64,000 nucleotides of DNA from positions 1,054,001 through 1,118,000 of the forward strand of contig OX596336.1 in assembly GCA_951394405.1 (NCBI GenBank). Direction: 5' to 3'. Made by a program: the position numbers and the translations under genes. The notes under the pieces are model-generated. The model was not told where the DNA came from. It did not search any database and saw only the letters and a list, made by a program, of their open reading frames with translations. The stretch's first letter is position 1, and each line of letters starts with the position of its first letter. Shown here in pieces: positions 1 to 64,000 of this stretch. This stretch comes from Coprinellus micaceus. Lineage: Eukaryota > Basidiomycota > Agaricomycetes > Agaricales > Psathyrellaceae.

Positions 1-842
1 GATAAACGGGCGAAGCGGTGAGGGGACTCCTCGTTGGTCAAGATGATCAACTTCTGGAGGAGGGGGCCCGCGTAAAGGCTCTTGCAGTCTAGTATTGAGG
101 AAGGACCTTCGTGGTCGAGGTGCTGGGGATGCCAGCCAGTGTCAGTAATCCGAACCTTCTTCAGCCGAGGTAGCGATATATCTGTCGAGAAGATCTCAAC
201 CAACTCCAACTGCGACTCGAAATCCAGAGACTCCCAACGCTGGGAGTGCACGATAAGCTTTCGGAAAACGGTACGCATGATATCCGTGTGTAGTGGGGAG
301 GATCCAGGGAGGTGTGGGCCTTTGCGCATGCGAATGGAAATCGGGACACTGGCGGAACGCTGCAACCATCGGTCAACCTCAGCCTCGAAGGAGGCCCGCT
401 TCAGCTCGTCTTCATGTCGTTGTTGGGATCTCGCTTGGAGGGTCACAGGAACTGTGATGTTCATCGACGACCACAACTCCGGGGTGTTCAACGCGATCTC
501 CCTCCACATCCTACACACCCTCAACAGCACCAATGGCGCATCGCAGACGCGGAAAGAGGCATACCCGGGCGTCGGTGATTTCGCCTGTAGGAATATCGCC
601 TCCATGACCTCTGTCGGGAGGCGTCGAATCCACGAAGCAGCTGATCTCGCAGGCCGCATCTTCTTCAACAGTGCACTCTTCGCCTTGTATAACCTCTCGC
701 TCTCCTCCAGGTTGGCCTTGATGTCTTCCTCGAGCTTGACCAGCTCTGCCTCTTCGGGTGCGAGCATCGCTTTGAGCTCCTCAAGTTCAGCATCGGTAGG
801 GGGACGGTTGCTCGAGGCGAAGTCGCCAATGTTGACACCCAT
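1..842 (-). CDS. F-box domain protein, 3' end cut by window
   Basis: One uninterrupted reading frame of about 280 codons runs from an ATG at 842 to the window edge. The product opens with a charged, Glu/Lys-rich helix (about residues 20-65, probable coiled coil). An F-box follows: a leucine-proline motif (RRLPTEVMEAIF, about 70-82), then LLRVCRMWREIALNTPELWS about 30 residues later. This coil plus F-box plus downstream helical region layout is very common in agaricomycete F-box families. Such proteins dock substrates to SCF ubiquitin ligases through Skp1. The substrate cannot be told. No intron is needed in the visible part. A long frame on the opposite strand (82-1215) is an antisense shadow. 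Family call confident; function only general. Confidence 0.82.
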   Translation of the reverse strand, partial: MGVNIGDFASSNRPPTDAELEELKAMLAPEEAELVKLEEDIKANLEESERLYKAKSALLKKMRPARSAASWIRRLPTEVMEAIFLQAKSPTPGYASFRVCDAPLVLLRVCRMWREIALNTPELWSSMNITVPVTLQARSQQRHEDELKRASFEAEVDRWLQRSASVPISIRMRKGPHLPGSSPLHTDIMRTVFRKLIVHSQRWESLDFESQLELVEIFSTDISLPRLKKVRITDTGWHPQHLDHEGPSSILDCKSLYAGPLLQKLIILTNEESPHRFARL

Positions 843-1066
843 CGGCTGCGGAATGGGCCAGGATATTGGGCCTGGAGAGATCGGAGGGGGCGATCGGGGA
901 CAAGGACGAGACACCAGCCGGTGGCCTGGAGCTCTTTGTCGGAGACGATGGTGGTCGAGGTCAACCAGGACGTCGCCAGGCGATACCGGTGAGAACGGCG
1001 GCGGGGACTCGTCGGGCGTCGGGTGCGGGGCGCATCATATCCGCCTTTTTTCCATCCTTGTTGTAC

Positions 1067-1140
1067 GGGCACATGGTGTAGTTGGTTATCACGCTCGCTT
1101 AGCATGCGAGAGGTGTTGGGTTCAATTCCCAATGTGTCCA
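1067..1140 (+). tRNA. tRNA-Ala (anticodon AGC)
   Basis: A 74-nt cloverleaf can be folded. The acceptor GGGCACA pairs with TGTGTCC, leaving discriminator A. The anticodon stem CTCGC/GCGAG holds loop TTAGCAT with anticodon AGC. The T arm carries the B box GGTTCAATTCC, and the A box (TGGTGTAGTTGG) is intact. There is no intron. A T5 run follows immediately. Confidence 0.95.
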
Positions 1141-1142
1141 TC

Positions 1143-1147
1143 TTTTT
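1143..1147 (+). terminator. RNA polymerase III T-run terminator
   Basis: Five consecutive T residues lie 2 nt after the tRNA discriminator base, as expected for Pol III termination. Confidence 0.8.
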
Positions 1148-1973
1148 GCCCACCCCCCGGCTTTGCAATGTCCGAGGGCCGAAAACCGGAAGTTCCCGAC
1201 TGGCCCAATCTGTGAGAATGCCGGCATCTTCTCCTTCTTCCTCCCCTTCACGGCGCAATCTCGAGTGGGTTGCTCTCACTTTGAGGCTCACATCGGGAAA
1301 GCTTGGAACCTGCACTTTTGAGCTCCAATTTGTTATTCAACCTTGTTCTAGTCTCCACTGTTAGCAGCAAGTATGAGTCGGTGGCGCTCGAAAGTCTGGT
1401 GCGTGGCCCTTCGTCATGGCCGCATGCATGATTGGAACGATAACCTGCTGCCTTGTGTTTTCAGTTCCTGCGAGGACGTGTCCGAAAGTCTGAGTCCAAC
1501 GCTATTTATTGTTTTATCGCCCGGACTTGGCGCCGATTCTGGCGAACTCAGCGCTTTGTGCTGGGTGTAGTCTCGAGAAGAAGTTCCGTTCCTTGCGACT
1601 TCTCTCTCGAATTTGACTTGCAGAACCATCATTTGATTGGTATCGTGGGTCAGAACCTCTCTGTATCTCAGTCCGAGTCTGCGGAAAAACAGACCCTGTG
1701 ACGACAGCAAGTGAGAACATGCCCAGTTGCTACCAGATAAAGGGATCGCCGCGCGTTTGCCTCGCCTTGTGATGCTGAGCAACACGCGGCGTCCGTAGCT
1801 TCTGGGGACTTTGGTGTGAGCGGTGCCTAGCGCTTCCATCTCGTCGGTATCCGCATCCTGTTCTCCACATTACTTATAGACGATTGGGAGCAATCATGGT
1901 CTCCTTGTCGTTTCACACAGCTTCGAGCTTACCCTTGGACTTTGTGGACCTTCTACAATCGCTCTACAACGCG
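1148..1973. other. Intergenic, tRNA to ceramidase
   Basis: Short frames on both strands overlap each other and none shows a recognisable domain or splice-consistent extension. The right end holds the ceramidase promoter. An ATG at 1896 is in frame with the ceramidase but would add an unlikely extension before its signal peptide. No other structure seen. Confidence 0.5.
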
Positions 1974-4900
1974 ATGTGGAACGGGCTCCTCACTTTGGCG
2001 GCGTTGTTCGTCTCGACATCGTTTCTCCAGCAGAATGGGGTGAAGGGACAGTATCTGTTGGGCTTGGGTGAGTCGCACGACCACTTGACGGACGAAAGTA
2101 GGCTCACTTTTCATAGGCGTTGGCGACGTGACTGGGCCTGTCGTCGAGACGAACCTCATGGTATGTAACGTCCACTCTCCCCCCCTTTCTCACCTAACCC
2201 TTCCTAGGGGTATGCGTCCTTGGACCAGGTCGGCACAGGTCTACATATGAGGCAGAGAAGCCGAGCCTTCATCGTGGCCGAGCCTTCAGCTCCAAACAAG
2301 AGGGTCGTGTTCATCAACGCTGGTGAGTCCAGCCTTCGTGCAAACACGCTTCGATTGCTTACCGTTTCCAGACATCGGAATGGGAGACACCGGCGTCCGC
2401 AGAAGCATCATCCAGCAGCTCTCTTCCCAATTCCCTGGTGTCTACTCCAAGGATAACGTTGCCTTCGTTGCAACCCACTCACATGCCGGCGTGGGGGGTT
2501 ACGTGGAGAACCTGCTTCCGCAGATCACATCCTTGGGCTACGTCAAGCAAACCGCCGACGCTGTCGTAGCAGGGACCGTTCGCGCAGTGCAACGTGCCCA
2601 CGCTAACTTGGCTCCAGGCAACCTCCGCCTGGGGAACGCAACTGTCCTCGATGCCAATATTAACAGGTCCCCAACGGCCTACCTTGCGAACCCTGCGGAG
2701 GAACGTGCAAAGTACCAGTATGACGTCGACAAGGATATGACCGTCCTTCGTTTCGACGATACGAACGGCAATGCGAGGGGACTTCTTAGCTTCTTTGCTG
2801 TTCACGGAACAAGTCTGTACAACGTAAGCCGTCGCTTTAGCGCCCAGGCCAAGTTTAACTCCCTCTTAGAACAACACCCTCGTGAGCGGAGACAACAAAG
2901 GAATGGCGGCGTACTTGTACGAGAACTCTGTGGAGCCAAACACGATGCCAGGAAACACTTCTTTTGTCGCTGGTTTCACACAATGTTAGTGCGCTTCACT
3001 TCCTCCTATGTCAGTGCGGAAGCTTATTCTGGAACCCAGCAAACGTCGGTGATACGTCGCCCAATACGTGAGCCGACCATTCCACTTTGGTCGATCTGCC
3101 AAATGCTAACTATGGAGAAGCCTTGGACCTATATGCCAGAGCCCCGGGAAAGCATGGGACGGGCAGCCATGTGACGCGAATCAGTCGACCTGCGGAGGTA
3201 CAGTCCAGGACTGTCGCGGAAGGTGTGTTCTGAATCCGTTGTTCTTGGACCCCAATGTCAAATTCGAATCTTCTTTTGAAACTGACCAATGCAAAACACT
3301 GTCTTCCTTACTATAGAGGTCCGGGATTCCGTATCTCCGACTACGAATCCAACCGAATCATCGGTGAACTTCAGTTCCGAGGTGCACAGACGGTCATGAG
3401 TGGCTCACTTAGCGCCGTGAGCGGGGCTGTTCGAAGTGTTCATGTCTATGTCGAGATGTGAGGCTTCCTCCTTCACTTCTAGATCCGAATGGGCTCTAAA
3501 CACGATCGTCCCCCTTCTTAGGGCTACGCATAGCTTCGCCTTGCCCAACGGAACTGTGGTCTCGACTTGTCCCGCTGCTATGGGTGAGTAGTTCCCTTGA
3601 GGCGAGATTTGTTCGGCCTTGTCTCATTACCTCGCCCTCAGGTTACGGCTTCGCTGGGGGTACCACGTAATTGACGATCATGTTCCTTTCCTATCGCTAC
3701 TTGCTCACCAATTCCTCGTACAGTGATGGGCCCGGTGCTCTCGACTTCGTCCAAGGAGACAACACGACCGACCCTCAGTGAGTGATATGATAGATGAATC
3801 ACATAGAGATAACGCCCTAATCACTGATATACCAGGAATCCGTTCTGGGAAATCGTAAAAGGTCATATTTCATGGGCGTCTACGTGAAGACTAAACACTG
3901 ACATTGACTTTGACGTGCCCTTCTCTGGGTTCGAATTCCTCTACCGCCTTTGGTATTCTATTCTTTGCACTCTGCACCCTCGTTTTCCCCCTTCTCTAGG
4001 CGCGGTAACTCCTGTGCCTAGCAGCGAACAGAAACGGTGCCATGAGCCCAAACCCATCTTGCTCAACACGGTGAGTTATTTGGAGGTCCCTATGGGGAAT
4101 GAAACGCTTTTGATACCTGATACTGACAATATACCCATCATCGATAAGGGAGCTGCGCACCTGCCGTACGAATGGGCCCCAAATCGTGTCGATGTCCAGA
4201 TGCTCCGCGTTGGAAACTTCGGTGAGTGGTCGTGTTGGTCGCCGGTATTACTTTGCAAACAAATTGATCATGTTTCTTTCACGCCTCGCTTGATGATTTC
4301 TTAATTGCCATTATATTTACGTTGTACTTTGACGGTGCCTCCTGGATGGTGATTTCTCATGCTCAGTAATGCTCATCATGCCTGGTAAGCGCTTGCTCCC
4401 GACTCGCTACCCACATTGGCCCACCACTCCATCCTCTACTGATACCTATCTCCGAATCTGTAGGAGAACTCACGACGATGGCTGGCCGAAGAATACGGTC
4501 CGTGATTTTTCATTATCTATCGTCACCTTCCGTCAAGCTGATCTCACATACGGGCTCTGTTAATTTTTCTGATCCATTTTATTCGTTCCTTCACCGGACT
4601 CATTCGTCTATGAATTCGGTGCAAAAACCAACGCGCCATCGCATCTACCCATCCTGGGTCGGATCCTTACTCAATCTTACGTGACGCCGCCACCGATCCC
4701 GCGTCTATTCGCGCCCCCCATGAATTGGAATTGGAGCCCACAGGGAAGCCGTCCGAGCAAAGCTCATCTCCACAGGCCTTATCGGCTCGAATGCATACGT
4801 CGTTGTCGCCGGGCCCGCCAACGCCTACGCCCACTACGTCACCACGCGCGAGGAGTACGCCGTCCAGCGATATGAGGGTGCAAGCACCATTTTCGGCCCA

Positions 4901-5901
4901 TGTACGTCCTATAACCTTATTCTAACGAGGCAGCTGGGGACGAGTTGCCTTTGTTTTCCGTCTATGGGCCGAGCGCTTGACATGGCAGATGACCTTGCGG
5001 CTACCTTCATTTCTCCGAGAGTTCCTCAATTCATTCTACTGTGACTGACCCCCTATTCCCCTGTATCTTTGATAGTCACTCTCGAGGCGTACATCGACAA
5101 GTATACTAGCTTGGTACCATTCCTCGGGGACACCGCCAGCGGAACGCCTCCGAGCGATCCTGCCCCGGAAGACCAGACGAAGAAGGCTATCTCCCTGCAG
5201 GTGAACCTCTTAATCATTCTTGGCTGCCGTCCCCGTCCCCCTAACCTACTCCGACTCGGTAACAGACTGGTGTGGTCTTTGACGCTGCTCCCATTGGGAA
5301 GAAGTTCGGAGATGTGTTAGTGAATGTGAACACCACACCATATCGCGCCGGCGACAAAGTTTCGGCTCAGTTCGTTGGAGCCAATCCTAGGGTATGTTTC
5401 TGACCTCTTTCTAAGGGGTGACAAATTTACCTGGGATCCCTTCGCTTCTTGCCAGAATAACCTTCGATTGGAAGGCACCTTCCTCACCATAGATCGCCTC
5501 GAGAACGGACAATGGAGGACTGTTCGATCTGATTCCCATCCGTCCACTACCTATCAGTGGAAGAGAGTGAACACGGTATGCCTATTACGCTGACATATTA
5601 CGGCGACCTCTCTTACATTCGGCATAGATCACTGGCACGAGTACCGTTACGATTTCATGGTGAGTTATATTTGCGCTTCGAAATCCGTTGCTTTCGCTAA
5701 TCTCACTCTGTCCCCCAGGACTATCGAAAGCGGGACACCTGGTACGTTTTACTCCTCTTCATCAAGCAACTTCACCTGCTGATTTTGCCCCGCCACCCTC
5801 CAGCGGGAACCTACCGCCTCAGTTACTTCGGAGATTCGAAGCCATTTATTGGAAGGATTTCTGCATTCTCAGGGGTCTCCGCCTCGTTTACTGTCGCATA
5901 G
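1974..5901 (+). CDS. Neutral (non-lysosomal) ceramidase
   Basis: A gene of many short exons encodes a secreted or surface ceramide N-deacylase, which splits ceramide into sphingosine and fatty acid. The chosen ATG gives a signal peptide (MWNGLLTLAALFVSTSFL). An upstream in-frame ATG at 1896 is possible but gives no signal sequence. Visible family motifs are the early GVGDVTGP segment, DIGMGDTG, THSHAGVGGY (zinc-ligand region), VHGTSLYN, and the catalytic-serine motif VGDTSPN, recovered by joining exons near 3045-3065. The Cys-rich GQPCDANQSTC segment and the C-terminal beta domain (GTYRLSYFGDSKP) follow, ending in a TAG at 5899-5901. Introns of about 50-130 nt keep frame through the segments I followed. 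It looks intact. The family is sure; individual exon borders between 3.5 and 5.6 kb are less so. Confidence 0.88.
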
Positions 5902-6246
5902 ACCCTTCTCCGGACCCGTTTCCCCTGGACCTTCGAACCATTGACTCTATATGACAACCTTTCATAAGTACTCGATACTAGCTGCGCTTCAATTTCGCAT
6001 GTAGTGAGGCTCAAGCCTGCCTCTACCCCTGAGCGCATAAATGCGACCGGCCTCGCGTTTGCCATGAGCTTGATTGAGCCAAACTTGTGCATAAGAGGTG
6101 TGGTGAAGGGTGTGAGGTGCTGTGAACGCAACCACATACAGCATTCCCCAGCCGCCCCTTCTCCCCGACTTCCACCTTCACTTGTCAACGGAGATCCCAG
6201 ACGAAGATACCGTTTACACATAGCCAGTCACACCAAGCAAATCTGA
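5902..6246. other. Intergenic, ceramidase to unknown gene
   Basis: This 345-bp gap holds the ceramidase 3' region and the promoter of the next gene. No coding or RNA signal was recognised. Confidence 0.5.
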
Positions 6247-6980
6247 ATGTTCCGCAATTTCGCAAACCAGCTGATCAACGGGACCGGAGCGCAATTGGGC
6301 GCTAATGATGGCAGCGGTTCGGGCGACAAGACGAGCATGGCACCCACCCTACGCTCCGACGTCTACAGCGCTATCGACGGGGTCAAGGCATGGCTGACGG
6401 GCGGACAGGGGCGAGGGCAGGCAGGCGATGGGGTGTCATACCAGTCGTTGTTAACCCTCATCCAGAAGCATTTCCCGCATACGCAGCTCGGGCTGGACGC
6501 AGTAGGACAGCTGGAGAATGAAGTCGCAGTTATAGTTGGGGGCGTAACTAATATGGTGTTGGAAGTCAGCAAATGGGAAGGGATGGCCGGGGCGATGGCC
6601 ATGGGTACTTGGGTGGACACTTTGGTGGATGGACATAGAGCGGTCGATGCGGCCAAGTCGAGGAAGGATACGATTGCGAACGGAATCATAAAGGGACTGA
6701 ATTACAACACCGACACGGGGCTCATGACCAAGGAGTTCACTGCCAAGATTCAGATTATATCGACGTTGAAATCAGGTAAGTGCCCACCTTCTTCTCTGCC
6801 GTTTCTCGTTTCATTTCTTCCTTTTTCTGTGTCGAACTCCATCATGTACTATCAATTAATATTGGCACGCTCATCGTACTGATTGGATTCTTCCTCTTTG
6901 CAGTTAGTGCGAGAATATATGGGGCAGGAACCGACGAGGCAAGGAAGAGCGAGGCTTTGTGGAGCTCCAAGTTCATGTAG
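6247..6980 (+). CDS. Unrecognised 201-aa protein, two exons
   Basis: Exon 1 is 6247-6775 and exon 2 is 6904-6980, joined by a GTAAGT...TTGCAG intron of 128 nt. The join keeps frame and gives 201 residues. The N-terminal third is Gly/Asp-rich and probably disordered. The middle is predicted helical, with alternating Val/Ile/Ala and acidic or basic residues. There is no signal peptide or membrane segment. I do not recognise the family. It may be basidiomycete-specific. Confidence 0.65.
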
Positions 6981-7522
6981 TCTCTTTCTGTGTATAGTAG
7001 CCGTCATGTTTGCGCTGTTTGCATCGGATTGGATTATAGTATTGTGCGAGTGCGTGAATGCGTGTATCTGTAGTGTGAATAGGAACGAAGCGGAGTGTCT
7101 AGCTCCCGAAGAGCGGGTACATGAATGGTGGAACTAGGAGAAACATGCGAGTATCTATACAAAATTACAACGGTGAAGTAAACCCAGTACATGAAAGCCC
7201 AAAACATAAGACCCACAAGAAAAATTAGTTATAACATATGACGGTATCAGAAGCATAGTGCATGCGATGTCCGAAGAACTGAAAGCAGAAACAAAGCGCG
7301 AAACTACACACAGGGTAGGGGGACTGTAAATAAGCGGCGAATATATAGTAGTATGCATGAGAGGTTTTGTCCATGGTACAATGTTCTGTGGGGAACGGTC
7401 AGTATCTTCAGGACTGCATGGGAAAAGATGGAACTACGTACACATTATCTGACTCACAAGACTAGGAAAGAGGGCGGCATAGCAGTAGTACAGGAAGGAC
7501 AGGACGGTGGTGATGGTACAGT
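6981..7522. other. Intergenic, convergent 3' ends
   Basis: This 540-bp, relatively AT-rich gap lies between convergent genes. Only short overlapping frames occur. Nothing else seen. Confidence 0.5.
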
Positions 7523-9043
7523 TCAGTGAGAGTAGGGAGCGATGCTAGTTCCGTTGTTCCAAGGCGTAATATCATAGTACTGTTGCGGCTTCTCGTAGTA
7601 TACCTCAGGTGATGGCATTTGAAGCATGGAGTCGAAAGGGGACGACGAGACATCGAGGCGGAGGGCTGGTGACTTCTGCTGTGGCGTGGAGAGGAGGTCG
7701 GAGCAGCTGTCAAAGGCAGAGGGGAAGAGGGGGATATTAGGAGAGGAGTATGTGAAGCGGTACATCGTCGAGAAGAGGATTTTCGAGGTAAGGGAAGTAG
7801 GCGTTCCTGACGGCTGTTCCTCGACCACGCGGTGTACAACGGTATGGCGGGAGAGATCTACAGGGGATTTGATGAGCGGATAGAACAGCCGACAGGGGAA
7901 GACAGCTTACCATTCATCTGACAGAGCTTCCCCCAGTACCCGGGCAGAAGACGGGTGCTGTACAGGTACGTGCCTTCGGAGGGCGTGAGGGCGCCCGCCG
8001 CTTCCAAAGGGGAGTCTTCTGAGTAGACAAGCTCGTCGTCGAGATAGACCGAGAAGACGGAGACGGCGTTTATGAGGCATGGGGAGGCGAAGGTAACGGT
8101 CGGATCGATTTCCGTAATGTATCGGGCTTGGGGTGATATCCTTACCACCTCCATGCCACGCTCAGCCCAGATGAGCTCGTCTTCCTTGGGTGATTGCATC
8201 GGCGAGTCAAGAAGGCCCTTGGAGGAAGGACCAGGAAGTAAATCAACATAGACGATCGAGTTGGGCGGAGATTCCGCGGAGCATGCGATCCCCCTGTAGA
8301 GGAGGGTCTGTAGAGTGGCGTGGACCTCCGTGGGGGTAGTGGGCGCTCCAGGAGAAGAACGGTCACTGCATGAGGAGTCGGTGTCTTGGTAGCGAGAGGT
8401 CCCGTCGGGGAAGACGGGTGGCCGATGGGAAAGTTCGGGGGATTGAGAAGAGAACGGCTTGGGGATAGGTTTCCGGGGAGTGAGAAGGTTGAGAACTGAG
8501 CCGAACAGAAAGTCTTTTGAGATAAGGTGTCTGCAGGTGGAAGGGAATCGTCTTACGCTTTCGACCACCACAAGTATCTCTGAGCTGTTGTAGACGACTT
8601 CCAACCTGCTTCGCAGACCGGCGCTTGCCAGTTTTGTCATAAATCCAGTCGGAAATGAAGCGATTGCGGAGGGGGAATCGACCGAGCAGTCTGGTCTCTC
8701 TTGAGTCGTCGGGAATGTAATTCTCAAGACCTGGTCAGGGGGAGGTGTGTGAGACAGGGAGCGACACAGAAATCAATGGCTGGGTCCTACCTTCGATAAG
8801 TGCGGCCTCGAGCTCGGGGGGCCAAACAACCTCGCCTCCTCGCAAGGTTTTCCAGCTCTTGCGTCCCTTGACTATTGATTGGAAGACATCCTGTGTCCGG
8901 GGGTTGGTCAGTTGTGGAGAGGCGAAATTTTCTTCGATTGGGGATGGGTGCCTCATTGCGAGTTTTGAGGATCGAGTCGAGCGCGTTGTCGCCGGGGGAG
9001 CTGAAGCAGACGATGAGCGGGGACCAGTAGACCGGGCGGGCAT
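7523..9043 (-). CDS. TEA/ATTS-domain transcription factor
   Basis: Exon 1 (9043-8791) ends in the first half of the TEA domain (RKSWKTLRGGEVVWPPELEA). Exon 2 starts at 8730 and continues in phase as GLENYIPDDSRETRLLGRFP, then FISDWIYDKTGKRRSAKQVG and SRLQQLRDT. This completes an intact DNA-binding domain at about residues 60-135. A further intron after the TEA domain restores a long frame with Ser/Pro-rich linkers and a C-terminal half containing a beta-rich segment. The last exon ends with a TGA at 7525-7523. The family includes TEC1, AbaA and TEAD, nuclear factors binding CATTCC-type sites and controlling fungal morphogenesis or development. The targets here are unknown. Exon borders downstream of the TEA domain are approximate. 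Confidence 0.88.
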
Positions 9044-9093
9044 GCGAGAGATGAGAACGAGGAAGGGAAGATAAGCGCGGAGAGGTCCCCAGT

Positions 9094-9101
9094 ATATATA
9101 C
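9094..9101 (-). promoter_or_regulatory. TATA box of the TEA-factor gene
   Basis: TATATATA lies about 51 bp upstream of the chosen ATG at 9043 on the same strand, which supports that start. Confidence 0.55.
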
Positions 9102-9343
9102 TTACGGTATACAAACAAGGACGGTGGGACAGATCTCCGGGCGGGAAACCTCGTTAAATGGGTTGTTCGGGTGCTTGGTTTGTAAACCAAACAGGGTTCG
9201 GAGACCGATCTCGTCATTTGAACAACCAAGGCAATACCCTCCGTATCGCGACATGTCCGATTTCTTAGCCGTGCTGGCCTCCAGAACACCCAAAAGGTCC
9301 CCCTCTAAAGAGGGGTCCGAGACTCCGCGAATGAATAGATTTC

Positions 9344-9396
9344 AGAGGGGTCCGTCCGCCCACATGAGAGGGGTCCGTCCGCCCACATGAGAGGGG
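9344..9396. repeat. 23-bp tandem repeat, about 2.3 copies
   Basis: Two full identical 23-bp units (9344-9366 and 9367-9389, core GGGGTCCGTCCGCCCACATG) are followed by a partial third. They lie about 300 bp upstream of the TEA-factor ATG. Confidence 0.85.
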
Positions 9397-9559
9397 CACC
9401 CGGAGATTTCGTGGGAGTCCCCAAGTCACCAGAATTTTGCTGGCGGCGTTTGTCTCCTCCTCGAATCAATCTGCCCAGGAGCGCCAGATCCTTTGGGCTG
9501 TTGTTCTTGTTGTGTCGCTGTCGATCTGTGAACCTGCCACGAAGCGATCGCGATTCAAT

Positions 9560-12509
9560 TTAGGTCACAGCCACCCGGGTTTTGATGATATGCTGCGTCC
9601 ACATGGGGAAGGTCCTGCACGATATGGGTGGACCGTCGCGCAAGTTCCCAGGAGGAAGGTTGCCGAAACCTTTGCTCTCCGCCCACCAATATATCGGTTT
9701 AAGGGAATGTTCGTATTGGGAATGCGTTCGGACAACGAAACCCATTGGATGGTGCTCATAGAGCGAGACCTTGAACTGCCCTAGTGCATGTCACGGAGGA
9801 GACAATTGATGCCCCAATGGCGATACCATGCCAATTCATTCGCGGTGGGAGGAGGAGGAGGCTCCATTTTGATGGGGGGTGCGAATGTCCGCAGCCCACC
9901 CCCGATGGTGGTCGCTGGTTGTCGATCCTGTATTCTTGTGCATTTTGTGCTCTTAGGTCACCCGCTGTTCGCATTCTCTCGAGGAATTCCGAGCTCCATT
10001 GCAGTTGGGAGGGGCGAACTGTCCACGCACCCAGACAGCCACGCGGCATGCGCGTAGCCTAACTCGCAGAACCAGTGGCAAAAGCGTAGTGGAGGAACCC
10101 ACATCGGTAGTCGGGAGCCCGCTGGAGCGTGTTTGTCACTGAATAGTCAGGTATTGCCCCCTCCGACGTTATTCGGCACAAGCGTGATCCCAAGGGCACC
10201 ACGACCTGCAATGACGCACTGTTCCCCTCCAACTTGAACGGCACGCCCACCCCAGGTATCGTACTTCTGTCAGTGGTTCAGAACAATACAAAGTTTTCCT
10301 ATCGGATCGCTCAATTGTTTCTATAGGCTGACGTGCCCTTAACGGCACATTGCACGCCGTCCAATTCATGAGTGGACGAAGTGAACGTGTGTAGCCTTTA
10401 TCTATCGGGAGGGCTCCTAGAGCCGGGGCCCACGCTGCACCATGCTCGGGTCTCGACCAGGAGGATCACCCCCTTGGACAGCCTGATATGTCGCTGTGTT
10501 CCCCACACTGTGCACACCGAGAGTCGGGGGGCTTATCGAGAGCCCGCAAACCAAGGCGAACGGTTCACCAGCGTTCCTCAAGATCGCCATAGATAGAGCA
10601 GGGTCCGATGTCCAGATATCTCGACCTCTCCTGACATATAGGGCGGGCAGGCGTTTCCCGATTCCGCGATGTACTTCCATTCCGGAAGTATGGAGGCCAA
10701 CGAGCCTCAGCATGGTGCACTGGAACTATGGACGAGGATGGTAGAGGATGGTTCGGACCCGGCCTTTTAACCGCGTGCGATGGTCGATCACTCAAGCGAA
10801 ACGTGGCTACATTCCTCCCATCAGGAGGAAGACGGGGAGAGTGGATGATTGGGAGCTCGAGGGCTTTATTCGGGTCCACACCGCTCAAAACTTGACTGTC
10901 AATGACATCACTAGTGAAGGCGACAGGCGATAAAATACGTCTTTGAAAAGTCAGAGGAAGAGCGAGGGTGGGGGGAACAGGTGTTTGAGAATCCTTTTCT
11001 CAGTCCGACGGTCGAGCAGCCTAGGCACTTGGGTTGAGGATACTGGAGATAGGGCGTCCTCGTGTTTTTCCAAGATTGGAAAGGACGGTACGAGCGTCCA
11101 GGGACCGTCCATGCTTTTCCAAACCACTAAAATAGCACGCAATTCCAGAATTTCCGCCTGAGCGGGCGACCCACAGCAGTCGCTTTACTGATGGGTGTGC
11201 TATGGCCGGGCGGTTCAAAATTCCATGCAATTCGGGATATCCCATCCGTCGTTGATGGTGGATGTGGCGAACGTGGGAGTATCCCCAGTTGGCGGGTTTG
11301 CTTCCGGTGCGGTTGGCAAACTTTGGCTTGCTGGCACCTCGCACAGCGCCTCGCGTCGAGTCAGAGGCCTTCATGTTTTCTCATTGCACTCTCTGCCGCT
11401 ACGGAGACCTGTACAACGTTATTGCTGTGCACAGTGACCCGGCACCTGCCACAGGAGGGGTCGGATACACGGATCCTCCGTCTTTGGAAGATTGCTTTTT
11501 GGATCTAAGCGCTCAGGTCCCAACAACGGATCGGGCTCTCATTGACAAGGCACAGGGTTTCCAGATAGGGTAAGAATTACTCGAGACCCGGAAGAGGTGG
11601 TCTGCGTGCAATTCCCCGTATCTTGGGCCAATCTCCTGCCTTGTTTGCGCGGTCATGGTCATCACACGTATGGAATGTTTTGCTGCACTTTCGGAACCTT
11701 CTTGTGTGTACTGTGGATTCGGTGCGTGCTTGGACTGCGACACGACTTGACCTTTTTTTACACACAACACACGGGCGGTCTTCGCACGACAGGAACGTTG
11801 GCAGAGGTACAAACCGCAACTTTTCAGAACGCCGGCGCCAATACGCCCTTGTTTTCCTGATTTTCGTCTGCAATTGTCGATTACCCAGGAACGACCTCGA
11901 TTCAATAGAATGCCCAGGCACCGATGCAGAGTTCCTCCGACTCGCGTCTGACCTTGATGTGCCAGCATCCAAGCCCCAATCATCATAATCACTGCCGTTT
12001 CGGTCCCTGGGCGCTCGTAATTCCGTGACTGATATTCTCTGATATTTGTATGCGCTTTGATAGGTTCGACATAGAGTCAAACCTGTGGCCCCAGGTACGG
12101 TAAATACAATTTGGCATTTATGCCTATCGTGGTGTCCATTTGTACGAGAAGGGCTTTGCAAACCCAAATGGTCCCATGCAAAGGGCCACACGGCGTTCAA
12201 CGTTACGTTCTGCTGACTCGTGACATCTCTGAGCTGAGTGCTGCGGAGTGACGGTTTTCCAAATCACAGTTTTTCTTGAAGAGGAAATTCGAAACGTTAT
12301 ACACTACCCGTACCGCAGCACAAGGATACTCCCAGAACACGATGTCGGATGAGGTACAGAGAATCAAGGCATTCCCCGAAACACGGTGCGGGATAGTGGA
12401 ACTTCGCACCCCTACCTGCGACCCTCTCCTCGAGGACAGTCGGATCAAAGGAGGACAGAGCACCGACGCTAGTCGCGACAGCCAGGACACAGATTAGCGG
12501 CGTCTGCAC
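9560..12509 (-). other. Unresolved; possible fragmented secreted-protein gene
   Basis: Minus-strand frames read like pieces of one multi-exon secreted protein. At 12509 an ATG starts a good signal peptide (MQTPLICVLAVATSVGALSS). Near 12200 a frame reads NVTLNAVWPFAWDHLG. Near 10.6 kb another reads TSDPALSMAILRNAG. The segment ending at 9560 contains GFGNLPPGNLRDGPP. I could not join them into one continuous model, and frames on the plus strand compete. It may be a real gene with introns I failed to place, or a decaying one. No family recognised. Confidence 0.3.
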
Positions 12510-13475
12510 TCGCCCCGTTCAGCGAACCGGCGCTTTATGCTTTTCCTATGCTGACTCTTCCCGCTTGCAAAGATCCTGCTGTTTATCTGATATCCTCGGG
12601 AGCAAGGGACGCAGACATATTCCTCCCGATGGCTGTGTTTTTCTGACAGGAGGGGGCGAGGCACATCGATAGGGGCCGCTTGAGGCCTGTTAACGCAATT
12701 CCGAGTCGCACAATTGAGTAAATGGACTCTGAATCTTGTGAGGGCTCCAGACCGAGCGCCTGTTCGGCGCTTGCGAATAGGGCAGTGCGATTGGGTAGAG
12801 GGCTGGACACGGAAGGTGTCTATCCGGCGAGCGCCCATCTCCCCCGCAGGTCATCCGAGTCTGGCCTTGTACTCTCAAACGTTTTACGGATTAGCGCCCA
12901 GACCTTGTCCCAAGTTTACGCCCCAGTGGCATCCGACATAACCGACGCGAACATCGATCTCGGTCATTGCGGAGACCAGGAGGGCTCGGATCGAGAGGGT
13001 CTCGCGAAAACCCGAACAGGACAGACAAACGAACGGACGTCAATGGGGTGTCAAAGCAGCCACAGCCTGGGGCAATACATCAAGGAAAACAATAACGGGG
13101 ACGGGAAGGTCAAGGGGCGTAGAGCCAAAATGAGTTCAGCAAATATGACTATGTACAGTACTGGAAGCAACAGGCGAAGAGTGTCGTAACGATAGCAAAA
13201 TTTTACAACAAAAGGTTGTCAGTGTTGTCGTCGGGAGAGCAGTAACTAAGCTATCGACCAGGCAGGAAGGGGGTATAGAATAGGAGGGTCGTGAAAAATC
13301 GGGGTAAGAACATGCAAGTCGTAATAGCAATGGAGCGCGCCATGGCAACAAATTGTCCAGGGTTAAGCTAATAAAGGATCCGTCGGTCAGTAGAGGTATA
13401 GTAGTATGTACTTATGTGCAATGTGTATTATGTCCGTGAAGAGAGTCCAATGTGCAAGTCCGTTAACGGCCAGTC
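12510..13475. other. Intergenic
   Basis: A 155-codon plus-strand frame (12722-13189) has a skewed composition without domain features and is probably chance. The region should hold the promoter of the leftward unresolved gene and the 3' end of the glucanase gene. Confidence 0.4.
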
Positions 13476-16117
13476 TCACGCACAAACCGCAGGAACGGCA
13501 ACATCCTCAGCGTTCCATGGATCAGGGTATGTGCATCCAGCGATAGGAGTGGGCGCCAAAGCCGTGTCAGCGGCGTTGAACCAGCTGCCCCCGCGGGAGA
13601 TCGGGTCGCCCTTAGAGTCGGTGAAGGTGGGAGCCGGGAGTTGGACAATGGTGCCAGTGGGGGTGTAGCTGGGGAGGCCTGCAGGAGAACCTTGGCCAGC
13701 GATGGAGGCTGGCGGCCATGGGTACTGGTCAGCGTCCTGAGGCATGCCAGCACCAGGACCACCTGTCATGTAGGGCGCGAAGGTTCCGCTCCAGGTGCCA
13801 GTCGACGCGCCGACAGAGTCACAAGTACCGAGGACGGTTCGAGGGTCTTTAGGGATCCACCCTTCCTTGAGGCCAAGGACGTAAGACCAGAATGGAGCCT
13901 CAATGATACCACGCTCAGATTCACCAATCTAGATTGCGTATAAGTGAGTTTGAACTTGAAGCAAATAAATATGGTGAAGGCTTACCTTCCAGGTCCAAAA
14001 GAAGTAGTCGCTCAGGGCGTCCATCTCAGCAGCAGCGAAGGAGAGCAGTCCGGCCTTGGTGCCGGCGGTGAAGGTCGATGGGTCGTTCCAGTCATCGCAT
14101 CCAGCTGCGTACGATGCGGCACCATCGACGCCTCGGAGGTAGAGACCACAGTCATTCCAGGCAAGGGAAAACTCGCCAGCGACAGAGACACCAGACGCCG
14201 TACGACTAGAAGACATCGCTAGCGTGAGCATAAGGTGTACGGCAAAGAGTCGAGGATTTTTACCTGTCGTTCATCATGCTCGCGAACCGAGTGCAGGCGC
14301 GCAGGGCCCATCCGTTGCCGGCACCAGCACCGGTTCCACCATCGATCGTTGCAGGCGCGCCGTCCCCATTGAAGGCGAAGTAGGGGTGAACGTCGAAACC
14401 AACACGATCCGCACCCTCCATGAAGCCGGCGAACGCTTGCAAACCCTGGAAGCTGTCGTGCAGCACCATGTATGGTCCATTGCCTTCACCGACACCACCA
14501 ATCTCGCGCATCATCCTGTGGGTCTCGACGTAGCTAAGAGGCAAAACGCGTCAGCGAATACTGAAGCCAAAAGAGAGAGAGAGAGAGAAGGGTACAGACA
14601 AGCTACGGAGGGTATCCTGACCGATGGTGGTAACCAGGGGCTCGTTCAAGACGCTAAACATGGGCACAACGTTCTTCCATTCGGGCTGAGAAATGAACTC
14701 CGTGATGATGCGAATGTAGTTTAGCGATCGTTGAGCATTGGCAAAGCCCATGACGCCGTTGAGGAAGTTGTGTTCGCCTGCCTTGCCACCGTGATTGTAG
14801 GCGTTGGCGGAGCCGGGGACGGAGTGGAGGTCGAGGTTGATGCGGATACCGTACTTCCTGCACCACTGGAACACACGGACGATGTACCTAAAAAATAAAG
14901 TTTAACGTTGATGTTCATGGATCGAGATGCGTATCACTTACTTCCAAGAGACCTTCTCAAGGAAAGGCTCACCTGGCCAAACCTCGATCGCCCAGAATGG
15001 GACAGGCAGACGAATCCAGTTAAGACCAGCACCAGCTATTTCGGCAATGTCTTGCTCCGTCTGGAGATCATCGTCAGGATTTGTCGATTTATACGGAATA
15101 AAAGGCGTACGATAAAGGTTTTGTAGTGCTCCTCGAGCTGGTTAAGTCCGCCACTAGCTGTATCGGCAGCCATTGCCAAGCTAAGGCTCCACTCATCAAC
15201 GGTTCCAGGATATTTCTGGAAGAGTGCGGGCGAAATGAATGGCTCAAGAACGAAGAGACCCCCAAGATTGACACTGAATGAAGACATATTGAGCCATCTG
15301 CATCGCCTCGTGATAAGGTTGAGCTTGGCACATACCCCCACATCCTCGTCGTCGCATAGTTGAAGCTCTCGTTGAGAGGTGGCGTCCAGGAGTTAGGTCG
15401 GGCACCGTCATTGTAAGGGTCGTCCGGATCAGCGACCCCTGAGAGAAGAATCGTAAGCACAAGTGCGGAGGAGGGGATCGCCTGAGAAGCCAAGTCGATG
15501 CCGCACAATCCCCCCTGGCAGAAAACGCGCCTGCCTCGTGTCTTCACGGGCGCTTGCACGAGGCATCAAGAAGTCGAGAGGTACTCACAGATTCCGCCAA
15601 AGGTGTTGGCGTAAGTGAACGTGGTACCGTCTTCTGTGGTGATTGTTGAGCCGTCACCACCAGTCGTGGCCTTAGGAGGGGCAGCCGTCTGGGTCGGGGT
15701 CGCGGTATGTGCACCAGTGGTATGTTCGCCAGACGAAGAGGAGGAGCTTGATCCTGAATCATTCTTGGGCTTGATGACCTTGAAGTACACGGGCAACATC
15801 ACAGCCAGAACCACAACAACGAGGGCGATGAGGCCTCCGAGGACGAATAGGAGCCACGGTCGCTTCTTCTGTTCCCTCTCTTCGCCTGCCTCTGCGGCAC
15901 TCCCTGCACCATCCGAATTGGCGAGTTCCTTGCCCGCGCCCAAGGCGGCTGAAGAGTCGCCTGCCTCATATACGCTGTTCTTGCCGATTGAGGAGGGCAT
16001 CCGTGAGTCCAGGTACGGAGGCTGCGGCTCTCGGAGGGAGTCCGAGTCGTTCGCAGGCAAAGGAGTCGCCGCGGCGAGCGATAGGGAACCAGCTGCGGAC
16101 AGGGGACGGTTGTCCAT
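13476..16117 (-). CDS. Membrane-anchored exo-1,3-beta-glucanase (GH5_9), copy 1
   Basis: The product is a type II membrane protein. It has a cytosolic Ser/Ala/acidic tail (about residues 1-85), one transmembrane helix (about 88-112, WLLFVLGGLIALVVVVLAVM) and a Ser/Thr-rich stalk. An extracellular GH5 catalytic domain follows, matching glucan 1,3-beta-glucosidases of the yeast EXG1/Candida XOG1 type. Landmarks in order are VNLGGLFVLEPF, TASGGLNQLEEHY, GLNWIRLPVPFWA, LDLHSVPGSANAYNHGG, the acid/base Glu in VLNEP, FDVHPYFAF, and the nucleophile Glu in VAGEFSLAWNDCG. A C-terminal extension ends at a TGA at 13478-13476. The ATG at 16117 is used; a GTG just upstream is not a eukaryotic start. Likely role: trimming or remodelling of cell-wall beta-glucan. 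A GA microsatellite (about 14570-14590) lies in an intron. Confidence 0.9.
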
Positions 16118-17261
16118 GACGGGCACTCAGAGCCAGGGGGGAGAGGACTGAGGTGGGGGGCGAAAGGAAAGAATGGACCGCCTGTCGCTGTAAATGAGGC
16201 TACCGCAGAACAAGACGCCTGCCAAAGAATAGTTCCCGTATGTGTTGATTGCCTTGAGGCAATGTCTCACACGAACATCCGACCCTAGCGTAGACGCTCC
16301 CGAGAACCCATTTGGCGTGACAAGGATCGGGCGCTTAATAGAATCACTTGCGCTTGCCTCCTGGCCCGAGTATGCCTTGTAGGTGTTTCAGGATCTCGAC
16401 TGGGGGTTTGGCTGAGGTATAGCTTTCTGGTTCGCTGTTTCGTATTCTGCATTGTCGCTGGCGGCTAGAAGCGAGACGTCCCTGAAGGCTCAAAACGAAA
16501 CAAGTGTTTGGCCGCTCACGGTACTGAATTGGTTATAAGCGGGACAACATCAATCATGCCCGCGGTCAATGTGACGCCACACAGGCGTCTCGCAACATCG
16601 TGTCCGTCATTGGCCCCCTTGGCCCCCGCAAACACCATGTACGCTTCAAGGAGCCAGGGCGAGGTTCGTCGTTGCTCATCGAAAGAAACTAGGTTATAAC
16701 ATCGAACGAGAAAGCCCATACCCGTGGTAGACTCACGCAATGTGAAGGGGGTTGACGGCAGAGGCGTGTAAGCAATTCAATGCACTGTCCAGCGGCGCCC
16801 ATGTAGACATGATAAGGTTCAGCTTGGTCTTGGCAGACACCACTTGACCACACACGATGCGATTCGCGAGATATAAGAACAGCCCTTGACAGAAGGTCGA
16901 AGCTCCTGAAGGCCGGTTGCGCAGAAGTGGGGTGTCAGAGTTGAGCGCCGGGTGCCGTAATTGTCAACACGGGTCCTAGCCGCGACCTGTTCGGCCTCGT
17001 GCTTATCGCACCTGGGGAAGCACAGGGTTATCCAAGCCAAAACGAGAACCAAGGTAATCGGAAGTGGTATACATTTTCCAGAGAACTTTAGAGAGCACTT
17101 CAACATGGGTTTGAATGGTATATGGCAGTCTTGTGCCCAAACCCAGCGTAGATCCACAGAAAGTCAAACTGAGATGTCGATCATAAGATGACATCTTTGA
17201 TAGCGAGCCTTCGAGCCCAATGAAGCCCATTGCTACTATGTAGCATCCCTCGATAAGTAGA
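16118..17261. other. Spacer between glucanase paralogues; weak ORFs
   Basis: Minus-strand frames at 16516-16740 and 16819-17157 contain a hydrophobic stretch (PLPITLVLVLAWITLC) and could be exons of a small membrane or secreted protein. I could not build a continuous model or recognise a family, so no gene is called. The right part of the spacer holds the promoter of copy 1. Confidence 0.35.
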
Positions 17262-19922
17262 TCACTGCGCTTGTGCGGGGAAACATGCAGCGTTCAGCTG
17301 CTGCTGGCCATACTGCGTATTGTCCCAAGCATTGGGGTAGGTACACCCCTGGACGGGTGCGTACGCAGGCGTCGAGTCTTGCTGGTCAAACCACCCGCTG
17401 CCGAAGTTAATCTGGGCCCCAGTGTTCGGAGCCGTAGCAGCAGGCGGAGGAAGGGTCAAAGGGGTAGCCGTCGCGGTGTACTGGGGAAGCTGAGCGGCCA
17501 GCCCAGCTGCGTTGATCACCGCAGGCGGCCAAACGAGTTGGCCAGCGTTCGTCAGAGGGCCAGCGCCATTTCCACCAGTCTGCCACGTTGGGTAAGGTGT
17601 AGGGACAGGGCCGAGAGGAACGTTGAGCGCGGCGCAGGTTCCCGCGGATGCACGTGGGTCTTTAGGTATCCATCCCTCGTGAAGCCCGAGCTGGTACGAC
17701 CAGAGAGGAGATTCAACGATGCCGCGAGTCGAGTTTCCGATCTGGGGAGAGGCACAGTCAAAAGCACTGACGATGATTGGATGATCACCGAACTCACCTT
17801 CCAAGTCCAGTAAAACCAGGAATCGAGCGCCTCCATGCTCGCCAGTGCAAGCTGGAGGAGTCCTGCTCTCGTTGCATCGTCCCATTGAGACGAGTCTTGC
17901 CAATCGGCACAGTTCCCGCCGTAGGTTGGTACACCGGCAATCCCGTTCAAGAAAAGACCACAATCGTTGAACCCGTTACTCCATTCACCCGCGACGCTGA
18001 TGCCATAGCCCGCTCGACTGTTACCCGTGTCATCAGCGCGGGAAAAAGACCTCGTAAAGCAGCTAGGTGCTCACCCTTTGCCAAGGAGATAATTCCATTG
18101 TTGACACGCACGACCTGGCCATGGGCCACCAGCACCTTGTCCCGTACCAGTCGCAATGGGGTCGTTGTTTGGGCCCCCGCCGAATGCGAAGTAGGGGTGG
18201 ACGTCGAGGACGACGCGATCCGCTCCTCGCATGAAACCAGCCCACGGGTCCGGGCCCTCAAATGCGTCGTGTATACCAATGTGGGGACCGTTCCCAGCGC
18301 CGTATCCGCTGATACCTCTGACGACATTGTAGGCTTCGACGTAGCTACCGGCCATGTTTTGTTAGCCTTGTCGGAGACATCTTTCGCGATACGAAGCAAC
18401 TCACAAGCTTTGGAGTTGAGGTAAACCTAGTTCTGGCCCGATAGGCTCGTTGATGATGCCAAAGAACTGAACGACGTTCTTCCATTCAGGCTGAGAGACG
18501 AACTCTGTAATAGTCCGGATATAGTTCAACGTTCGTTGAGCGTTAGCCAAACCCATCGCCCCGCGCATGAAGTTGATCTGGCCTGCTCGGCCTGAATGAT
18601 TGTAGCCTGTGTATGCCAACACCCAGAAAAGAAGTACCATTAGCCCGTGAAGTTTGAACCGAACCCGAACGGTAGTATGACACGTACCATTCTGCGATCC
18701 GGGTACCGAATGCAGGTCAAGGTTAACGCGAATACCGTATTTACGACACCACCCAAGTAGTCGAACAATGTATCTAGCGGCGTGTGTCAGTCAGTCAGCG
18801 AAGAAAGCGAACAGAGATACGACGAATCGAAAACTTACTTCCAGCTAGTCTTGGCCAGGAATGGCTCGCCAGGCCAAGTCTCGATCGCCCAGAATGCTAT
18901 CGGTACCCTCACCCAGTTTAAGCCTGCGCCCGCAATCTCCGCGATGTCCCTCTCAGTCTACCAAGGAGTTAACGGTCAGCGATAGGTTAAGCTAATCGAC
19001 GGAGATGAACAAGGAAGGATCACTCACGATGAAAGTCCTGTAATGATCCTCCAGCTGGTTCAAGCCACCACTTGCCGTATCCGCCGCCATCATTGTGTGC
19101 AGCGTCCACTCATCATTTGCTCCAGTATACTTCTGGTAGAAGGCGGGAGTGATGAACGGTTCAAGGACGAAAAGGCCTCCTAAATTGACGCTGAAATCAT
19201 AGGCATCAGCATTCTTGAGCTTTCACGAACGATGGGAGGTCGTACCCATAGATCTTGTTATTGTTCCAATCCCAGGGTTCGCTTAGCGGCGGGGTCCAGC
19301 TATTCGGCCGTGCGCTATCGTTGGTTGGGTTATTGGGATCGTATACCCCTGTCAAAAATATTCAGCAAGGTATCGACCTGCAGTGCGGAGGGACAAGGAC
19401 TCACAGAAACCCCCGAAGGGGTTAGAATACGTGAAGGACGATCCGTCCTCCAAAGTCACGATCGAGCCATCCCCGCCCGTAATCGGTCCGTTGAAGTTAG
19501 TCTGCCCATTCGTGTTGTTGGCAGTCGGACCGCTGCCCGCACTCGCTCTGTTATTCTTCAAGCGACTCGCTCGAGAGGCCGCCAACCCCACGGGGACGCC
19601 CACAGCGAGGGCAAGGATGAGAGGTCCCAAGAGTATGAGGCCCAGAAGCAGACGACGTCGAGGACGGCGCCGGGCAGGAGTCGGGGAAGGTGTAGGGGAA
19701 TCCGGCCCTTTGCTCATCTCGCGGTCGTACGGAGCGGCATCGTGACTCCCTTTCGACGCCAGGATCGTAAGCCCAATGCACGACGAAAGTCAGAGACCTG
19801 GAAGGCTTACCCGAATTGATTATAGTCTCATGCTTCTCTTTATCTTCATAGGACAAGCGTAGAGGCGGGGTGGATTCCGCTGGAGGGGTATTGTGAGAGG
19901 AAAATGGGAAACCGGGAAACAT
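17262..19922 (-). CDS. Membrane-anchored exo-1,3-beta-glucanase (GH5_9), copy 2
   Basis: Tandem paralogue of the gene at 13476-16117, same orientation and architecture. Exon 1 (19922-19811) starts MFPGFPFSSHNTPPAES. It joins in phase to exon 2 at 19749 (SHDAAPYDREMSKG), then a basic patch (RRRPRRR) and the membrane helix (about residues 71-95). The GH5 domain shows VNLGGLFVLEPF, LDLHSVPGSQN, the acid/base Glu in IINEP, DVHPYFAF, and the nucleophile in VAGEW within the FNDCG context. It has an extra intron (about 18612-18687) after GSQN that copy 1 lacks. The tail ends CFPAQAQ with a TGA at 17264-17262. The cytosolic tails have diverged strongly while the catalytic domain is conserved. Confidence 0.9.
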
Positions 19923-21170
19923 CGTTCCCAGCCGCAAGGATTCCAGGGACTGAACGGCGTCCAGCCGAGGGGGATTCTAAATAGTAAGGAAATAGGGTCA
20001 GCCCCATATCTTAACCGACGCTCTAGTCAGCCGGCTCTCAGAGTTAGTACGCTGTCCGAGACCGCCTACGAGGGAGGGGTTGTGGCTGACGATCGACCAC
20101 TATTGCAGTTGATGGTCAATCGAAATCTGATTCAGGGGAAAAGTCCTACGACCGAACTTCGATCCCGCACAGACGTGTTGGGATTTCCACAGCGTCCAAT
20201 TGCACACCACCCTGCCTCACATGAAAGGAGTGCACTGTTAGGAGCTCGAACGACCTGCCAGGAAAGTCCACAGATACTCACTCCAACAACTTTCCACCCT
20301 GGGGCACCATTCGAGCGCTAAAGTCGGGCATATCCTCCACCACCGCCGCCCTCTAAAAGCGTGTCTTTCGGGCATGGTCCGGTTCCCGAATCGACAGCGA
20401 CAGCCCTGCACCGGACCTCACTCCAAGGAGCCAGACTGTTGGATTCCCAACCACAGCCCTGGGGAATGGTAAGCGCTCAATTGCTCTCGTCACCCCCCCT
20501 TCACACCGAAGCGAGTACTGTAAAATGCCAGCGCCAACATCCACCGAGCCCCAATCCTGGACGAACCCGCGAAAGTTGCCTTGCACTCTCGGGGACAAAT
20601 TGCTGAGATCATGAGATGTCGACTCGGATGCAGGGCTTCACACCAGCTGAGCAATAGGGTTCAAGTTAGGTCGCTGTCGTGCAAGTGGCAATGCCGTTTA
20701 CGATTGAATCCATTCAGTTCCTCAAAAGGTACCATTGCGTTCAAGTCGGCCAAGGAAGATGATGGGCGCTTAATTGATCTTGACGGGCTGTAAAACCCAC
20801 AAAACTGAATTGGTGGGGCTTTGGTGGGAATGAACGTGTCAGAGGGAGATCGGAAAGCGAACAACGTACATACCGAAGATTCGTCCTGGATCTGGGGTCC
20901 TCAGGATGACGCAGATAAATTCCAGAGCAACGAGAAAGTGGAGAGTAACAAGTATGGCAATAAAAACCCGATGTATTGGCCAAGCGAAGCACAGCGCGGC
21001 ATTGCACATGCATGAAAAAAGGGGGTGATAAAGCAAGGCTGCGAAAGGGAACAAAAGCAAAGTACGTACACAAGTGAAGCCGACAGGAACTGGATGTGAT
21101 GAAAAACGCGTCAGATAAACCGAGGTCGCGTTTAAGCGGGTGGCCCGAAACTCACTTCACAAAAACTAAG
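19923..21170. other. Intergenic
   Basis: About 1.2 kb between the glucanase promoter and the 3' end of the pinin-like gene. Plus and minus frames are short and mutually overlapping. No RNA gene or repeat recognised. Confidence 0.45.
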
Positions 21171-22299
21171 CTAATACTCGACAGCGTCATCGTCATCAGC
21201 CTGCATGGGAGCAGGCTCGTCTTTCTTCTCCACCGACTCGGGTGGCTCCGATGCCTTGGGCGGGGTGCCAGAATCGTCGACGTCCATAGCTGCATCCTTG
21301 GCGGACTCTTGAGGCTTGTCTGTTGGTATTGACTCAGCATCTCTCGATTCTGGGAGTGCCGACTCGCGGGCATCTGTGTCCATGTTCTCGCGTTCCGACT
21401 TCTGCCTTGCTTCCTCATCAGCTACTTTCTGTCGTAGGTCGTTGACCTCGCCAATCCCCGTCTCTCGCTCTTGCCTAAACTGTTCCCACTCCTTCTCAGC
21501 TGCTTCTGAGACCTGTGGAGATAGTTAGTTCGGAGACTCTCGAAACGAAGGCGAGGTGAAGCTTACCTCGGCTTTTCTCAGCGTCAAGAAGGCCTCTTGG
21601 GCTGGAGTGAGCACCGCCGGGAGATAATAAAGTGGGGGAGGATGTGAGCGAGGGACTGGGGCCAGGGGTTTGGATGATGGAGCTGGGGAGTCTTCAGAAG
21701 GGATTTGGTCGGAGGTGAGCAGGAAGTTTGCGAGAACTGGCAATCTTTTGCGCCTGAGCTTATACTGAACGGGTGTATCAGCCAGAGTCACGACACTGAG
21801 CAGGAATATGCGCACGATAGAATCCCTCAATTGCAGGTCTTCCTCCTTTCGGTTGGCCAGGGTCTTTTCCTTTTTCGCCTCTTCTGCGCGCCTAACAGAG
21901 TCAGTCTCTTTCCGTAATTTGATTTGCAACCGTTGTTCAATCAACTGCCTCTTCTTCGCCTGGTTTCGCAGTTGAGCATGGGTCCTCGATACCAGTGTAC
22001 GCAGTCGCAAAACTCACCGCGTCGCTCGCGTTGCGCTCCTTGTCCTCGACCTTGGCCTTGTTCAAGGTACCCAGCACTAAACCAAGCATACTTTTACCGC
22101 GTTTCCGTTCACCGCCTGTGAGAGCTCCGAGATTCAGGCGTGGCCGCTTTCTTGTGGAATCCGCCTGGGATGAAGCCCCAGTCGAGGCAGGGGCCACGTC
22201 AGTCATCTCGCCCTTGGCTTCAACGCTGTTCTGAGCTCTACGAAGAGTTAGAGATGCCCTGAGACTGGACAAGATGACTACTCACTCCTCTGTCGACAT
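21171..22299 (-). CDS. Pinin/SDK/MemA-domain protein
   Basis: Exon 1 is tiny (ATG at 22299, MSTE) and joins by a phase-2 GTGAGT intron to EAQNSVEAKGEMT. The core reads RKRPRLNLGALTGGERKRGK, then SMLGLVLGTLNKAKVEDK, followed by a long Lys/Glu/Arg-rich helix (KKRQLIEQRLQIKLRKETD, EEAKKEKTLANRKEEDLQLR). This is the conserved pinin/SDK/MemA region. A Pro-rich segment, a second helical Gln/Glu stretch and an acidic Asp-rich C terminus (MQADDDDAVEY) follow. Pinin proteins are nuclear and associate with the exon-junction/splicing machinery. The gene is divergent from the SRP72-like gene across only 138 bp. Confidence 0.85.
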
Positions 22300-22437
22300 T
22301 GCAGGGACGGCGATGATGGTGGTACCGGTGAAGGCGCTGGGTATACCGTGAGAACTCTGAACTAGCCATGATGGGCGGCGAGCTCGATCTGACTGGAGTG
22401 ACCTCAACGCCCTACAAAGTCCTACTCGCCGTCCAGA
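22300..22437. promoter_or_regulatory. Bidirectional promoter, pinin-like / SRP72-like
   Basis: 138 bp separate two divergent start codons (22299 minus, 22438 plus), so both core promoters must lie here or inside 5' ends. No TATA box seen. Confidence 0.6.
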
Positions 22438-23541
22438 ATGCCTTCCAAGGCAGCCCAGAAACCGGCTAGCGCGTCTGTCAAGTCGTCGAAGAAGGGAGTT
22501 GATCGCAAGGCTACGCCAAAGCAGCCGATCCCTGTCCCTGAGCGTCTGAAGCGATTGTTCACCTCGCTCGTTGCCCAGATCGACGGCGGACACCTTGCCA
22601 ACGCAATCAAGACCTGTGACAAGAGTGCGAATGCAATGAACCTCAATCTCTCGGAGTGGTGCTAACGAATTGCAGTTCTCCGACTCGAGCCCAGTGACAA
22701 GGACGCGTTGAAGACTAAACTCTTCTTGCTGCTCCAGACTGAGCAATACGATGCTGCGCTCACGTTGACCGACGGCGACGGGCAAGCCTCTGCCAAGTTC
22801 GAGAAGTCATACACGCTGTATCGGTTGCATCGTGAACCCGAAGCCAGAGTCGTTCTCGAGGAAGCCCGAGCTCAGGAGAGTGATCAACGTGGAGCTTTGC
22901 ACCTCGAGGCTCAACTTGTACGTGACTGGCCTACCCACTCTGTATCATCTGACGACGGCGACCTCAACAGAACTATCGCGAAGGTGAATACCAGGCGGCT
23001 TTCGATCTGTACAATCAGCTTCTTGACACCGCCGAGCCTGTGAGCGCTTTGATCCTCCCGGTTTAACCTCGAGTTACTCAATTTCCCTCACCAGCACTCT
23101 GAAGAACAATCGGATATCCTCACCAACCTCGAGGCTTCACAACGGCACCTCGACTTCCTTAGTAAAGGCTTCTTGCATGCTCTTCAAAAGCTACCTAGTT
23201 CCGTTAGTGCGAATCTGGAATCTACACCACCCCCAGTCATTGCCTCGACCGTTGTGCCGACTGTCACATCCACCACCGCCGATGCCGAGAAAGGTCCCGC
23301 CCCAGTGAAGAAGGTCAGGAAATCGCGAGTGCCAGCCGGCGTGACCCCGGGAGTTACTCCACCACCTGATCCAGAACGATGGCTGAAGAAGAGCGAGCGG
23401 TCAACATTTGGCTTAGGGAAGAGAAGAAAGGGTGGAAGTGGGGGTGCCAGCCAAGGCGTCACTCCGCTCGATGCTGCGACCGGTCCGACCGTCACAAACA
23501 CACCGAAATCGGGTGGAGGCAAAGGGAGAAAGAAGAAGTAA
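22438..23541 (+). CDS. SRP72: Short SRP72-like signal recognition particle subunit
   Basis: Four exons (22438-22624, 22676-22917, 22971-23039, 23095-23541) join in frame to 314 residues. The N terminus is basic and Ser/Ala/Lys-rich. TPR-like helices follow (RLKRLFTSLVAQIDGGHLAN, ILRLEPSDKDALKTKL, GEYQAAFDLYNQLLDTAEP, EEQSDILTNLEASQRHLDFL). The C terminus carries the RNA-binding PPPDPERWLKKSERSTFG motif characteristic of SRP72 and a Lys-rich tail. SRP72 with SRP68 binds 7S RNA in the cytosolic particle that targets secretory proteins. Typical SRP72 is 600-670 aa; here the TPR array goes straight into the Pro/Val linker and about half the usual length is missing, although the frame is clean. 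Confidence 0.82.
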
Positions 23542-24439
23542 TTTTAGGCCTTTGTCGTTGTACAACGTTCGAGGTTCGTCTCTTGTCCTCCACGCCGATT
23601 TCTTTCATGTCTTTAATGAACCCCGAACGCCACAGATAATCATATCACCCATTCTATCAGATTGTTCTTGTTTTATCAGGAGAGTGCGTTCACCAACCTC
23701 GTGTTCCGCCTCACGGAAATCATATACGGGACCTGGACGTTGCCGAACGCTTCTTTCGCGTTTCGAATGCGCTAGACGCTCACAAAAATCCTTGCTGGAG
23801 GGTCACTCATACTGCCTTTGTGTCACTGTTCGGGTACCATCTATGCATGCGGCAGCAACCTCAACGGCGATTACATTCACAAAGGTCAGAATGACCACCA
23901 GCCTCGTGTTCCCCACAAGTTCCTAGTCTTTTAATTAAATGATCATATGAGGCAGCACATCTCCTCAAACCCTTCGGATAGCCATGCGCCTTCCTCTCAA
24001 AGGTGATTTCAATGCGTAATGAAACTTCCGCGATCCACGTTTCCTCTTCAAGGGTCGTTCCTGACGCCTAGGTGGCCCGGGGTAGGACACACCTCTGGAA
24101 TTTTGGCGCCGGCGATTGGGTACAGAAGGTGCGCCTTTCAAAGTCAAAGAGCGGATTAAGTTCTTAACATTTGGCGCACAGTCATCTTGGCAGACCAATG
24201 AAAGGCTTCTGGACTCCGTTGCAGGGCGTGCCGCCTCCTTTCAAAGGGGTTTTGTGAATGAAACGTGGCCTTCCTGCATTCTAGAAGACGTCTCAGTGAC
24301 AGCCCATTTCGAAGTGAAAGAAACTGAATTCGGATCGGTGGACGTGCGCGTGCGCAAGACGGTGTCGCCATTGTGTTCCATCACCATGCGAAGACCACCT
24401 GGCGTTCCCGAGACTTTGCATCGCTGCGTTGGACCGCGC
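23542..24439. other. Intergenic upstream of phosphatase-like gene
   Basis: About 0.9 kb. A plus-strand frame entering from 24116 runs into the next gene's start region and looks like chance. No other signal seen. Confidence 0.45.
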
Positions 24440-24447
24440 TTTATAAA
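24440..24447 (+). promoter_or_regulatory. TATA box of phosphatase-like gene
   Basis: TTTATAAA lies about 75 bp upstream of the ATG at 24519, a normal fungal distance when a short 5' UTR is used. Confidence 0.55.
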
Positions 24448-24518
24448 CCCTGCCCGACCAACCTCATTCCCCCATCTTCTCGTTCCCTTCCCCTCTCACC
24501 TCCTAGATCCCCTTAGAC

Positions 24519-26336
24519 ATGTTGCTCTCAAAAGTTCTGGGTGTCATCGTCATCGCCAGGAACGGCGATCGATACAACTACTACCAGGACCCGACCACCT
24601 ACGCGGGCTCTAACACCGAGACCACCGCCCTCGGCGAGGTAAGTTTCTTCTCCGTCTCTTTCTCTCATCCTCTTCGCCACTCGAACGAGCTCGCGCTGAT
24701 TGCGTCCAGGTCGAATCTCATGCCCTCGGCTCCCTGCTTCGCTCGACCTACTTCGACAGCAGGTCTCCCTCCTACATCGAGGGTATCCGCTCCGACCTCG
24801 TCGACAACAACGAGGTCAAGGTCCGCGTGAAGGCTGGCACTGAGGGCTCTGTCGTCTTCGACTCTGCCATCGCCCTTCTCCAGGGCCTCTTCCCTCCCAG
24901 CCCCAACAACAAGATCCAGTTGGCCAACGAGACCACCATCGTTGCCCCTCTCGGCGGTTACCAATACGTCCCTGGTAAGTTCGTTTTGCTTTGTCTTTTG
25001 TTGTCGATCTGAAAACTCATCTGCTGGATAGTTGAGACCGTCGAGCCTGGCAACGACAGGTCCCTTGAGAGCTGGACTGACTGCCCTGCTTTCACCAAGC
25101 ACGTCAAGGACTTCTACGCCTCTGACGACTTCAAGAAGAAGGCCCAGGAGGCTCAGCCCTTCTTCAGGGGCGTTAAGGACTACGTCTTCGGCAGGCCCAC
25201 CACCCTCGAGAACGCGTGGAACGTAGGTCTCTTTGCGGCTTTTGTTCTTTTTGGCTTTACCTGACTGATCAATATCTAGCTCTACGACTTCATCAACTCT
25301 GAGCTTACCCACAACAAGACCTTCGCCCACCGTCTCCCTCCCACTTTCATCGAACAGTCGCGCCACTGGGCCAACTACCACGAGACCGGCGTCTTCTCCG
25401 AGAAGGATATCAACGGTGTCGGTAACAGTAAGTGTCGATCGCACCAGAACCGCGACAATCTCGGTCCTAATGCTCCCCTGCAGTTGCTGGTCGCACCATC
25501 CTCCACTCGATCTTGAGCTCCCTCGAGCGCATCTCCTTCAACGGCGACCCCCTCCAGTTCATGCTCATCGAGACCACCTACCAGCCTTTCATCTCCCTCT
25601 TCTCTCAGACCGGTGTCGCCCAGGACCACCCCGAATTCGCTGGAATCCGTAAGTCCCCTCATTCTATGATCACACCGCACGCATCGCTCATGTATCACAC
25701 GCAGCCGACTACGCCTCTGCCATCGCCATTGAGCTCCGCCGCGGCTCTCCCCCTGACGTCCGCGACTTCTTGCGTTTCCGCTTCAAGAACGGTACTGCCG
25801 ACTCCTGGCACGACGTCCACGTCTTCGGCCACAAGTCCGACGTTCCCTTGACTGAGTTCATCTACCGCGCTGAGGTGCGTTCGGGTCTTCATTCTATACT
25901 ACGCGCTAACCCTCGCTTTCTCCAGAACGCCGCCATCACCAGCAACTCCCAGTGGAAGCAAGTCTGCTCTGCCCGTGGTGTCGTCTCCACCTACATCACT
26001 GAGAAGACCGGCTTCGAGTTCCTCGGCACCCAGACCGCCTTCACCGTCGCATTCGCCATCGTCGGTTTGCTCGGCTTGCACATCCTCGCCAAGCTCGTCA
26101 AGAAGGCCCGTGTCGCCAGGCAGGCCCGTCTCAGGCTCGAGGGAGAGGAGGTGAGTGAGGTGGTCATCAATTACGGCTCGATCGCACACCTTCCCCAAAA
26201 GGGCTCGTGGTATCTTCCTCCTGGCCATGCCGCTCCTCGCGATGAGGAGAGCGTGAGCCCTGGTCATGATGATAACATGGACGAGCGCTCCAGCCTTGCC
26301 GGGTATTATCCTGAGCAGCCCAGGTGGATCATGTGA
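24519..26336 (+). CDS. Histidine-phosphatase-superfamily membrane protein, RNG motif
   Basis: A multi-exon gene begins MLLSKVLGVIVIARNGDR. It continues through ALGEVESHALGSLLRSTYFD, GGYQYVPVETVEPGNDRSLE, an LYDFINSELTHNKTFAHRLP segment, and FGHKSDVPLTEFIYRAE. The membrane helix is FAIVGLLGLHILAKLV, followed by an acidic, Ser-rich cytoplasmic tail ending in a TGA at 26334-26336. The organisation resembles histidine acid phosphatases/phosphoglycerate-mutase-like proteins. However, the catalytic RHG motif reads RNG (R-N-G-D-R), so the phospho-accepting His is missing. I recall other basidiomycete members with the same change but cannot check. The protein may be a pseudophosphatase or use altered chemistry. 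Codon use is strongly C-biased at third positions, suggesting high expression. The last intron is uncertain. Confidence 0.8.
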
Positions 26337-27374
26337 AGGGGGGTCGTGCATCGAGTCGTGGATTTATGATTGGTCCTCCACTGTTGTATTGGAGGCGATT
26401 TGCATTTGCTTACTGGTTTGGTCCTTTTTATTAGAACTTGCCTCGCCCCGTCGTCCAGACCGCTGAGAAGAGGCGCATGCTCTGAACGTTGAACGTTCAT
26501 AGGATGACTGCAGACTGGGTGTTTACGACGAACGCTGGGCGCTGGACACGACCTTGTCACGACCTATTCGCTATTGGCATCATCCCCCATGAACTTTTTA
26601 ACTATTCTCCTGCATCGAACCCACTGTGCCTGAAAGCATGTACTCCATTTTCTCCTTGGCTCCTACAATTGTGTTCTGTTCCTTGTTCTGCATCTTGATA
26701 CACCACCACCCATACACATCTATTCGCCTTGTATTCTGTTTGACTTGCTGTAAATCTCATCGCATTTGCCCTGATGTTCTCGTTCTCGTGCCAGGTGACG
26801 CCGGCTCTTCAGCCAATCTTCAGCAGAAGGCCTTCTAAGTTCCGACTAACACGACGGGTATCTCTCGCCGTTTGTTTCACGGCTGTTGATCTCCTTGAAA
26901 TGATCCCAGCTACGACTCTGCAAATCGTCGTGAAACCGTATTCTAATTTAACTACAAGCTCCTACCTCTGTTTCTACGCCACCCTGCCCTGAAATTGGAG
27001 TAGAGACCGACCAACCCACCTGCTAGCTCAGTGCCTGAGCGGGAGAATGGACATTGCACCTCGAGTCGGCATCAGTATACGGAGTGATCATCTTGCTCGC
27101 TACCCCTTCCACCGCTAGCTTGTACGTTGCTATCTCAACTCTGACAACACGAATTCATTGGTTCTATCAGCATCAGGCCCTGGAGACTCGATTCCTACTT
27201 AAACCGAGTGCTGTATCTGCAAGATGCCGCTTTCCCTCCCCCTCCGCGAGACTTTACGTACCCAGGCCGGCGACGGCAATCCTAAGTTTGCTGGCTCTCC
27301 AGTCTAGCTTCAGACACCCTCGAAATTCTCAGTGTTTACATAGAGCTCGTACATAGGAGCTGAGACTTGCAAGG
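26337..27374. other. Intergenic
   Basis: About 1 kb of pyrimidine-rich plus-strand sequence without a supported gene. Short frames only. Confidence 0.45.
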
Positions 27375-28476
27375 ATGTCAGAGTGCGAAATCTGCTGCTT
27401 GCCCTGCGTGGTAATCGCTGGATGCTTCGGTGAGTGCACTCTTCATCGGAAACGCTCATGCAACCGTAACTGACCGACTCACCAACCTAGGACTATGTTT
27501 AACGGCATCCAGTGGTCCTACCCACCCATGTACTCGAGGTTGTTTCTCGTGCTGTGAGTCTCTCGTCGACCCCAGGGAGTCTATGAGGATGGTTGACCCA
27601 CATACGAAACGACAGGTGGCGATTGTTGTCGAGGAACCAAGCATCGCGACATGGATCAGTTCGTATCCGAGGTAGAACGAGAAATGGTCGACGAGAGGGC
27701 TAGGCAGCAGGCACTGGTACAGCAACAGCCCGACTCCGGACCGTCAATGTCTGTTCCCCGATCAGGGCGCTCTGGAGAAGAGGAACGTCGGAAGTCGAGG
27801 AGCCGCGACGGCCGAGGTGAGTTCTATCGAGTGAGTGGATTGGACGACTAACCGGAATTCGAATGGCAGACAAGGCGAGCCGGATTGACCAACACCAAAA
27901 GACACACGACAAGGTCGAGAAATGGCGTCGGCGGTACGACCACGAGGGAACGGAATCCCCACCAAACCCATACCCTGAATCCTCTGCCGCGCTGGGCCGT
28001 TCCAAGTCAGACCAAAGACTCAATCCCTCAGATCGTTCCAGTCGCCACATTCGAGAGACCCGGTCTGCCGATTTCCGACAATCGGCATATGAGCACGACC
28101 CATCCGCCCCGAGCCCCAACGATGTCAACTACCCTCCCTCCCCTTACACTCCAAGGGATGTTGAAGGGGAGGCTTCCCCAGAATCAGCGCGTGAGGAGCG
28201 ACACCGCGGTCATGAGCGCTACGGCTCGGAGCCGACGGATAGGCGGTCGAGAGGTACGCCCAAACGAGCGGGGAATATGTTATGGTTTATGCTGATTACG
28301 TCCTGTCGCCAGCCCTCTTATCTCCAGCTGACCAACCTGATGAAAGAGCGCCGCAACGAGAGCGAAAGAACAGTCAGCGCAAGACGAACAAATATCCTCC
28401 AATGCCGAACGTGCCTGTCGTCTATGCGACAAGAACGAGGAGTCGAGAGGATCGCGTCGACATACCGCCGAGTTAA
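27375..28476 (+). CDS. Cys-rich N terminus plus disordered Arg/Ser-rich protein
   Basis: Exon 1 encodes MSECEICCLPCVVIAGCFG. It joins by a GTGAGT intron to LCLTASSGPTHPCTRGCFSC, and by a second to CGDCCRGTKHRDMDQFVSEV. About 14 Cys thus cluster in the first 50 residues, mixed with a short hydrophobic patch. The rest is hydrophilic, rich in Arg/Glu/Ser/Pro (ERRKSRSRDGR, KTHDKVEKWRRRYDHEG, NYPPSPYTPRDVEG), with two more introns. It ends VDIPPS with a TAA at 28474-28476. The Cys cluster could be palmitoylated and membrane-tethering or bind metal. I do not recognise the family. Confidence 0.62.
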
Positions 28477-28862
28477 GTACGGCTACACCATGTACAGATA
28501 CGCCGATACCCTTTAGATGGAATCCCGGACCTATGCACATCTACTGATATTATTTAACCTCCAAGTTATGACCTGAAGCGCTGGGTGAGAAGGCAGTTGG
28601 TCAGCTGGTCCTACATCTCTAGGCTTCGCGAAAACGGAGACCACTTTCACCGTTGGGCGGAAGAATTCGAAGGAATGGCCCCCTGAGAGCGCGCTAGAAC
28701 TGTTGAAGAGAGATAGAAATTGCTTCGACACATGGCTGCCAGTGTTCGTGGGCCTCTACGCATCTAAGGTCCGCTTATATATAGAGAGAAGGGAGGAGCA
28801 CTCAAGAAGGACACACCTTCGAGTTCATTGCTCTCCGAGCCGTTCGCCAGCCTGTAGTGATC
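28477..28862. promoter_or_regulatory. Intergenic/promoter with TATA (28776-28784)
   Basis: The gap upstream of the small secreted protein gene holds a TATATATAG-like box about 80 bp before the ATG at 28863. Nothing else seen. Confidence 0.5.
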
Positions 28863-29501
28863 ATGCACCACCAAGCCTTAGGACTTCTCGCACTTGCGGG
28901 GTTCGCAGTGGGCGTTGCCGTCCACTCTCCGGCACCCATGAAACGAGCTGAGTGGATCACCGAGTCGACGTGGACGCCGTACGATGTGGGAGCAGGATAC
29001 ACGTTAGTCAGATCTTTTGCTTGTTAGCAAGTGTGGATGGTTGACAAGAACCCAATTTAGTGGCGCATGTGGACGATTCATCTATTCAAGCGAATTCGTG
29101 GGTCCTCTTCCTCTGGTAGGACCTTCGTTTGGGAGAGGTCGCTGACCACACTTCAGGGCGTCGCAATTAGCGCCGAGGTGCGACATCTCACCCTGATCTC
29201 ACCCGCGCACAAGCTCAGCTACTCACGTCACCCATTATGCAGGACTTCCAACCGGCCCTCTGCAACCGCATCGTATCTCTCAAGTCAGGCGGGAAGAGCG
29301 CCTATTCCCAGATCCTGGACGTCGTGAGTTACGAGTCACTTCTCTCCCTCGTCCTGCACTGACCCGACAACTTTCTTCCCCATTCCCCAGTGCACGAACT
29401 GTGCCAAAGGAGACCTCAACGTGACCCAACACCTCTTCAAGTTCTTCAGTCCGGACGACAGCACACCCATTGTTGGCGAATGGCAGCTCGCGAGCGACTG
29501 A
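28863..29501 (+). CDS. Small secreted RlpA-like double-psi beta-barrel protein
   Basis: A clear signal peptide (MHHQALGLLALAGFAVGVAV) and a short propeptide-like stretch lead to GAGYTGACGRFIYSSEF, then GVAISAEDFQPALCNRIVSL, and CTNCAKGDLNVTQHLFKFF, ending IVGEWQLASD. These are landmarks of fungal RlpA-like/barwin double-psi beta-barrel proteins: GACG start, paired Cys, the D(V/E)C..C....LD/LN box, and a terminal G.W. Several introns of about 50-60 nt separate the exons. The family includes cerato-platanin-like and expansin-like secreted proteins. A target such as cell wall or host protease cannot be decided. Confidence 0.8.
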
Positions 29502-29636
29502 TCTTCCTGTATATATATGAGCTCAATTTGCCGTCGCGATTGTATCGTGTAGAAAGCCAAAATATTGACTGGGGCTCGAGCCAGACTCACCTCGCATTCT
29601 TAAAAGGGTTAATGCGCAGCCTTGGGGTCAAGGGAA

Positions 29637-30320
29637 CTAGTTAAAACTGCAAAAGAAGTGCTCTGAGGCGCGAGCTGGGGTAATAAGTAACTGAACACTC
29701 ACATTGATAGCCCGGTAGGGGTCGTGCTTTGGATGAAAATCCTTCATATACGAGAATACGGGCTTGGAGATGTCGAGCTGCCCATCGTGCTCTTGAACTA
29801 TGCCTGTCTGGAAGGCAGCAAGGTAGGCCAAGTCAAGCTCTGTGGGCACTTTGATCGCCTCTGCGTCTGGGTGGCCGCCGTCCACTTGCTTCTTGCTTCT
29901 GTACCTGCGTGCTCGGGTAGTGAAGAACAGACCAAGGATTCTTTCGGAATCTTTCTCGTGTTCGCGAACTAAGGGTCCAGGTTATGAACCAGACGTGGCA
30001 AACTAAGACACGATAGGAGGGCTCATACCTCGCATAGGTGGCGGCTTGAACGTCCCTCGACTCTGGAGAACCCGCCTCCTCCACGAGTCATACGCGTCCA
30101 CATGGGTCATCACGTCGTACCTTTTCTGTCCAGAGCCTTTCTCCGAGGGGCGCATATCGGGAACTCCCCTGACGAAGTCTACGAAGTCTGCAGGCGAGAG
30201 TTCCCAACCGCTGTACCAGAGATATTTGCAGGGGGCGGACTTGAGTTTCCGTGCTTTTGTCTCGCTCGATCGAACCTCCTTCGATTCCGAAACAGTCGCG
30301 GCGCTCGCTTGTTCTGCCAT
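29637..30320 (-). CDS. Unknown conserved protein, tandem paralogue A (189 aa)
   Basis: Three exons (30320-30029, 29970-29703, 29646-29637) join in phase to 189 residues. The last exon adds only FN and the stop. Conserved blocks shared with the next gene are KYLWYSGWELSPADFVDFVR, YDVMTHVDAYDSWRRRVLQ, FKPPPMRG, ILGLFFTTRARRYRSKKQVD, GHPDAEA, DLAYLAAFQTGIVQEHDGQ and FHPKHDPYRAIN. There is no signal peptide or membrane span; it is predicted soluble, mixed alpha/beta. I do not recognise the family. Both paralogues lie head-to-tail, indicating local duplication. Confidence 0.75.
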
Positions 30321-30556
30321 GGTGTTTCTTGGAGAGAGTGCGAATGTGGTGGCCCGGGTCTATGAGTCGGCCGTGAGAAACGAGCATCTCGCCTTGTGGT
30401 CAGGCCGCCAGACGCGACCGTGACGTCACGCGTTAGCGCCCACCACAACGGCGTCATGTTGTGACAACATGAGGACGAGATATGTGTATGAAGGTAGCGT
30501 ATCAACAGTAAATACAGAAAAATGACGGAAAGTACACTCCGACGGGTGAGAGTGGC

Positions 30557-31230
30557 TCAGAACTGGAAGAAAGGTCAGCCAGGGGTATACCATCGCTACC
30601 AGATGGGCACCTACATTGACAGCCCAATAGGGATCGTGTTTCGGATGGAAGCCCTTGATATAAGAGAAGAAGGCTTTCGAGGTATCAACCTGGCCGTTGT
30701 GGTCTTGGACTACGCTCTCTTGAAAGGCAGCGAGGTAAGCCAGGTCGCGCTCAGTGGGCTTTGTAACCGACTCTGCCTGAGGATGGCCGTCTTCCACTTG
30801 CTTCTTGGTTCTGTATTCAAGCCCTCGAACAGCAAAGAATAGACCGAGGACGTAGTCCTTCTTCTTTTTGTTGTCCTCTCGAACTGGGGGCGGTTGTTAT
30901 AAAAGAGATGCACCGAAATGAAGCTAGGACAAACGTACCCCGCAGAGGTGGTGGTTTAAACACCCCTCTCTGTTTGAGGACACGTAGTCTCCATGTATCA
31001 TACGCGTTCACGTAGACCATTACGTCGTGTTTTGGTTTAGGTGCAGTGTCGTTGTCAGGGGGCCGCATACTAGGAACCGCCCTGACGAAGGCTATGAAGT
31101 CAGCAGGGGAGAGCTCCCAGCCACTAAACCAGAGATATCGTGGAGGGGACTTGGTTTTCCGTGCTACCGGCTTCCCGGATTGTGCCCCTTGCGAATCGGT
31201 AAGGGTGTGGGCAACTGTCGGCTCCGACAT
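30557..31230 (-). CDS. Unknown conserved protein, tandem paralogue B
   Basis: Same exon layout as paralogue A: exon 1 from ATG 31230 (MSEPTVAHTLTDSQ), exon 2 with YVLGLFFAVRGLEYRTKKQV and FHPKHDPYWAVN, and a minute last exon (F, stop TGA at 30559-30557) after a GTAGGT...CTTCCAG intron. Without that intron the frame would read on to 30426, but the conserved intron in paralogue A argues for splicing. Identity to A is highest in the YLWFSGWELSPADF and FKPPPLRG blocks. Function unknown. Confidence 0.75.
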
Positions 31231-31304
31231 GGCGGTACGCTAAATGATAGTCGTGGAACTGTGCCAAGGGGCGTGCGAGCGTGTAGACCAGTATTTGTTC
31301 GGGG

Positions 31305-31312
31305 ATATATAA
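31305..31312 (-). promoter_or_regulatory. TATA box of paralogue B
   Basis: TTATATAT on the minus strand lies about 75 bp upstream of the ATG at 31230. Confidence 0.5.
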
Positions 31313-31651
31313 GGAAGGTGTGACTGGCGCCGCGATTGAGCTGAGCCCCCTGCTGCCTCGTCGACAATAATCGTGCATTCAACGGAATCATATGGTAGAA
31401 CAGATTCGTAGTCTATGTGGCCGAAAGATCTCGCTCACCTCCGACATTGGCATCGTCCAATGTCATGCCCGGAATCGTGTAGCGAATGAAAAACAGAACT
31501 GAAATGCGAACGTGAACGTGAATGTGAGCACTGGGGATGGCAACGGAAGGGGGAAGAAATAGTGGAACGGAAAAGGATACAGTACATGATGTGAAATACT
31601 TGTTCTAGTCCAAAATACAATGGGGGCCGAGGGAGACGTGTCGCCAGTTCA
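31313..31651. other. Intergenic
   Basis: The stretch between the promoter of paralogue B and the 3' end of the large acidic-protein gene. No other feature seen. Confidence 0.45.
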
Positions 31652-34600
31652 TCACGAAGCCGTCGTTTTCTGTCGCTTTGGAGGTGAAGGTGGCCGGACA
31701 GTATATTCTCGCAGGTCGTCCGCTAGAGAAGACACCGCTCGCGGAACGGTATCATCTAGCCCAGCAACCGAAACGGTACGTCCCGCATGGTCCAACTCGC
31801 GTTCCTGGTCATCGCAGGACCTCTTCCTCGCGGATCGGATCGGCGTAGCCGTGGGTTTCGTAGGGTGCATTGGAGTCGTGACGGACTTGGTGTCGTTGAA
31901 GACATCCACGTCTTGGATGTCAATCTCAACGACCTCGTCTTCGTCGTCTTCGTCCTCATCAGGAGGATGATAGATGACCTTCTCGAACCTCGGATCGTTT
32001 GACTCAACCTCGACACAGAGGTCAGTTTCTGCAGCGATCCTCATGTACTCTTCCTCGTCGGCACTGGCACTCTCGTATTCCTCTTCCTCCTCTTCCTCTC
32101 GCCGGGGCAAATCAGGCTTGATAGGCCTGAGACGAATGGCGGGAATCCGGTATGGCTGTTGCTGTTGCTCTTCCCCGTCTTTCCTGGGGCTGGGAGGTGG
32201 AGGCGCTGTCCGTTCTCGCTCGTACTGCACCCTCTGTTCTTGGTGAGGGGCCGTCGAGTACTCTGTAGCATCGGAGCTCGCATGTCCGCGTCGCCTTTGC
32301 TCCGCCATCGCCGCTGCCATCGCCGCCCGCTCACAGATCCGGCAACGACACTGATACAGTGGCGCGGTCGCTTCACGCCATACCTAACGGATAACATGGA
32401 CGTGATTAATGAGCTCAATAGAACCTCCCAAAGCGGAACTAGTACTCACCGACTTGAGAGTGACCATGGTATAATGAGGAAAACCTTCGAGCGTTAGAGG
32501 GACGTAGGGGATAGGCCGCAGGATTTTCGGAGAGTCGAGCACAGGGGCCACGGGTATCCGGACAGGTGGTTCGTTGTCGTATTCCGCACAATCAACATCC
32601 TCATCTTGCTCCGATACACCCTTCGCGACCGCCTTGCCTTTCGACGACCGTTCTTCAAGAGGCACGCTGCTACTCGGTGGAGGAGACGGCGTCGTTTGGA
32701 GAGTTGTCGTCGATAGGACTGGGCTTGTGCTGCTCCCGCTGGAGGTTCCATCCTCTTCGCCAGGACCCTCGGACGGGGTGGACGTCGACCCGGCAGTGTA
32801 AACCGGCCCTGAATCCACCTCTCCATCCTGGGTCTTCCTCCGCTTTTTAGGAGGGGATTCCGTCGTTGGCGTGGCAGTCGCCTGAACTTCATGGTCTCCA
32901 TGAGCGGCTCGTCCAGTTCCCGTAGAACCGGGGTCAACGTGCACTAGGACGCGGGAAGTATCCCTCTTCCTCTTCGCAGCTGCGTTCTCTTCAGCCTCCC
33001 GGACGTTCCTCCTCTTCTCCAACCAGTCGAAGCCATCCCACCAAACCCCCTCTTCCTCCCTAAGGACCTTCACGACGTCCTCTAGCGTCATCCTCGACGC
33101 AATGAGGGCAGGATCTCTCAGCCCTTTCCTCTTCCCTGCGGGTCCCATCGAGCGCTTCCTTTTCCGACTTTTAGACTCGCTCGAAGACGCCGAAGAAGTC
33201 GATTCTGTCCTGCTCCGTCGCTGAGTCTGGCCACCTTGGAACACATCCTCAGGGAAAGCCGCAGCCCCGCACTCGATCACAAGCTTCCTGACCACGTTGC
33301 GCATAGCAGGGAGTAGGGCGATTCCCATTTGTTTTTGGTGCGCGTGATAGGTTTGTTCGGCTTGGGAGAACGTCAGGGGGCCAGGTTCGACGACCGTTTT
33401 CCATCGAGGGCGGGATTCTTCTTCCGACTCGGAGTTGGATGTCGTATAATTGCCTTCATCGGTCTCCTTCTCGATGGCCCACGGACACGGGTGGAGGGCC
33501 ATAACCCATCCTTCTTTCCTAGCATCCTTCCCGCTGCTCTCGCCGCCCTCGCTGACTGCGCCCCCCTCATATTCGGAATACTGCACATCCCGCCTATACA
33601 CCTTGTCGTTCTGGTACCACACGTCTGCTGGACTGATCCAATACCCATCCAAGATCTTCGAACGGGTCCAATCGTCCAACGCGAGCTGCAGCACGCTCTT
33701 TTCGACAGTTTGCATCACAGAAGCGTCCTCCTCTTCATCCTCTTCCTCTTCCTCCTCCTCAAAATGGTCGTCCGATATGTCGCTTCGCGCATACGTAAGG
33801 GATCGCGCGTCGTGTTCAACTTCGTCGAAGCGTTCTAGCTCAGCGTCGTCCAGAGAGATAACAGTCGTGGTAGTCGTGTTCGTTTGAGGGGAAGATGTAG
33901 GGTAGTACGTAGTTGGGTAGGTGGTTGTTTCGGGCCCGAACTGGATCGTGGCGGGGGGCTCGTACCTCTGCCTCTCCTCACGCTGTTGCATGTGAGGCGG
34001 GAGGGGCCGTTCCACAGGTGGGCTCGGTGTCCTTGCTCGTTTTTGTACGGCTCGGATTTCATCATACTCCCCCTCTTCCCGCTCCCGCTCCTCCCTCTCG
34101 AGTTGAACGGCGAGTTCCATGTCCAAGGCTAGCTGTGCGCGTTCGCGTTCCGAGTCGTTCTGATCGACGCCGTCTTCGACTTGCAAGCGAGTATCGGGAT
34201 CTCGGTGATGTTCGTAGGGCCTGTCCTGCGCGTGAATCCTAGCCTGCTCCCCTCTTCCATCCCCGCTGACCCCACTCATGACGCTCTCCCCTACTGCGCT
34301 AGACACCCACCTCCTGGCCGCCAGCGCTTGGGACATCAATTCCCGAAGCCTTGTGTGCTTCTGTAGCCAATGCTTCTCCCTCGCCGTCGTCAGAACCTCC
34401 GTGATGGTCCCTTCCGCCATGTCCACAAACCCTTCCACCGCATGCCTAATCTCCCAGTCTGTCGAGTTCTGGAGGAGGGTATGGAGAGACGGAATAGGGA
34501 GCCATGGGCGACTATTATTATGAGGAAGATCCTGGGGAGCCGGGCCACCTATTGCTTCGCGATCCGATGGCTGCATGCACGCTTTCTGCCATAACCATTC

Positions 34601-35564
34601 CAAACGGCAGCTCTTGCACGTTGCCTCGATCCCCGGCCACATCTCCTCGTCCTCGTTCTCCATGCACGCGATTTCCATGATTTGCGCGCTTATCACGTTT
34701 TGGTGTTGCTGCATGACGGCGTGCGGGCTAATTCCAGGACCGAAGCTGATCAGACTTTGCAGGGCAGCTGTTTCAAGGGTTGGGTTATCGCGTAGGCAGG
34801 AGCCACAGAACGAGGCCTTGCGCTTCTCGTGGTCACGGCATACAGGAATCGAGCCGAGCCATGAAGTATACGCCGTTGGGCGCCGGTGGCCTATACCATG
34901 TTAGCATAGGCGAGGAGAGGGGGTGGACCGCACGTACCATTTGGCAAGGTAAAGCCGTAGCTTGACGTGGGCGAATTTATCCTACACACAATGCAGCTAC
35001 ATGACAAGATGTATCGCAAGTGCCTCCAGGGCGTCACCTGTGCCTGTGCCTTGCCCGCCCTCGGCTGCCGCTGGGAATGGGGGCTCATTCTGCCGGACGA
35101 GTGCTGTGGTTGCGCGGCCCACATATACGAGCCAAATATATTGGCCGGGTCGAGATGGGGGATACTCGTTGACCATATGCTATGGGTTTGGACTACGGGG
35201 GGCTTAATATAGGATGGAGGAGAAACTCGGCATACTCACGAGCGCGATGCCACCCTGTACACACGGACATGATGTTCCTCTCCAGCAGAAGGCTGTCCCT
35301 AATCGCCGTATACACCAGCCGCTGGGGCCAGTGCTCGTAGGTCTCCCATGTATGGGGCACATATGCCGTCGCCTGGATGTGGAGGAGATAGTAGGTCCCG
35401 ATGAGTCTGGAAGAAGGTCAGGGCGCGATGGGCAACGAATAGCGGGCTCCAACTTACCTGATCAGCTCCTCTGGCAGTTGAGGCCATGACCTACGAGTAG
35501 CCTTGCCTTTGTAGACGAAATCCCTCTCCTCCCCAGCCATCGTCGGACCAGAGTTGTCCGCCAT
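31652..35564 (-). CDS. Very large acidic protein with F-box-like N terminus
   Basis: The ATG at 35564 starts MADNSGPTMAGEERDF. An F-box-like segment follows (RSWPQLPEELIRLIGTYYL, then WPQRLVYTAIRDSLLLERNI, SVCTGWHRAL), and then Cys pairs (YILSCSCIVCRI, VCRDHEKRKASFCGSCLRD, CKSCRLEW). After one long exon of about 770 codons, the frame joins by a short intron to VWREATAPLYQCRCRICERA and a Glu/Asp-rich tail ending KTTAS. The middle holds Glu runs, nuclear-localisation-like basic runs (KSRKRKRS) and Ser/Thr/Pro-rich disorder. Total about 1,150 aa or more. I recognise the N-terminal part as a basidiomycete family without assigned function. Introns between 34.7 and 35.3 kb are approximate. Confidence 0.7.
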
Positions 35565-36740
35565 TGTTGTCGTTGATCAATGAATGCTGTTGACGTTGGT
35601 GAAAGGATAGTCACGGTTCCTCGGCCTTGTTATAGGCGACGGTCGCGGTATATGCACTCCTCAACAGGAAAATTGGCCTTGTACCGCCCCAACTGTCCAA
35701 CAAAGAGAACGATAACCCTGAATGACGCCCACGGATCCGTCGAATAGCTGCCGGTATAGGTTTGGGGGTGGACAAAGACAACCTTGTCGTCGTTTGCTCG
35801 TCGTGGACGCGGTCAAATGTCTCCCTACTGCTCTGCACACTTCTTACGACGCGCTTCCCGTCCTGCCTCGCCTAACGATAGGGGCCTTCACAGCTTCCTC
35901 GTGCTCGGTTTCCCAGCAATCGCGTTGGAGGTGTCGATCCTTGGCGTCCACAGCAGTCGTCAAGGTTGGTGACCTTATCGACCGTGTCCGGGGCTATTCT
36001 GCGCGGTATCGTCGTCGATGAACGCGGTGGTCAGTCGCAGGCGACGTCGGTACCTGTGGAGGGCAAAAACAAATAGCGGCGCGATTTACGCTTGCTGACG
36101 ACGTCGATGATGGCGACATCCAACAATGGCGACACTGTCACGCGCACGGACCAGGTGCTCAAGCGCCCAAACGTTGAGTCACCGTTGATCTCGCTTCTCT
36201 TCCTCCATTATGTCCTGACAAATTCTCCGCAGGTTCTCTATTCAGAAGGTGAGGGCGGCTGATGTTCTACTTCGCCTCCACTCCACCATGGTGACGAAAC
36301 AGCCTGGGGCTCGCTATTGTTCTCGGGGCACAGCGGACGACCTTGTTCCTTCTCTGGTACCTGTGGATCTGCTTCACTGTGGCAACTGTCAGTCGGAGTA
36401 CACAGATAAAGGAGGATTCCTTCCTCGAGTATAATAACTCGAGTTGTTATGTCCGACAGAATCAAGATCACCTGCCACTGCTTGCACACGCTTCCCTTAT
36501 TCTCCAGCGCCAGGCGCTTGCTACCCGAGGGAGTGCCTTAACCCGAATTAGTATCCCAACATCGTCATCTCACACACTTGCTCTTATTCTTTGCCTCGAA
36601 ACGCTTGACAGGCTCTCGAAGACGCCCACAGAACCCCGACTTAGCCGCTCGTTCCATTGTCTGCGACACTTGGTATACGGCATTGCGACAGTCGCTGCGA
36701 GCCCCTCGGATAGTATTGTATAGCATCTCTTCCTCTGGAT
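35565..36740. other. Intergenic
   Basis: About 1.2 kb. Plus-strand frames at 35722-36021 and 36343-36723 lack domains, and the second begins with a non-ATG codon. No gene supported. Confidence 0.45.
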
Positions 36741-36748
36741 TATAAAAG
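36741..36748 (+). promoter_or_regulatory. TATA box of small Pro-rich gene
   Basis: TATAAAAG lies 71 bp upstream of the ATG at 36819, supporting transcription of this small gene. Confidence 0.6.
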
Positions 36749-36818
36749 ATAGAGCGCTCTTCTTACATTTGCCATCCGCCATCCCCGGTCACCCACTATA
36801 CAGTCACTTGAACCCACC

Positions 36819-37064
36819 ATGTCAGAATATGGCCCACCGCCACCCACTGCCTGCCCTTGGAGACCCCGACCAAACTGGTATGACCCGAACCCTGAATGCC
36901 AGCAGGAGAATATCACTCGTTTACGCGGTGGCAACAGCTCCACACCTCCGCCAGTGCCCACACCACCAGCTCTACCTCCGAAACGAGTTGATGCTGTCAC
37001 GAATCTATCAAAAGGCATTCAGTCTCTGAGCATCAACAGCACCAATTCCAAGTCCAAGAGGTGA
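36819..37064 (+). CDS. 81-aa Pro-rich small protein
   Basis: A single exon with a TATA box upstream. The protein starts MSEYGPPPPTACPWRPRPNW, has a Pro-rich centre (PPPVPTPPALPPKR) and ends with a short helix (VTNLSKGIQSLSIN) and a basic tail. Composition and promoter favour a real gene. No family recognised; no signal peptide. Confidence 0.6.
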   Translation: MSEYGPPPPTACPWRPRPNWYDPNPECQQENITRLRGGNSSTPPPVPTPPALPPKRVDAVTNLSKGIQSLSINSTNSKSKR

Positions 37065-37242
37065 TAGTAAATTGGTTTGAAGTGGTCTAGCCTTGTTGTA
37101 CGTTGTTGTCACCGTTTATACCAAGGTTCTATTGACCAAACATGCAAGTAGACTCTTCGACGCGCAATGACAATAGATCCAAGTTTGTCTCTTGGTACCA
37201 GTAGTATTACGACGACCTGTAGTGCGCGCATACAGGCTCCAA

Positions 37243-39245
37243 CTATTCGTCGACCTTTCCATATCCCTTCTCCAATCTAAACCTCTTTAACCCCTCCTCC
37301 CTCGTCCACGGAACCTCCTCTTCCCAATGGGTAACAACAACCACCGCCTGGTGGTTACCAAACGCCTGCCCGCCCTTGAAATATTTCTTAATAGCGTTGA
37401 TCATTCCCTCTTCCATCCCACTCCAGACTTCGTCAAGGATAACCAACGGAGCCTGGCCAACAAGAGCACGCATCAGAAGCACGACTCGTTGCTCGCCCTG
37501 TGTGAGCGAGGTTATCGGGCGGGTTGCAAATACCCTCGTTGGTTCTGGGGGTGATCCTTCGCTCGTAATTTCGGGTACCGGTTTGTCTGCCCACGATTCA
37601 GGCCCCAGCGCCTCCAACACCTCCCAACACCTCTTCACCCTCCACTGCCGAACCTCTTCCCTCTGCCCATCCTCAAAAATATCATCAACACTAACCTCCC
37701 CCACATCCTTACTCGCAGGAACAAATACGCCCCCGAAGCCCGTCTGCACCGCGTCCCACACGTTCATCCCCGGCTCTCGTCTCGGAAACGCGTCGAAGAG
37801 CTCCGGGGAGAGGATTCCGATGCTCGACTTGAGTACGGGCGTGGGTATGCGTTTACGGTGGGCCAGGGTTGGGTTCGAACCCCGGGTTGAGGGGGAGAAT
37901 GTGGGTGGGAGTAGGAGATGTTTTTGTACGTATGATTGAGGGTGGTCCCCTGTGATCAAGGAGAGAAGAGTCGTCTTGCCGGAGCCGTTTTGGCCTTGAA
38001 GATGCCATCGGTCGCCTTGTCGGATCTGCCATGAGAGTTGGTTAAGGATCTGTAAGCAGCACCGAGTAAGCTTGAGCTATGAAAATCAGCAGTGTTCTAG
38101 ACGCTTCACCTTGCGTTTTCCTTGATATATCACGTTGATATCCTGCAAGTCTACGACCAACGGTGCATCCTCACGAGCTTTCTCGCTCTTGAGCACCCCT
38201 GCTAGCCCACTACCAAATCTGTTGACCCATACCTCGCCGCTATCGTCTTTAAAATGGCGCTTCACAAAGTCACCAAAGAACTCATTCCTCGGCCCTGCCC
38301 AGAATGTGTCATTCTCCAAGAACGCGATATGTGAGACAAAGGCAGGTGCAACGTCCTTGAGTCCACCGTGTAGGTGGTCTACGACCTCTTGAAGCCGGTA
38401 GCTACTCAGGACGCTGGGGCAGTAGGTTGGGGACGCCTTGAAGGATTGAAGGAGGTGGACGAGGCGGTCGCGAGATTCAATATCCAAACCGGCTATTGAT
38501 GAGAGGCAATAAAGCGTCAGACGCGCGCATAAGATACCAGAGGAGAGGATACATACTCAACGGTTCATCCAGGAGAAGAATATCCGGCCTCCGCAAGATA
38601 GCCCTTGCAATCCTCGCTCTACGCGTCTGCCCATTACTCAGAGCGATCAACGGTACACTCAGGAGGGGCATCAGGCCCAAACTCTCCAGCAACTCCCGGT
38701 ACTCCCCCTCGTCAATTGGGCGCTGGCCGTCCCCATGACGATGTTCGCTCATGTGAACGCGCTCTTCCTGTAGGATTTCTTCGAACCTCTCCCCGAGAGT
38801 CTTATCATCCCCGTCCCGCATTGCACCGTACCGCGCAGTGTAGTCGTAGAACTCCCCGGTGCTACTCCCTGAATGTCGGAAGGATACGAACTTGAGGCGG
38901 GAGAAGGCATCGAGGTCGAGATTTTTGAACTTGGGGTAGAGACTGTCTGGGGGTGTCGGCGAGACCCTAGTGTGTCCGAGGAGGGTCTACGCACGAATTG
39001 ACAATTCTAAGTTAGTACATGCTATCCTCATAATAGCTCACAAGGGACTGTACGTACCTGGAAGATATGCCCTTCCCCCTGCCTACCAACGCCCACGAAT
39101 CCTTCGCGTCAACCGACCAGTCTGCATTCCCAATTTCGAAGAGGGGTTTGGACCGCTTGTTCGCTGCCCCGAGCGCATATACAGCCGAGTTGCTGGGAAT
39201 GTGGATCAGAGGTATGCTCTGACGGACAACGAGACTGGGGTGCAT
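37243..39245 (-). CDS. Soluble twin ABC ATPase (YDR061W-like)
   Basis: Two nucleotide-binding domains in one chain and no membrane segments, like the yeast YDR061W group of non-transporter ABC ATPases. NBD1: FEIGNADWSVDAKDSWALVG, a degenerate P-loop region (GRGKGISS), TLLGHTRVSP, signature LSNGQTRRARIARAIL, Walker B DILLLDEPL and D-loop TGLDIESRD after a phase-1 intron. NBD2: LVVDLQDINVIYQGK, LSWQIRQGDRWHLQGQNG, intact Walker A GQNGSGKTTLL, signature SLTQGEQRVVLLMRAL, Walker B PLVILDEVWSGM, and an H-loop in VVVVTHWEEEVPW. The stop is at 37245-37243. The ATG at 39245 is the first in frame after an upstream stop. The gene is divergent from the F-box gene. A C-terminal remnant of a second copy lies at 42697-42780. 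Confidence 0.85.
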
Positions 39246-39743
39246 CGTCCCCCAGGTTCGTCGCGCTCCGAGCTAGCTCGGCGACGTCTTCAAGCAACGC
39301 CAACGCACGCCAACACTGCCCAGACGATGGCGAGGACGTGAGCGGAGCGGAAAGAAAACGTATTGCGCCATTCGCATACCCCGGGATGTGGACGGAACCA
39401 AACTGTGGGGAACCATGATGACGCACTCCGGTCATCGTCAATCATTGTCCGAAGCGCCGAAGACTCGGGGCGGATTCGGCGCCTTGGGTGGCCCCTAGGT
39501 CGACCTTGGTGACGGGGCCCCCGTCCAATTCCACTACAACTTGAGGCTTTTGTGGCTCAAGCTTAAACCTGTGACCTAGCCAGTCGTCGAGTAGCCCTGG
39601 AGTCGCGGCTGTGTCACTCGTGGGGGTGTTCCTTAACAGCCTCTTGACTAAATTAGGAGCGGCTTGCTTCTTTACTTCCGACCATCATCATCCCGACGAT
39701 CCAAAGGAAACGCCGCCTCTTGCTCCTTCGCGCCGGGTCGAAT
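39246..39743. promoter_or_regulatory. Divergent promoter region, ABC ATPase / F-box gene
   Basis: This 498-bp region separates the two divergent genes. Its right half (about 39400-39743) has diverged but recognisable similarity to the flanks of the mobile-element insertion: left flank about 42800-42978, right flank about 62492-62585 (for example GCTTCTTTACTTCCGACCA). It therefore serves as an uninterrupted reference for the insertion site. Confidence 0.6.
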
Positions 39744-42415
39744 ATGGTCTCTACTAGTCGGCAAGCTGCTCTGGGGCAGAGCTCAACAAGTATGCAAGCA
39801 ATTCTACCTCAGGGCTCGTCACACTCCCCGGTCTCATCTACTAGTGCTAGCAATGGGCACTCCCAAGGTATGTACGCGCATATATCCCAATAAAACGCGC
39901 ATACAGCAGGTCTCGAGCGCAGCAGACGCGTCAAATTGACATTAACCTCAGATTCCACCACACTGACGACGTCGGCGGGTGAAGCGGACCCGGGCAGCTC
40001 AGTGGACCCCCAAGTCGCAGGCGGAGCCAAAGGGACAGCCACCCCAAAACGTCCCCAAAAGCGAAGGAAGGGGAAATGGAGTGCTAATATGAAGAAAGAC
40101 GCCTTATTGGCTCGGGAAGCCAAGATGTCCCTCCTCCGCAACTTTCTGCAGCTTCCGCTCGACATCATCCTCGAGGTACGCTGGTATTGATATGACTTTA
40201 CCGTGTTTCTGATATGGTGGTCCTTCAAGATGTTCAGCCATTTGCACCCCAGGACCCTCCTTTCCATCTCCCGCACCAGTAAAGAGCTTCGCGCGATGGT
40301 CCTTTCTCCAAGGCATGCAGATTTGTGGCGGAACGCTCGGGAGGAAGCCGGAGTACCGCCGCTCCCTGAAGGGTTCTCCGAGCCTCGATGGGCTTCCCTT
40401 CTTTTCGACACCGATTGCTGCCAGGTGAGGAACTGGAGTCATACTCATCATCTCATTTCACTTAATCCAAATGGCGGAGTCTTCAGGTTTGCTGGAATGC
40501 CACCAGTGCGGAAGTGAACTGGTATTTTCTTAGGCGCATTTGCTACGGATGCCAACTCCAGTACGTCGTGTCGCTCGTACTGTCCTCGCCCAAGGCATCC
40601 GCTGACATGGCATGTTGCAGCATGATTCGACTTCCAATCTCTAGCTACAATTCTACGCACGGCGACGAAGCCACTCGATTGATGCTAAGTTCGGTGGACA
40701 TCGAGGTCATGGAATATGTTCCTTGGGGCCGTAATATCAGCCACGGTCAGGCTGTTCTCTTCTGGGACGCTATCAAGGTGATCAAAACCTGGCAAGAGCT
40801 CTCCAAGCACACCGACCACGCAGGCAGAAAGGCGTTCCACTTGTGGAAGTTACGCCGTCGAGAGATAATCCGGAAGAACCTGAACGTGAGTCTACCGCGG
40901 CGAAGCGTTTCAATGACAACTCGCCCTCAACTCGCCCCAAATAGCTGATTCCCACGTATCAATTGTGGAGGACGAATTGTCTCTATCCATCCAAGAGGCT
41001 GATAAAGCATCGGCAAAATCGTTGGGTAGAGGAGCGCAAATACATGGATTTCGAAGAGTAAAGTGCCTCTCCGTTATAAGCTCTGTTCGTTGGAACTAAC
41101 ATACCGTGTGCTTGTGCGTTGAAAGAATTAAAGGTCGACTGAGGGAAGCTGGGCACAGAACAGAGGACATAGAGATGACTAAACTGTTATATCCCGCCCC
41201 AGACCTGCTGGACGGGTCCACCGCCTCAGATGCAGGTGCGGTTTCCCAGAAAAAGAAAGGCGACATCCTGATCGTCCTATTTTATAGATTGGGAGAGGAT
41301 GAGCCCCTTTCTCGAAGCTAGCGTCAGAAAGGTCAAAGATTTTCGCATCGCGCTCGAAATGGAGCTCGTGGCGCACGAACGCTTTACGGTCTTCGAGGGG
41401 GTATATGAAACGTTTCTCGACACTTTGCCGCCCTCGGAAAGATATCGTTGCCCCGAAGTCTCTTCCTTTCGCACAGATGTGGACGTTGTTGCTATACTGG
41501 AGGCCAGTAAGAGCATTACGATCACGCAAGCTCACTTCCAGCCCATCGCTAATAAAATGCAGGCGGCCATCGACCAGGTACACAAGGAGCTCAAGCAAAG
41601 TATTGCGAAGCTTGTGCCAATGTATTTTGGCATGCCAGAACTTTACCAACCCTGGTTGCGGGCAGACTATGTATATACCAGGCACCTTCCCGCAGACAAC
41701 GTCCCCGCAAGGGCAGAGGACGGCGTCCTGGTTGGCTGGGATATGATCACAAGCCACAGACACAGAGGGCATTCCAAAACATGGTTACGACCCGGAGTAC
41801 CGATCCAGGTGCCTAGGGCATTCGGCTATAACCTTCAGTCCTCGATAGACTCCTATAAGTTGATTGAAATGGCTGGTCTGTCTGATGGAGTCACCGTCAG
41901 GGAAATTGACGAGAGAGACCCTCGATTTGTATGGGAGAACGTAGGGGGTACGGGAGGATTGACGGTGTTCACGTGGCGAGCAGCGGTATGTCCATAATCG
42001 TTTGATTCCGCAGGGAAGTACATCTCAACAATACTCTAGCTTGCCCGTCTGTATGAAATCGGGATTCGAACAGTATCGGATCAGATGCGTCTAGCTACTA
42101 TGGAAGAGAAGACGGCAGCCAAAGCATTTGAAGTCATTGCTCGGCAACAGGCGAAGGCATGGGCGTGCAACCATTGCCCTCAGTATCTTGAAGCATCAGA
42201 CGCTGATACCAAACCGGCGATTCTCGCACACCTGGCTGGGAAGTGAGTACATATACTTGATCTCACACTCAAGGACGATGGGCTGACTGAGGCGGATATC
42301 AAGGCACGGCGTAACGGACCCTGAAATGTCAAGGGACTACTTCGTCAACGAGCGCTGCCGATATGCGTATGAAGTTCCTTATAAGACCCAACCCATGGGT
42401 CGCCTCGACGACTAG
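39744..42415 (+). CDS. F-box protein with C-terminal zinc-finger-like motif, copy 1
   Basis: ATG at 39744 (MVSTSRQAALGQSS). The first intron starts GTATGT after GHSQ. Exon 2 ends in a basic patch (KRPQKRRKGKWS) and the F-box start FLQLPLDIILE. After a short intron the F-box continues MFSHLHPRTLLSISRTSKEL, then RHADLWRNAREEAG, PEGFSEPRWASLLFD. Later exons contain EVMEYVPWGR, LWKLRRREIIRKNLN and a long helical region. Near the end a C..C/H...H motif (ACNHCPQYLEA, ILAHLAGKHGV) suggests a zinc finger. It ends RLDD, TAG at 42413-42415. Likely an SCF substrate receptor of unknown target. About six or more introns; later borders approximate. It has a paralogue at 62586. Confidence 0.8.
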
Positions 42416-42696
42416 TCGGGGATCTATCGTTCTGCAAGCACGGATAGTAGAGATACGCGGAATTGATGACAAGAAGGGCGCCTGGGGTGCTATTAATGCC
42501 AAGAACCGGACTTGAGCGCAATCAAGCGCCCAATACGCGATGACGTCAATCCTTCGCGCTTCGATTTGTGAAGGCTCTTCCGGACTGGTGGTATGATTGA
42601 GGAGTAGAGGGCTTGTATTGAGAATGGTATATGGTACACGGGGCTGATAACTGCTATGTTCCAAGAAGCTAGATATAACATGGGGCCGCGCTTCCG
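42416..42696. other. Intergenic
   Basis: The 3' region of F-box copy 1. No gene seen. Confidence 0.4.
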
Positions 42697-42780
42697 CTAC
42701 TCCTCCAAATTCCCATACCCTTCTCCAACCTCAGCCATTAAGGCGCTCCTTCCTCGTCCAGGGCACCCCCTCCCATGCCC
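42697..42780 (-). pseudogene. C-terminal remnant of a second ABC ATPase
   Basis: About 28 codons plus the stop align with the last codons of the ABC ATPase at 37243-37330. Both end with a Gly-Tyr-Gly motif shortly before an acidic tail and TAG (EKGYGKVDE in the intact gene, EGYGNLEE here). The nucleotide context (ATACCCTTCTCCAA, CCTCGTCCA) also matches. Everything upstream, including both NBDs, is missing, so a copy of the gene was deleted after duplication. Confidence 0.72.
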
Positions 42781-42784
42781 CCCT

Positions 42785-42978
42785 TCGTCTAATTCTAAGC
42801 TTCATTGAGAAAACGATGATGACGCACTCCGATTATCGTTGGTCAGTGTCCGAGGTGCCGATGTCCGACCTCCTCGTTACTAGTTTTCTTGACCAACCCC
42901 ACAACTATCTGTGGCTTCTGTGTTGGGCGGTCCAAGAATCGTGGTGTGGCACTCGCTCGTGGTTGGTTATTCACAGCC
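42785..42978 (+). other. Left flank of element: distal 5' region of F-box copy 2
   Basis: The sequence resembles the region around 39400-39600 upstream of F-box copy 1 (shared GATGATGACGCACTCCG and flanks). It was once continuous with 62492 onward and is now separated by the two mobile-element copies. Confidence 0.6.
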
Positions 42979-42983
42979 ACTTA
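42979..42983. repeat. ACTTA, left end (possible crossover core)
   Basis: Left boundary of the unit: flank AGCC, then ACTTA, then TATCGAG. The same five bases occur at both other boundaries. Confidence 0.65.
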
Positions 42984-43361
42984 TATCGAGAGATTTAAGG
43001 TCGCTTGGGCCGTGGAACGGAGTCCCGTCCTTGGCGTTTCCTTTGCAGGAAGGTGGCCGAGGTGCCGGGCGAGGGCCCGAGCGGTTCGCCTGGGCCTTCC
43101 CCTTTTGTCCTGGATCCGGGTGATGGACCCCCGGTTCGGGGTCTTATGTAACAATCTAATCTAATCTGAACGTCACGTGCCTTTTCGACCCGCGCCAGTT
43201 CGACGCGTAATTGATTTCTCCTTGCTCTCATTGATCATGTTCGCGACGCGTTGTGGCCATCCTTGGGGGGATATCGGCCTCGGGCCCCCTCGCTTAGCTC
43301 ACATATCTCCCTCTAAGCCTCACCCCGCTTCCCAGACGCGCCAGAAGCCATCTGATTTGAG

Positions 43362-44010
43362 ATGAGCTCCGGATCGAGAACCAGGTCAGTGGGTGCTGCT
43401 CTATATTCGCTCCCTTCACTCACCCTCACACCCTCAGCACTCTCTACACGTTAAAGAATGTTGTTGGGCTCTCGTCGCTCCATCCTCTCAAACCGCATCT
43501 GTATCCAACATGCCGTGGCATCGGGTGTCTGCATGGACCTGGGCACCAAACCAGGAGCCGGTACGTGCAGCGCTCGCTCTGTTGTGGGGCCGTCTGGACG
43601 CGTTTTCTACGCGTTTTCTTCCAGGAGGTGCTCAAGTGCGATCCTGGGCAGTACTAGAATACGAGCACAGGGTCGCGGCACACCGGTGAATGTGGTGAGT
43701 CAATTTTCAAAAACCCCTTCCCCACGTCCCTCTCTCTCAAGCATGGGGCGCCGTGAATCTGGGGCCTCGATGGTGTTCTCCATGCCGAATTTTAGAAACT
43801 AATGTCTTCGGGGCTGTGCTAACGTTCCGTTCCAGCCATATACAACCCAGTGCCGAAAAGTGCATGTTCTCCTTAGAAGAACACGATGCGGGGTGGCGAC
43901 GAATTTGCCATTCGCATTTCGCAAATATGGCGGTGCGTTTCTCGTTCGCCACCTCAGCTCTCGCATCTCATCATTCCCTAGACGATGAGCCCACGCTCGA
44001 GGGTGCTTGA
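43362..44010 (+). CDS. Divergent histone H2A-like protein, element copy 1
   Basis: Four exons (43362-43384, 43457-43560, 43625-43685, 43836-44010) join in phase to 120 aa, the size of a core H2A. Around the exon 2/3 join the product reads GAG(G)AQVRSWAVLEY, against the canonical H2A alpha-2 GAGAPVYLAAVLEY; a CAG/GAG acceptor choice adds or removes one Gly. Upstream, NRICIQHAV fits the R-A-G-L/I-Q-F-P-V block. Downstream, HIQPSAEKCMFSLEE fits the L2/alpha-3 I-I-P-R-H-L...D-E-E block. About nine residues of the alpha-2/L2 loop are missing relative to H2A. This intron uses a weaker GTGAAT donor, because the better GTGAGT nearby lies behind an in-frame TGA. The branch site GCTAAC is well placed. 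A nuclear, H2B-partnering role is inferred. An alternative last intron at 43939 cannot be excluded. Confidence 0.6.
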
Positions 44011-45986
44011 GCTCACGTCGTTTTCAGCTCAATAGGCGATGTGTCGAGTGGCTGCCGTGCACCATCCTTTGCACTGATGTGTTGGCATTGTGGGCGTGCA
44101 GACGCGTTTCCATCGACGGGCTGACCTTGGGATGAGGAACGTGGACTGGTGGGGGGTGAGCGAGGGCCGAGAGGGTGTTCACCGTGATTGGCTTTGAAAG
44201 GTGTCTTTAAACCCACCCGTTTCGACGTCAGTTTCGATGTCAAGATCTATTTATTGTATACTCATTGCACGATGTTTCGAAGGAATGTACCGACCCCTAC
44301 ATTCGTTCTCCTCGCCTTCTAACCGTTCCCCCACTCTGTCGTGCCTCCAAGACCTAACAAACAAGGTAAGTAGTTATTGCCGTCGTCCTCACCCTCTGAA
44401 ACCAATTGCTAAATTGCTATTACTAACTCACCTTACCGACGGCTCTCGTGTACCTTCTACACGACCCTACACTTACCCCTGATTCGTTCGGCCTCGTTTA
44501 CCGTCACCTGGTGCCCTATCACTCAACTGCGAGGGCTTGTGGTCTTTCAGAGCCCGTTGTCACAGTCAGTGGCCTTCGGGGGCTCGTCATCGCTACGACC
44601 CCACCTGACCTCCTCCCCACTCCGCCATACGCATTGCCGCCGTGCCTCCAGGTCCTTGGAAGTGAGGTAAGTAATACTTGCCATTGAACCCAGCCCACTA
44701 ACCCACCTTATCCGCAGCGCCCGTGTACCCACACAACTCCACCTTCTCCATCCATTTGGCTTCACCTGCCGTTACTAACACCTCGTCTATGTGGGCTTGC
44801 GGCCCTTCGCGGCTGGTCGTCGTGGTTGCGGTCGTCCTATTGGGTTGCCGGGTCATGTCTTGAATGATGTGTAAGCCCACCTCACCTTGCGATGTTGAAA
44901 CCGCACATACTCACCTTACGCTTCGCAGGGGCAAGAAAATAACGCGCCAGCAAGCATGTCCTCACCGTCCGCTCTCCTGTATCCCATTCCACCCCATCCT
45001 TCGCACTCTCCTTTCCCCTCCTTTCCCCACCACACTCTCTCGTACTCCCTGCGGCTTCCCACCCACACTCTCACCTCATTGTGTCGTCCCTTCTTCAAGT
45101 GCTCTTGTTTTGGGAGGGAGTTGGAGCCCTCCAGCTTTGACACCTTCCCCCCCTGTGTTGGATCTTCGACGTTGGGTGTCAACACCGTCGTACGGCACCT
45201 CCCCTCCATGCCCACATCCTCCCTCCCTCCTCTCGCCACACATGATGCCATGGCTCGAATGGGATAGCAAGTGCTAGGTGGAGCGCAGGGTCTCGTCTGA
45301 AGTGAGCTAGTGACCGGCCGAGTTCGGGTTCATTTGGCGGTGTCGTTTTGGGAGGGCGATGGTAGGCAGGTGAGTGTGGTGAGTTGGGAAATGGTGGTCA
45401 CGAATCAGGAAGCGGAAGGGATGGGTATACTTGGGAGACGGGGTCTACTGGGATGTGAGTATTTTTACCGTTCGCTGCGGTACGACACGAGACTGACCTC
45501 GTTGCGCAAAGAAGTGGCCGATTGCCGTGTACGAGTGCTGACATGTTCTAGGTTGCACATAGTGCAGAGAGGGCGAGGATGCGCAAGGCAGGCGAGCAAC
45601 GGCGCGTAAGGAACATCGAAGGGGCCTACACCAGCGGAGGATATGGAGGATGCGAAGGAGACCCCTGACCCACTTCTCGATCGACCAGCGGCGGCGGTTC
45701 GGAGGCGCGAAGGCCGCGAAGAAGACTTCCAAATCCCCCCCTCCCCCCTTGGATTATTGCAAGGAGGTCTACCCCTCTACCCCTCCTTGAAGTATTAGTA
45801 TCGTGTACTTATGTGATGCTCCCCGCTCCCCTTTTCTCCTCTACTCTTTGACTCTATCTGCGGACTGACCCGTTGTGCATCGTACATCATTGTATTTTCA
45901 TAATCTTATTCAAATGCTTATAATCGCTAGTTGTAATCAAAGTATCTCTTTCTAAATTTCACGGCTTGTCTGCATGTGTGAAGCCT
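44011..45986. other. Unresolved region with repeated exon-like modules, copy 1
   Basis: The minus strand shows a repeated pattern: a segment ending ...AAG, a GTGAGT/GTGGGT donor, a short intron, then a CTTGG/CCTGGAGGCACG exon start. It occurs near 44710-44640 and 44430-44340, with a related donor near 44910. A minus frame at 44880-44698 (LVTAGEAKWMEKVELCGYTG) continues across such a join, but no full model results. On the plus strand, 45310-45609 is a 99-codon frame, and a splice variant ends with an Arg-rich stretch. Which strand is transcribed is undecided. Confidence 0.35.
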
Positions 45987-46657
45987 TTAGTTCACCGTCA
46001 GTGTTAAGTCAAAAGATATATGCACAAGCCACGAACGGAGTACTGCATTGGCGCCTGCCGATGCTGCGCAATGCCCAATCTCCCCTGGGAAGAGTGCCTG
46101 GACGGCTGCTTCAATATCCCGGATGCGCACAATTGAGCGACGTTGGTCTTTTGCATGCTCTGCATGCCAGCAGGATAAGGGACTGGTTAGCGGCTGGAAA
46201 TAAAATTTACTGTGCAGTACCTACGGCGGGCTTTCATTGCGATCGCCTGAAGGGAGCAATTCAGGATATTGTTGATGATCTCCTGAGCTTGCATCGACAG
46301 CTTGAACGAGGCGCCGTGGATAATCTGGAGAACTGAATTTCATTCAGATGTGAACGACTTGGAGCGTGTGTGGCCCGTACCTCTCGAGACCTCATGTGAG
46401 AGATCAATTGTTGGATACGGTCCCCTAGATATCCTCCACCTCGGCCGGGGTCGGCAGCGTGCTCGAGCGTGCCCAAGGGAGCTTCCGACAGCGAGCTTCG
46501 AAAATCCTGGTAGTTTCTGAACTTTAGGGTCGGCGAGTGATGTGACGCTGTATCGACGCTCGTACTCCTCCAGAAGATCACCAACAACAGATGGGTCATA
46601 TTCGGAGATGTCGTCGTCGCTAGACTCCAGGAGTTTCTGGATCGGAGGTAATGGCAT
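45987..46657 (-). CDS. Divergent histone H2B-like protein, element copy 1
   Basis: Four exons (46657-46566, 46516-46381, 46324-46225, 46159-45987) with consensus GT-AG introns join in phase to 166 aa. Residues 1-58 are acidic and Ser-rich, not the usual basic H2B tail. The histone fold follows: alpha-1 YLGDRIQQLISHMRS, alpha-2 QAQEIINNILNCSLQAIAMK, then alpha-3/alpha-C from R123, RDIEAAVQALFPGEIGHCAA, S143-A-G...A148-V149. This matches the H2B signature [27 protein letters not shown] at about 13 of 30 positions with the PGE motif intact. The four-exon frame continuity argues for function. Likely a nuclear partner of the H2A-like protein in the same element. Role inferred: chromatin packaging or marking of the element or recombination intermediate. 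A plus-strand frame at 45974-46336 is antisense. Confidence 0.8.
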
Positions 46658-46845
46658 TGTGTGAGCATCTAACTTCGAGTCGTAGTTTCCGCAGTTAATA
46701 TATACGCTCACGGAGTGGGATGAGACACAACATCCATTCACTGGGGTCAAGAAGGGATGGTTCTGCACATAAAAGGGAGCAGGAATAATTGAGAAAACTA
46801 TCTAAGACAATCGGTAAGACACAAGACAGGGTACGGGAGGAGAGG

Positions 46846-49648
46846 CTAATATAATTGGGTTTTCTTGGCACGGGTTAGCCGCTTTGCGTGTGCCTGGTCA
46901 TTGGCCTGGATAGCCTTGAACAGGGCCGTAACGTTCTTGGTTGCATCACCGTAGTATGCGAGGAACCTCGTCGTGTCTTCGTCAAACCTTTTGACGGCAT
47001 GTTAGTAAGGGAGAGAACAAAGAAAAAACGAAATATGCAACGGACTCCTCAATGAACTCCAGCGCGATAGTTTTACGCTGAAGGTACAGGGTGTGCTGCC
47101 CACCCACCCCCTTGTACCACTCGGGCTTCCAGTCCTTCAATGGGACGGTATGCTCAGGCGGCGAGGCAACCTTCCAATCACAAACCACCTGCCTCCACCC
47201 TTCCCACCCTGCCTTGTGCGAGATTTCAGGGATGCGCCAGCGAGACGGCACCACTGGGAGAGGTCGAGCGGAAGAGGTTGCTTGCTGACGAGGGTAGGGC
47301 GGTCGTTGTACAGCTAATGGGTGGGGGAATGGCATCCGTGTATGTGCGAGAGCGTTGTTGGAGTTGCCATTGGCGACGATCGAGGCGGTGGGCAGCTGTT
47401 GATGGGAGGGAAGAGGAGTGGCTGGGAAGGATGATATACGAGCAGCTGGGTGGTGATACGAATCAGGGCCGTAAGCAACGACTGAGGTATGGACTGTCTG
47501 GTGATGCTGGGTGATGCGAGGAAGTGCTGATAGGGGCACAGTGGCTGGTTGGTGGTACTGAGAGAAGGGGTGAACTATATCTGAGTATTCGCCGTTGGGA
47601 AACGGTTGGCTCCAGGGCAGTTGGTGGGAGGGAGGTGTTGGATGGGACAAAGCCCACGGATAATGGGGGAAGTTTGGGGATGCAGTGGGGTGGAATGACG
47701 GCAGCTGGCCAGACGTTGCGCCGAACGATTCTCGGCTGGTGGGGGGTGGTAATGCAAATGCTTGGGACGGCTGCTGAAACCCGGCGGATGGATGGATGGA
47801 TAGAGGAGGATAGGAAGTGCTTTGCTGATAATGAGCGGCGTGAGGGAATTTGGAAAGGTTCTGCCGCATTTCAAGGACCTGGCGCTTCATCGAGTCCTCG
47901 AGGTGGTTGACAACATTCCGAGTGAACCCCCCTATGAGCTGTTTCCCTTCAGCAATGGTGAGAGGGCGCATTTCAAGAGCTTCTCCCGCGTGTGAGCCAG
48001 ATGATGAGATGTCGGTGTCGCCAGGCCTTAGCGCGTCGCTGTGGTCTTCTTCATATGTGTACAGCTCATCGAGAAGGTACCGGATAAGGGTATCGCGCTA
48101 TATGAAGGTAAGGGATGCACACCCAGAGAGGATGTGTTCGCACCTTCTCTCCCAGTGCCCAGCCGCCCCACCATCTAATCCTTGATAATGTCCACTTATA
48201 CCCCAGCGGCGCAAACATGAATCGATACTGAGCCCCACCCCTACGAAAGCAGTGAGTCGTTAAGAGCTCGGCGTTTGGGATCTTTGCAGCTGTCGCCATC
48301 TGGGTGATGAACTTGCCCATGGCATCTGGTGACATGGGGGTGTCGGGGTGGATTCGCTTGCCGATCTTGGGGAAAACATGGTCGTTGGGGTGCCACGGCC
48401 GTTGAAGAAGGTACTTCTCGCAGAAATAGAGCCAGACTAGAAGATGCTTGTAGAGGTGGATCGAGGGGGTGGACGTTGAAGCTGAGAGTGGGTAGATGTT
48501 GTAAACATGGCCTAGGGAAACCGGACGATTTCAGATGATGGTACCAAACAAGCACAACCAGCAGGGTAAGCCTCACCATTCATCTGCTGCTCGCCCTTCT
48601 TCATCTTTCTCTGCCAGTTCTTTCGTTCACGAAGGCTGATACGAAAAAATTCGAGCTGGTCAATGGGGTTGGCCCCATAGACAGGTCGGTCCCCCCCAGC
48701 AAAGTCGATACCGCCATAACGGAAGTTGGTCGTCTCAAAATTTCTGAAAAGCAGGGTATCAATACACAGCACCGAGCAGTGTGAAAAGCCCAAATCAACG
48801 TGAGCTCACCGGGTCCAGATAGTGAAGCCAAAGGCTGAGACGGCACGCCAGAGAAGATGTGTGGTCATAAATGCGATGTCCGCCTGCGTTCTTGGCGCGA
48901 AGTCTTCAGGGCACACACGTAGAGACTCAGCGTGCATGGCCTCCATGTCCTCGATGGATGTGGCCTTGGAATGGGTTCTCTCCTTCTCACCATCTTTCTT
49001 CTGGCATGATTCAACCAGGTCCGAGACCTCAGCACTCTGCGTTGGGTTCCCGTAGCATCGCCCTGTGTTCTCGTCGCATTCCCATTTGCCCCGATACCTA
49101 TCACCACACCTAACCAGTGTGGATTATCAAAGTAAGCCCCAATATTCATTCCGTCTCTGCTGAGAAAATTAAATAGGTCCGTACATGGTGTCGTAGTGCC
49201 ACTTGAAAGCCGAATAAATTGAGTATGCCGTCCCACCCATCAAGTCTTCTTCGAAACACTTCCGATTGATGAAAAGAGCGAGGGCCGTCGGGGTGCAGGG
49301 TTTGGGAGGGCCGTCAAAGGCAAAGACAAAGTTAGGGTCAGTGGAAATGTTTTGCTCCCCACCCAAGGCCTCTTCCTCGCCTTCGCCGGTGTTGTGCTCG
49401 CCATTGGCAACACCCCCCTCGAACGCTTTCTGTGCAGCCCTCTCCTCGGTGGCAAATGTCTTGAGGAACTCGCGACCACGCTTGATGTGACCCTCGTATG
49501 ACTTGATTGTATTCTTGCCCTTCTGGTGAGCCTTTGTATTGGCCTGCATCGACTGCACGGCATCCGCATAATTGAACCGCAACGGGGCAGCTGGTGGAGC
49601 GTTTGGCCTGGAGAACCTCTGGGGAGATGTGGTCATGGTGCGAGGCAT
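46846..49648 (-). CDS. Crypton-type tyrosine recombinase with GCR1_C domain, copy 1
   Basis: Six exons (49648-49185, 49109-48810, 48743-48577, 48511-48144, 48097-47046, 46987-46846) join in phase to 830 aa. The N-terminal core-binding domain contains KNTIKSYEGHIKRGREFLKT. The catalytic domain has Arg-I at R255 in R-N-F-E-x4-R-Y-G-G-I-D, Box II H397-C-F-R400, the third-position residue W428 (WWGGW) and nucleophile Y440 in DTLIRYLLDE. A Pro/His/Ser-rich linker (about 500-700) follows. A GCR1_C-like DNA-binding domain (about 708-783) contains GWRQVVCDW, PLKDWKPEWYKG and RKTIALEFIEE. The order YR then GCR1_C is that of Cryptons. All catalytic residues are present and no frame is broken, so it is probably active. 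It would excise and integrate the element by strand exchange between short identical sites. The last intron uses a GTCCGT donor. Confidence 0.87.
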
Positions 49649-50143
49649 GTTGTTATGTGGGCGGTGGGCTGAAAGCTGGGGATGAGGGTTCGTCAGTACT
49701 TGACACTCACGAGCCACGATCAACACCGAAACTCACGATGAGAAATAGATTCGGGAGTTTACTGCTGAGGTTGACTGAGGTTAGTGGTGGTTGGGGGGGG
49801 TGAGTTGGGAGGTGAGACGAGGCATTTGGACAATAGACGCTGAGACAATTCGGATTCCGGAGTTCTGCTCGGGCCAGGCCCACCCAAGTCGCAATGCCAA
49901 GGGGGTCCGGGGCCCAGAATTTTGGACCAGAGGTCGAAATATTTTTTTGGGCACCTGGGACCCCCCCTCCCTCCCTCCCCGTGGGAACTATGTACTTAAA
50001 ATGGAAATAATATAACATCATCACTGCAGAACGTTTCTTCGCTGTATCATTGAAATACCTTTGACATACTTGTACTGGTGTTACATAGTAATGGTCAAGG
50101 GTTTTGAAAACCTGCCAGGTTTGTCCACATACCCTTGGCATTT

Positions 50144-50260
50144 AAAATGAGCCCAGGAATGTCCAAAACGGGTGGAAACCCAGAGGGTTCTGAGTGCATT
50201 ATCAAATTACTCATTTCCCTGTCATTTTTCATCCGTTTTGAGAGTTCTTGGGCTCATTCA
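50144..50260. repeat. Long inverted repeat, about 30-bp arms, copy 1
   Basis: The left arm (50144-50174, AATGAGCCCAGGAATGTCC then AAAACGG) is matched by the reverse complement of 50230-50259 (AATGAGCCCAAGAACTCTC then AAAACGG). The loop is about 55 nt. The arms differ at a few positions. Confidence 0.8.
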
Positions 50261-50612
50261 CATCCATAAAAAATTCAAGAGCCATGACAGCTATTGCTTG
50301 TTACTTATTTCACTGTCCAATTAAATTTCTCACTCATAACTTGCCCCTCAGTGTGCAATTCACAACTGCTGGGGATGTGATTGTGATTGTTTGTGCTCAT
50401 GCCAAATATGGAAGGTTGAGCTAGTACAGTCGCTCTGCTTGCATTTTTGGTGCACTTGAGCAAGTGTATGAATACATCAGCTCAAAAATGCAGATGTAGG
50501 TCAATTTTTGGGCCAAATCCGCCCCCTATTGGTCAAGGTCAAAAAATTATTTTGGCCTGAGGGGACCCCCCCCTCCCTCCCTACCCCTAGGTCCGGGATT
50601 CCCGGCCCGGGA

Positions 50613-50647
50613 CCCCCTTGCGCAATGCGCACGGGGGACCGTACGGT
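50613..50647. repeat. GC-rich palindrome pair, copy 1
   Basis: 50613-50637 is a near-perfect 25-nt palindrome (CCCCC T TGCGCA A TGCGCA C GGGGG). A perfect 10-bp palindrome, ACCGTACGGT (50638-50647), follows at once. It adjoins a C-rich/poly-pyrimidine tract. Confidence 0.8.
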
Positions 50648-51043
50648 ACCCTACCCGCTCTGCCGAAATTAGGTGACACCGTCTAGAGGAAAAGGCAATG
50701 CATGCGAGATATCATCCAGGGCCGAACATAAAAATTCGAGCCGTGACTTGTATTTCGTATTGAACGTTTCGTACGTTGAACAGAACCCTGGCCAGGTTGA
50801 TGGCACCAGGCCGTAAAATTGAGGATGTCCTCGACAGAGGATGCGGAAGCACTCGCAAGGGGCTGCACTATGTCTGGTGTTGGGGGTAGTGCAATGACTT
50901 TACGACACTCAGCACTGATTCTCTGAGTTGGTGAACAGTTATTCCTGTTGCAGCAACACGCTCGGTGCTTTGATGTTGCTACTTTGAGGCACAGAAGAGC
51001 TTACTTCTAAGCGATGTCATCCGCTGCACACCTCAAACAGACT

Positions 51044-51442
51044 CTAACGGACGAGATGTCCCGGTGCCATGGCTCTGTGGACCCAGAACTCTGGGGGAAC
51101 CCAACCACTGGGCAGATCTTCCGGCATCCAGTCGCCCACTTCGGAGACAGTAACCAACGGGATGTCAGAACCCTGCACTCTAATATTCTGTCGGTTGGGG
51201 TGCCAAGGGACATGGCAAGTTCCACAATATAGCTCTACTGTATGAGGAGGGCATAAGAAAAGACGCTCTGTGTATCCCCAATCTCCACCCCAGCAGGAGA
51301 AACAGCGCGCGCGTCCAGGATTTCCGGCCACAGGTTGTCCACATGGACCCACAACTCCATCTCCCATCCAATACGGCTCGCAACTAGCCGCACACTGGCT
51401 AAATCGGACCCAAATATCCTTCGTCAATGCCCAGAACCAACT
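51044..51442 (-). CDS. Cys/Trp-rich ORF, probable exon of zinc-binding protein, copy 1
   Basis: An open frame of about 133 codons between stops without a convincing ATG, so probably an internal or terminal exon. It ends MAPGHLVR, TAG at 51046-51044. Cys spacing suggests metal binding: QCAASC, GPCG, RCFSCWGGDW, LFLC and YCGTCHVPWH. Plus-strand frames over the same stretch (51014-51232 and 51427-51636) compete, and I cannot exclude that one of them is coding. Family not recognised. Confidence 0.4.
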   Translation of the reverse strand, partial: SWFWALTKDIWVRFSQCAASCEPYWMGDGVVGPCGQPVAGNPGRARCFSCWGGDWGYTERLFLCPPHTVELYCGTCHVPWHPNRQNIRVQGSDIPLVTVSEVGDWMPEDLPSGWVPPEFWVHRAMAPGHLVR

Positions 51443-52732
51443 TCACATGTTTTTCCGCTGCCGTATGGTCCGGACACTGTCCCAAGTCATACGAAATTGC
51501 TGTAGATACTGTGACGGGCTTCGGCTCTGACGAGCCTGCTCTCCGACAACCCATTGACTTCAATATCTGCATGGCTGCAAAAGTTGGAAAGTGCGGGAAA
51601 GTGTCGGGAAAGTACAGTGATCTTAATTTTGATTAAAGTCCCCTGACTTCAAGAGATCCCTTTAGCGATTACCAGTCTAGCCATCTGGGATAGAGGGGTA
51701 GAGCGGAGGTCCGGACCCGCTACTCTTGGCCCCTTTGAAAAAAGAATGAATACAGACACTGAGATTCAGTAACACATATGCAAGGGATAGAGTAGGGGAC
51801 GGTACAATCTCGGGGCTACCTTCAACACACTACTCTAGGTTAAGGGAATACCAGCAGCGGGAGCTCCAGGTATGAGAAAGGGCCCGGGCCTTGTGAAGTC
51901 ACTGGAAGGGAGGAGCGATCAGTTTTGGTCAGAAGCTCACTAGCCCGGGAGCTGTAAATGTAGACCCACACAACCCAAATAACTCTCGCACACAATTTCG
52001 GACCAACCTGACGGAACAGGCGACTTGCTCGAAGCTCGAATGGAGAGATCAACTCGATTTGGCTTGGTCAGTGTGGCACGCTGCGGTGGGGTATGGCACG
52101 AATGCGAACACGGAACTGGGTTGGAATGGGCTCACCGCACCTACTGTCTACGATCGACTCCCTCGAGGCTACGAAGGAGAGCTTTGATACTTGCCGGTCA
52201 TGGCACCATGTTCTCGCCTTCCAAATTTGGGATCTATATTAGGGAGGTGTTGCAGTTCCGAAAGTCAATAAGGGGTCCACCAACCGACCAGCGAGGTCGC
52301 TCCGTGTAGAAATAATCTGGCAGAAGAACTCCAGCACACAGATTCCAATATCAATCGATCACTGGGCCCCCAATGCTCCCAAACTACATTGATTTCTCCA
52401 ACGACTATTCCTGGGTTTTGCGCGCGCCTGACATCAGGACCACCCAGTGTCAACCCAACGCGTATACCCAGTCTTGCCTTCGGAATCCAAATTCTTCCTT
52501 CTCAACGGCTCTCAATGGACAGTCGGTGAGTCCCGATGAGATCACCGAACTACCTTGCCTCGGAGTTTGCCGGCTCTCACCCTATCAGGCAAACTGGTTC
52601 GTCGGTACCTCTTGCATCCGCTACCCACGTCCTCCGTCGTCAGTTCCGCTCATTCGGTTGAGATCTATTGACCACCTGCGAGACAGGTTTACTGACTTCA
52701 ACTCGGCACGTTAATTTTCGAGGATACAGCAG
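51443..52732. other. Right part of element, no supported gene, copy 1
   Basis: Frames on both strands of 60-110 codons occur (for example 52373-52714 plus, YIDFSNDYSWVLRAPDIRTT; 51840-52052 minus, ISPFELRASRLFRQVG). Some could be exons upstream of the Cys-rich ORF. I could not join them. No terminal inverted repeat with the left end was convincing. Confidence 0.35.
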
Positions 52733-52737
52733 ACTTA
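52733..52737. repeat. ACTTA at the copy1/copy2 junction
   Basis: Junction sequence ACAGCAG, ACTTA, TATCGAG: right end of copy 1 joined to left end of copy 2 through a single ACTTA. Confidence 0.7.
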
Positions 52738-53115
52738 TATCGAGAGATTTAAGGTCGCTTGGGCCGTGGAACGGAGTCCCGTCCTTGGCGTTTCCTTTGC
52801 AGGAAGGTGGCCGAGGTGCCGGGCGAGGGCCCGAGCGGTTCGCCTGGGCCTTCCCCTTTTGTCCTGGATCCGGGTGATGGACCCCCGGTTCGGGGTCTTA
52901 TGTAACAATCTAATCTAATCTGAACGTCACGTGCCTTTTCGACCCGCGCCAGTTCGACGCGTAATTGATTTCTCCTTGCTCTCATTGATCATGTTCGCGA
53001 CGCGTTGTGGCCATCCTTGGGGGGATATCGGCCTCGGGCCCCCTCGCTTAGCTCACATATCTCCCTCTAAGCCTCACCCCGCTTCCCAGACGCGCCAGAA
53101 GCCATCTGATTTGAG

Positions 53116-53764
53116 ATGAGCTCCGGATCGAGAACCAGGTCAGTGGGTGCTGCTCTATATTCGCTCCCTTCACTCACCCTCACACCCTCAGCACTCTCTA
53201 CACGTTAAAGAATGTTGTTGGGCTCTCGTCGCTCCATCCTCTCAAACCGCATCTGTATCCAACATGCCGTGGCATCGGGTGTCTGCATGGACCTGGGCAC
53301 CAAACCAGGAGCCGGTACGTGCAGCGCTCGCTCTGTTGTGGGGCCGTCTGGACGCGTTTTCTACGCGTTTTCTTCCAGGAGGTGCTCAAGTGCGATCCTG
53401 GGCAGTACTAGAATACGAGCACAGGGTCGCGGCACACCGGTGAATGTGGTGAGTCAATTTTCAAAAACCCCTTCCCCACGTCCCTCTCTCTCAAGCATGG
53501 GGCGCCGTGAATCTGGGGCCTCGATGGTGTTCTCCATGCCGAATTTTAGAAACTAATGTCTTCGGGGCTGTGCTAACGTTCCGTTCCAGCCATATACAAC
53601 CCAGTGCCGAAAAGTGCATGTTCTCCTTAGAAGAACACGATGCGGGGTGGCGACGAATTTGCCATTCGCATTTCGCAAATATGGCGGTGCGTTTCTCGTT
53701 CGCCACCTCAGCTCTCGCATCTCATCATTCCCTAGACGATGAGCCCACGCTCGAGGGTGCTTGA
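53116..53764 (+). CDS. Divergent histone H2A-like protein, element copy 2
   Basis: Same four-exon model as in copy 1, at exons 53116-53138, 53211-53314, 53379-53439 and 53590-53764. The frame, splice sites and product are unchanged, including the GAG(G)AQV...AVLEY alpha-2 block and the IQPS...LEE segment. Confidence 0.6.
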
Positions 53765-55740
53765 GCTCACGTCGTTTTCAGCTCAATAGGCGATGTGTCG
53801 AGTGGCTGCCGTGCACCATCCTTTGCACTGATGTGTTGGCATTGTGGGCGTGCAGACGCGTTTCCATCGACGGGCTGACCTTGGGATGAGGAACGTGGAC
53901 TGGTGGGGGGTGAGCGAGGGCCGAGAGGGTGTTCACCGTGATTGGCTTTGAAAGGTGTCTTTAAACCCACCCGTTTCGACGTCAGTTTCGATGTCAAGAT
54001 CTATTTATTGTATACTCATTGCACGATGTTTCGAAGGAATGTACCGACCCCTACATTCGTTCTCCTCGCCTTCTAACCGTTCCCCCACTCTGTCGTGCCT
54101 CCAAGACCTAACAAACAAGGTAAGTAGTTATTGCCGTCGTCCTCACCCTCTGAAACCAATTGCTAAATTGCTATTACTAACTCACCTTACCGACGGCTCT
54201 CGTGTACCTTCTACACGACCCTACACTTACCCCTGATTCGTTCGGCCTCGTTTACCGTCACCTGGTGCCCTATCACTCAACTGCGAGGGCTTGTGGTCTT
54301 TCAGAGCCCGTTGTCACAGTCAGTGGCCTTCGGGGGCTCGTCATCGCTACGACCCCACCTGACCTCCTCCCCACTCCGCCATACGCATTGCCGCCGTGCC
54401 TCCAGGTCCTTGGAAGTGAGGTAAGTAATACTTGCCATTGAACCCAGCCCACTAACCCACCTTATCCGCAGCGCCCGTGTACCCACACAACTCCACCTTC
54501 TCCATCCATTTGGCTTCACCTGCCGTTACTAACACCTCGTCTATGTGGGCTTGCGGCCCTTCGCGGCTGGTCGTCGTGGTTGCGGTCGTCCTATTGGGTT
54601 GCCGGGTCATGTCTTGAATGATGTGTAAGCCCACCTCACCTTGCGATGTTGAAACCGCACATACTCACCTTACGCTTCGCAGGGGCAAGAAAATAACGCG
54701 CCAGCAAGCATGTCCTCACCGTCCGCTCTCCTGTATCCCATTCCACCCCATCCTTCGCACTCTCCTTTCCCCTCCTTTCCCCACCACACTCTCTCGTACT
54801 CCCTGCGGCTTCCCACCCACACTCTCACCTCATTGTGTCGTCCCTTCTTCAAGTGCTCTTGTTTTGGGAGGGAGTTGGAGCCCTCCAGCTTTGACACCTT
54901 CCCCCCCTGTGTTGGATCTTCGACGTTGGGTGTCAACACCGTCGTACGGCACCTCCCCTCCATGCCCACATCCTCCCTCCCTCCTCTCGCCACACATGAT
55001 GCCATGGCTCGAATGGGATAGCAAGTGCTAGGTGGAGCGCAGGGTCTCGTCTGAAGTGAGCTAGTGACCGGCCGAGTTCGGGTTCATTTGGCGGTGTCGT
55101 TTTGGGAGGGCGATGGTAGGCAGGTGAGTGTGGTGAGTTGGGAAATGGTGGTCACGAATCAGGAAGCGGAAGGGATGGGTATACTTGGGAGACGGGGTCT
55201 ACTGGGATGTGAGTATTTTTACCGTTCGCTGCGGTACGACACGAGACTGACCTCGTTGCGCAAAGAAGTGGCCGATTGCCGTGTACGAGTGCTGACATGT
55301 TCTAGGTTGCACATAGTGCAGAGAGGGCGAGGATGCGCAAGGCAGGCGAGCAACGGCGCGTAAGGAACATCGAAGGGGCCTACACCAGCGGAGGATATGG
55401 AGGATGCGAAGGAGACCCCTGACCCACTTCTCGATCGACCAGCGGCGGCGGTTCGGAGGCGCGAAGGCCGCGAAGAAGACTTCCAAATCCCCCCCTCCCC
55501 CCTTGGATTATTGCAAGGAGGTCTACCCCTCTACCCCTCCTTGAAGTATTAGTATCGTGTACTTATGTGATGCTCCCCGCTCCCCTTTTCTCCTCTACTC
55601 TTTGACTCTATCTGCGGACTGACCCGTTGTGCATCGTACATCATTGTATTTTCATAATCTTATTCAAATGCTTATAATCGCTAGTTGTAATCAAAGTATC
55701 TCTTTCTAAATTTCACGGCTTGTCTGCATGTGTGAAGCCT
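53765..55740. other. Unresolved region with repeated exon-like modules, copy 2
   Basis: Same content as 44011-45986: minus-strand donor/acceptor modules near 54464-54394 and 54184-54094, and a plus-strand frame at 55064-55363. No complete gene model. Confidence 0.35.
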
Positions 55741-56411
55741 TTAGTTCACCGTCAGTGTTAAGTCAAAAGATATATGCACAAGCCACGAACGGAGTACTGC
55801 ATTGGCGCCTGCCGATGCTGCGCAATGCCCAATCTCCCCTGGGAAGAGTGCCTGGACGGCTGCTTCAATATCCCGGATGCGCACAATTGAGCGACGTTGG
55901 TCTTTTGCATGCTCTGCATGCCAGCAGGATAAGGGACTGGTTAGCGGCTGGAAATAAAATTTACTGTGCAGTACCTACGGCGGGCTTTCATTGCGATCGC
56001 CTGAAGGGAGCAATTCAGGATATTGTTGATGATCTCCTGAGCTTGCATCGACAGCTTGAACGAGGCGCCGTGGATAATCTGGAGAACTGAATTTCATTCA
56101 GATGTGAACGACTTGGAGCGTGTGTGGCCCGTACCTCTCGAGACCTCATGTGAGAGATCAATTGTTGGATACGGTCCCCTAGATATCCTCCACCTCGGCC
56201 GGGGTCGGCAGCGTGCTCGAGCGTGCCCAAGGGAGCTTCCGACAGCGAGCTTCGAAAATCCTGGTAGTTTCTGAACTTTAGGGTCGGCGAGTGATGTGAC
56301 GCTGTATCGACGCTCGTACTCCTCCAGAAGATCACCAACAACAGATGGGTCATATTCGGAGATGTCGTCGTCGCTAGACTCCAGGAGTTTCTGGATCGGA
56401 GGTAATGGCAT
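55741..56411 (-). CDS. Divergent histone H2B-like protein, element copy 2
   Basis: Exons 56411-56320, 56270-56135, 56078-55979 and 55913-55741 give the same 166-aa product as copy 1, with the RDIEAAVQALFPGEI alpha-3 block. Frame and splice sites are unchanged. Confidence 0.8.
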
Positions 56412-56599
56412 TGTGTGAGCATCTAACTTCGAGTCGTAGTTTCCGCAGTTAATATATACGCTCACGGAGTGGGATGAGACACAACATCCATTCACTGGGG
56501 TCAAGAAGGGATGGTTCTGCACATAAAAGGGAGCAGGAATAATTGAGAAAACTATCTAAGACAATCGGTAAGACACAAGACAGGGTACGGGAGGAGAGG

Positions 56600-59402
56600 C
56601 TAATATAATTGGGTTTTCTTGGCACGGGTTAGCCGCTTTGCGTGTGCCTGGTCATTGGCCTGGATAGCCTTGAACAGGGCCGTAACGTTCTTGGTTGCAT
56701 CACCGTAGTATGCGAGGAACCTCGTCGTGTCTTCGTCAAACCTTTTGACGGCATGTTAGTAAGGGAGAGAACAAAGAAAAAACGAAATATGCAACGGACT
56801 CCTCAATGAACTCCAGCGCGATAGTTTTACGCTGAAGGTACAGGGTGTGCTGCCCACCCACCCCCTTGTACCACTCGGGCTTCCAGTCCTTCAATGGGAC
56901 GGTATGCTCAGGCGGCGAGGCAACCTTCCAATCACAAACCACCTGCCTCCACCCTTCCCACCCTGCCTTGTGCGAGATTTCAGGGATGCGCCAGCGAGAC
57001 GGCACCACTGGGAGAGGTCGAGCGGAAGAGGTTGCTTGCTGACGAGGGTAGGGCGGTCGTTGTACAGCTAATGGGTGGGGGAATGGCATCCGTGTATGTG
57101 CGAGAGCGTTGTTGGAGTTGCCATTGGCGACGATCGAGGCGGTGGGCAGCTGTTGATGGGAGGGAAGAGGAGTGGCTGGGAAGGATGATATACGAGCAGC
57201 TGGGTGGTGATACGAATCAGGGCCGTAAGCAACGACTGAGGTATGGACTGTCTGGTGATGCTGGGTGATGCGAGGAAGTGCTGATAGGGGCACAGTGGCT
57301 GGTTGGTGGTACTGAGAGAAGGGGTGAACTATATCTGAGTATTCGCCGTTGGGAAACGGTTGGCTCCAGGGCAGTTGGTGGGAGGGAGGTGTTGGATGGG
57401 ACAAAGCCCACGGATAATGGGGGAAGTTTGGGGATGCAGTGGGGTGGAATGACGGCAGCTGGCCAGACGTTGCGCCGAACGATTCTCGGCTGGTGGGGGG
57501 TGGTAATGCAAATGCTTGGGACGGCTGCTGAAACCCGGCGGATGGATGGATGGATAGAGGAGGATAGGAAGTGCTTTGCTGATAATGAGCGGCGTGAGGG
57601 AATTTGGAAAGGTTCTGCCGCATTTCAAGGACCTGGCGCTTCATCGAGTCCTCGAGGTGGTTGACAACATTCCGAGTGAACCCCCCTATGAGCTGTTTCC
57701 CTTCAGCAATGGTGAGAGGGCGCATTTCAAGAGCTTCTCCCGCGTGTGAGCCAGATGATGAGATGTCGGTGTCGCCAGGCCTTAGCGCGTCGCTGTGGTC
57801 TTCTTCATATGTGTACAGCTCATCGAGAAGGTACCGGATAAGGGTATCGCGCTATATGAAGGTAAGGGATGCACACCCAGAGAGGATGTGTTCGCACCTT
57901 CTCTCCCAGTGCCCAGCCGCCCCACCATCTAATCCTTGATAATGTCCACTTATACCCCAGCGGCGCAAACATGAATCGATACTGAGCCCCACCCCTACGA
58001 AAGCAGTGAGTCGTTAAGAGCTCGGCGTTTGGGATCTTTGCAGCTGTCGCCATCTGGGTGATGAACTTGCCCATGGCATCTGGTGACATGGGGGTGTCGG
58101 GGTGGATTCGCTTGCCGATCTTGGGGAAAACATGGTCGTTGGGGTGCCACGGCCGTTGAAGAAGGTACTTCTCGCAGAAATAGAGCCAGACTAGAAGATG
58201 CTTGTAGAGGTGGATCGAGGGGGTGGACGTTGAAGCTGAGAGTGGGTAGATGTTGTAAACATGGCCTAGGGAAACCGGACGATTTCAGATGATGGTACCA
58301 AACAAGCACAACCAGCAGGGTAAGCCTCACCATTCATCTGCTGCTCGCCCTTCTTCATCTTTCTCTGCCAGTTCTTTCGTTCACGAAGGCTGATACGAAA
58401 AAATTCGAGCTGGTCAATGGGGTTGGCCCCATAGACAGGTCGGTCCCCCCCAGCAAAGTCGATACCGCCATAACGGAAGTTGGTCGTCTCAAAATTTCTG
58501 AAAAGCAGGGTATCAATACACAGCACCGAGCAGTGTGAAAAGCCCAAATCAACGTGAGCTCACCGGGTCCAGATAGTGAAGCCAAAGGCTGAGACGGCAC
58601 GCCAGAGAAGATGTGTGGTCATAAATGCGATGTCCGCCTGCGTTCTTGGCGCGAAGTCTTCAGGGCACACACGTAGAGACTCAGCGTGCATGGCCTCCAT
58701 GTCCTCGATGGATGTGGCCTTGGAATGGGTTCTCTCCTTCTCACCATCTTTCTTCTGGCATGATTCAACCAGGTCCGAGACCTCAGCACTCTGCGTTGGG
58801 TTCCCGTAGCATCGCCCTGTGTTCTCGTCGCATTCCCATTTGCCCCGATACCTATCACCACACCTAACCAGTGTGGATTATCAAAGTAAGCCCCAATATT
58901 CATTCCGTCTCTGCTGAGAAAATTAAATAGGTCCGTACATGGTGTCGTAGTGCCACTTGAAAGCCGAATAAATTGAGTATGCCGTCCCACCCATCAAGTC
59001 TTCTTCGAAACACTTCCGATTGATGAAAAGAGCGAGGGCCGTCGGGGTGCAGGGTTTGGGAGGGCCGTCAAAGGCAAAGACAAAGTTAGGGTCAGTGGAA
59101 ATGTTTTGCTCCCCACCCAAGGCCTCTTCCTCGCCTTCGCCGGTGTTGTGCTCGCCATTGGCAACACCCCCCTCGAACGCTTTCTGTGCAGCCCTCTCCT
59201 CGGTGGCAAATGTCTTGAGGAACTCGCGACCACGCTTGATGTGACCCTCGTATGACTTGATTGTATTCTTGCCCTTCTGGTGAGCCTTTGTATTGGCCTG
59301 CATCGACTGCACGGCATCCGCATAATTGAACCGCAACGGGGCAGCTGGTGGAGCGTTTGGCCTGGAGAACCTCTGGGGAGATGTGGTCATGGTGCGAGGC
59401 AT
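56600..59402 (-). CDS. Crypton-type tyrosine recombinase with GCR1_C domain, copy 2
   Basis: Exons 59402-58939, 58863-58564, 58497-58331, 58265-57898, 57851-56800 and 56741-56600 give the same 830-aa enzyme, with R255, H397, R400, W428 and Y440 all present. Two apparently functional recombinase genes therefore sit in tandem. Confidence 0.87.
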
Positions 59403-59897
59403 GTTGTTATGTGGGCGGTGGGCTGAAAGCTGGGGATGAGGGTTCGTCAGTACTTGACACTCACGAGCCACGATCAACACCGAAACTCACGATGAGAAAT
59501 AGATTCGGGAGTTTACTGCTGAGGTTGACTGAGGTTAGTGGTGGTTGGGGGGGGTGAGTTGGGAGGTGAGACGAGGCATTTGGACAATAGACGCTGAGAC
59601 AATTCGGATTCCGGAGTTCTGCTCGGGCCAGGCCCACCCAAGTCGCAATGCCAAGGGGGTCCGGGGCCCAGAATTTTGGACCAGAGGTCGAAATATTTTT
59701 TTGGGCACCTGGGACCCCCCCTCCCTCCCTCCCCGTGGGAACTATGTACTTAAAATGGAAATAATATAACATCATCACTGCAGAACGTTTCTTCGCTGTA
59801 TCATTGAAATACCTTTGACATACTTGTACTGGTGTTACATAGTAATGGTCAAGGGTTTTGAAAACCTGCCAGGTTTGTCCACATACCCTTGGCATTT

Positions 59898-60014
59898 AAA
59901 ATGAGCCCAGGAATGTCCAAAACGGGTGGAAACCCAGAGGGTTCTGAGTGCATTATCAAATTACTCATTTCCCTGTCATTTTTCATCCGTTTTGAGAGTT
60001 CTTGGGCTCATTCA
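59898..60014. repeat. Long inverted repeat, copy 2
   Basis: Counterpart of 50144-50260; arms and loop unchanged. Confidence 0.8.
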
Positions 60015-60366
60015 CATCCATAAAAAATTCAAGAGCCATGACAGCTATTGCTTGTTACTTATTTCACTGTCCAATTAAATTTCTCACTCATAACTTGCCC
60101 CTCAGTGTGCAATTCACAACTGCTGGGGATGTGATTGTGATTGTTTGTGCTCATGCCAAATATGGAAGGTTGAGCTAGTACAGTCGCTCTGCTTGCATTT
60201 TTGGTGCACTTGAGCAAGTGTATGAATACATCAGCTCAAAAATGCAGATGTAGGTCAATTTTTGGGCCAAATCCGCCCCCTATTGGTCAAGGTCAAAAAA
60301 TTATTTTGGCCTGAGGGGACCCCCCCCTCCCTCCCTACCCCTAGGTCCGGGATTCCCGGCCCGGGA

Positions 60367-60401
60367 CCCCCTTGCGCAATGCGCACGGGGGACCGTACGG
60401 T
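60367..60401. repeat. GC-rich palindrome pair, copy 2
   Basis: Counterpart of 50613-50647. Confidence 0.8.
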
Positions 60402-60797
60402 ACCCTACCCGCTCTGCCGAAATTAGGTGACACCGTCTAGAGGAAAAGGCAATGCATGCGAGATATCATCCAGGGCCGAACATAAAAATTCGAGCCGTGA
60501 CTTGTATTTCGTATTGAACGTTTCGTACGTTGAACAGAACCCTGGCCAGGTTGATGGCACCAGGCCGTAAAATTGAGGATGTCCTCGACAGAGGATGCGG
60601 AAGCACTCGCAAGGGGCTGCACTATGTCTGGTGTTGGGGGTAGTGCAATGACTTTACGACACTCAGCACTGATTCTCTGAGTTGGTGAACAGTTATTCCT
60701 GTTGCAGCAACACGCTCGGTGCTTTGATGTTGCTACTTTGAGGCACAGAAGAGCTTACTTCTAAGCGATGTCATCCGCTGCACACCTCAAACAGACT

Positions 60798-61196
60798 CTA
60801 ACGGACGAGATGTCCCGGTGCCATGGCTCTGTGGACCCAGAACTCTGGGGGAACCCAACCACTGGGCAGATCTTCCGGCATCCAGTCGCCCACTTCGGAG
60901 ACAGTAACCAACGGGATGTCAGAACCCTGCACTCTAATATTCTGTCGGTTGGGGTGCCAAGGGACATGGCAAGTTCCACAATATAGCTCTACTGTATGAG
61001 GAGGGCATAAGAAAAGACGCTCTGTGTATCCCCAATCTCCACCCCAGCAGGAGAAACAGCGCGCGCGTCCAGGATTTCCGGCCACAGGTTGTCCACATGG
61101 ACCCACAACTCCATCTCCCATCCAATACGGCTCGCAACTAGCCGCACACTGGCTAAATCGGACCCAAATATCCTTCGTCAATGCCCAGAACCAACT
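60798..61196 (-). CDS. Cys/Trp-rich ORF, copy 2
   Basis: Counterpart of 51044-51442, with the same Cys spacing and the same lack of a clear ATG. Confidence 0.4.
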   Translation of the reverse strand, partial: SWFWALTKDIWVRFSQCAASCEPYWMGDGVVGPCGQPVAGNPGRARCFSCWGGDWGYTERLFLCPPHTVELYCGTCHVPWHPNRQNIRVQGSDIPLVTVSEVGDWMPEDLPSGWVPPEFWVHRAMAPGHLVR

Positions 61197-62486
61197 TCAC
61201 ATGTTTTTCCGCTGCCGTATGGTCCGGACACTGTCCCAAGTCATACGAAATTGCTGTAGATACTGTGACGGGCTTCGGCTCTGACGAGCCTGCTCTCCGA
61301 CAACCCATTGACTTCAATATCTGCATGGCTGCAAAAGTTGGAAAGTGCGGGAAAGTGTCGGGAAAGTACAGTGATCTTAATTTTGATTAAAGTCCCCTGA
61401 CTTCAAGAGATCCCTTTAGCGATTACCAGTCTAGCCATCTGGGATAGAGGGGTAGAGCGGAGGTCCGGACCCGCTACTCTTGGCCCCTTTGAAAAAAGAA
61501 TGAATACAGACACTGAGATTCAGTAACACATATGCAAGGGATAGAGTAGGGGACGGTACAATCTCGGGGCTACCTTCAACACACTACTCTAGGTTAAGGG
61601 AATACCAGCAGCGGGAGCTCCAGGTATGAGAAAGGGCCCGGGCCTTGTGAAGTCACTGGAAGGGAGGAGCGATCAGTTTTGGTCAGAAGCTCACTAGCCC
61701 GGGAGCTGTAAATGTAGACCCACACAACCCAAATAACTCTCGCACACAATTTCGGACCAACCTGACGGAACAGGCGACTTGCTCGAAGCTCGAATGGAGA
61801 GATCAACTCGATTTGGCTTGGTCAGTGTGGCACGCTGCGGTGGGGTATGGCACGAATGCGAACACGGAACTGGGTTGGAATGGGCTCACCGCACCTACTG
61901 TCTACGATCGACTCCCTCGAGGCTACGAAGGAGAGCTTTGATACTTGCCGGTCATGGCACCATGTTCTCGCCTTCCAAATTTGGGATCTATATTAGGGAG
62001 GTGTTGCAGTTCCGAAAGTCAATAAGGGGTCCACCAACCGACCAGCGAGGTCGCTCCGTGTAGAAATAATCTGGCAGAAGAACTCCAGCACACAGATTCC
62101 AATATCAATCGATCACTGGGCCCCCAATGCTCCCAAACTACATTGATTTCTCCAACGACTATTCCTGGGTTTTGCGCGCGCCTGACATCAGGACCACCCA
62201 GTGTCAACCCAACGCGTATACCCAGTCTTGCCTTCGGAATCCAAATTCTTCCTTCTCAACGGCTCTCAATGGACAGTCGGTGAGTCCCGATGAGATCACC
62301 GAACTACCTTGCCTCGGAGTTTGCCGGCTCTCACCCTATCAGGCAAACTGGTTCGTCGGTACCTCTTGCATCCGCTACCCACGTCCTCCGTCGTCAGTTC
62401 CGCTCATTCGGTTGAGATCTATTGACCACCTGCGAGACAGGTTTACTGACTTCAACTCGGCACGTTAATTTTCGAGGATACAGCAG
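61197..62486. other. Right part of element, no supported gene, copy 2
   Basis: Counterpart of 51443-52732; short competing frames only. Confidence 0.35.
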
Positions 62487-62491
62487 ACTTA
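62487..62491. repeat. ACTTA, right end
   Basis: Right boundary: ACAGCAG, ACTTA, AGCGAGTCGG. Downstream sequence is host DNA related to the promoter of F-box copy 1. Confidence 0.65.
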
Positions 62492-62585
62492 AGCGAGTCG
62501 GGAGTGATTCGCTTCTTTACTTCCGACCACCACCATCCCGACGATCCGAGGAAAGCAACCCATCGTCCTTTGCGACGCGTTGAAG

Positions 62586-64000
62586 ATGGTATCTACTCGC
62601 CGGCAATCTGCTTTGGGACAGAGTCCAACAGATACTACACAAGCGATCCTACCTCAGGACGCACTTCCCTCCCCAGTTTCAGCCACTGAGAATGGTCACC
62701 CTATGGGTATGTACGCGCATATATCAAGCCTAAAGCGTACTGGACGCGTCGAGCTAACATGGGCCTCAGATGCCACCACACCAGCGACATCGAAGTGTGA
62801 AGAAATTCCAGGCAGCCCAGAGCCGAGGAGCCTTCCAGGCGGTTCCGAGGAGACGACCACCTCAAAACCCGCCCCCAAGCGAAGAAAGGGGAAGTGGAGT
62901 GTCGAGATGAAGCAAAAGGCCTCATTGGCCCGGGAAACCAAGAAATTCCTCCTCCGCAGCTTTATGCAGCTTCCACTCGACATCATCCTCGAGGTACGTC
63001 GGTGGTACTCACGTAAGACCGCCTAGGTTTCTGATGCGGCGATCCCTGAAGATGTTCAGCCATTTGCATCCTAAGGCTCTCCTTTCTATCGCCCGCACTA
63101 GTAAAGATCTACGCGCCATGGTGCTCTCACCAAGACACGCCGATTTATGGAAGAACGCTCGTGAGGAAGCTGGAGTACCAAGACCGCCTGAAGGATTCTC
63201 TGAGCCTCGATGGGCTTCTGTTCTTTTCGACACCAATTGCTGTCAAGTGGGGATTTCTCGACATACTTATCTGCTCCTCATCTCATTTACCCGGGCTATA
63301 GGTTTGCTGGAATGACAAAGATTCCGACGTGGACTGGTACTTCCTGAGGCGCACTTGCGTGGAATGCGCCGAACGCCAGTACGTCTCGTCTTCTCGAACC
63401 ATCCCTGTTCCCAGACATTTGTTTACTTGCCACGTGTTGCAGCACCGTTCAACTCCCAATCCCTGACGTGTTTACACCCTATTCTCTCGATTTGTCCATG
63501 CTGAGGTTGGTGGACACCGAAGTCATGCAATATATTCCTTGGGGTCGTAGTGTCCACTGGCGAGCCAACGTCGGCCATAATGTTCTCTTCTGGGACGATG
63601 ACGCTGTCGACGTTCTCAGAGCCTGGCAAGAGCTCTCCAAGCATACCGACCCAGCCGGTAGAAAGACATTTCACTCGTGGAAGATGCGCCGTCGAGAAAT
63701 AATTCAGAAGAACCTGAACGTGAGTCTATACCGCGGCGAAGCGTTTCGGTGATAGCTAGTTCTCAATTTACCCCGGATAGCTGATCCCCACGTACCAATT
63801 ATGGAGGACAAATCGCCTCTATCCATCCAAGAGGCTGATACAGCATCGGCAGAATCGGTTGGTGGGGGAGCGTAAATACCTGGCTTTCGAAGAGTAAAGT
63901 GCCTCTCCGTTATAAGCTCTGTTCGTTGGAACTGACATACTTGTGCGCTGAAAGAATTAAACGCCGGCTGAGGGAAGCTGGGCACAGAACAGAGGATATC
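62586..64000 (+). CDS. F-box protein, copy 2, 3' end beyond window
   Basis: Paralogue of the gene at 39744, with the same exon order. It begins MVSTRRQSALGQSPTDT. The first intron has the near-identical start GTATGTACGCGCATAT. The basic patch is KRRKGKWSVEMKQKAS and the F-box FMQLPLDIILE continues after an intron as MFSHLHPKALLSIARTSKDL, then DLWKNAREEAGVP and EPRWASVLFD. Downstream blocks VMQYIPWGR and SWKMRRREIIQKNLN match copy 1. Reading frames look intact as far as the window goes. The mobile element ends 94 bp upstream of the ATG, so the 5' UTR or core promoter has been split from its distal part. Expression may now be driven by element sequence. Confidence 0.8.

Follow-up and report, generated by a model that had tools for sequence, protein, structure and literature searches.

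Structure of the element

Two copies of a likely mobile tyrosine recombinase (YR) element lie head to tail in the stretch of Coprinellus micaceus DNA analysed here, a window of 64 kb (G000:C3:1054001-1118000). The genome searched comprised 50.3 Mb in 17 contigs. The element and its edges were located as follows.

42979..52732, no strand assigned: YR element, copy 1, 9,754 bp, based on the identical head-to-tail repeat and the empty-site alignment
52733..62486, no strand assigned: YR element, copy 2, with the same features at +9754, based on identity to copy 1
42979..42983, plus strand: ACTTA at the left edge, repeated at 52733-52737 (junction) and 62487-62491 (right edge)

The head-to-tail copies were identical at 9,754 of 9,754 positions (100%). 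An earlier note on this DNA had proposed a 9.75-kb unit with a YR gene at 42979-52732, and the unit was confirmed by the identical tandem copy and the YR homologues. The order at the tandem junction was right end, ACTTA, left end. When the outer flanks were joined, the resulting sequence could be aligned across the insertion point to a paralogous stretch, 39250-40000 (CAGCC-ACTTA versus CAGCC-TCTTG), as predicted by insertion at the ACTTA point. We infer that ACTTA is a possible crossover site. The YR would excise the unit as a circle and reinsert it at ACTTA, which would explain the order of the tandem junction. At the copy 52733-62486, the junction reads as the joint of an excised circle would. 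The identical tandem could be an assembly artefact. Inverted repeats of at least 40 bp were absent from the 64-kb window.

In the genome search, the full element was present at one locus, besides a short relative of 1.3 kb (C13:964969-966279, L039:4969-6279), which has both element ends. This relative on contig C13 showed no match to the YR gene or the H2B-like gene and is probably non-autonomous. The YR search of the genome gave 17 matches, 16 of them in the two element copies and one weak, C-terminal match at C3:366399-366656. When the H2B-like core was used as the genome query (E up to 10), the matches were the two element copies only; the canonical H2Bs were also missed, so this search was of short reach.

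Several other features were observed in the window. The stretch 49898-50620 is a nested repeat with 31-nt inverted ends that are 81% complementary (CAAGGGGGTCC); parts of this repeat have matches at many other sites across the genome, and it is probably a MITE. A Cys-rich frame of 127 aa inside the element (51044-51427, minus strand) had no Pfam match and was found in the two element copies only by the genome search. Repeated strong intron-like signals (GTAAGT, CTAAC, AG) were seen by eye in the left arm at 44340-44980 on the plus strand. Some of them were kept in the C13 relative, again judged by eye, and they perhaps mark a spliced leader or a non-coding transcript. Furthermore, the flanking host DNA at 39666-41167 and 62511-63996 is a duplicate pair with 75% identity, with the element positioned at the beginning of the second member. 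A 238-aa frame at 37243-37959 (minus strand) contains the motif VILDEVWSGME, which looks, by eye, like an ABC-type ATPase.

Recombinase gene

46846..49648, minus strand: YR gene, predicted product about 826 aa, based on the gene model, analogy with P0002 and homologues
49648-49185, 49097-48810, 48743-48577, 48511-48144, 48097-47046 and 46987-46846, minus strand: exons of the YR gene

The YR gene model gave 800 aa at first. The fifth intron was then placed by analogy with C. micaceus FA13DRAFT_1757041 (P0002), giving about 826 aa and an end at 46846. P0002 was the best relative of the YR protein (84% identity, covering 60% of the query). Among 7,994 scored candidates, 321 homologues reached E 0.001 or better. 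Among the best 120 of these 321, the closest proteins were from agaric fungi, and several matches were named Tyr recombinase or DNA breaking-rejoining enzyme. The H-C-x-R block and a Tyr were near-invariant in 12 relatives, the catalytic assignment being made by eye.

The sole Pfam match of the element YR protein was DUF3435 at E 0.11, which is below the cut-off, and GCR1_C was not found by Pfam at E up to 1. Among the 12 relatives, DUF3435 was matched in five (best E 0.015), Phage_int_SAM_4 in three (best 3.8e-4), Phage_integrase in two (best 0.048) and GCR1_C, weakly, in two (best 0.12). The Crypton-like label given in the earlier note was upheld in part: the YR and the short direct repeats agree with it, and GCR1_C was at best weak in Pfam. 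Judged from its sequence, the element recombinase is predicted to work like a Crypton-type YR.

H2B-like gene

46381..46657, minus strand: H2B-like exon 1, acidic N-terminus, Arg-rich stretch and start of the fold
46225..46332, minus strand: H2B-like exon 2, remainder of alpha-1, plus alpha-2
45987..46159, minus strand: H2B-like exon 3, encoding alpha-3 and alpha-C, with provisional last residues

The H2B-like gene (46657-45987) lies on the minus strand, like the YR gene, and downstream of it. The frame is open through three exons, the two predicted introns (48 and 65 nt) have GT-AG borders, and the predicted product has 185 aa. A 166-aa H2B-like protein had been described before; its coordinates, 45987-46657, proved exact, and its length was revised to 185 aa in the new model, in which the last residues are unsettled.

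The PDB was searched by hmmsearch with a profile made of the H2B-like protein and its homologue, and 181 distinct sequences were obtained at E up to 10. The best 60 of these 181 were named H2B in nearly every case, the exception being 6kw3_T, named H4. The top match (8.5e-23) was a chain holding two H2B units, human H2B F-M was matched at 4.8e-13, and further matches ranged from 1.8e-11 to 1.6e-10. The HMMER search of the product led to H2B chains, many of them near 1e-10, in agreement with the earlier assignment. In addition, the spliced alignment of the host H2B core with the minus strand scored 90, about 11 sd above the mean of 150 shuffled queries (mean 40.6, sd 4.3, max 52; 0/150 as good). 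The introns of the H2B-like gene fall in V of VLQIIH and Q of QHAKDQ, both in phase 1. Those of the host H2B gene on contig C12 fall in V of VLKQVH and K of KLAAYS, both in phase 1, with a third near the end. Both predicted introns are thus at the same aligned codons and in the same phase as host H2B introns, which suggests that the H2B-like gene descended from a fungal H2B gene.

Pfam returned nothing for a crude hand-joined exon string. With the splice-correct model, the Histone matches were marginal: E 0.02 and 15.6 bits for the H2B-like protein (cut-off 26.4, not reached), and E 0.0088 and 16.7 bits, also below the cut-off, for its C. micaceus relative P0001. Such marginal values would fit a chance reading of non-coding DNA, but the shuffle controls, the PDB matches, the intron positions and the separate gene prediction of P0001 in C. 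micaceus leave this explanation a negligible probability. The H2B assignment of the predicted gene is solid, and it places an H2B in a YR element.

The H2B-like protein matched the host H2B at 31 of 135 aligned positions. Its net charge was -7 in residues 1-45, confirming the acidic tail reported before, and then +9 in residues 46-80. The basic N-terminal tail is lacking, and K120, the ubiquitin site, is R both here and in P0001. The acidic start and K120R mark the protein as a variant derived from H2B rather than a canonical one.

A TAF9-like start (46657-46520, minus strand) was also considered. Residues 6-46 matched TFIID-31kDa at E 0.035, which was not significant, and the similarity is not claimed. 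The H2B-like start searched alone in Pfam gave TFIID-31kDa at E 0.24, and the N-terminal profile gave TAF9 in five of six PDB rows (E 0.22-1.6). No TFIID-31kDa match was found by Pfam in the start of P0001. In the host genome, the TAF9 match lies on contig C4.

Relative of the H2B-like protein and probable linkage to a recombinase

The only database match to the H2B-like protein was P0001 (FA13DRAFT_1798062), a C. micaceus protein of 170 aa (one of two candidates), with E 2.1e-31 and 70% identity over 87%. Among 1,315 candidates searched with a profile, P0001 was likewise the single match, and the conservation of the H2B-like protein was therefore judged on two sequences. P0001 aligned from the first methionine with 68% identity and has the same acidic N-terminus. 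By region, the identities were 37/45 (residues 1-45), 14/33 (46-80) and 64/91 (81-171). The single-sequence structure model of P0001 was poor (pLDDT 45.6).

The H2B-like gene might be a decaying pseudogene from which no protein is made. The unsettled end of the last exon and the poorly conserved middle stretch would be in keeping with decay. However, the frame is open through three exons, and the start and the fold are well matched in P0001, so a pseudogene is very unlikely.

P0001 and the YR relative P0002 are each on a C. micaceus contig 241,557 bp long; the contig of P0057, a further C. micaceus YR, has a length of 621,256. Because of the equal 241,557, we read P0001 and P0002 as lying on the same contig, and their linkage rests on that equality. 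The earlier note had proposed a search for homologues next to recombinase genes; the placement of P0001 and P0002 on contigs of identical length is in line with its view that a YR element carries an H2B-type histone gene.

Canonical H2B relic on the plus strand

45704..45732, plus strand: relic of canonical H2B N-tail codons, 28/29 to the host H2B
45882..45910, plus strand: stretch matching the sequence beyond the stop codon of the host H2B, 29/29

With up to 3 mismatches, the 29-mer at 45882-45910 occurred at three genome sites, namely the two element copies and C12:974224. Full-length H2B scored 47 over 45400-46000 on the plus strand, compared with a shuffle maximum of 44 (0/100 as good). 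For the H2B core, the plus-strand score was at shuffle level (98/150 as good), and the case for the relic is therefore built on the DNA matches and the full-length score. The relic (45704-45910) and the H2B-like gene are on opposite strands. Taken together, they suggest either two entries of histone DNA into the element lineage or a single entry accompanied by rearrangement.

The relic implies at least one uptake of histone DNA with no evident function. In the same way, the H2B-like gene could be a passenger, an H2B-type gene caught by chance that does nothing for the element or that benefits the host. The decayed canonical piece would be consistent with this, but the reading frame and the acidic start are kept between the element protein and P0001, and the H2B-like relative and the YR relative are on contigs of the same 241,557. 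A passenger gene is thus considered unlikely.

Proposed H2A-like gene

43362..44010, plus strand: proposed H2A-like gene, rejected on Pfam, spliced alignment and the C13 relative

In the earlier note, a 120-aa H2A-like protein at 43362-44010 was paired with the H2B-like protein. This gene was rejected after spliced alignment with the host H2A and H2A.Z, Pfam analysis and comparison with the C13 relative. Pfam showed no match. The host H2A core scored 30 in 43300-44100, against a shuffle mean of 28.9 (51/150 as good). Full-length H2A in the region of the proposed gene scored 39, with 3/200 shuffles as good, the one result leaning to H2A; over 42979-46700, 45/100 shuffles were as good. The best full-length H2A score in the whole element was found elsewhere (47, ending at 51882), and for the H2A core on the minus strand, 100/100 shuffles were as good. 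Moreover, AGG replaces the ATG start in the C13 relative, which has no LEY in any forward frame and so is without the AVLEY exon.

For an element that makes both H2A-like and H2B-like proteins as its own histone dimer, the short GAG-A-V-AVLEY motif and the full-length score of 39 may be cited. The H2A core at shuffle level, the result over the left part, the absence of a Pfam match and the C13 relative without start codon and AVLEY argue against it, and such an element is extremely unlikely. The H2B member of the proposed pair was retained on the PDB profile and the spliced alignment score, whereas the H2A member was not detectable, and the element-encoded dimer was abandoned with it.

Substitutions and proposed mechanism

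The hydrophobic pattern of the histone fold was kept in the H2B-like protein, and R92 and E105 (human numbering) were kept in both this protein and P0001. The changed positions (human numbering, element/P0001) were D68 (C/C), E71 (Q/K), E76 (K/R), L80 (H/H), Y83 (D/D), R99 (Q/R), L100 (A/A), E113 (A/A) and K120 (R/R). D68, L80, Y83 and L100 of H2B presumably face H4. According to excerpts of a published study, H2B E76 contacts H4 R92, and E76K H2B destabilises the nucleosome and raises NAP1L protein binding (PMC7949156).

The H2B-like gene would have been captured from a fungal H2B gene and then diverged. Since the fold pattern survives, the H2A handshake is likely; as no element H2A is detectable, the H2B-like protein, if it dimerises, would need host H2A, its likely partner. 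With the charge at E76 reversed and D68, L80, Y83 and L100 changed, the four-helix bundle of H2B with H4 would be weaker. Nucleosomes with the H2B-like protein would then fall apart easily, and the chromatin of the element would be kept open. For this whole reading, a YR unit with a fungal-derived H2B that pairs with host H2A and gives labile nucleosomes and open element chromatin, the chances appear about even on sequence grounds. Circle packaging, altered chromatin at integration sites and protection from silencing had been proposed as roles, and the substitutions lean to nucleosome destabilisation. It is a more tentative suggestion that a transposon-made core histone, with E76 reversed, the ubiquitin lysine absent and an acidic start, replaces host H2B on the element and prevents silencing.

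Complete loss of the H4 contact might keep the H2B-like protein out of nucleosomes. By itself or together with host H2A, the protein could act as a factor that binds DNA or a chaperone, for instance within the recombinase complex or on the circle after excision. The changed H4 contact positions, the acidic start followed by the +9 basic stretch, the stronger NAP1L binding of E76K H2B in the excerpted study (PMC7949156) and the gene order, with the H2B-like gene following the YR gene in the same orientation, would agree with such a factor. However, the alpha-3/alpha-C region, typical of nucleosomal H2B, is kept in the H2B-like protein, and a role off the nucleosome is considered unlikely. The labile-nucleosome reading is a compact case, one gene with one prediction (it binds H2A and has poor H4 contact). 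If the H2B-like protein enters chromatin, a selfish element would alter the nucleosome itself.

Comparison with known systems

CryptonF elements are YR DNA transposons of fungi and oomycetes, as described in excerpts of a Crypton survey (PMC3212892). Like these, the element has a YR gene with introns, ACTTA as short direct repeats at its ends and a circle-type tandem junction, and it is without a long terminal inverted repeat (none of at least 40 bp in the window). CryptonF is characterised by terminal direct repeats of 4-6 bp without terminal inverted repeats; ACTTA is such a repeat, the inverted-repeat search covering lengths of at least 40 bp. The element differs from CryptonF, as excerpted, in that GCR1_C is weakly seen in its relatives and in its size of 9.75 kb with an H2B-like gene (PMC3212892). 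Cryptons have been described with C48 peptidase genes and with a Mariner fusion, and in the excerpts of the survey the word histone occurred twice, both times for histone deacetylase (PMC3212892). A transposon-borne core histone was not found in the portions of the open-licence PMC literature covered, and the earlier statement that no Crypton-like element with histone cargo was known stood within that literature. Starships of Pezizomycotina, as partially described, are also YR elements with cargo, and the element protein and its relatives have weak DUF3435 similarity (0.11; relatives best 0.015). Unlike Starships, however, the element is under 10 kb, has agaric relatives, and its DUF3435 match is below the cut-off.

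Viruses carry histones, lone H2Bs included, according to excerpts of PMC9145170. The lone H2B of pandoravirus resembles the present case, with H2B present without H2A, H3 and H4 and with acidic residues in the N-terminal tail (PMC9145170, in part). The pandoravirus H2B differs in being viral, 64-75% identical to eukaryotic H2B, with K120 kept; the element protein matches host H2B at the 31 of 135 positions given above and has R at K120 (PMC9145170, in part).

Compared with canonical fungal H2B, as encoded by the host genes on C12, the H2B-like gene shares the alpha-1 to alpha-C pattern and two intron positions with their phases. It differs in the acidic start, E76K, K120R and other changes, and in its location inside a YR element. 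The K at position 76 is also that of the H2B E76K oncohistone as described in excerpts of PMC7949156. The oncohistone is a point mutant of canonical H2B, whereas E76K in the element is one of many changes (PMC7949156, in part). The H2B-like protein of this element shares a changed site, E76, with a nucleosome-destabilising cancer mutation.
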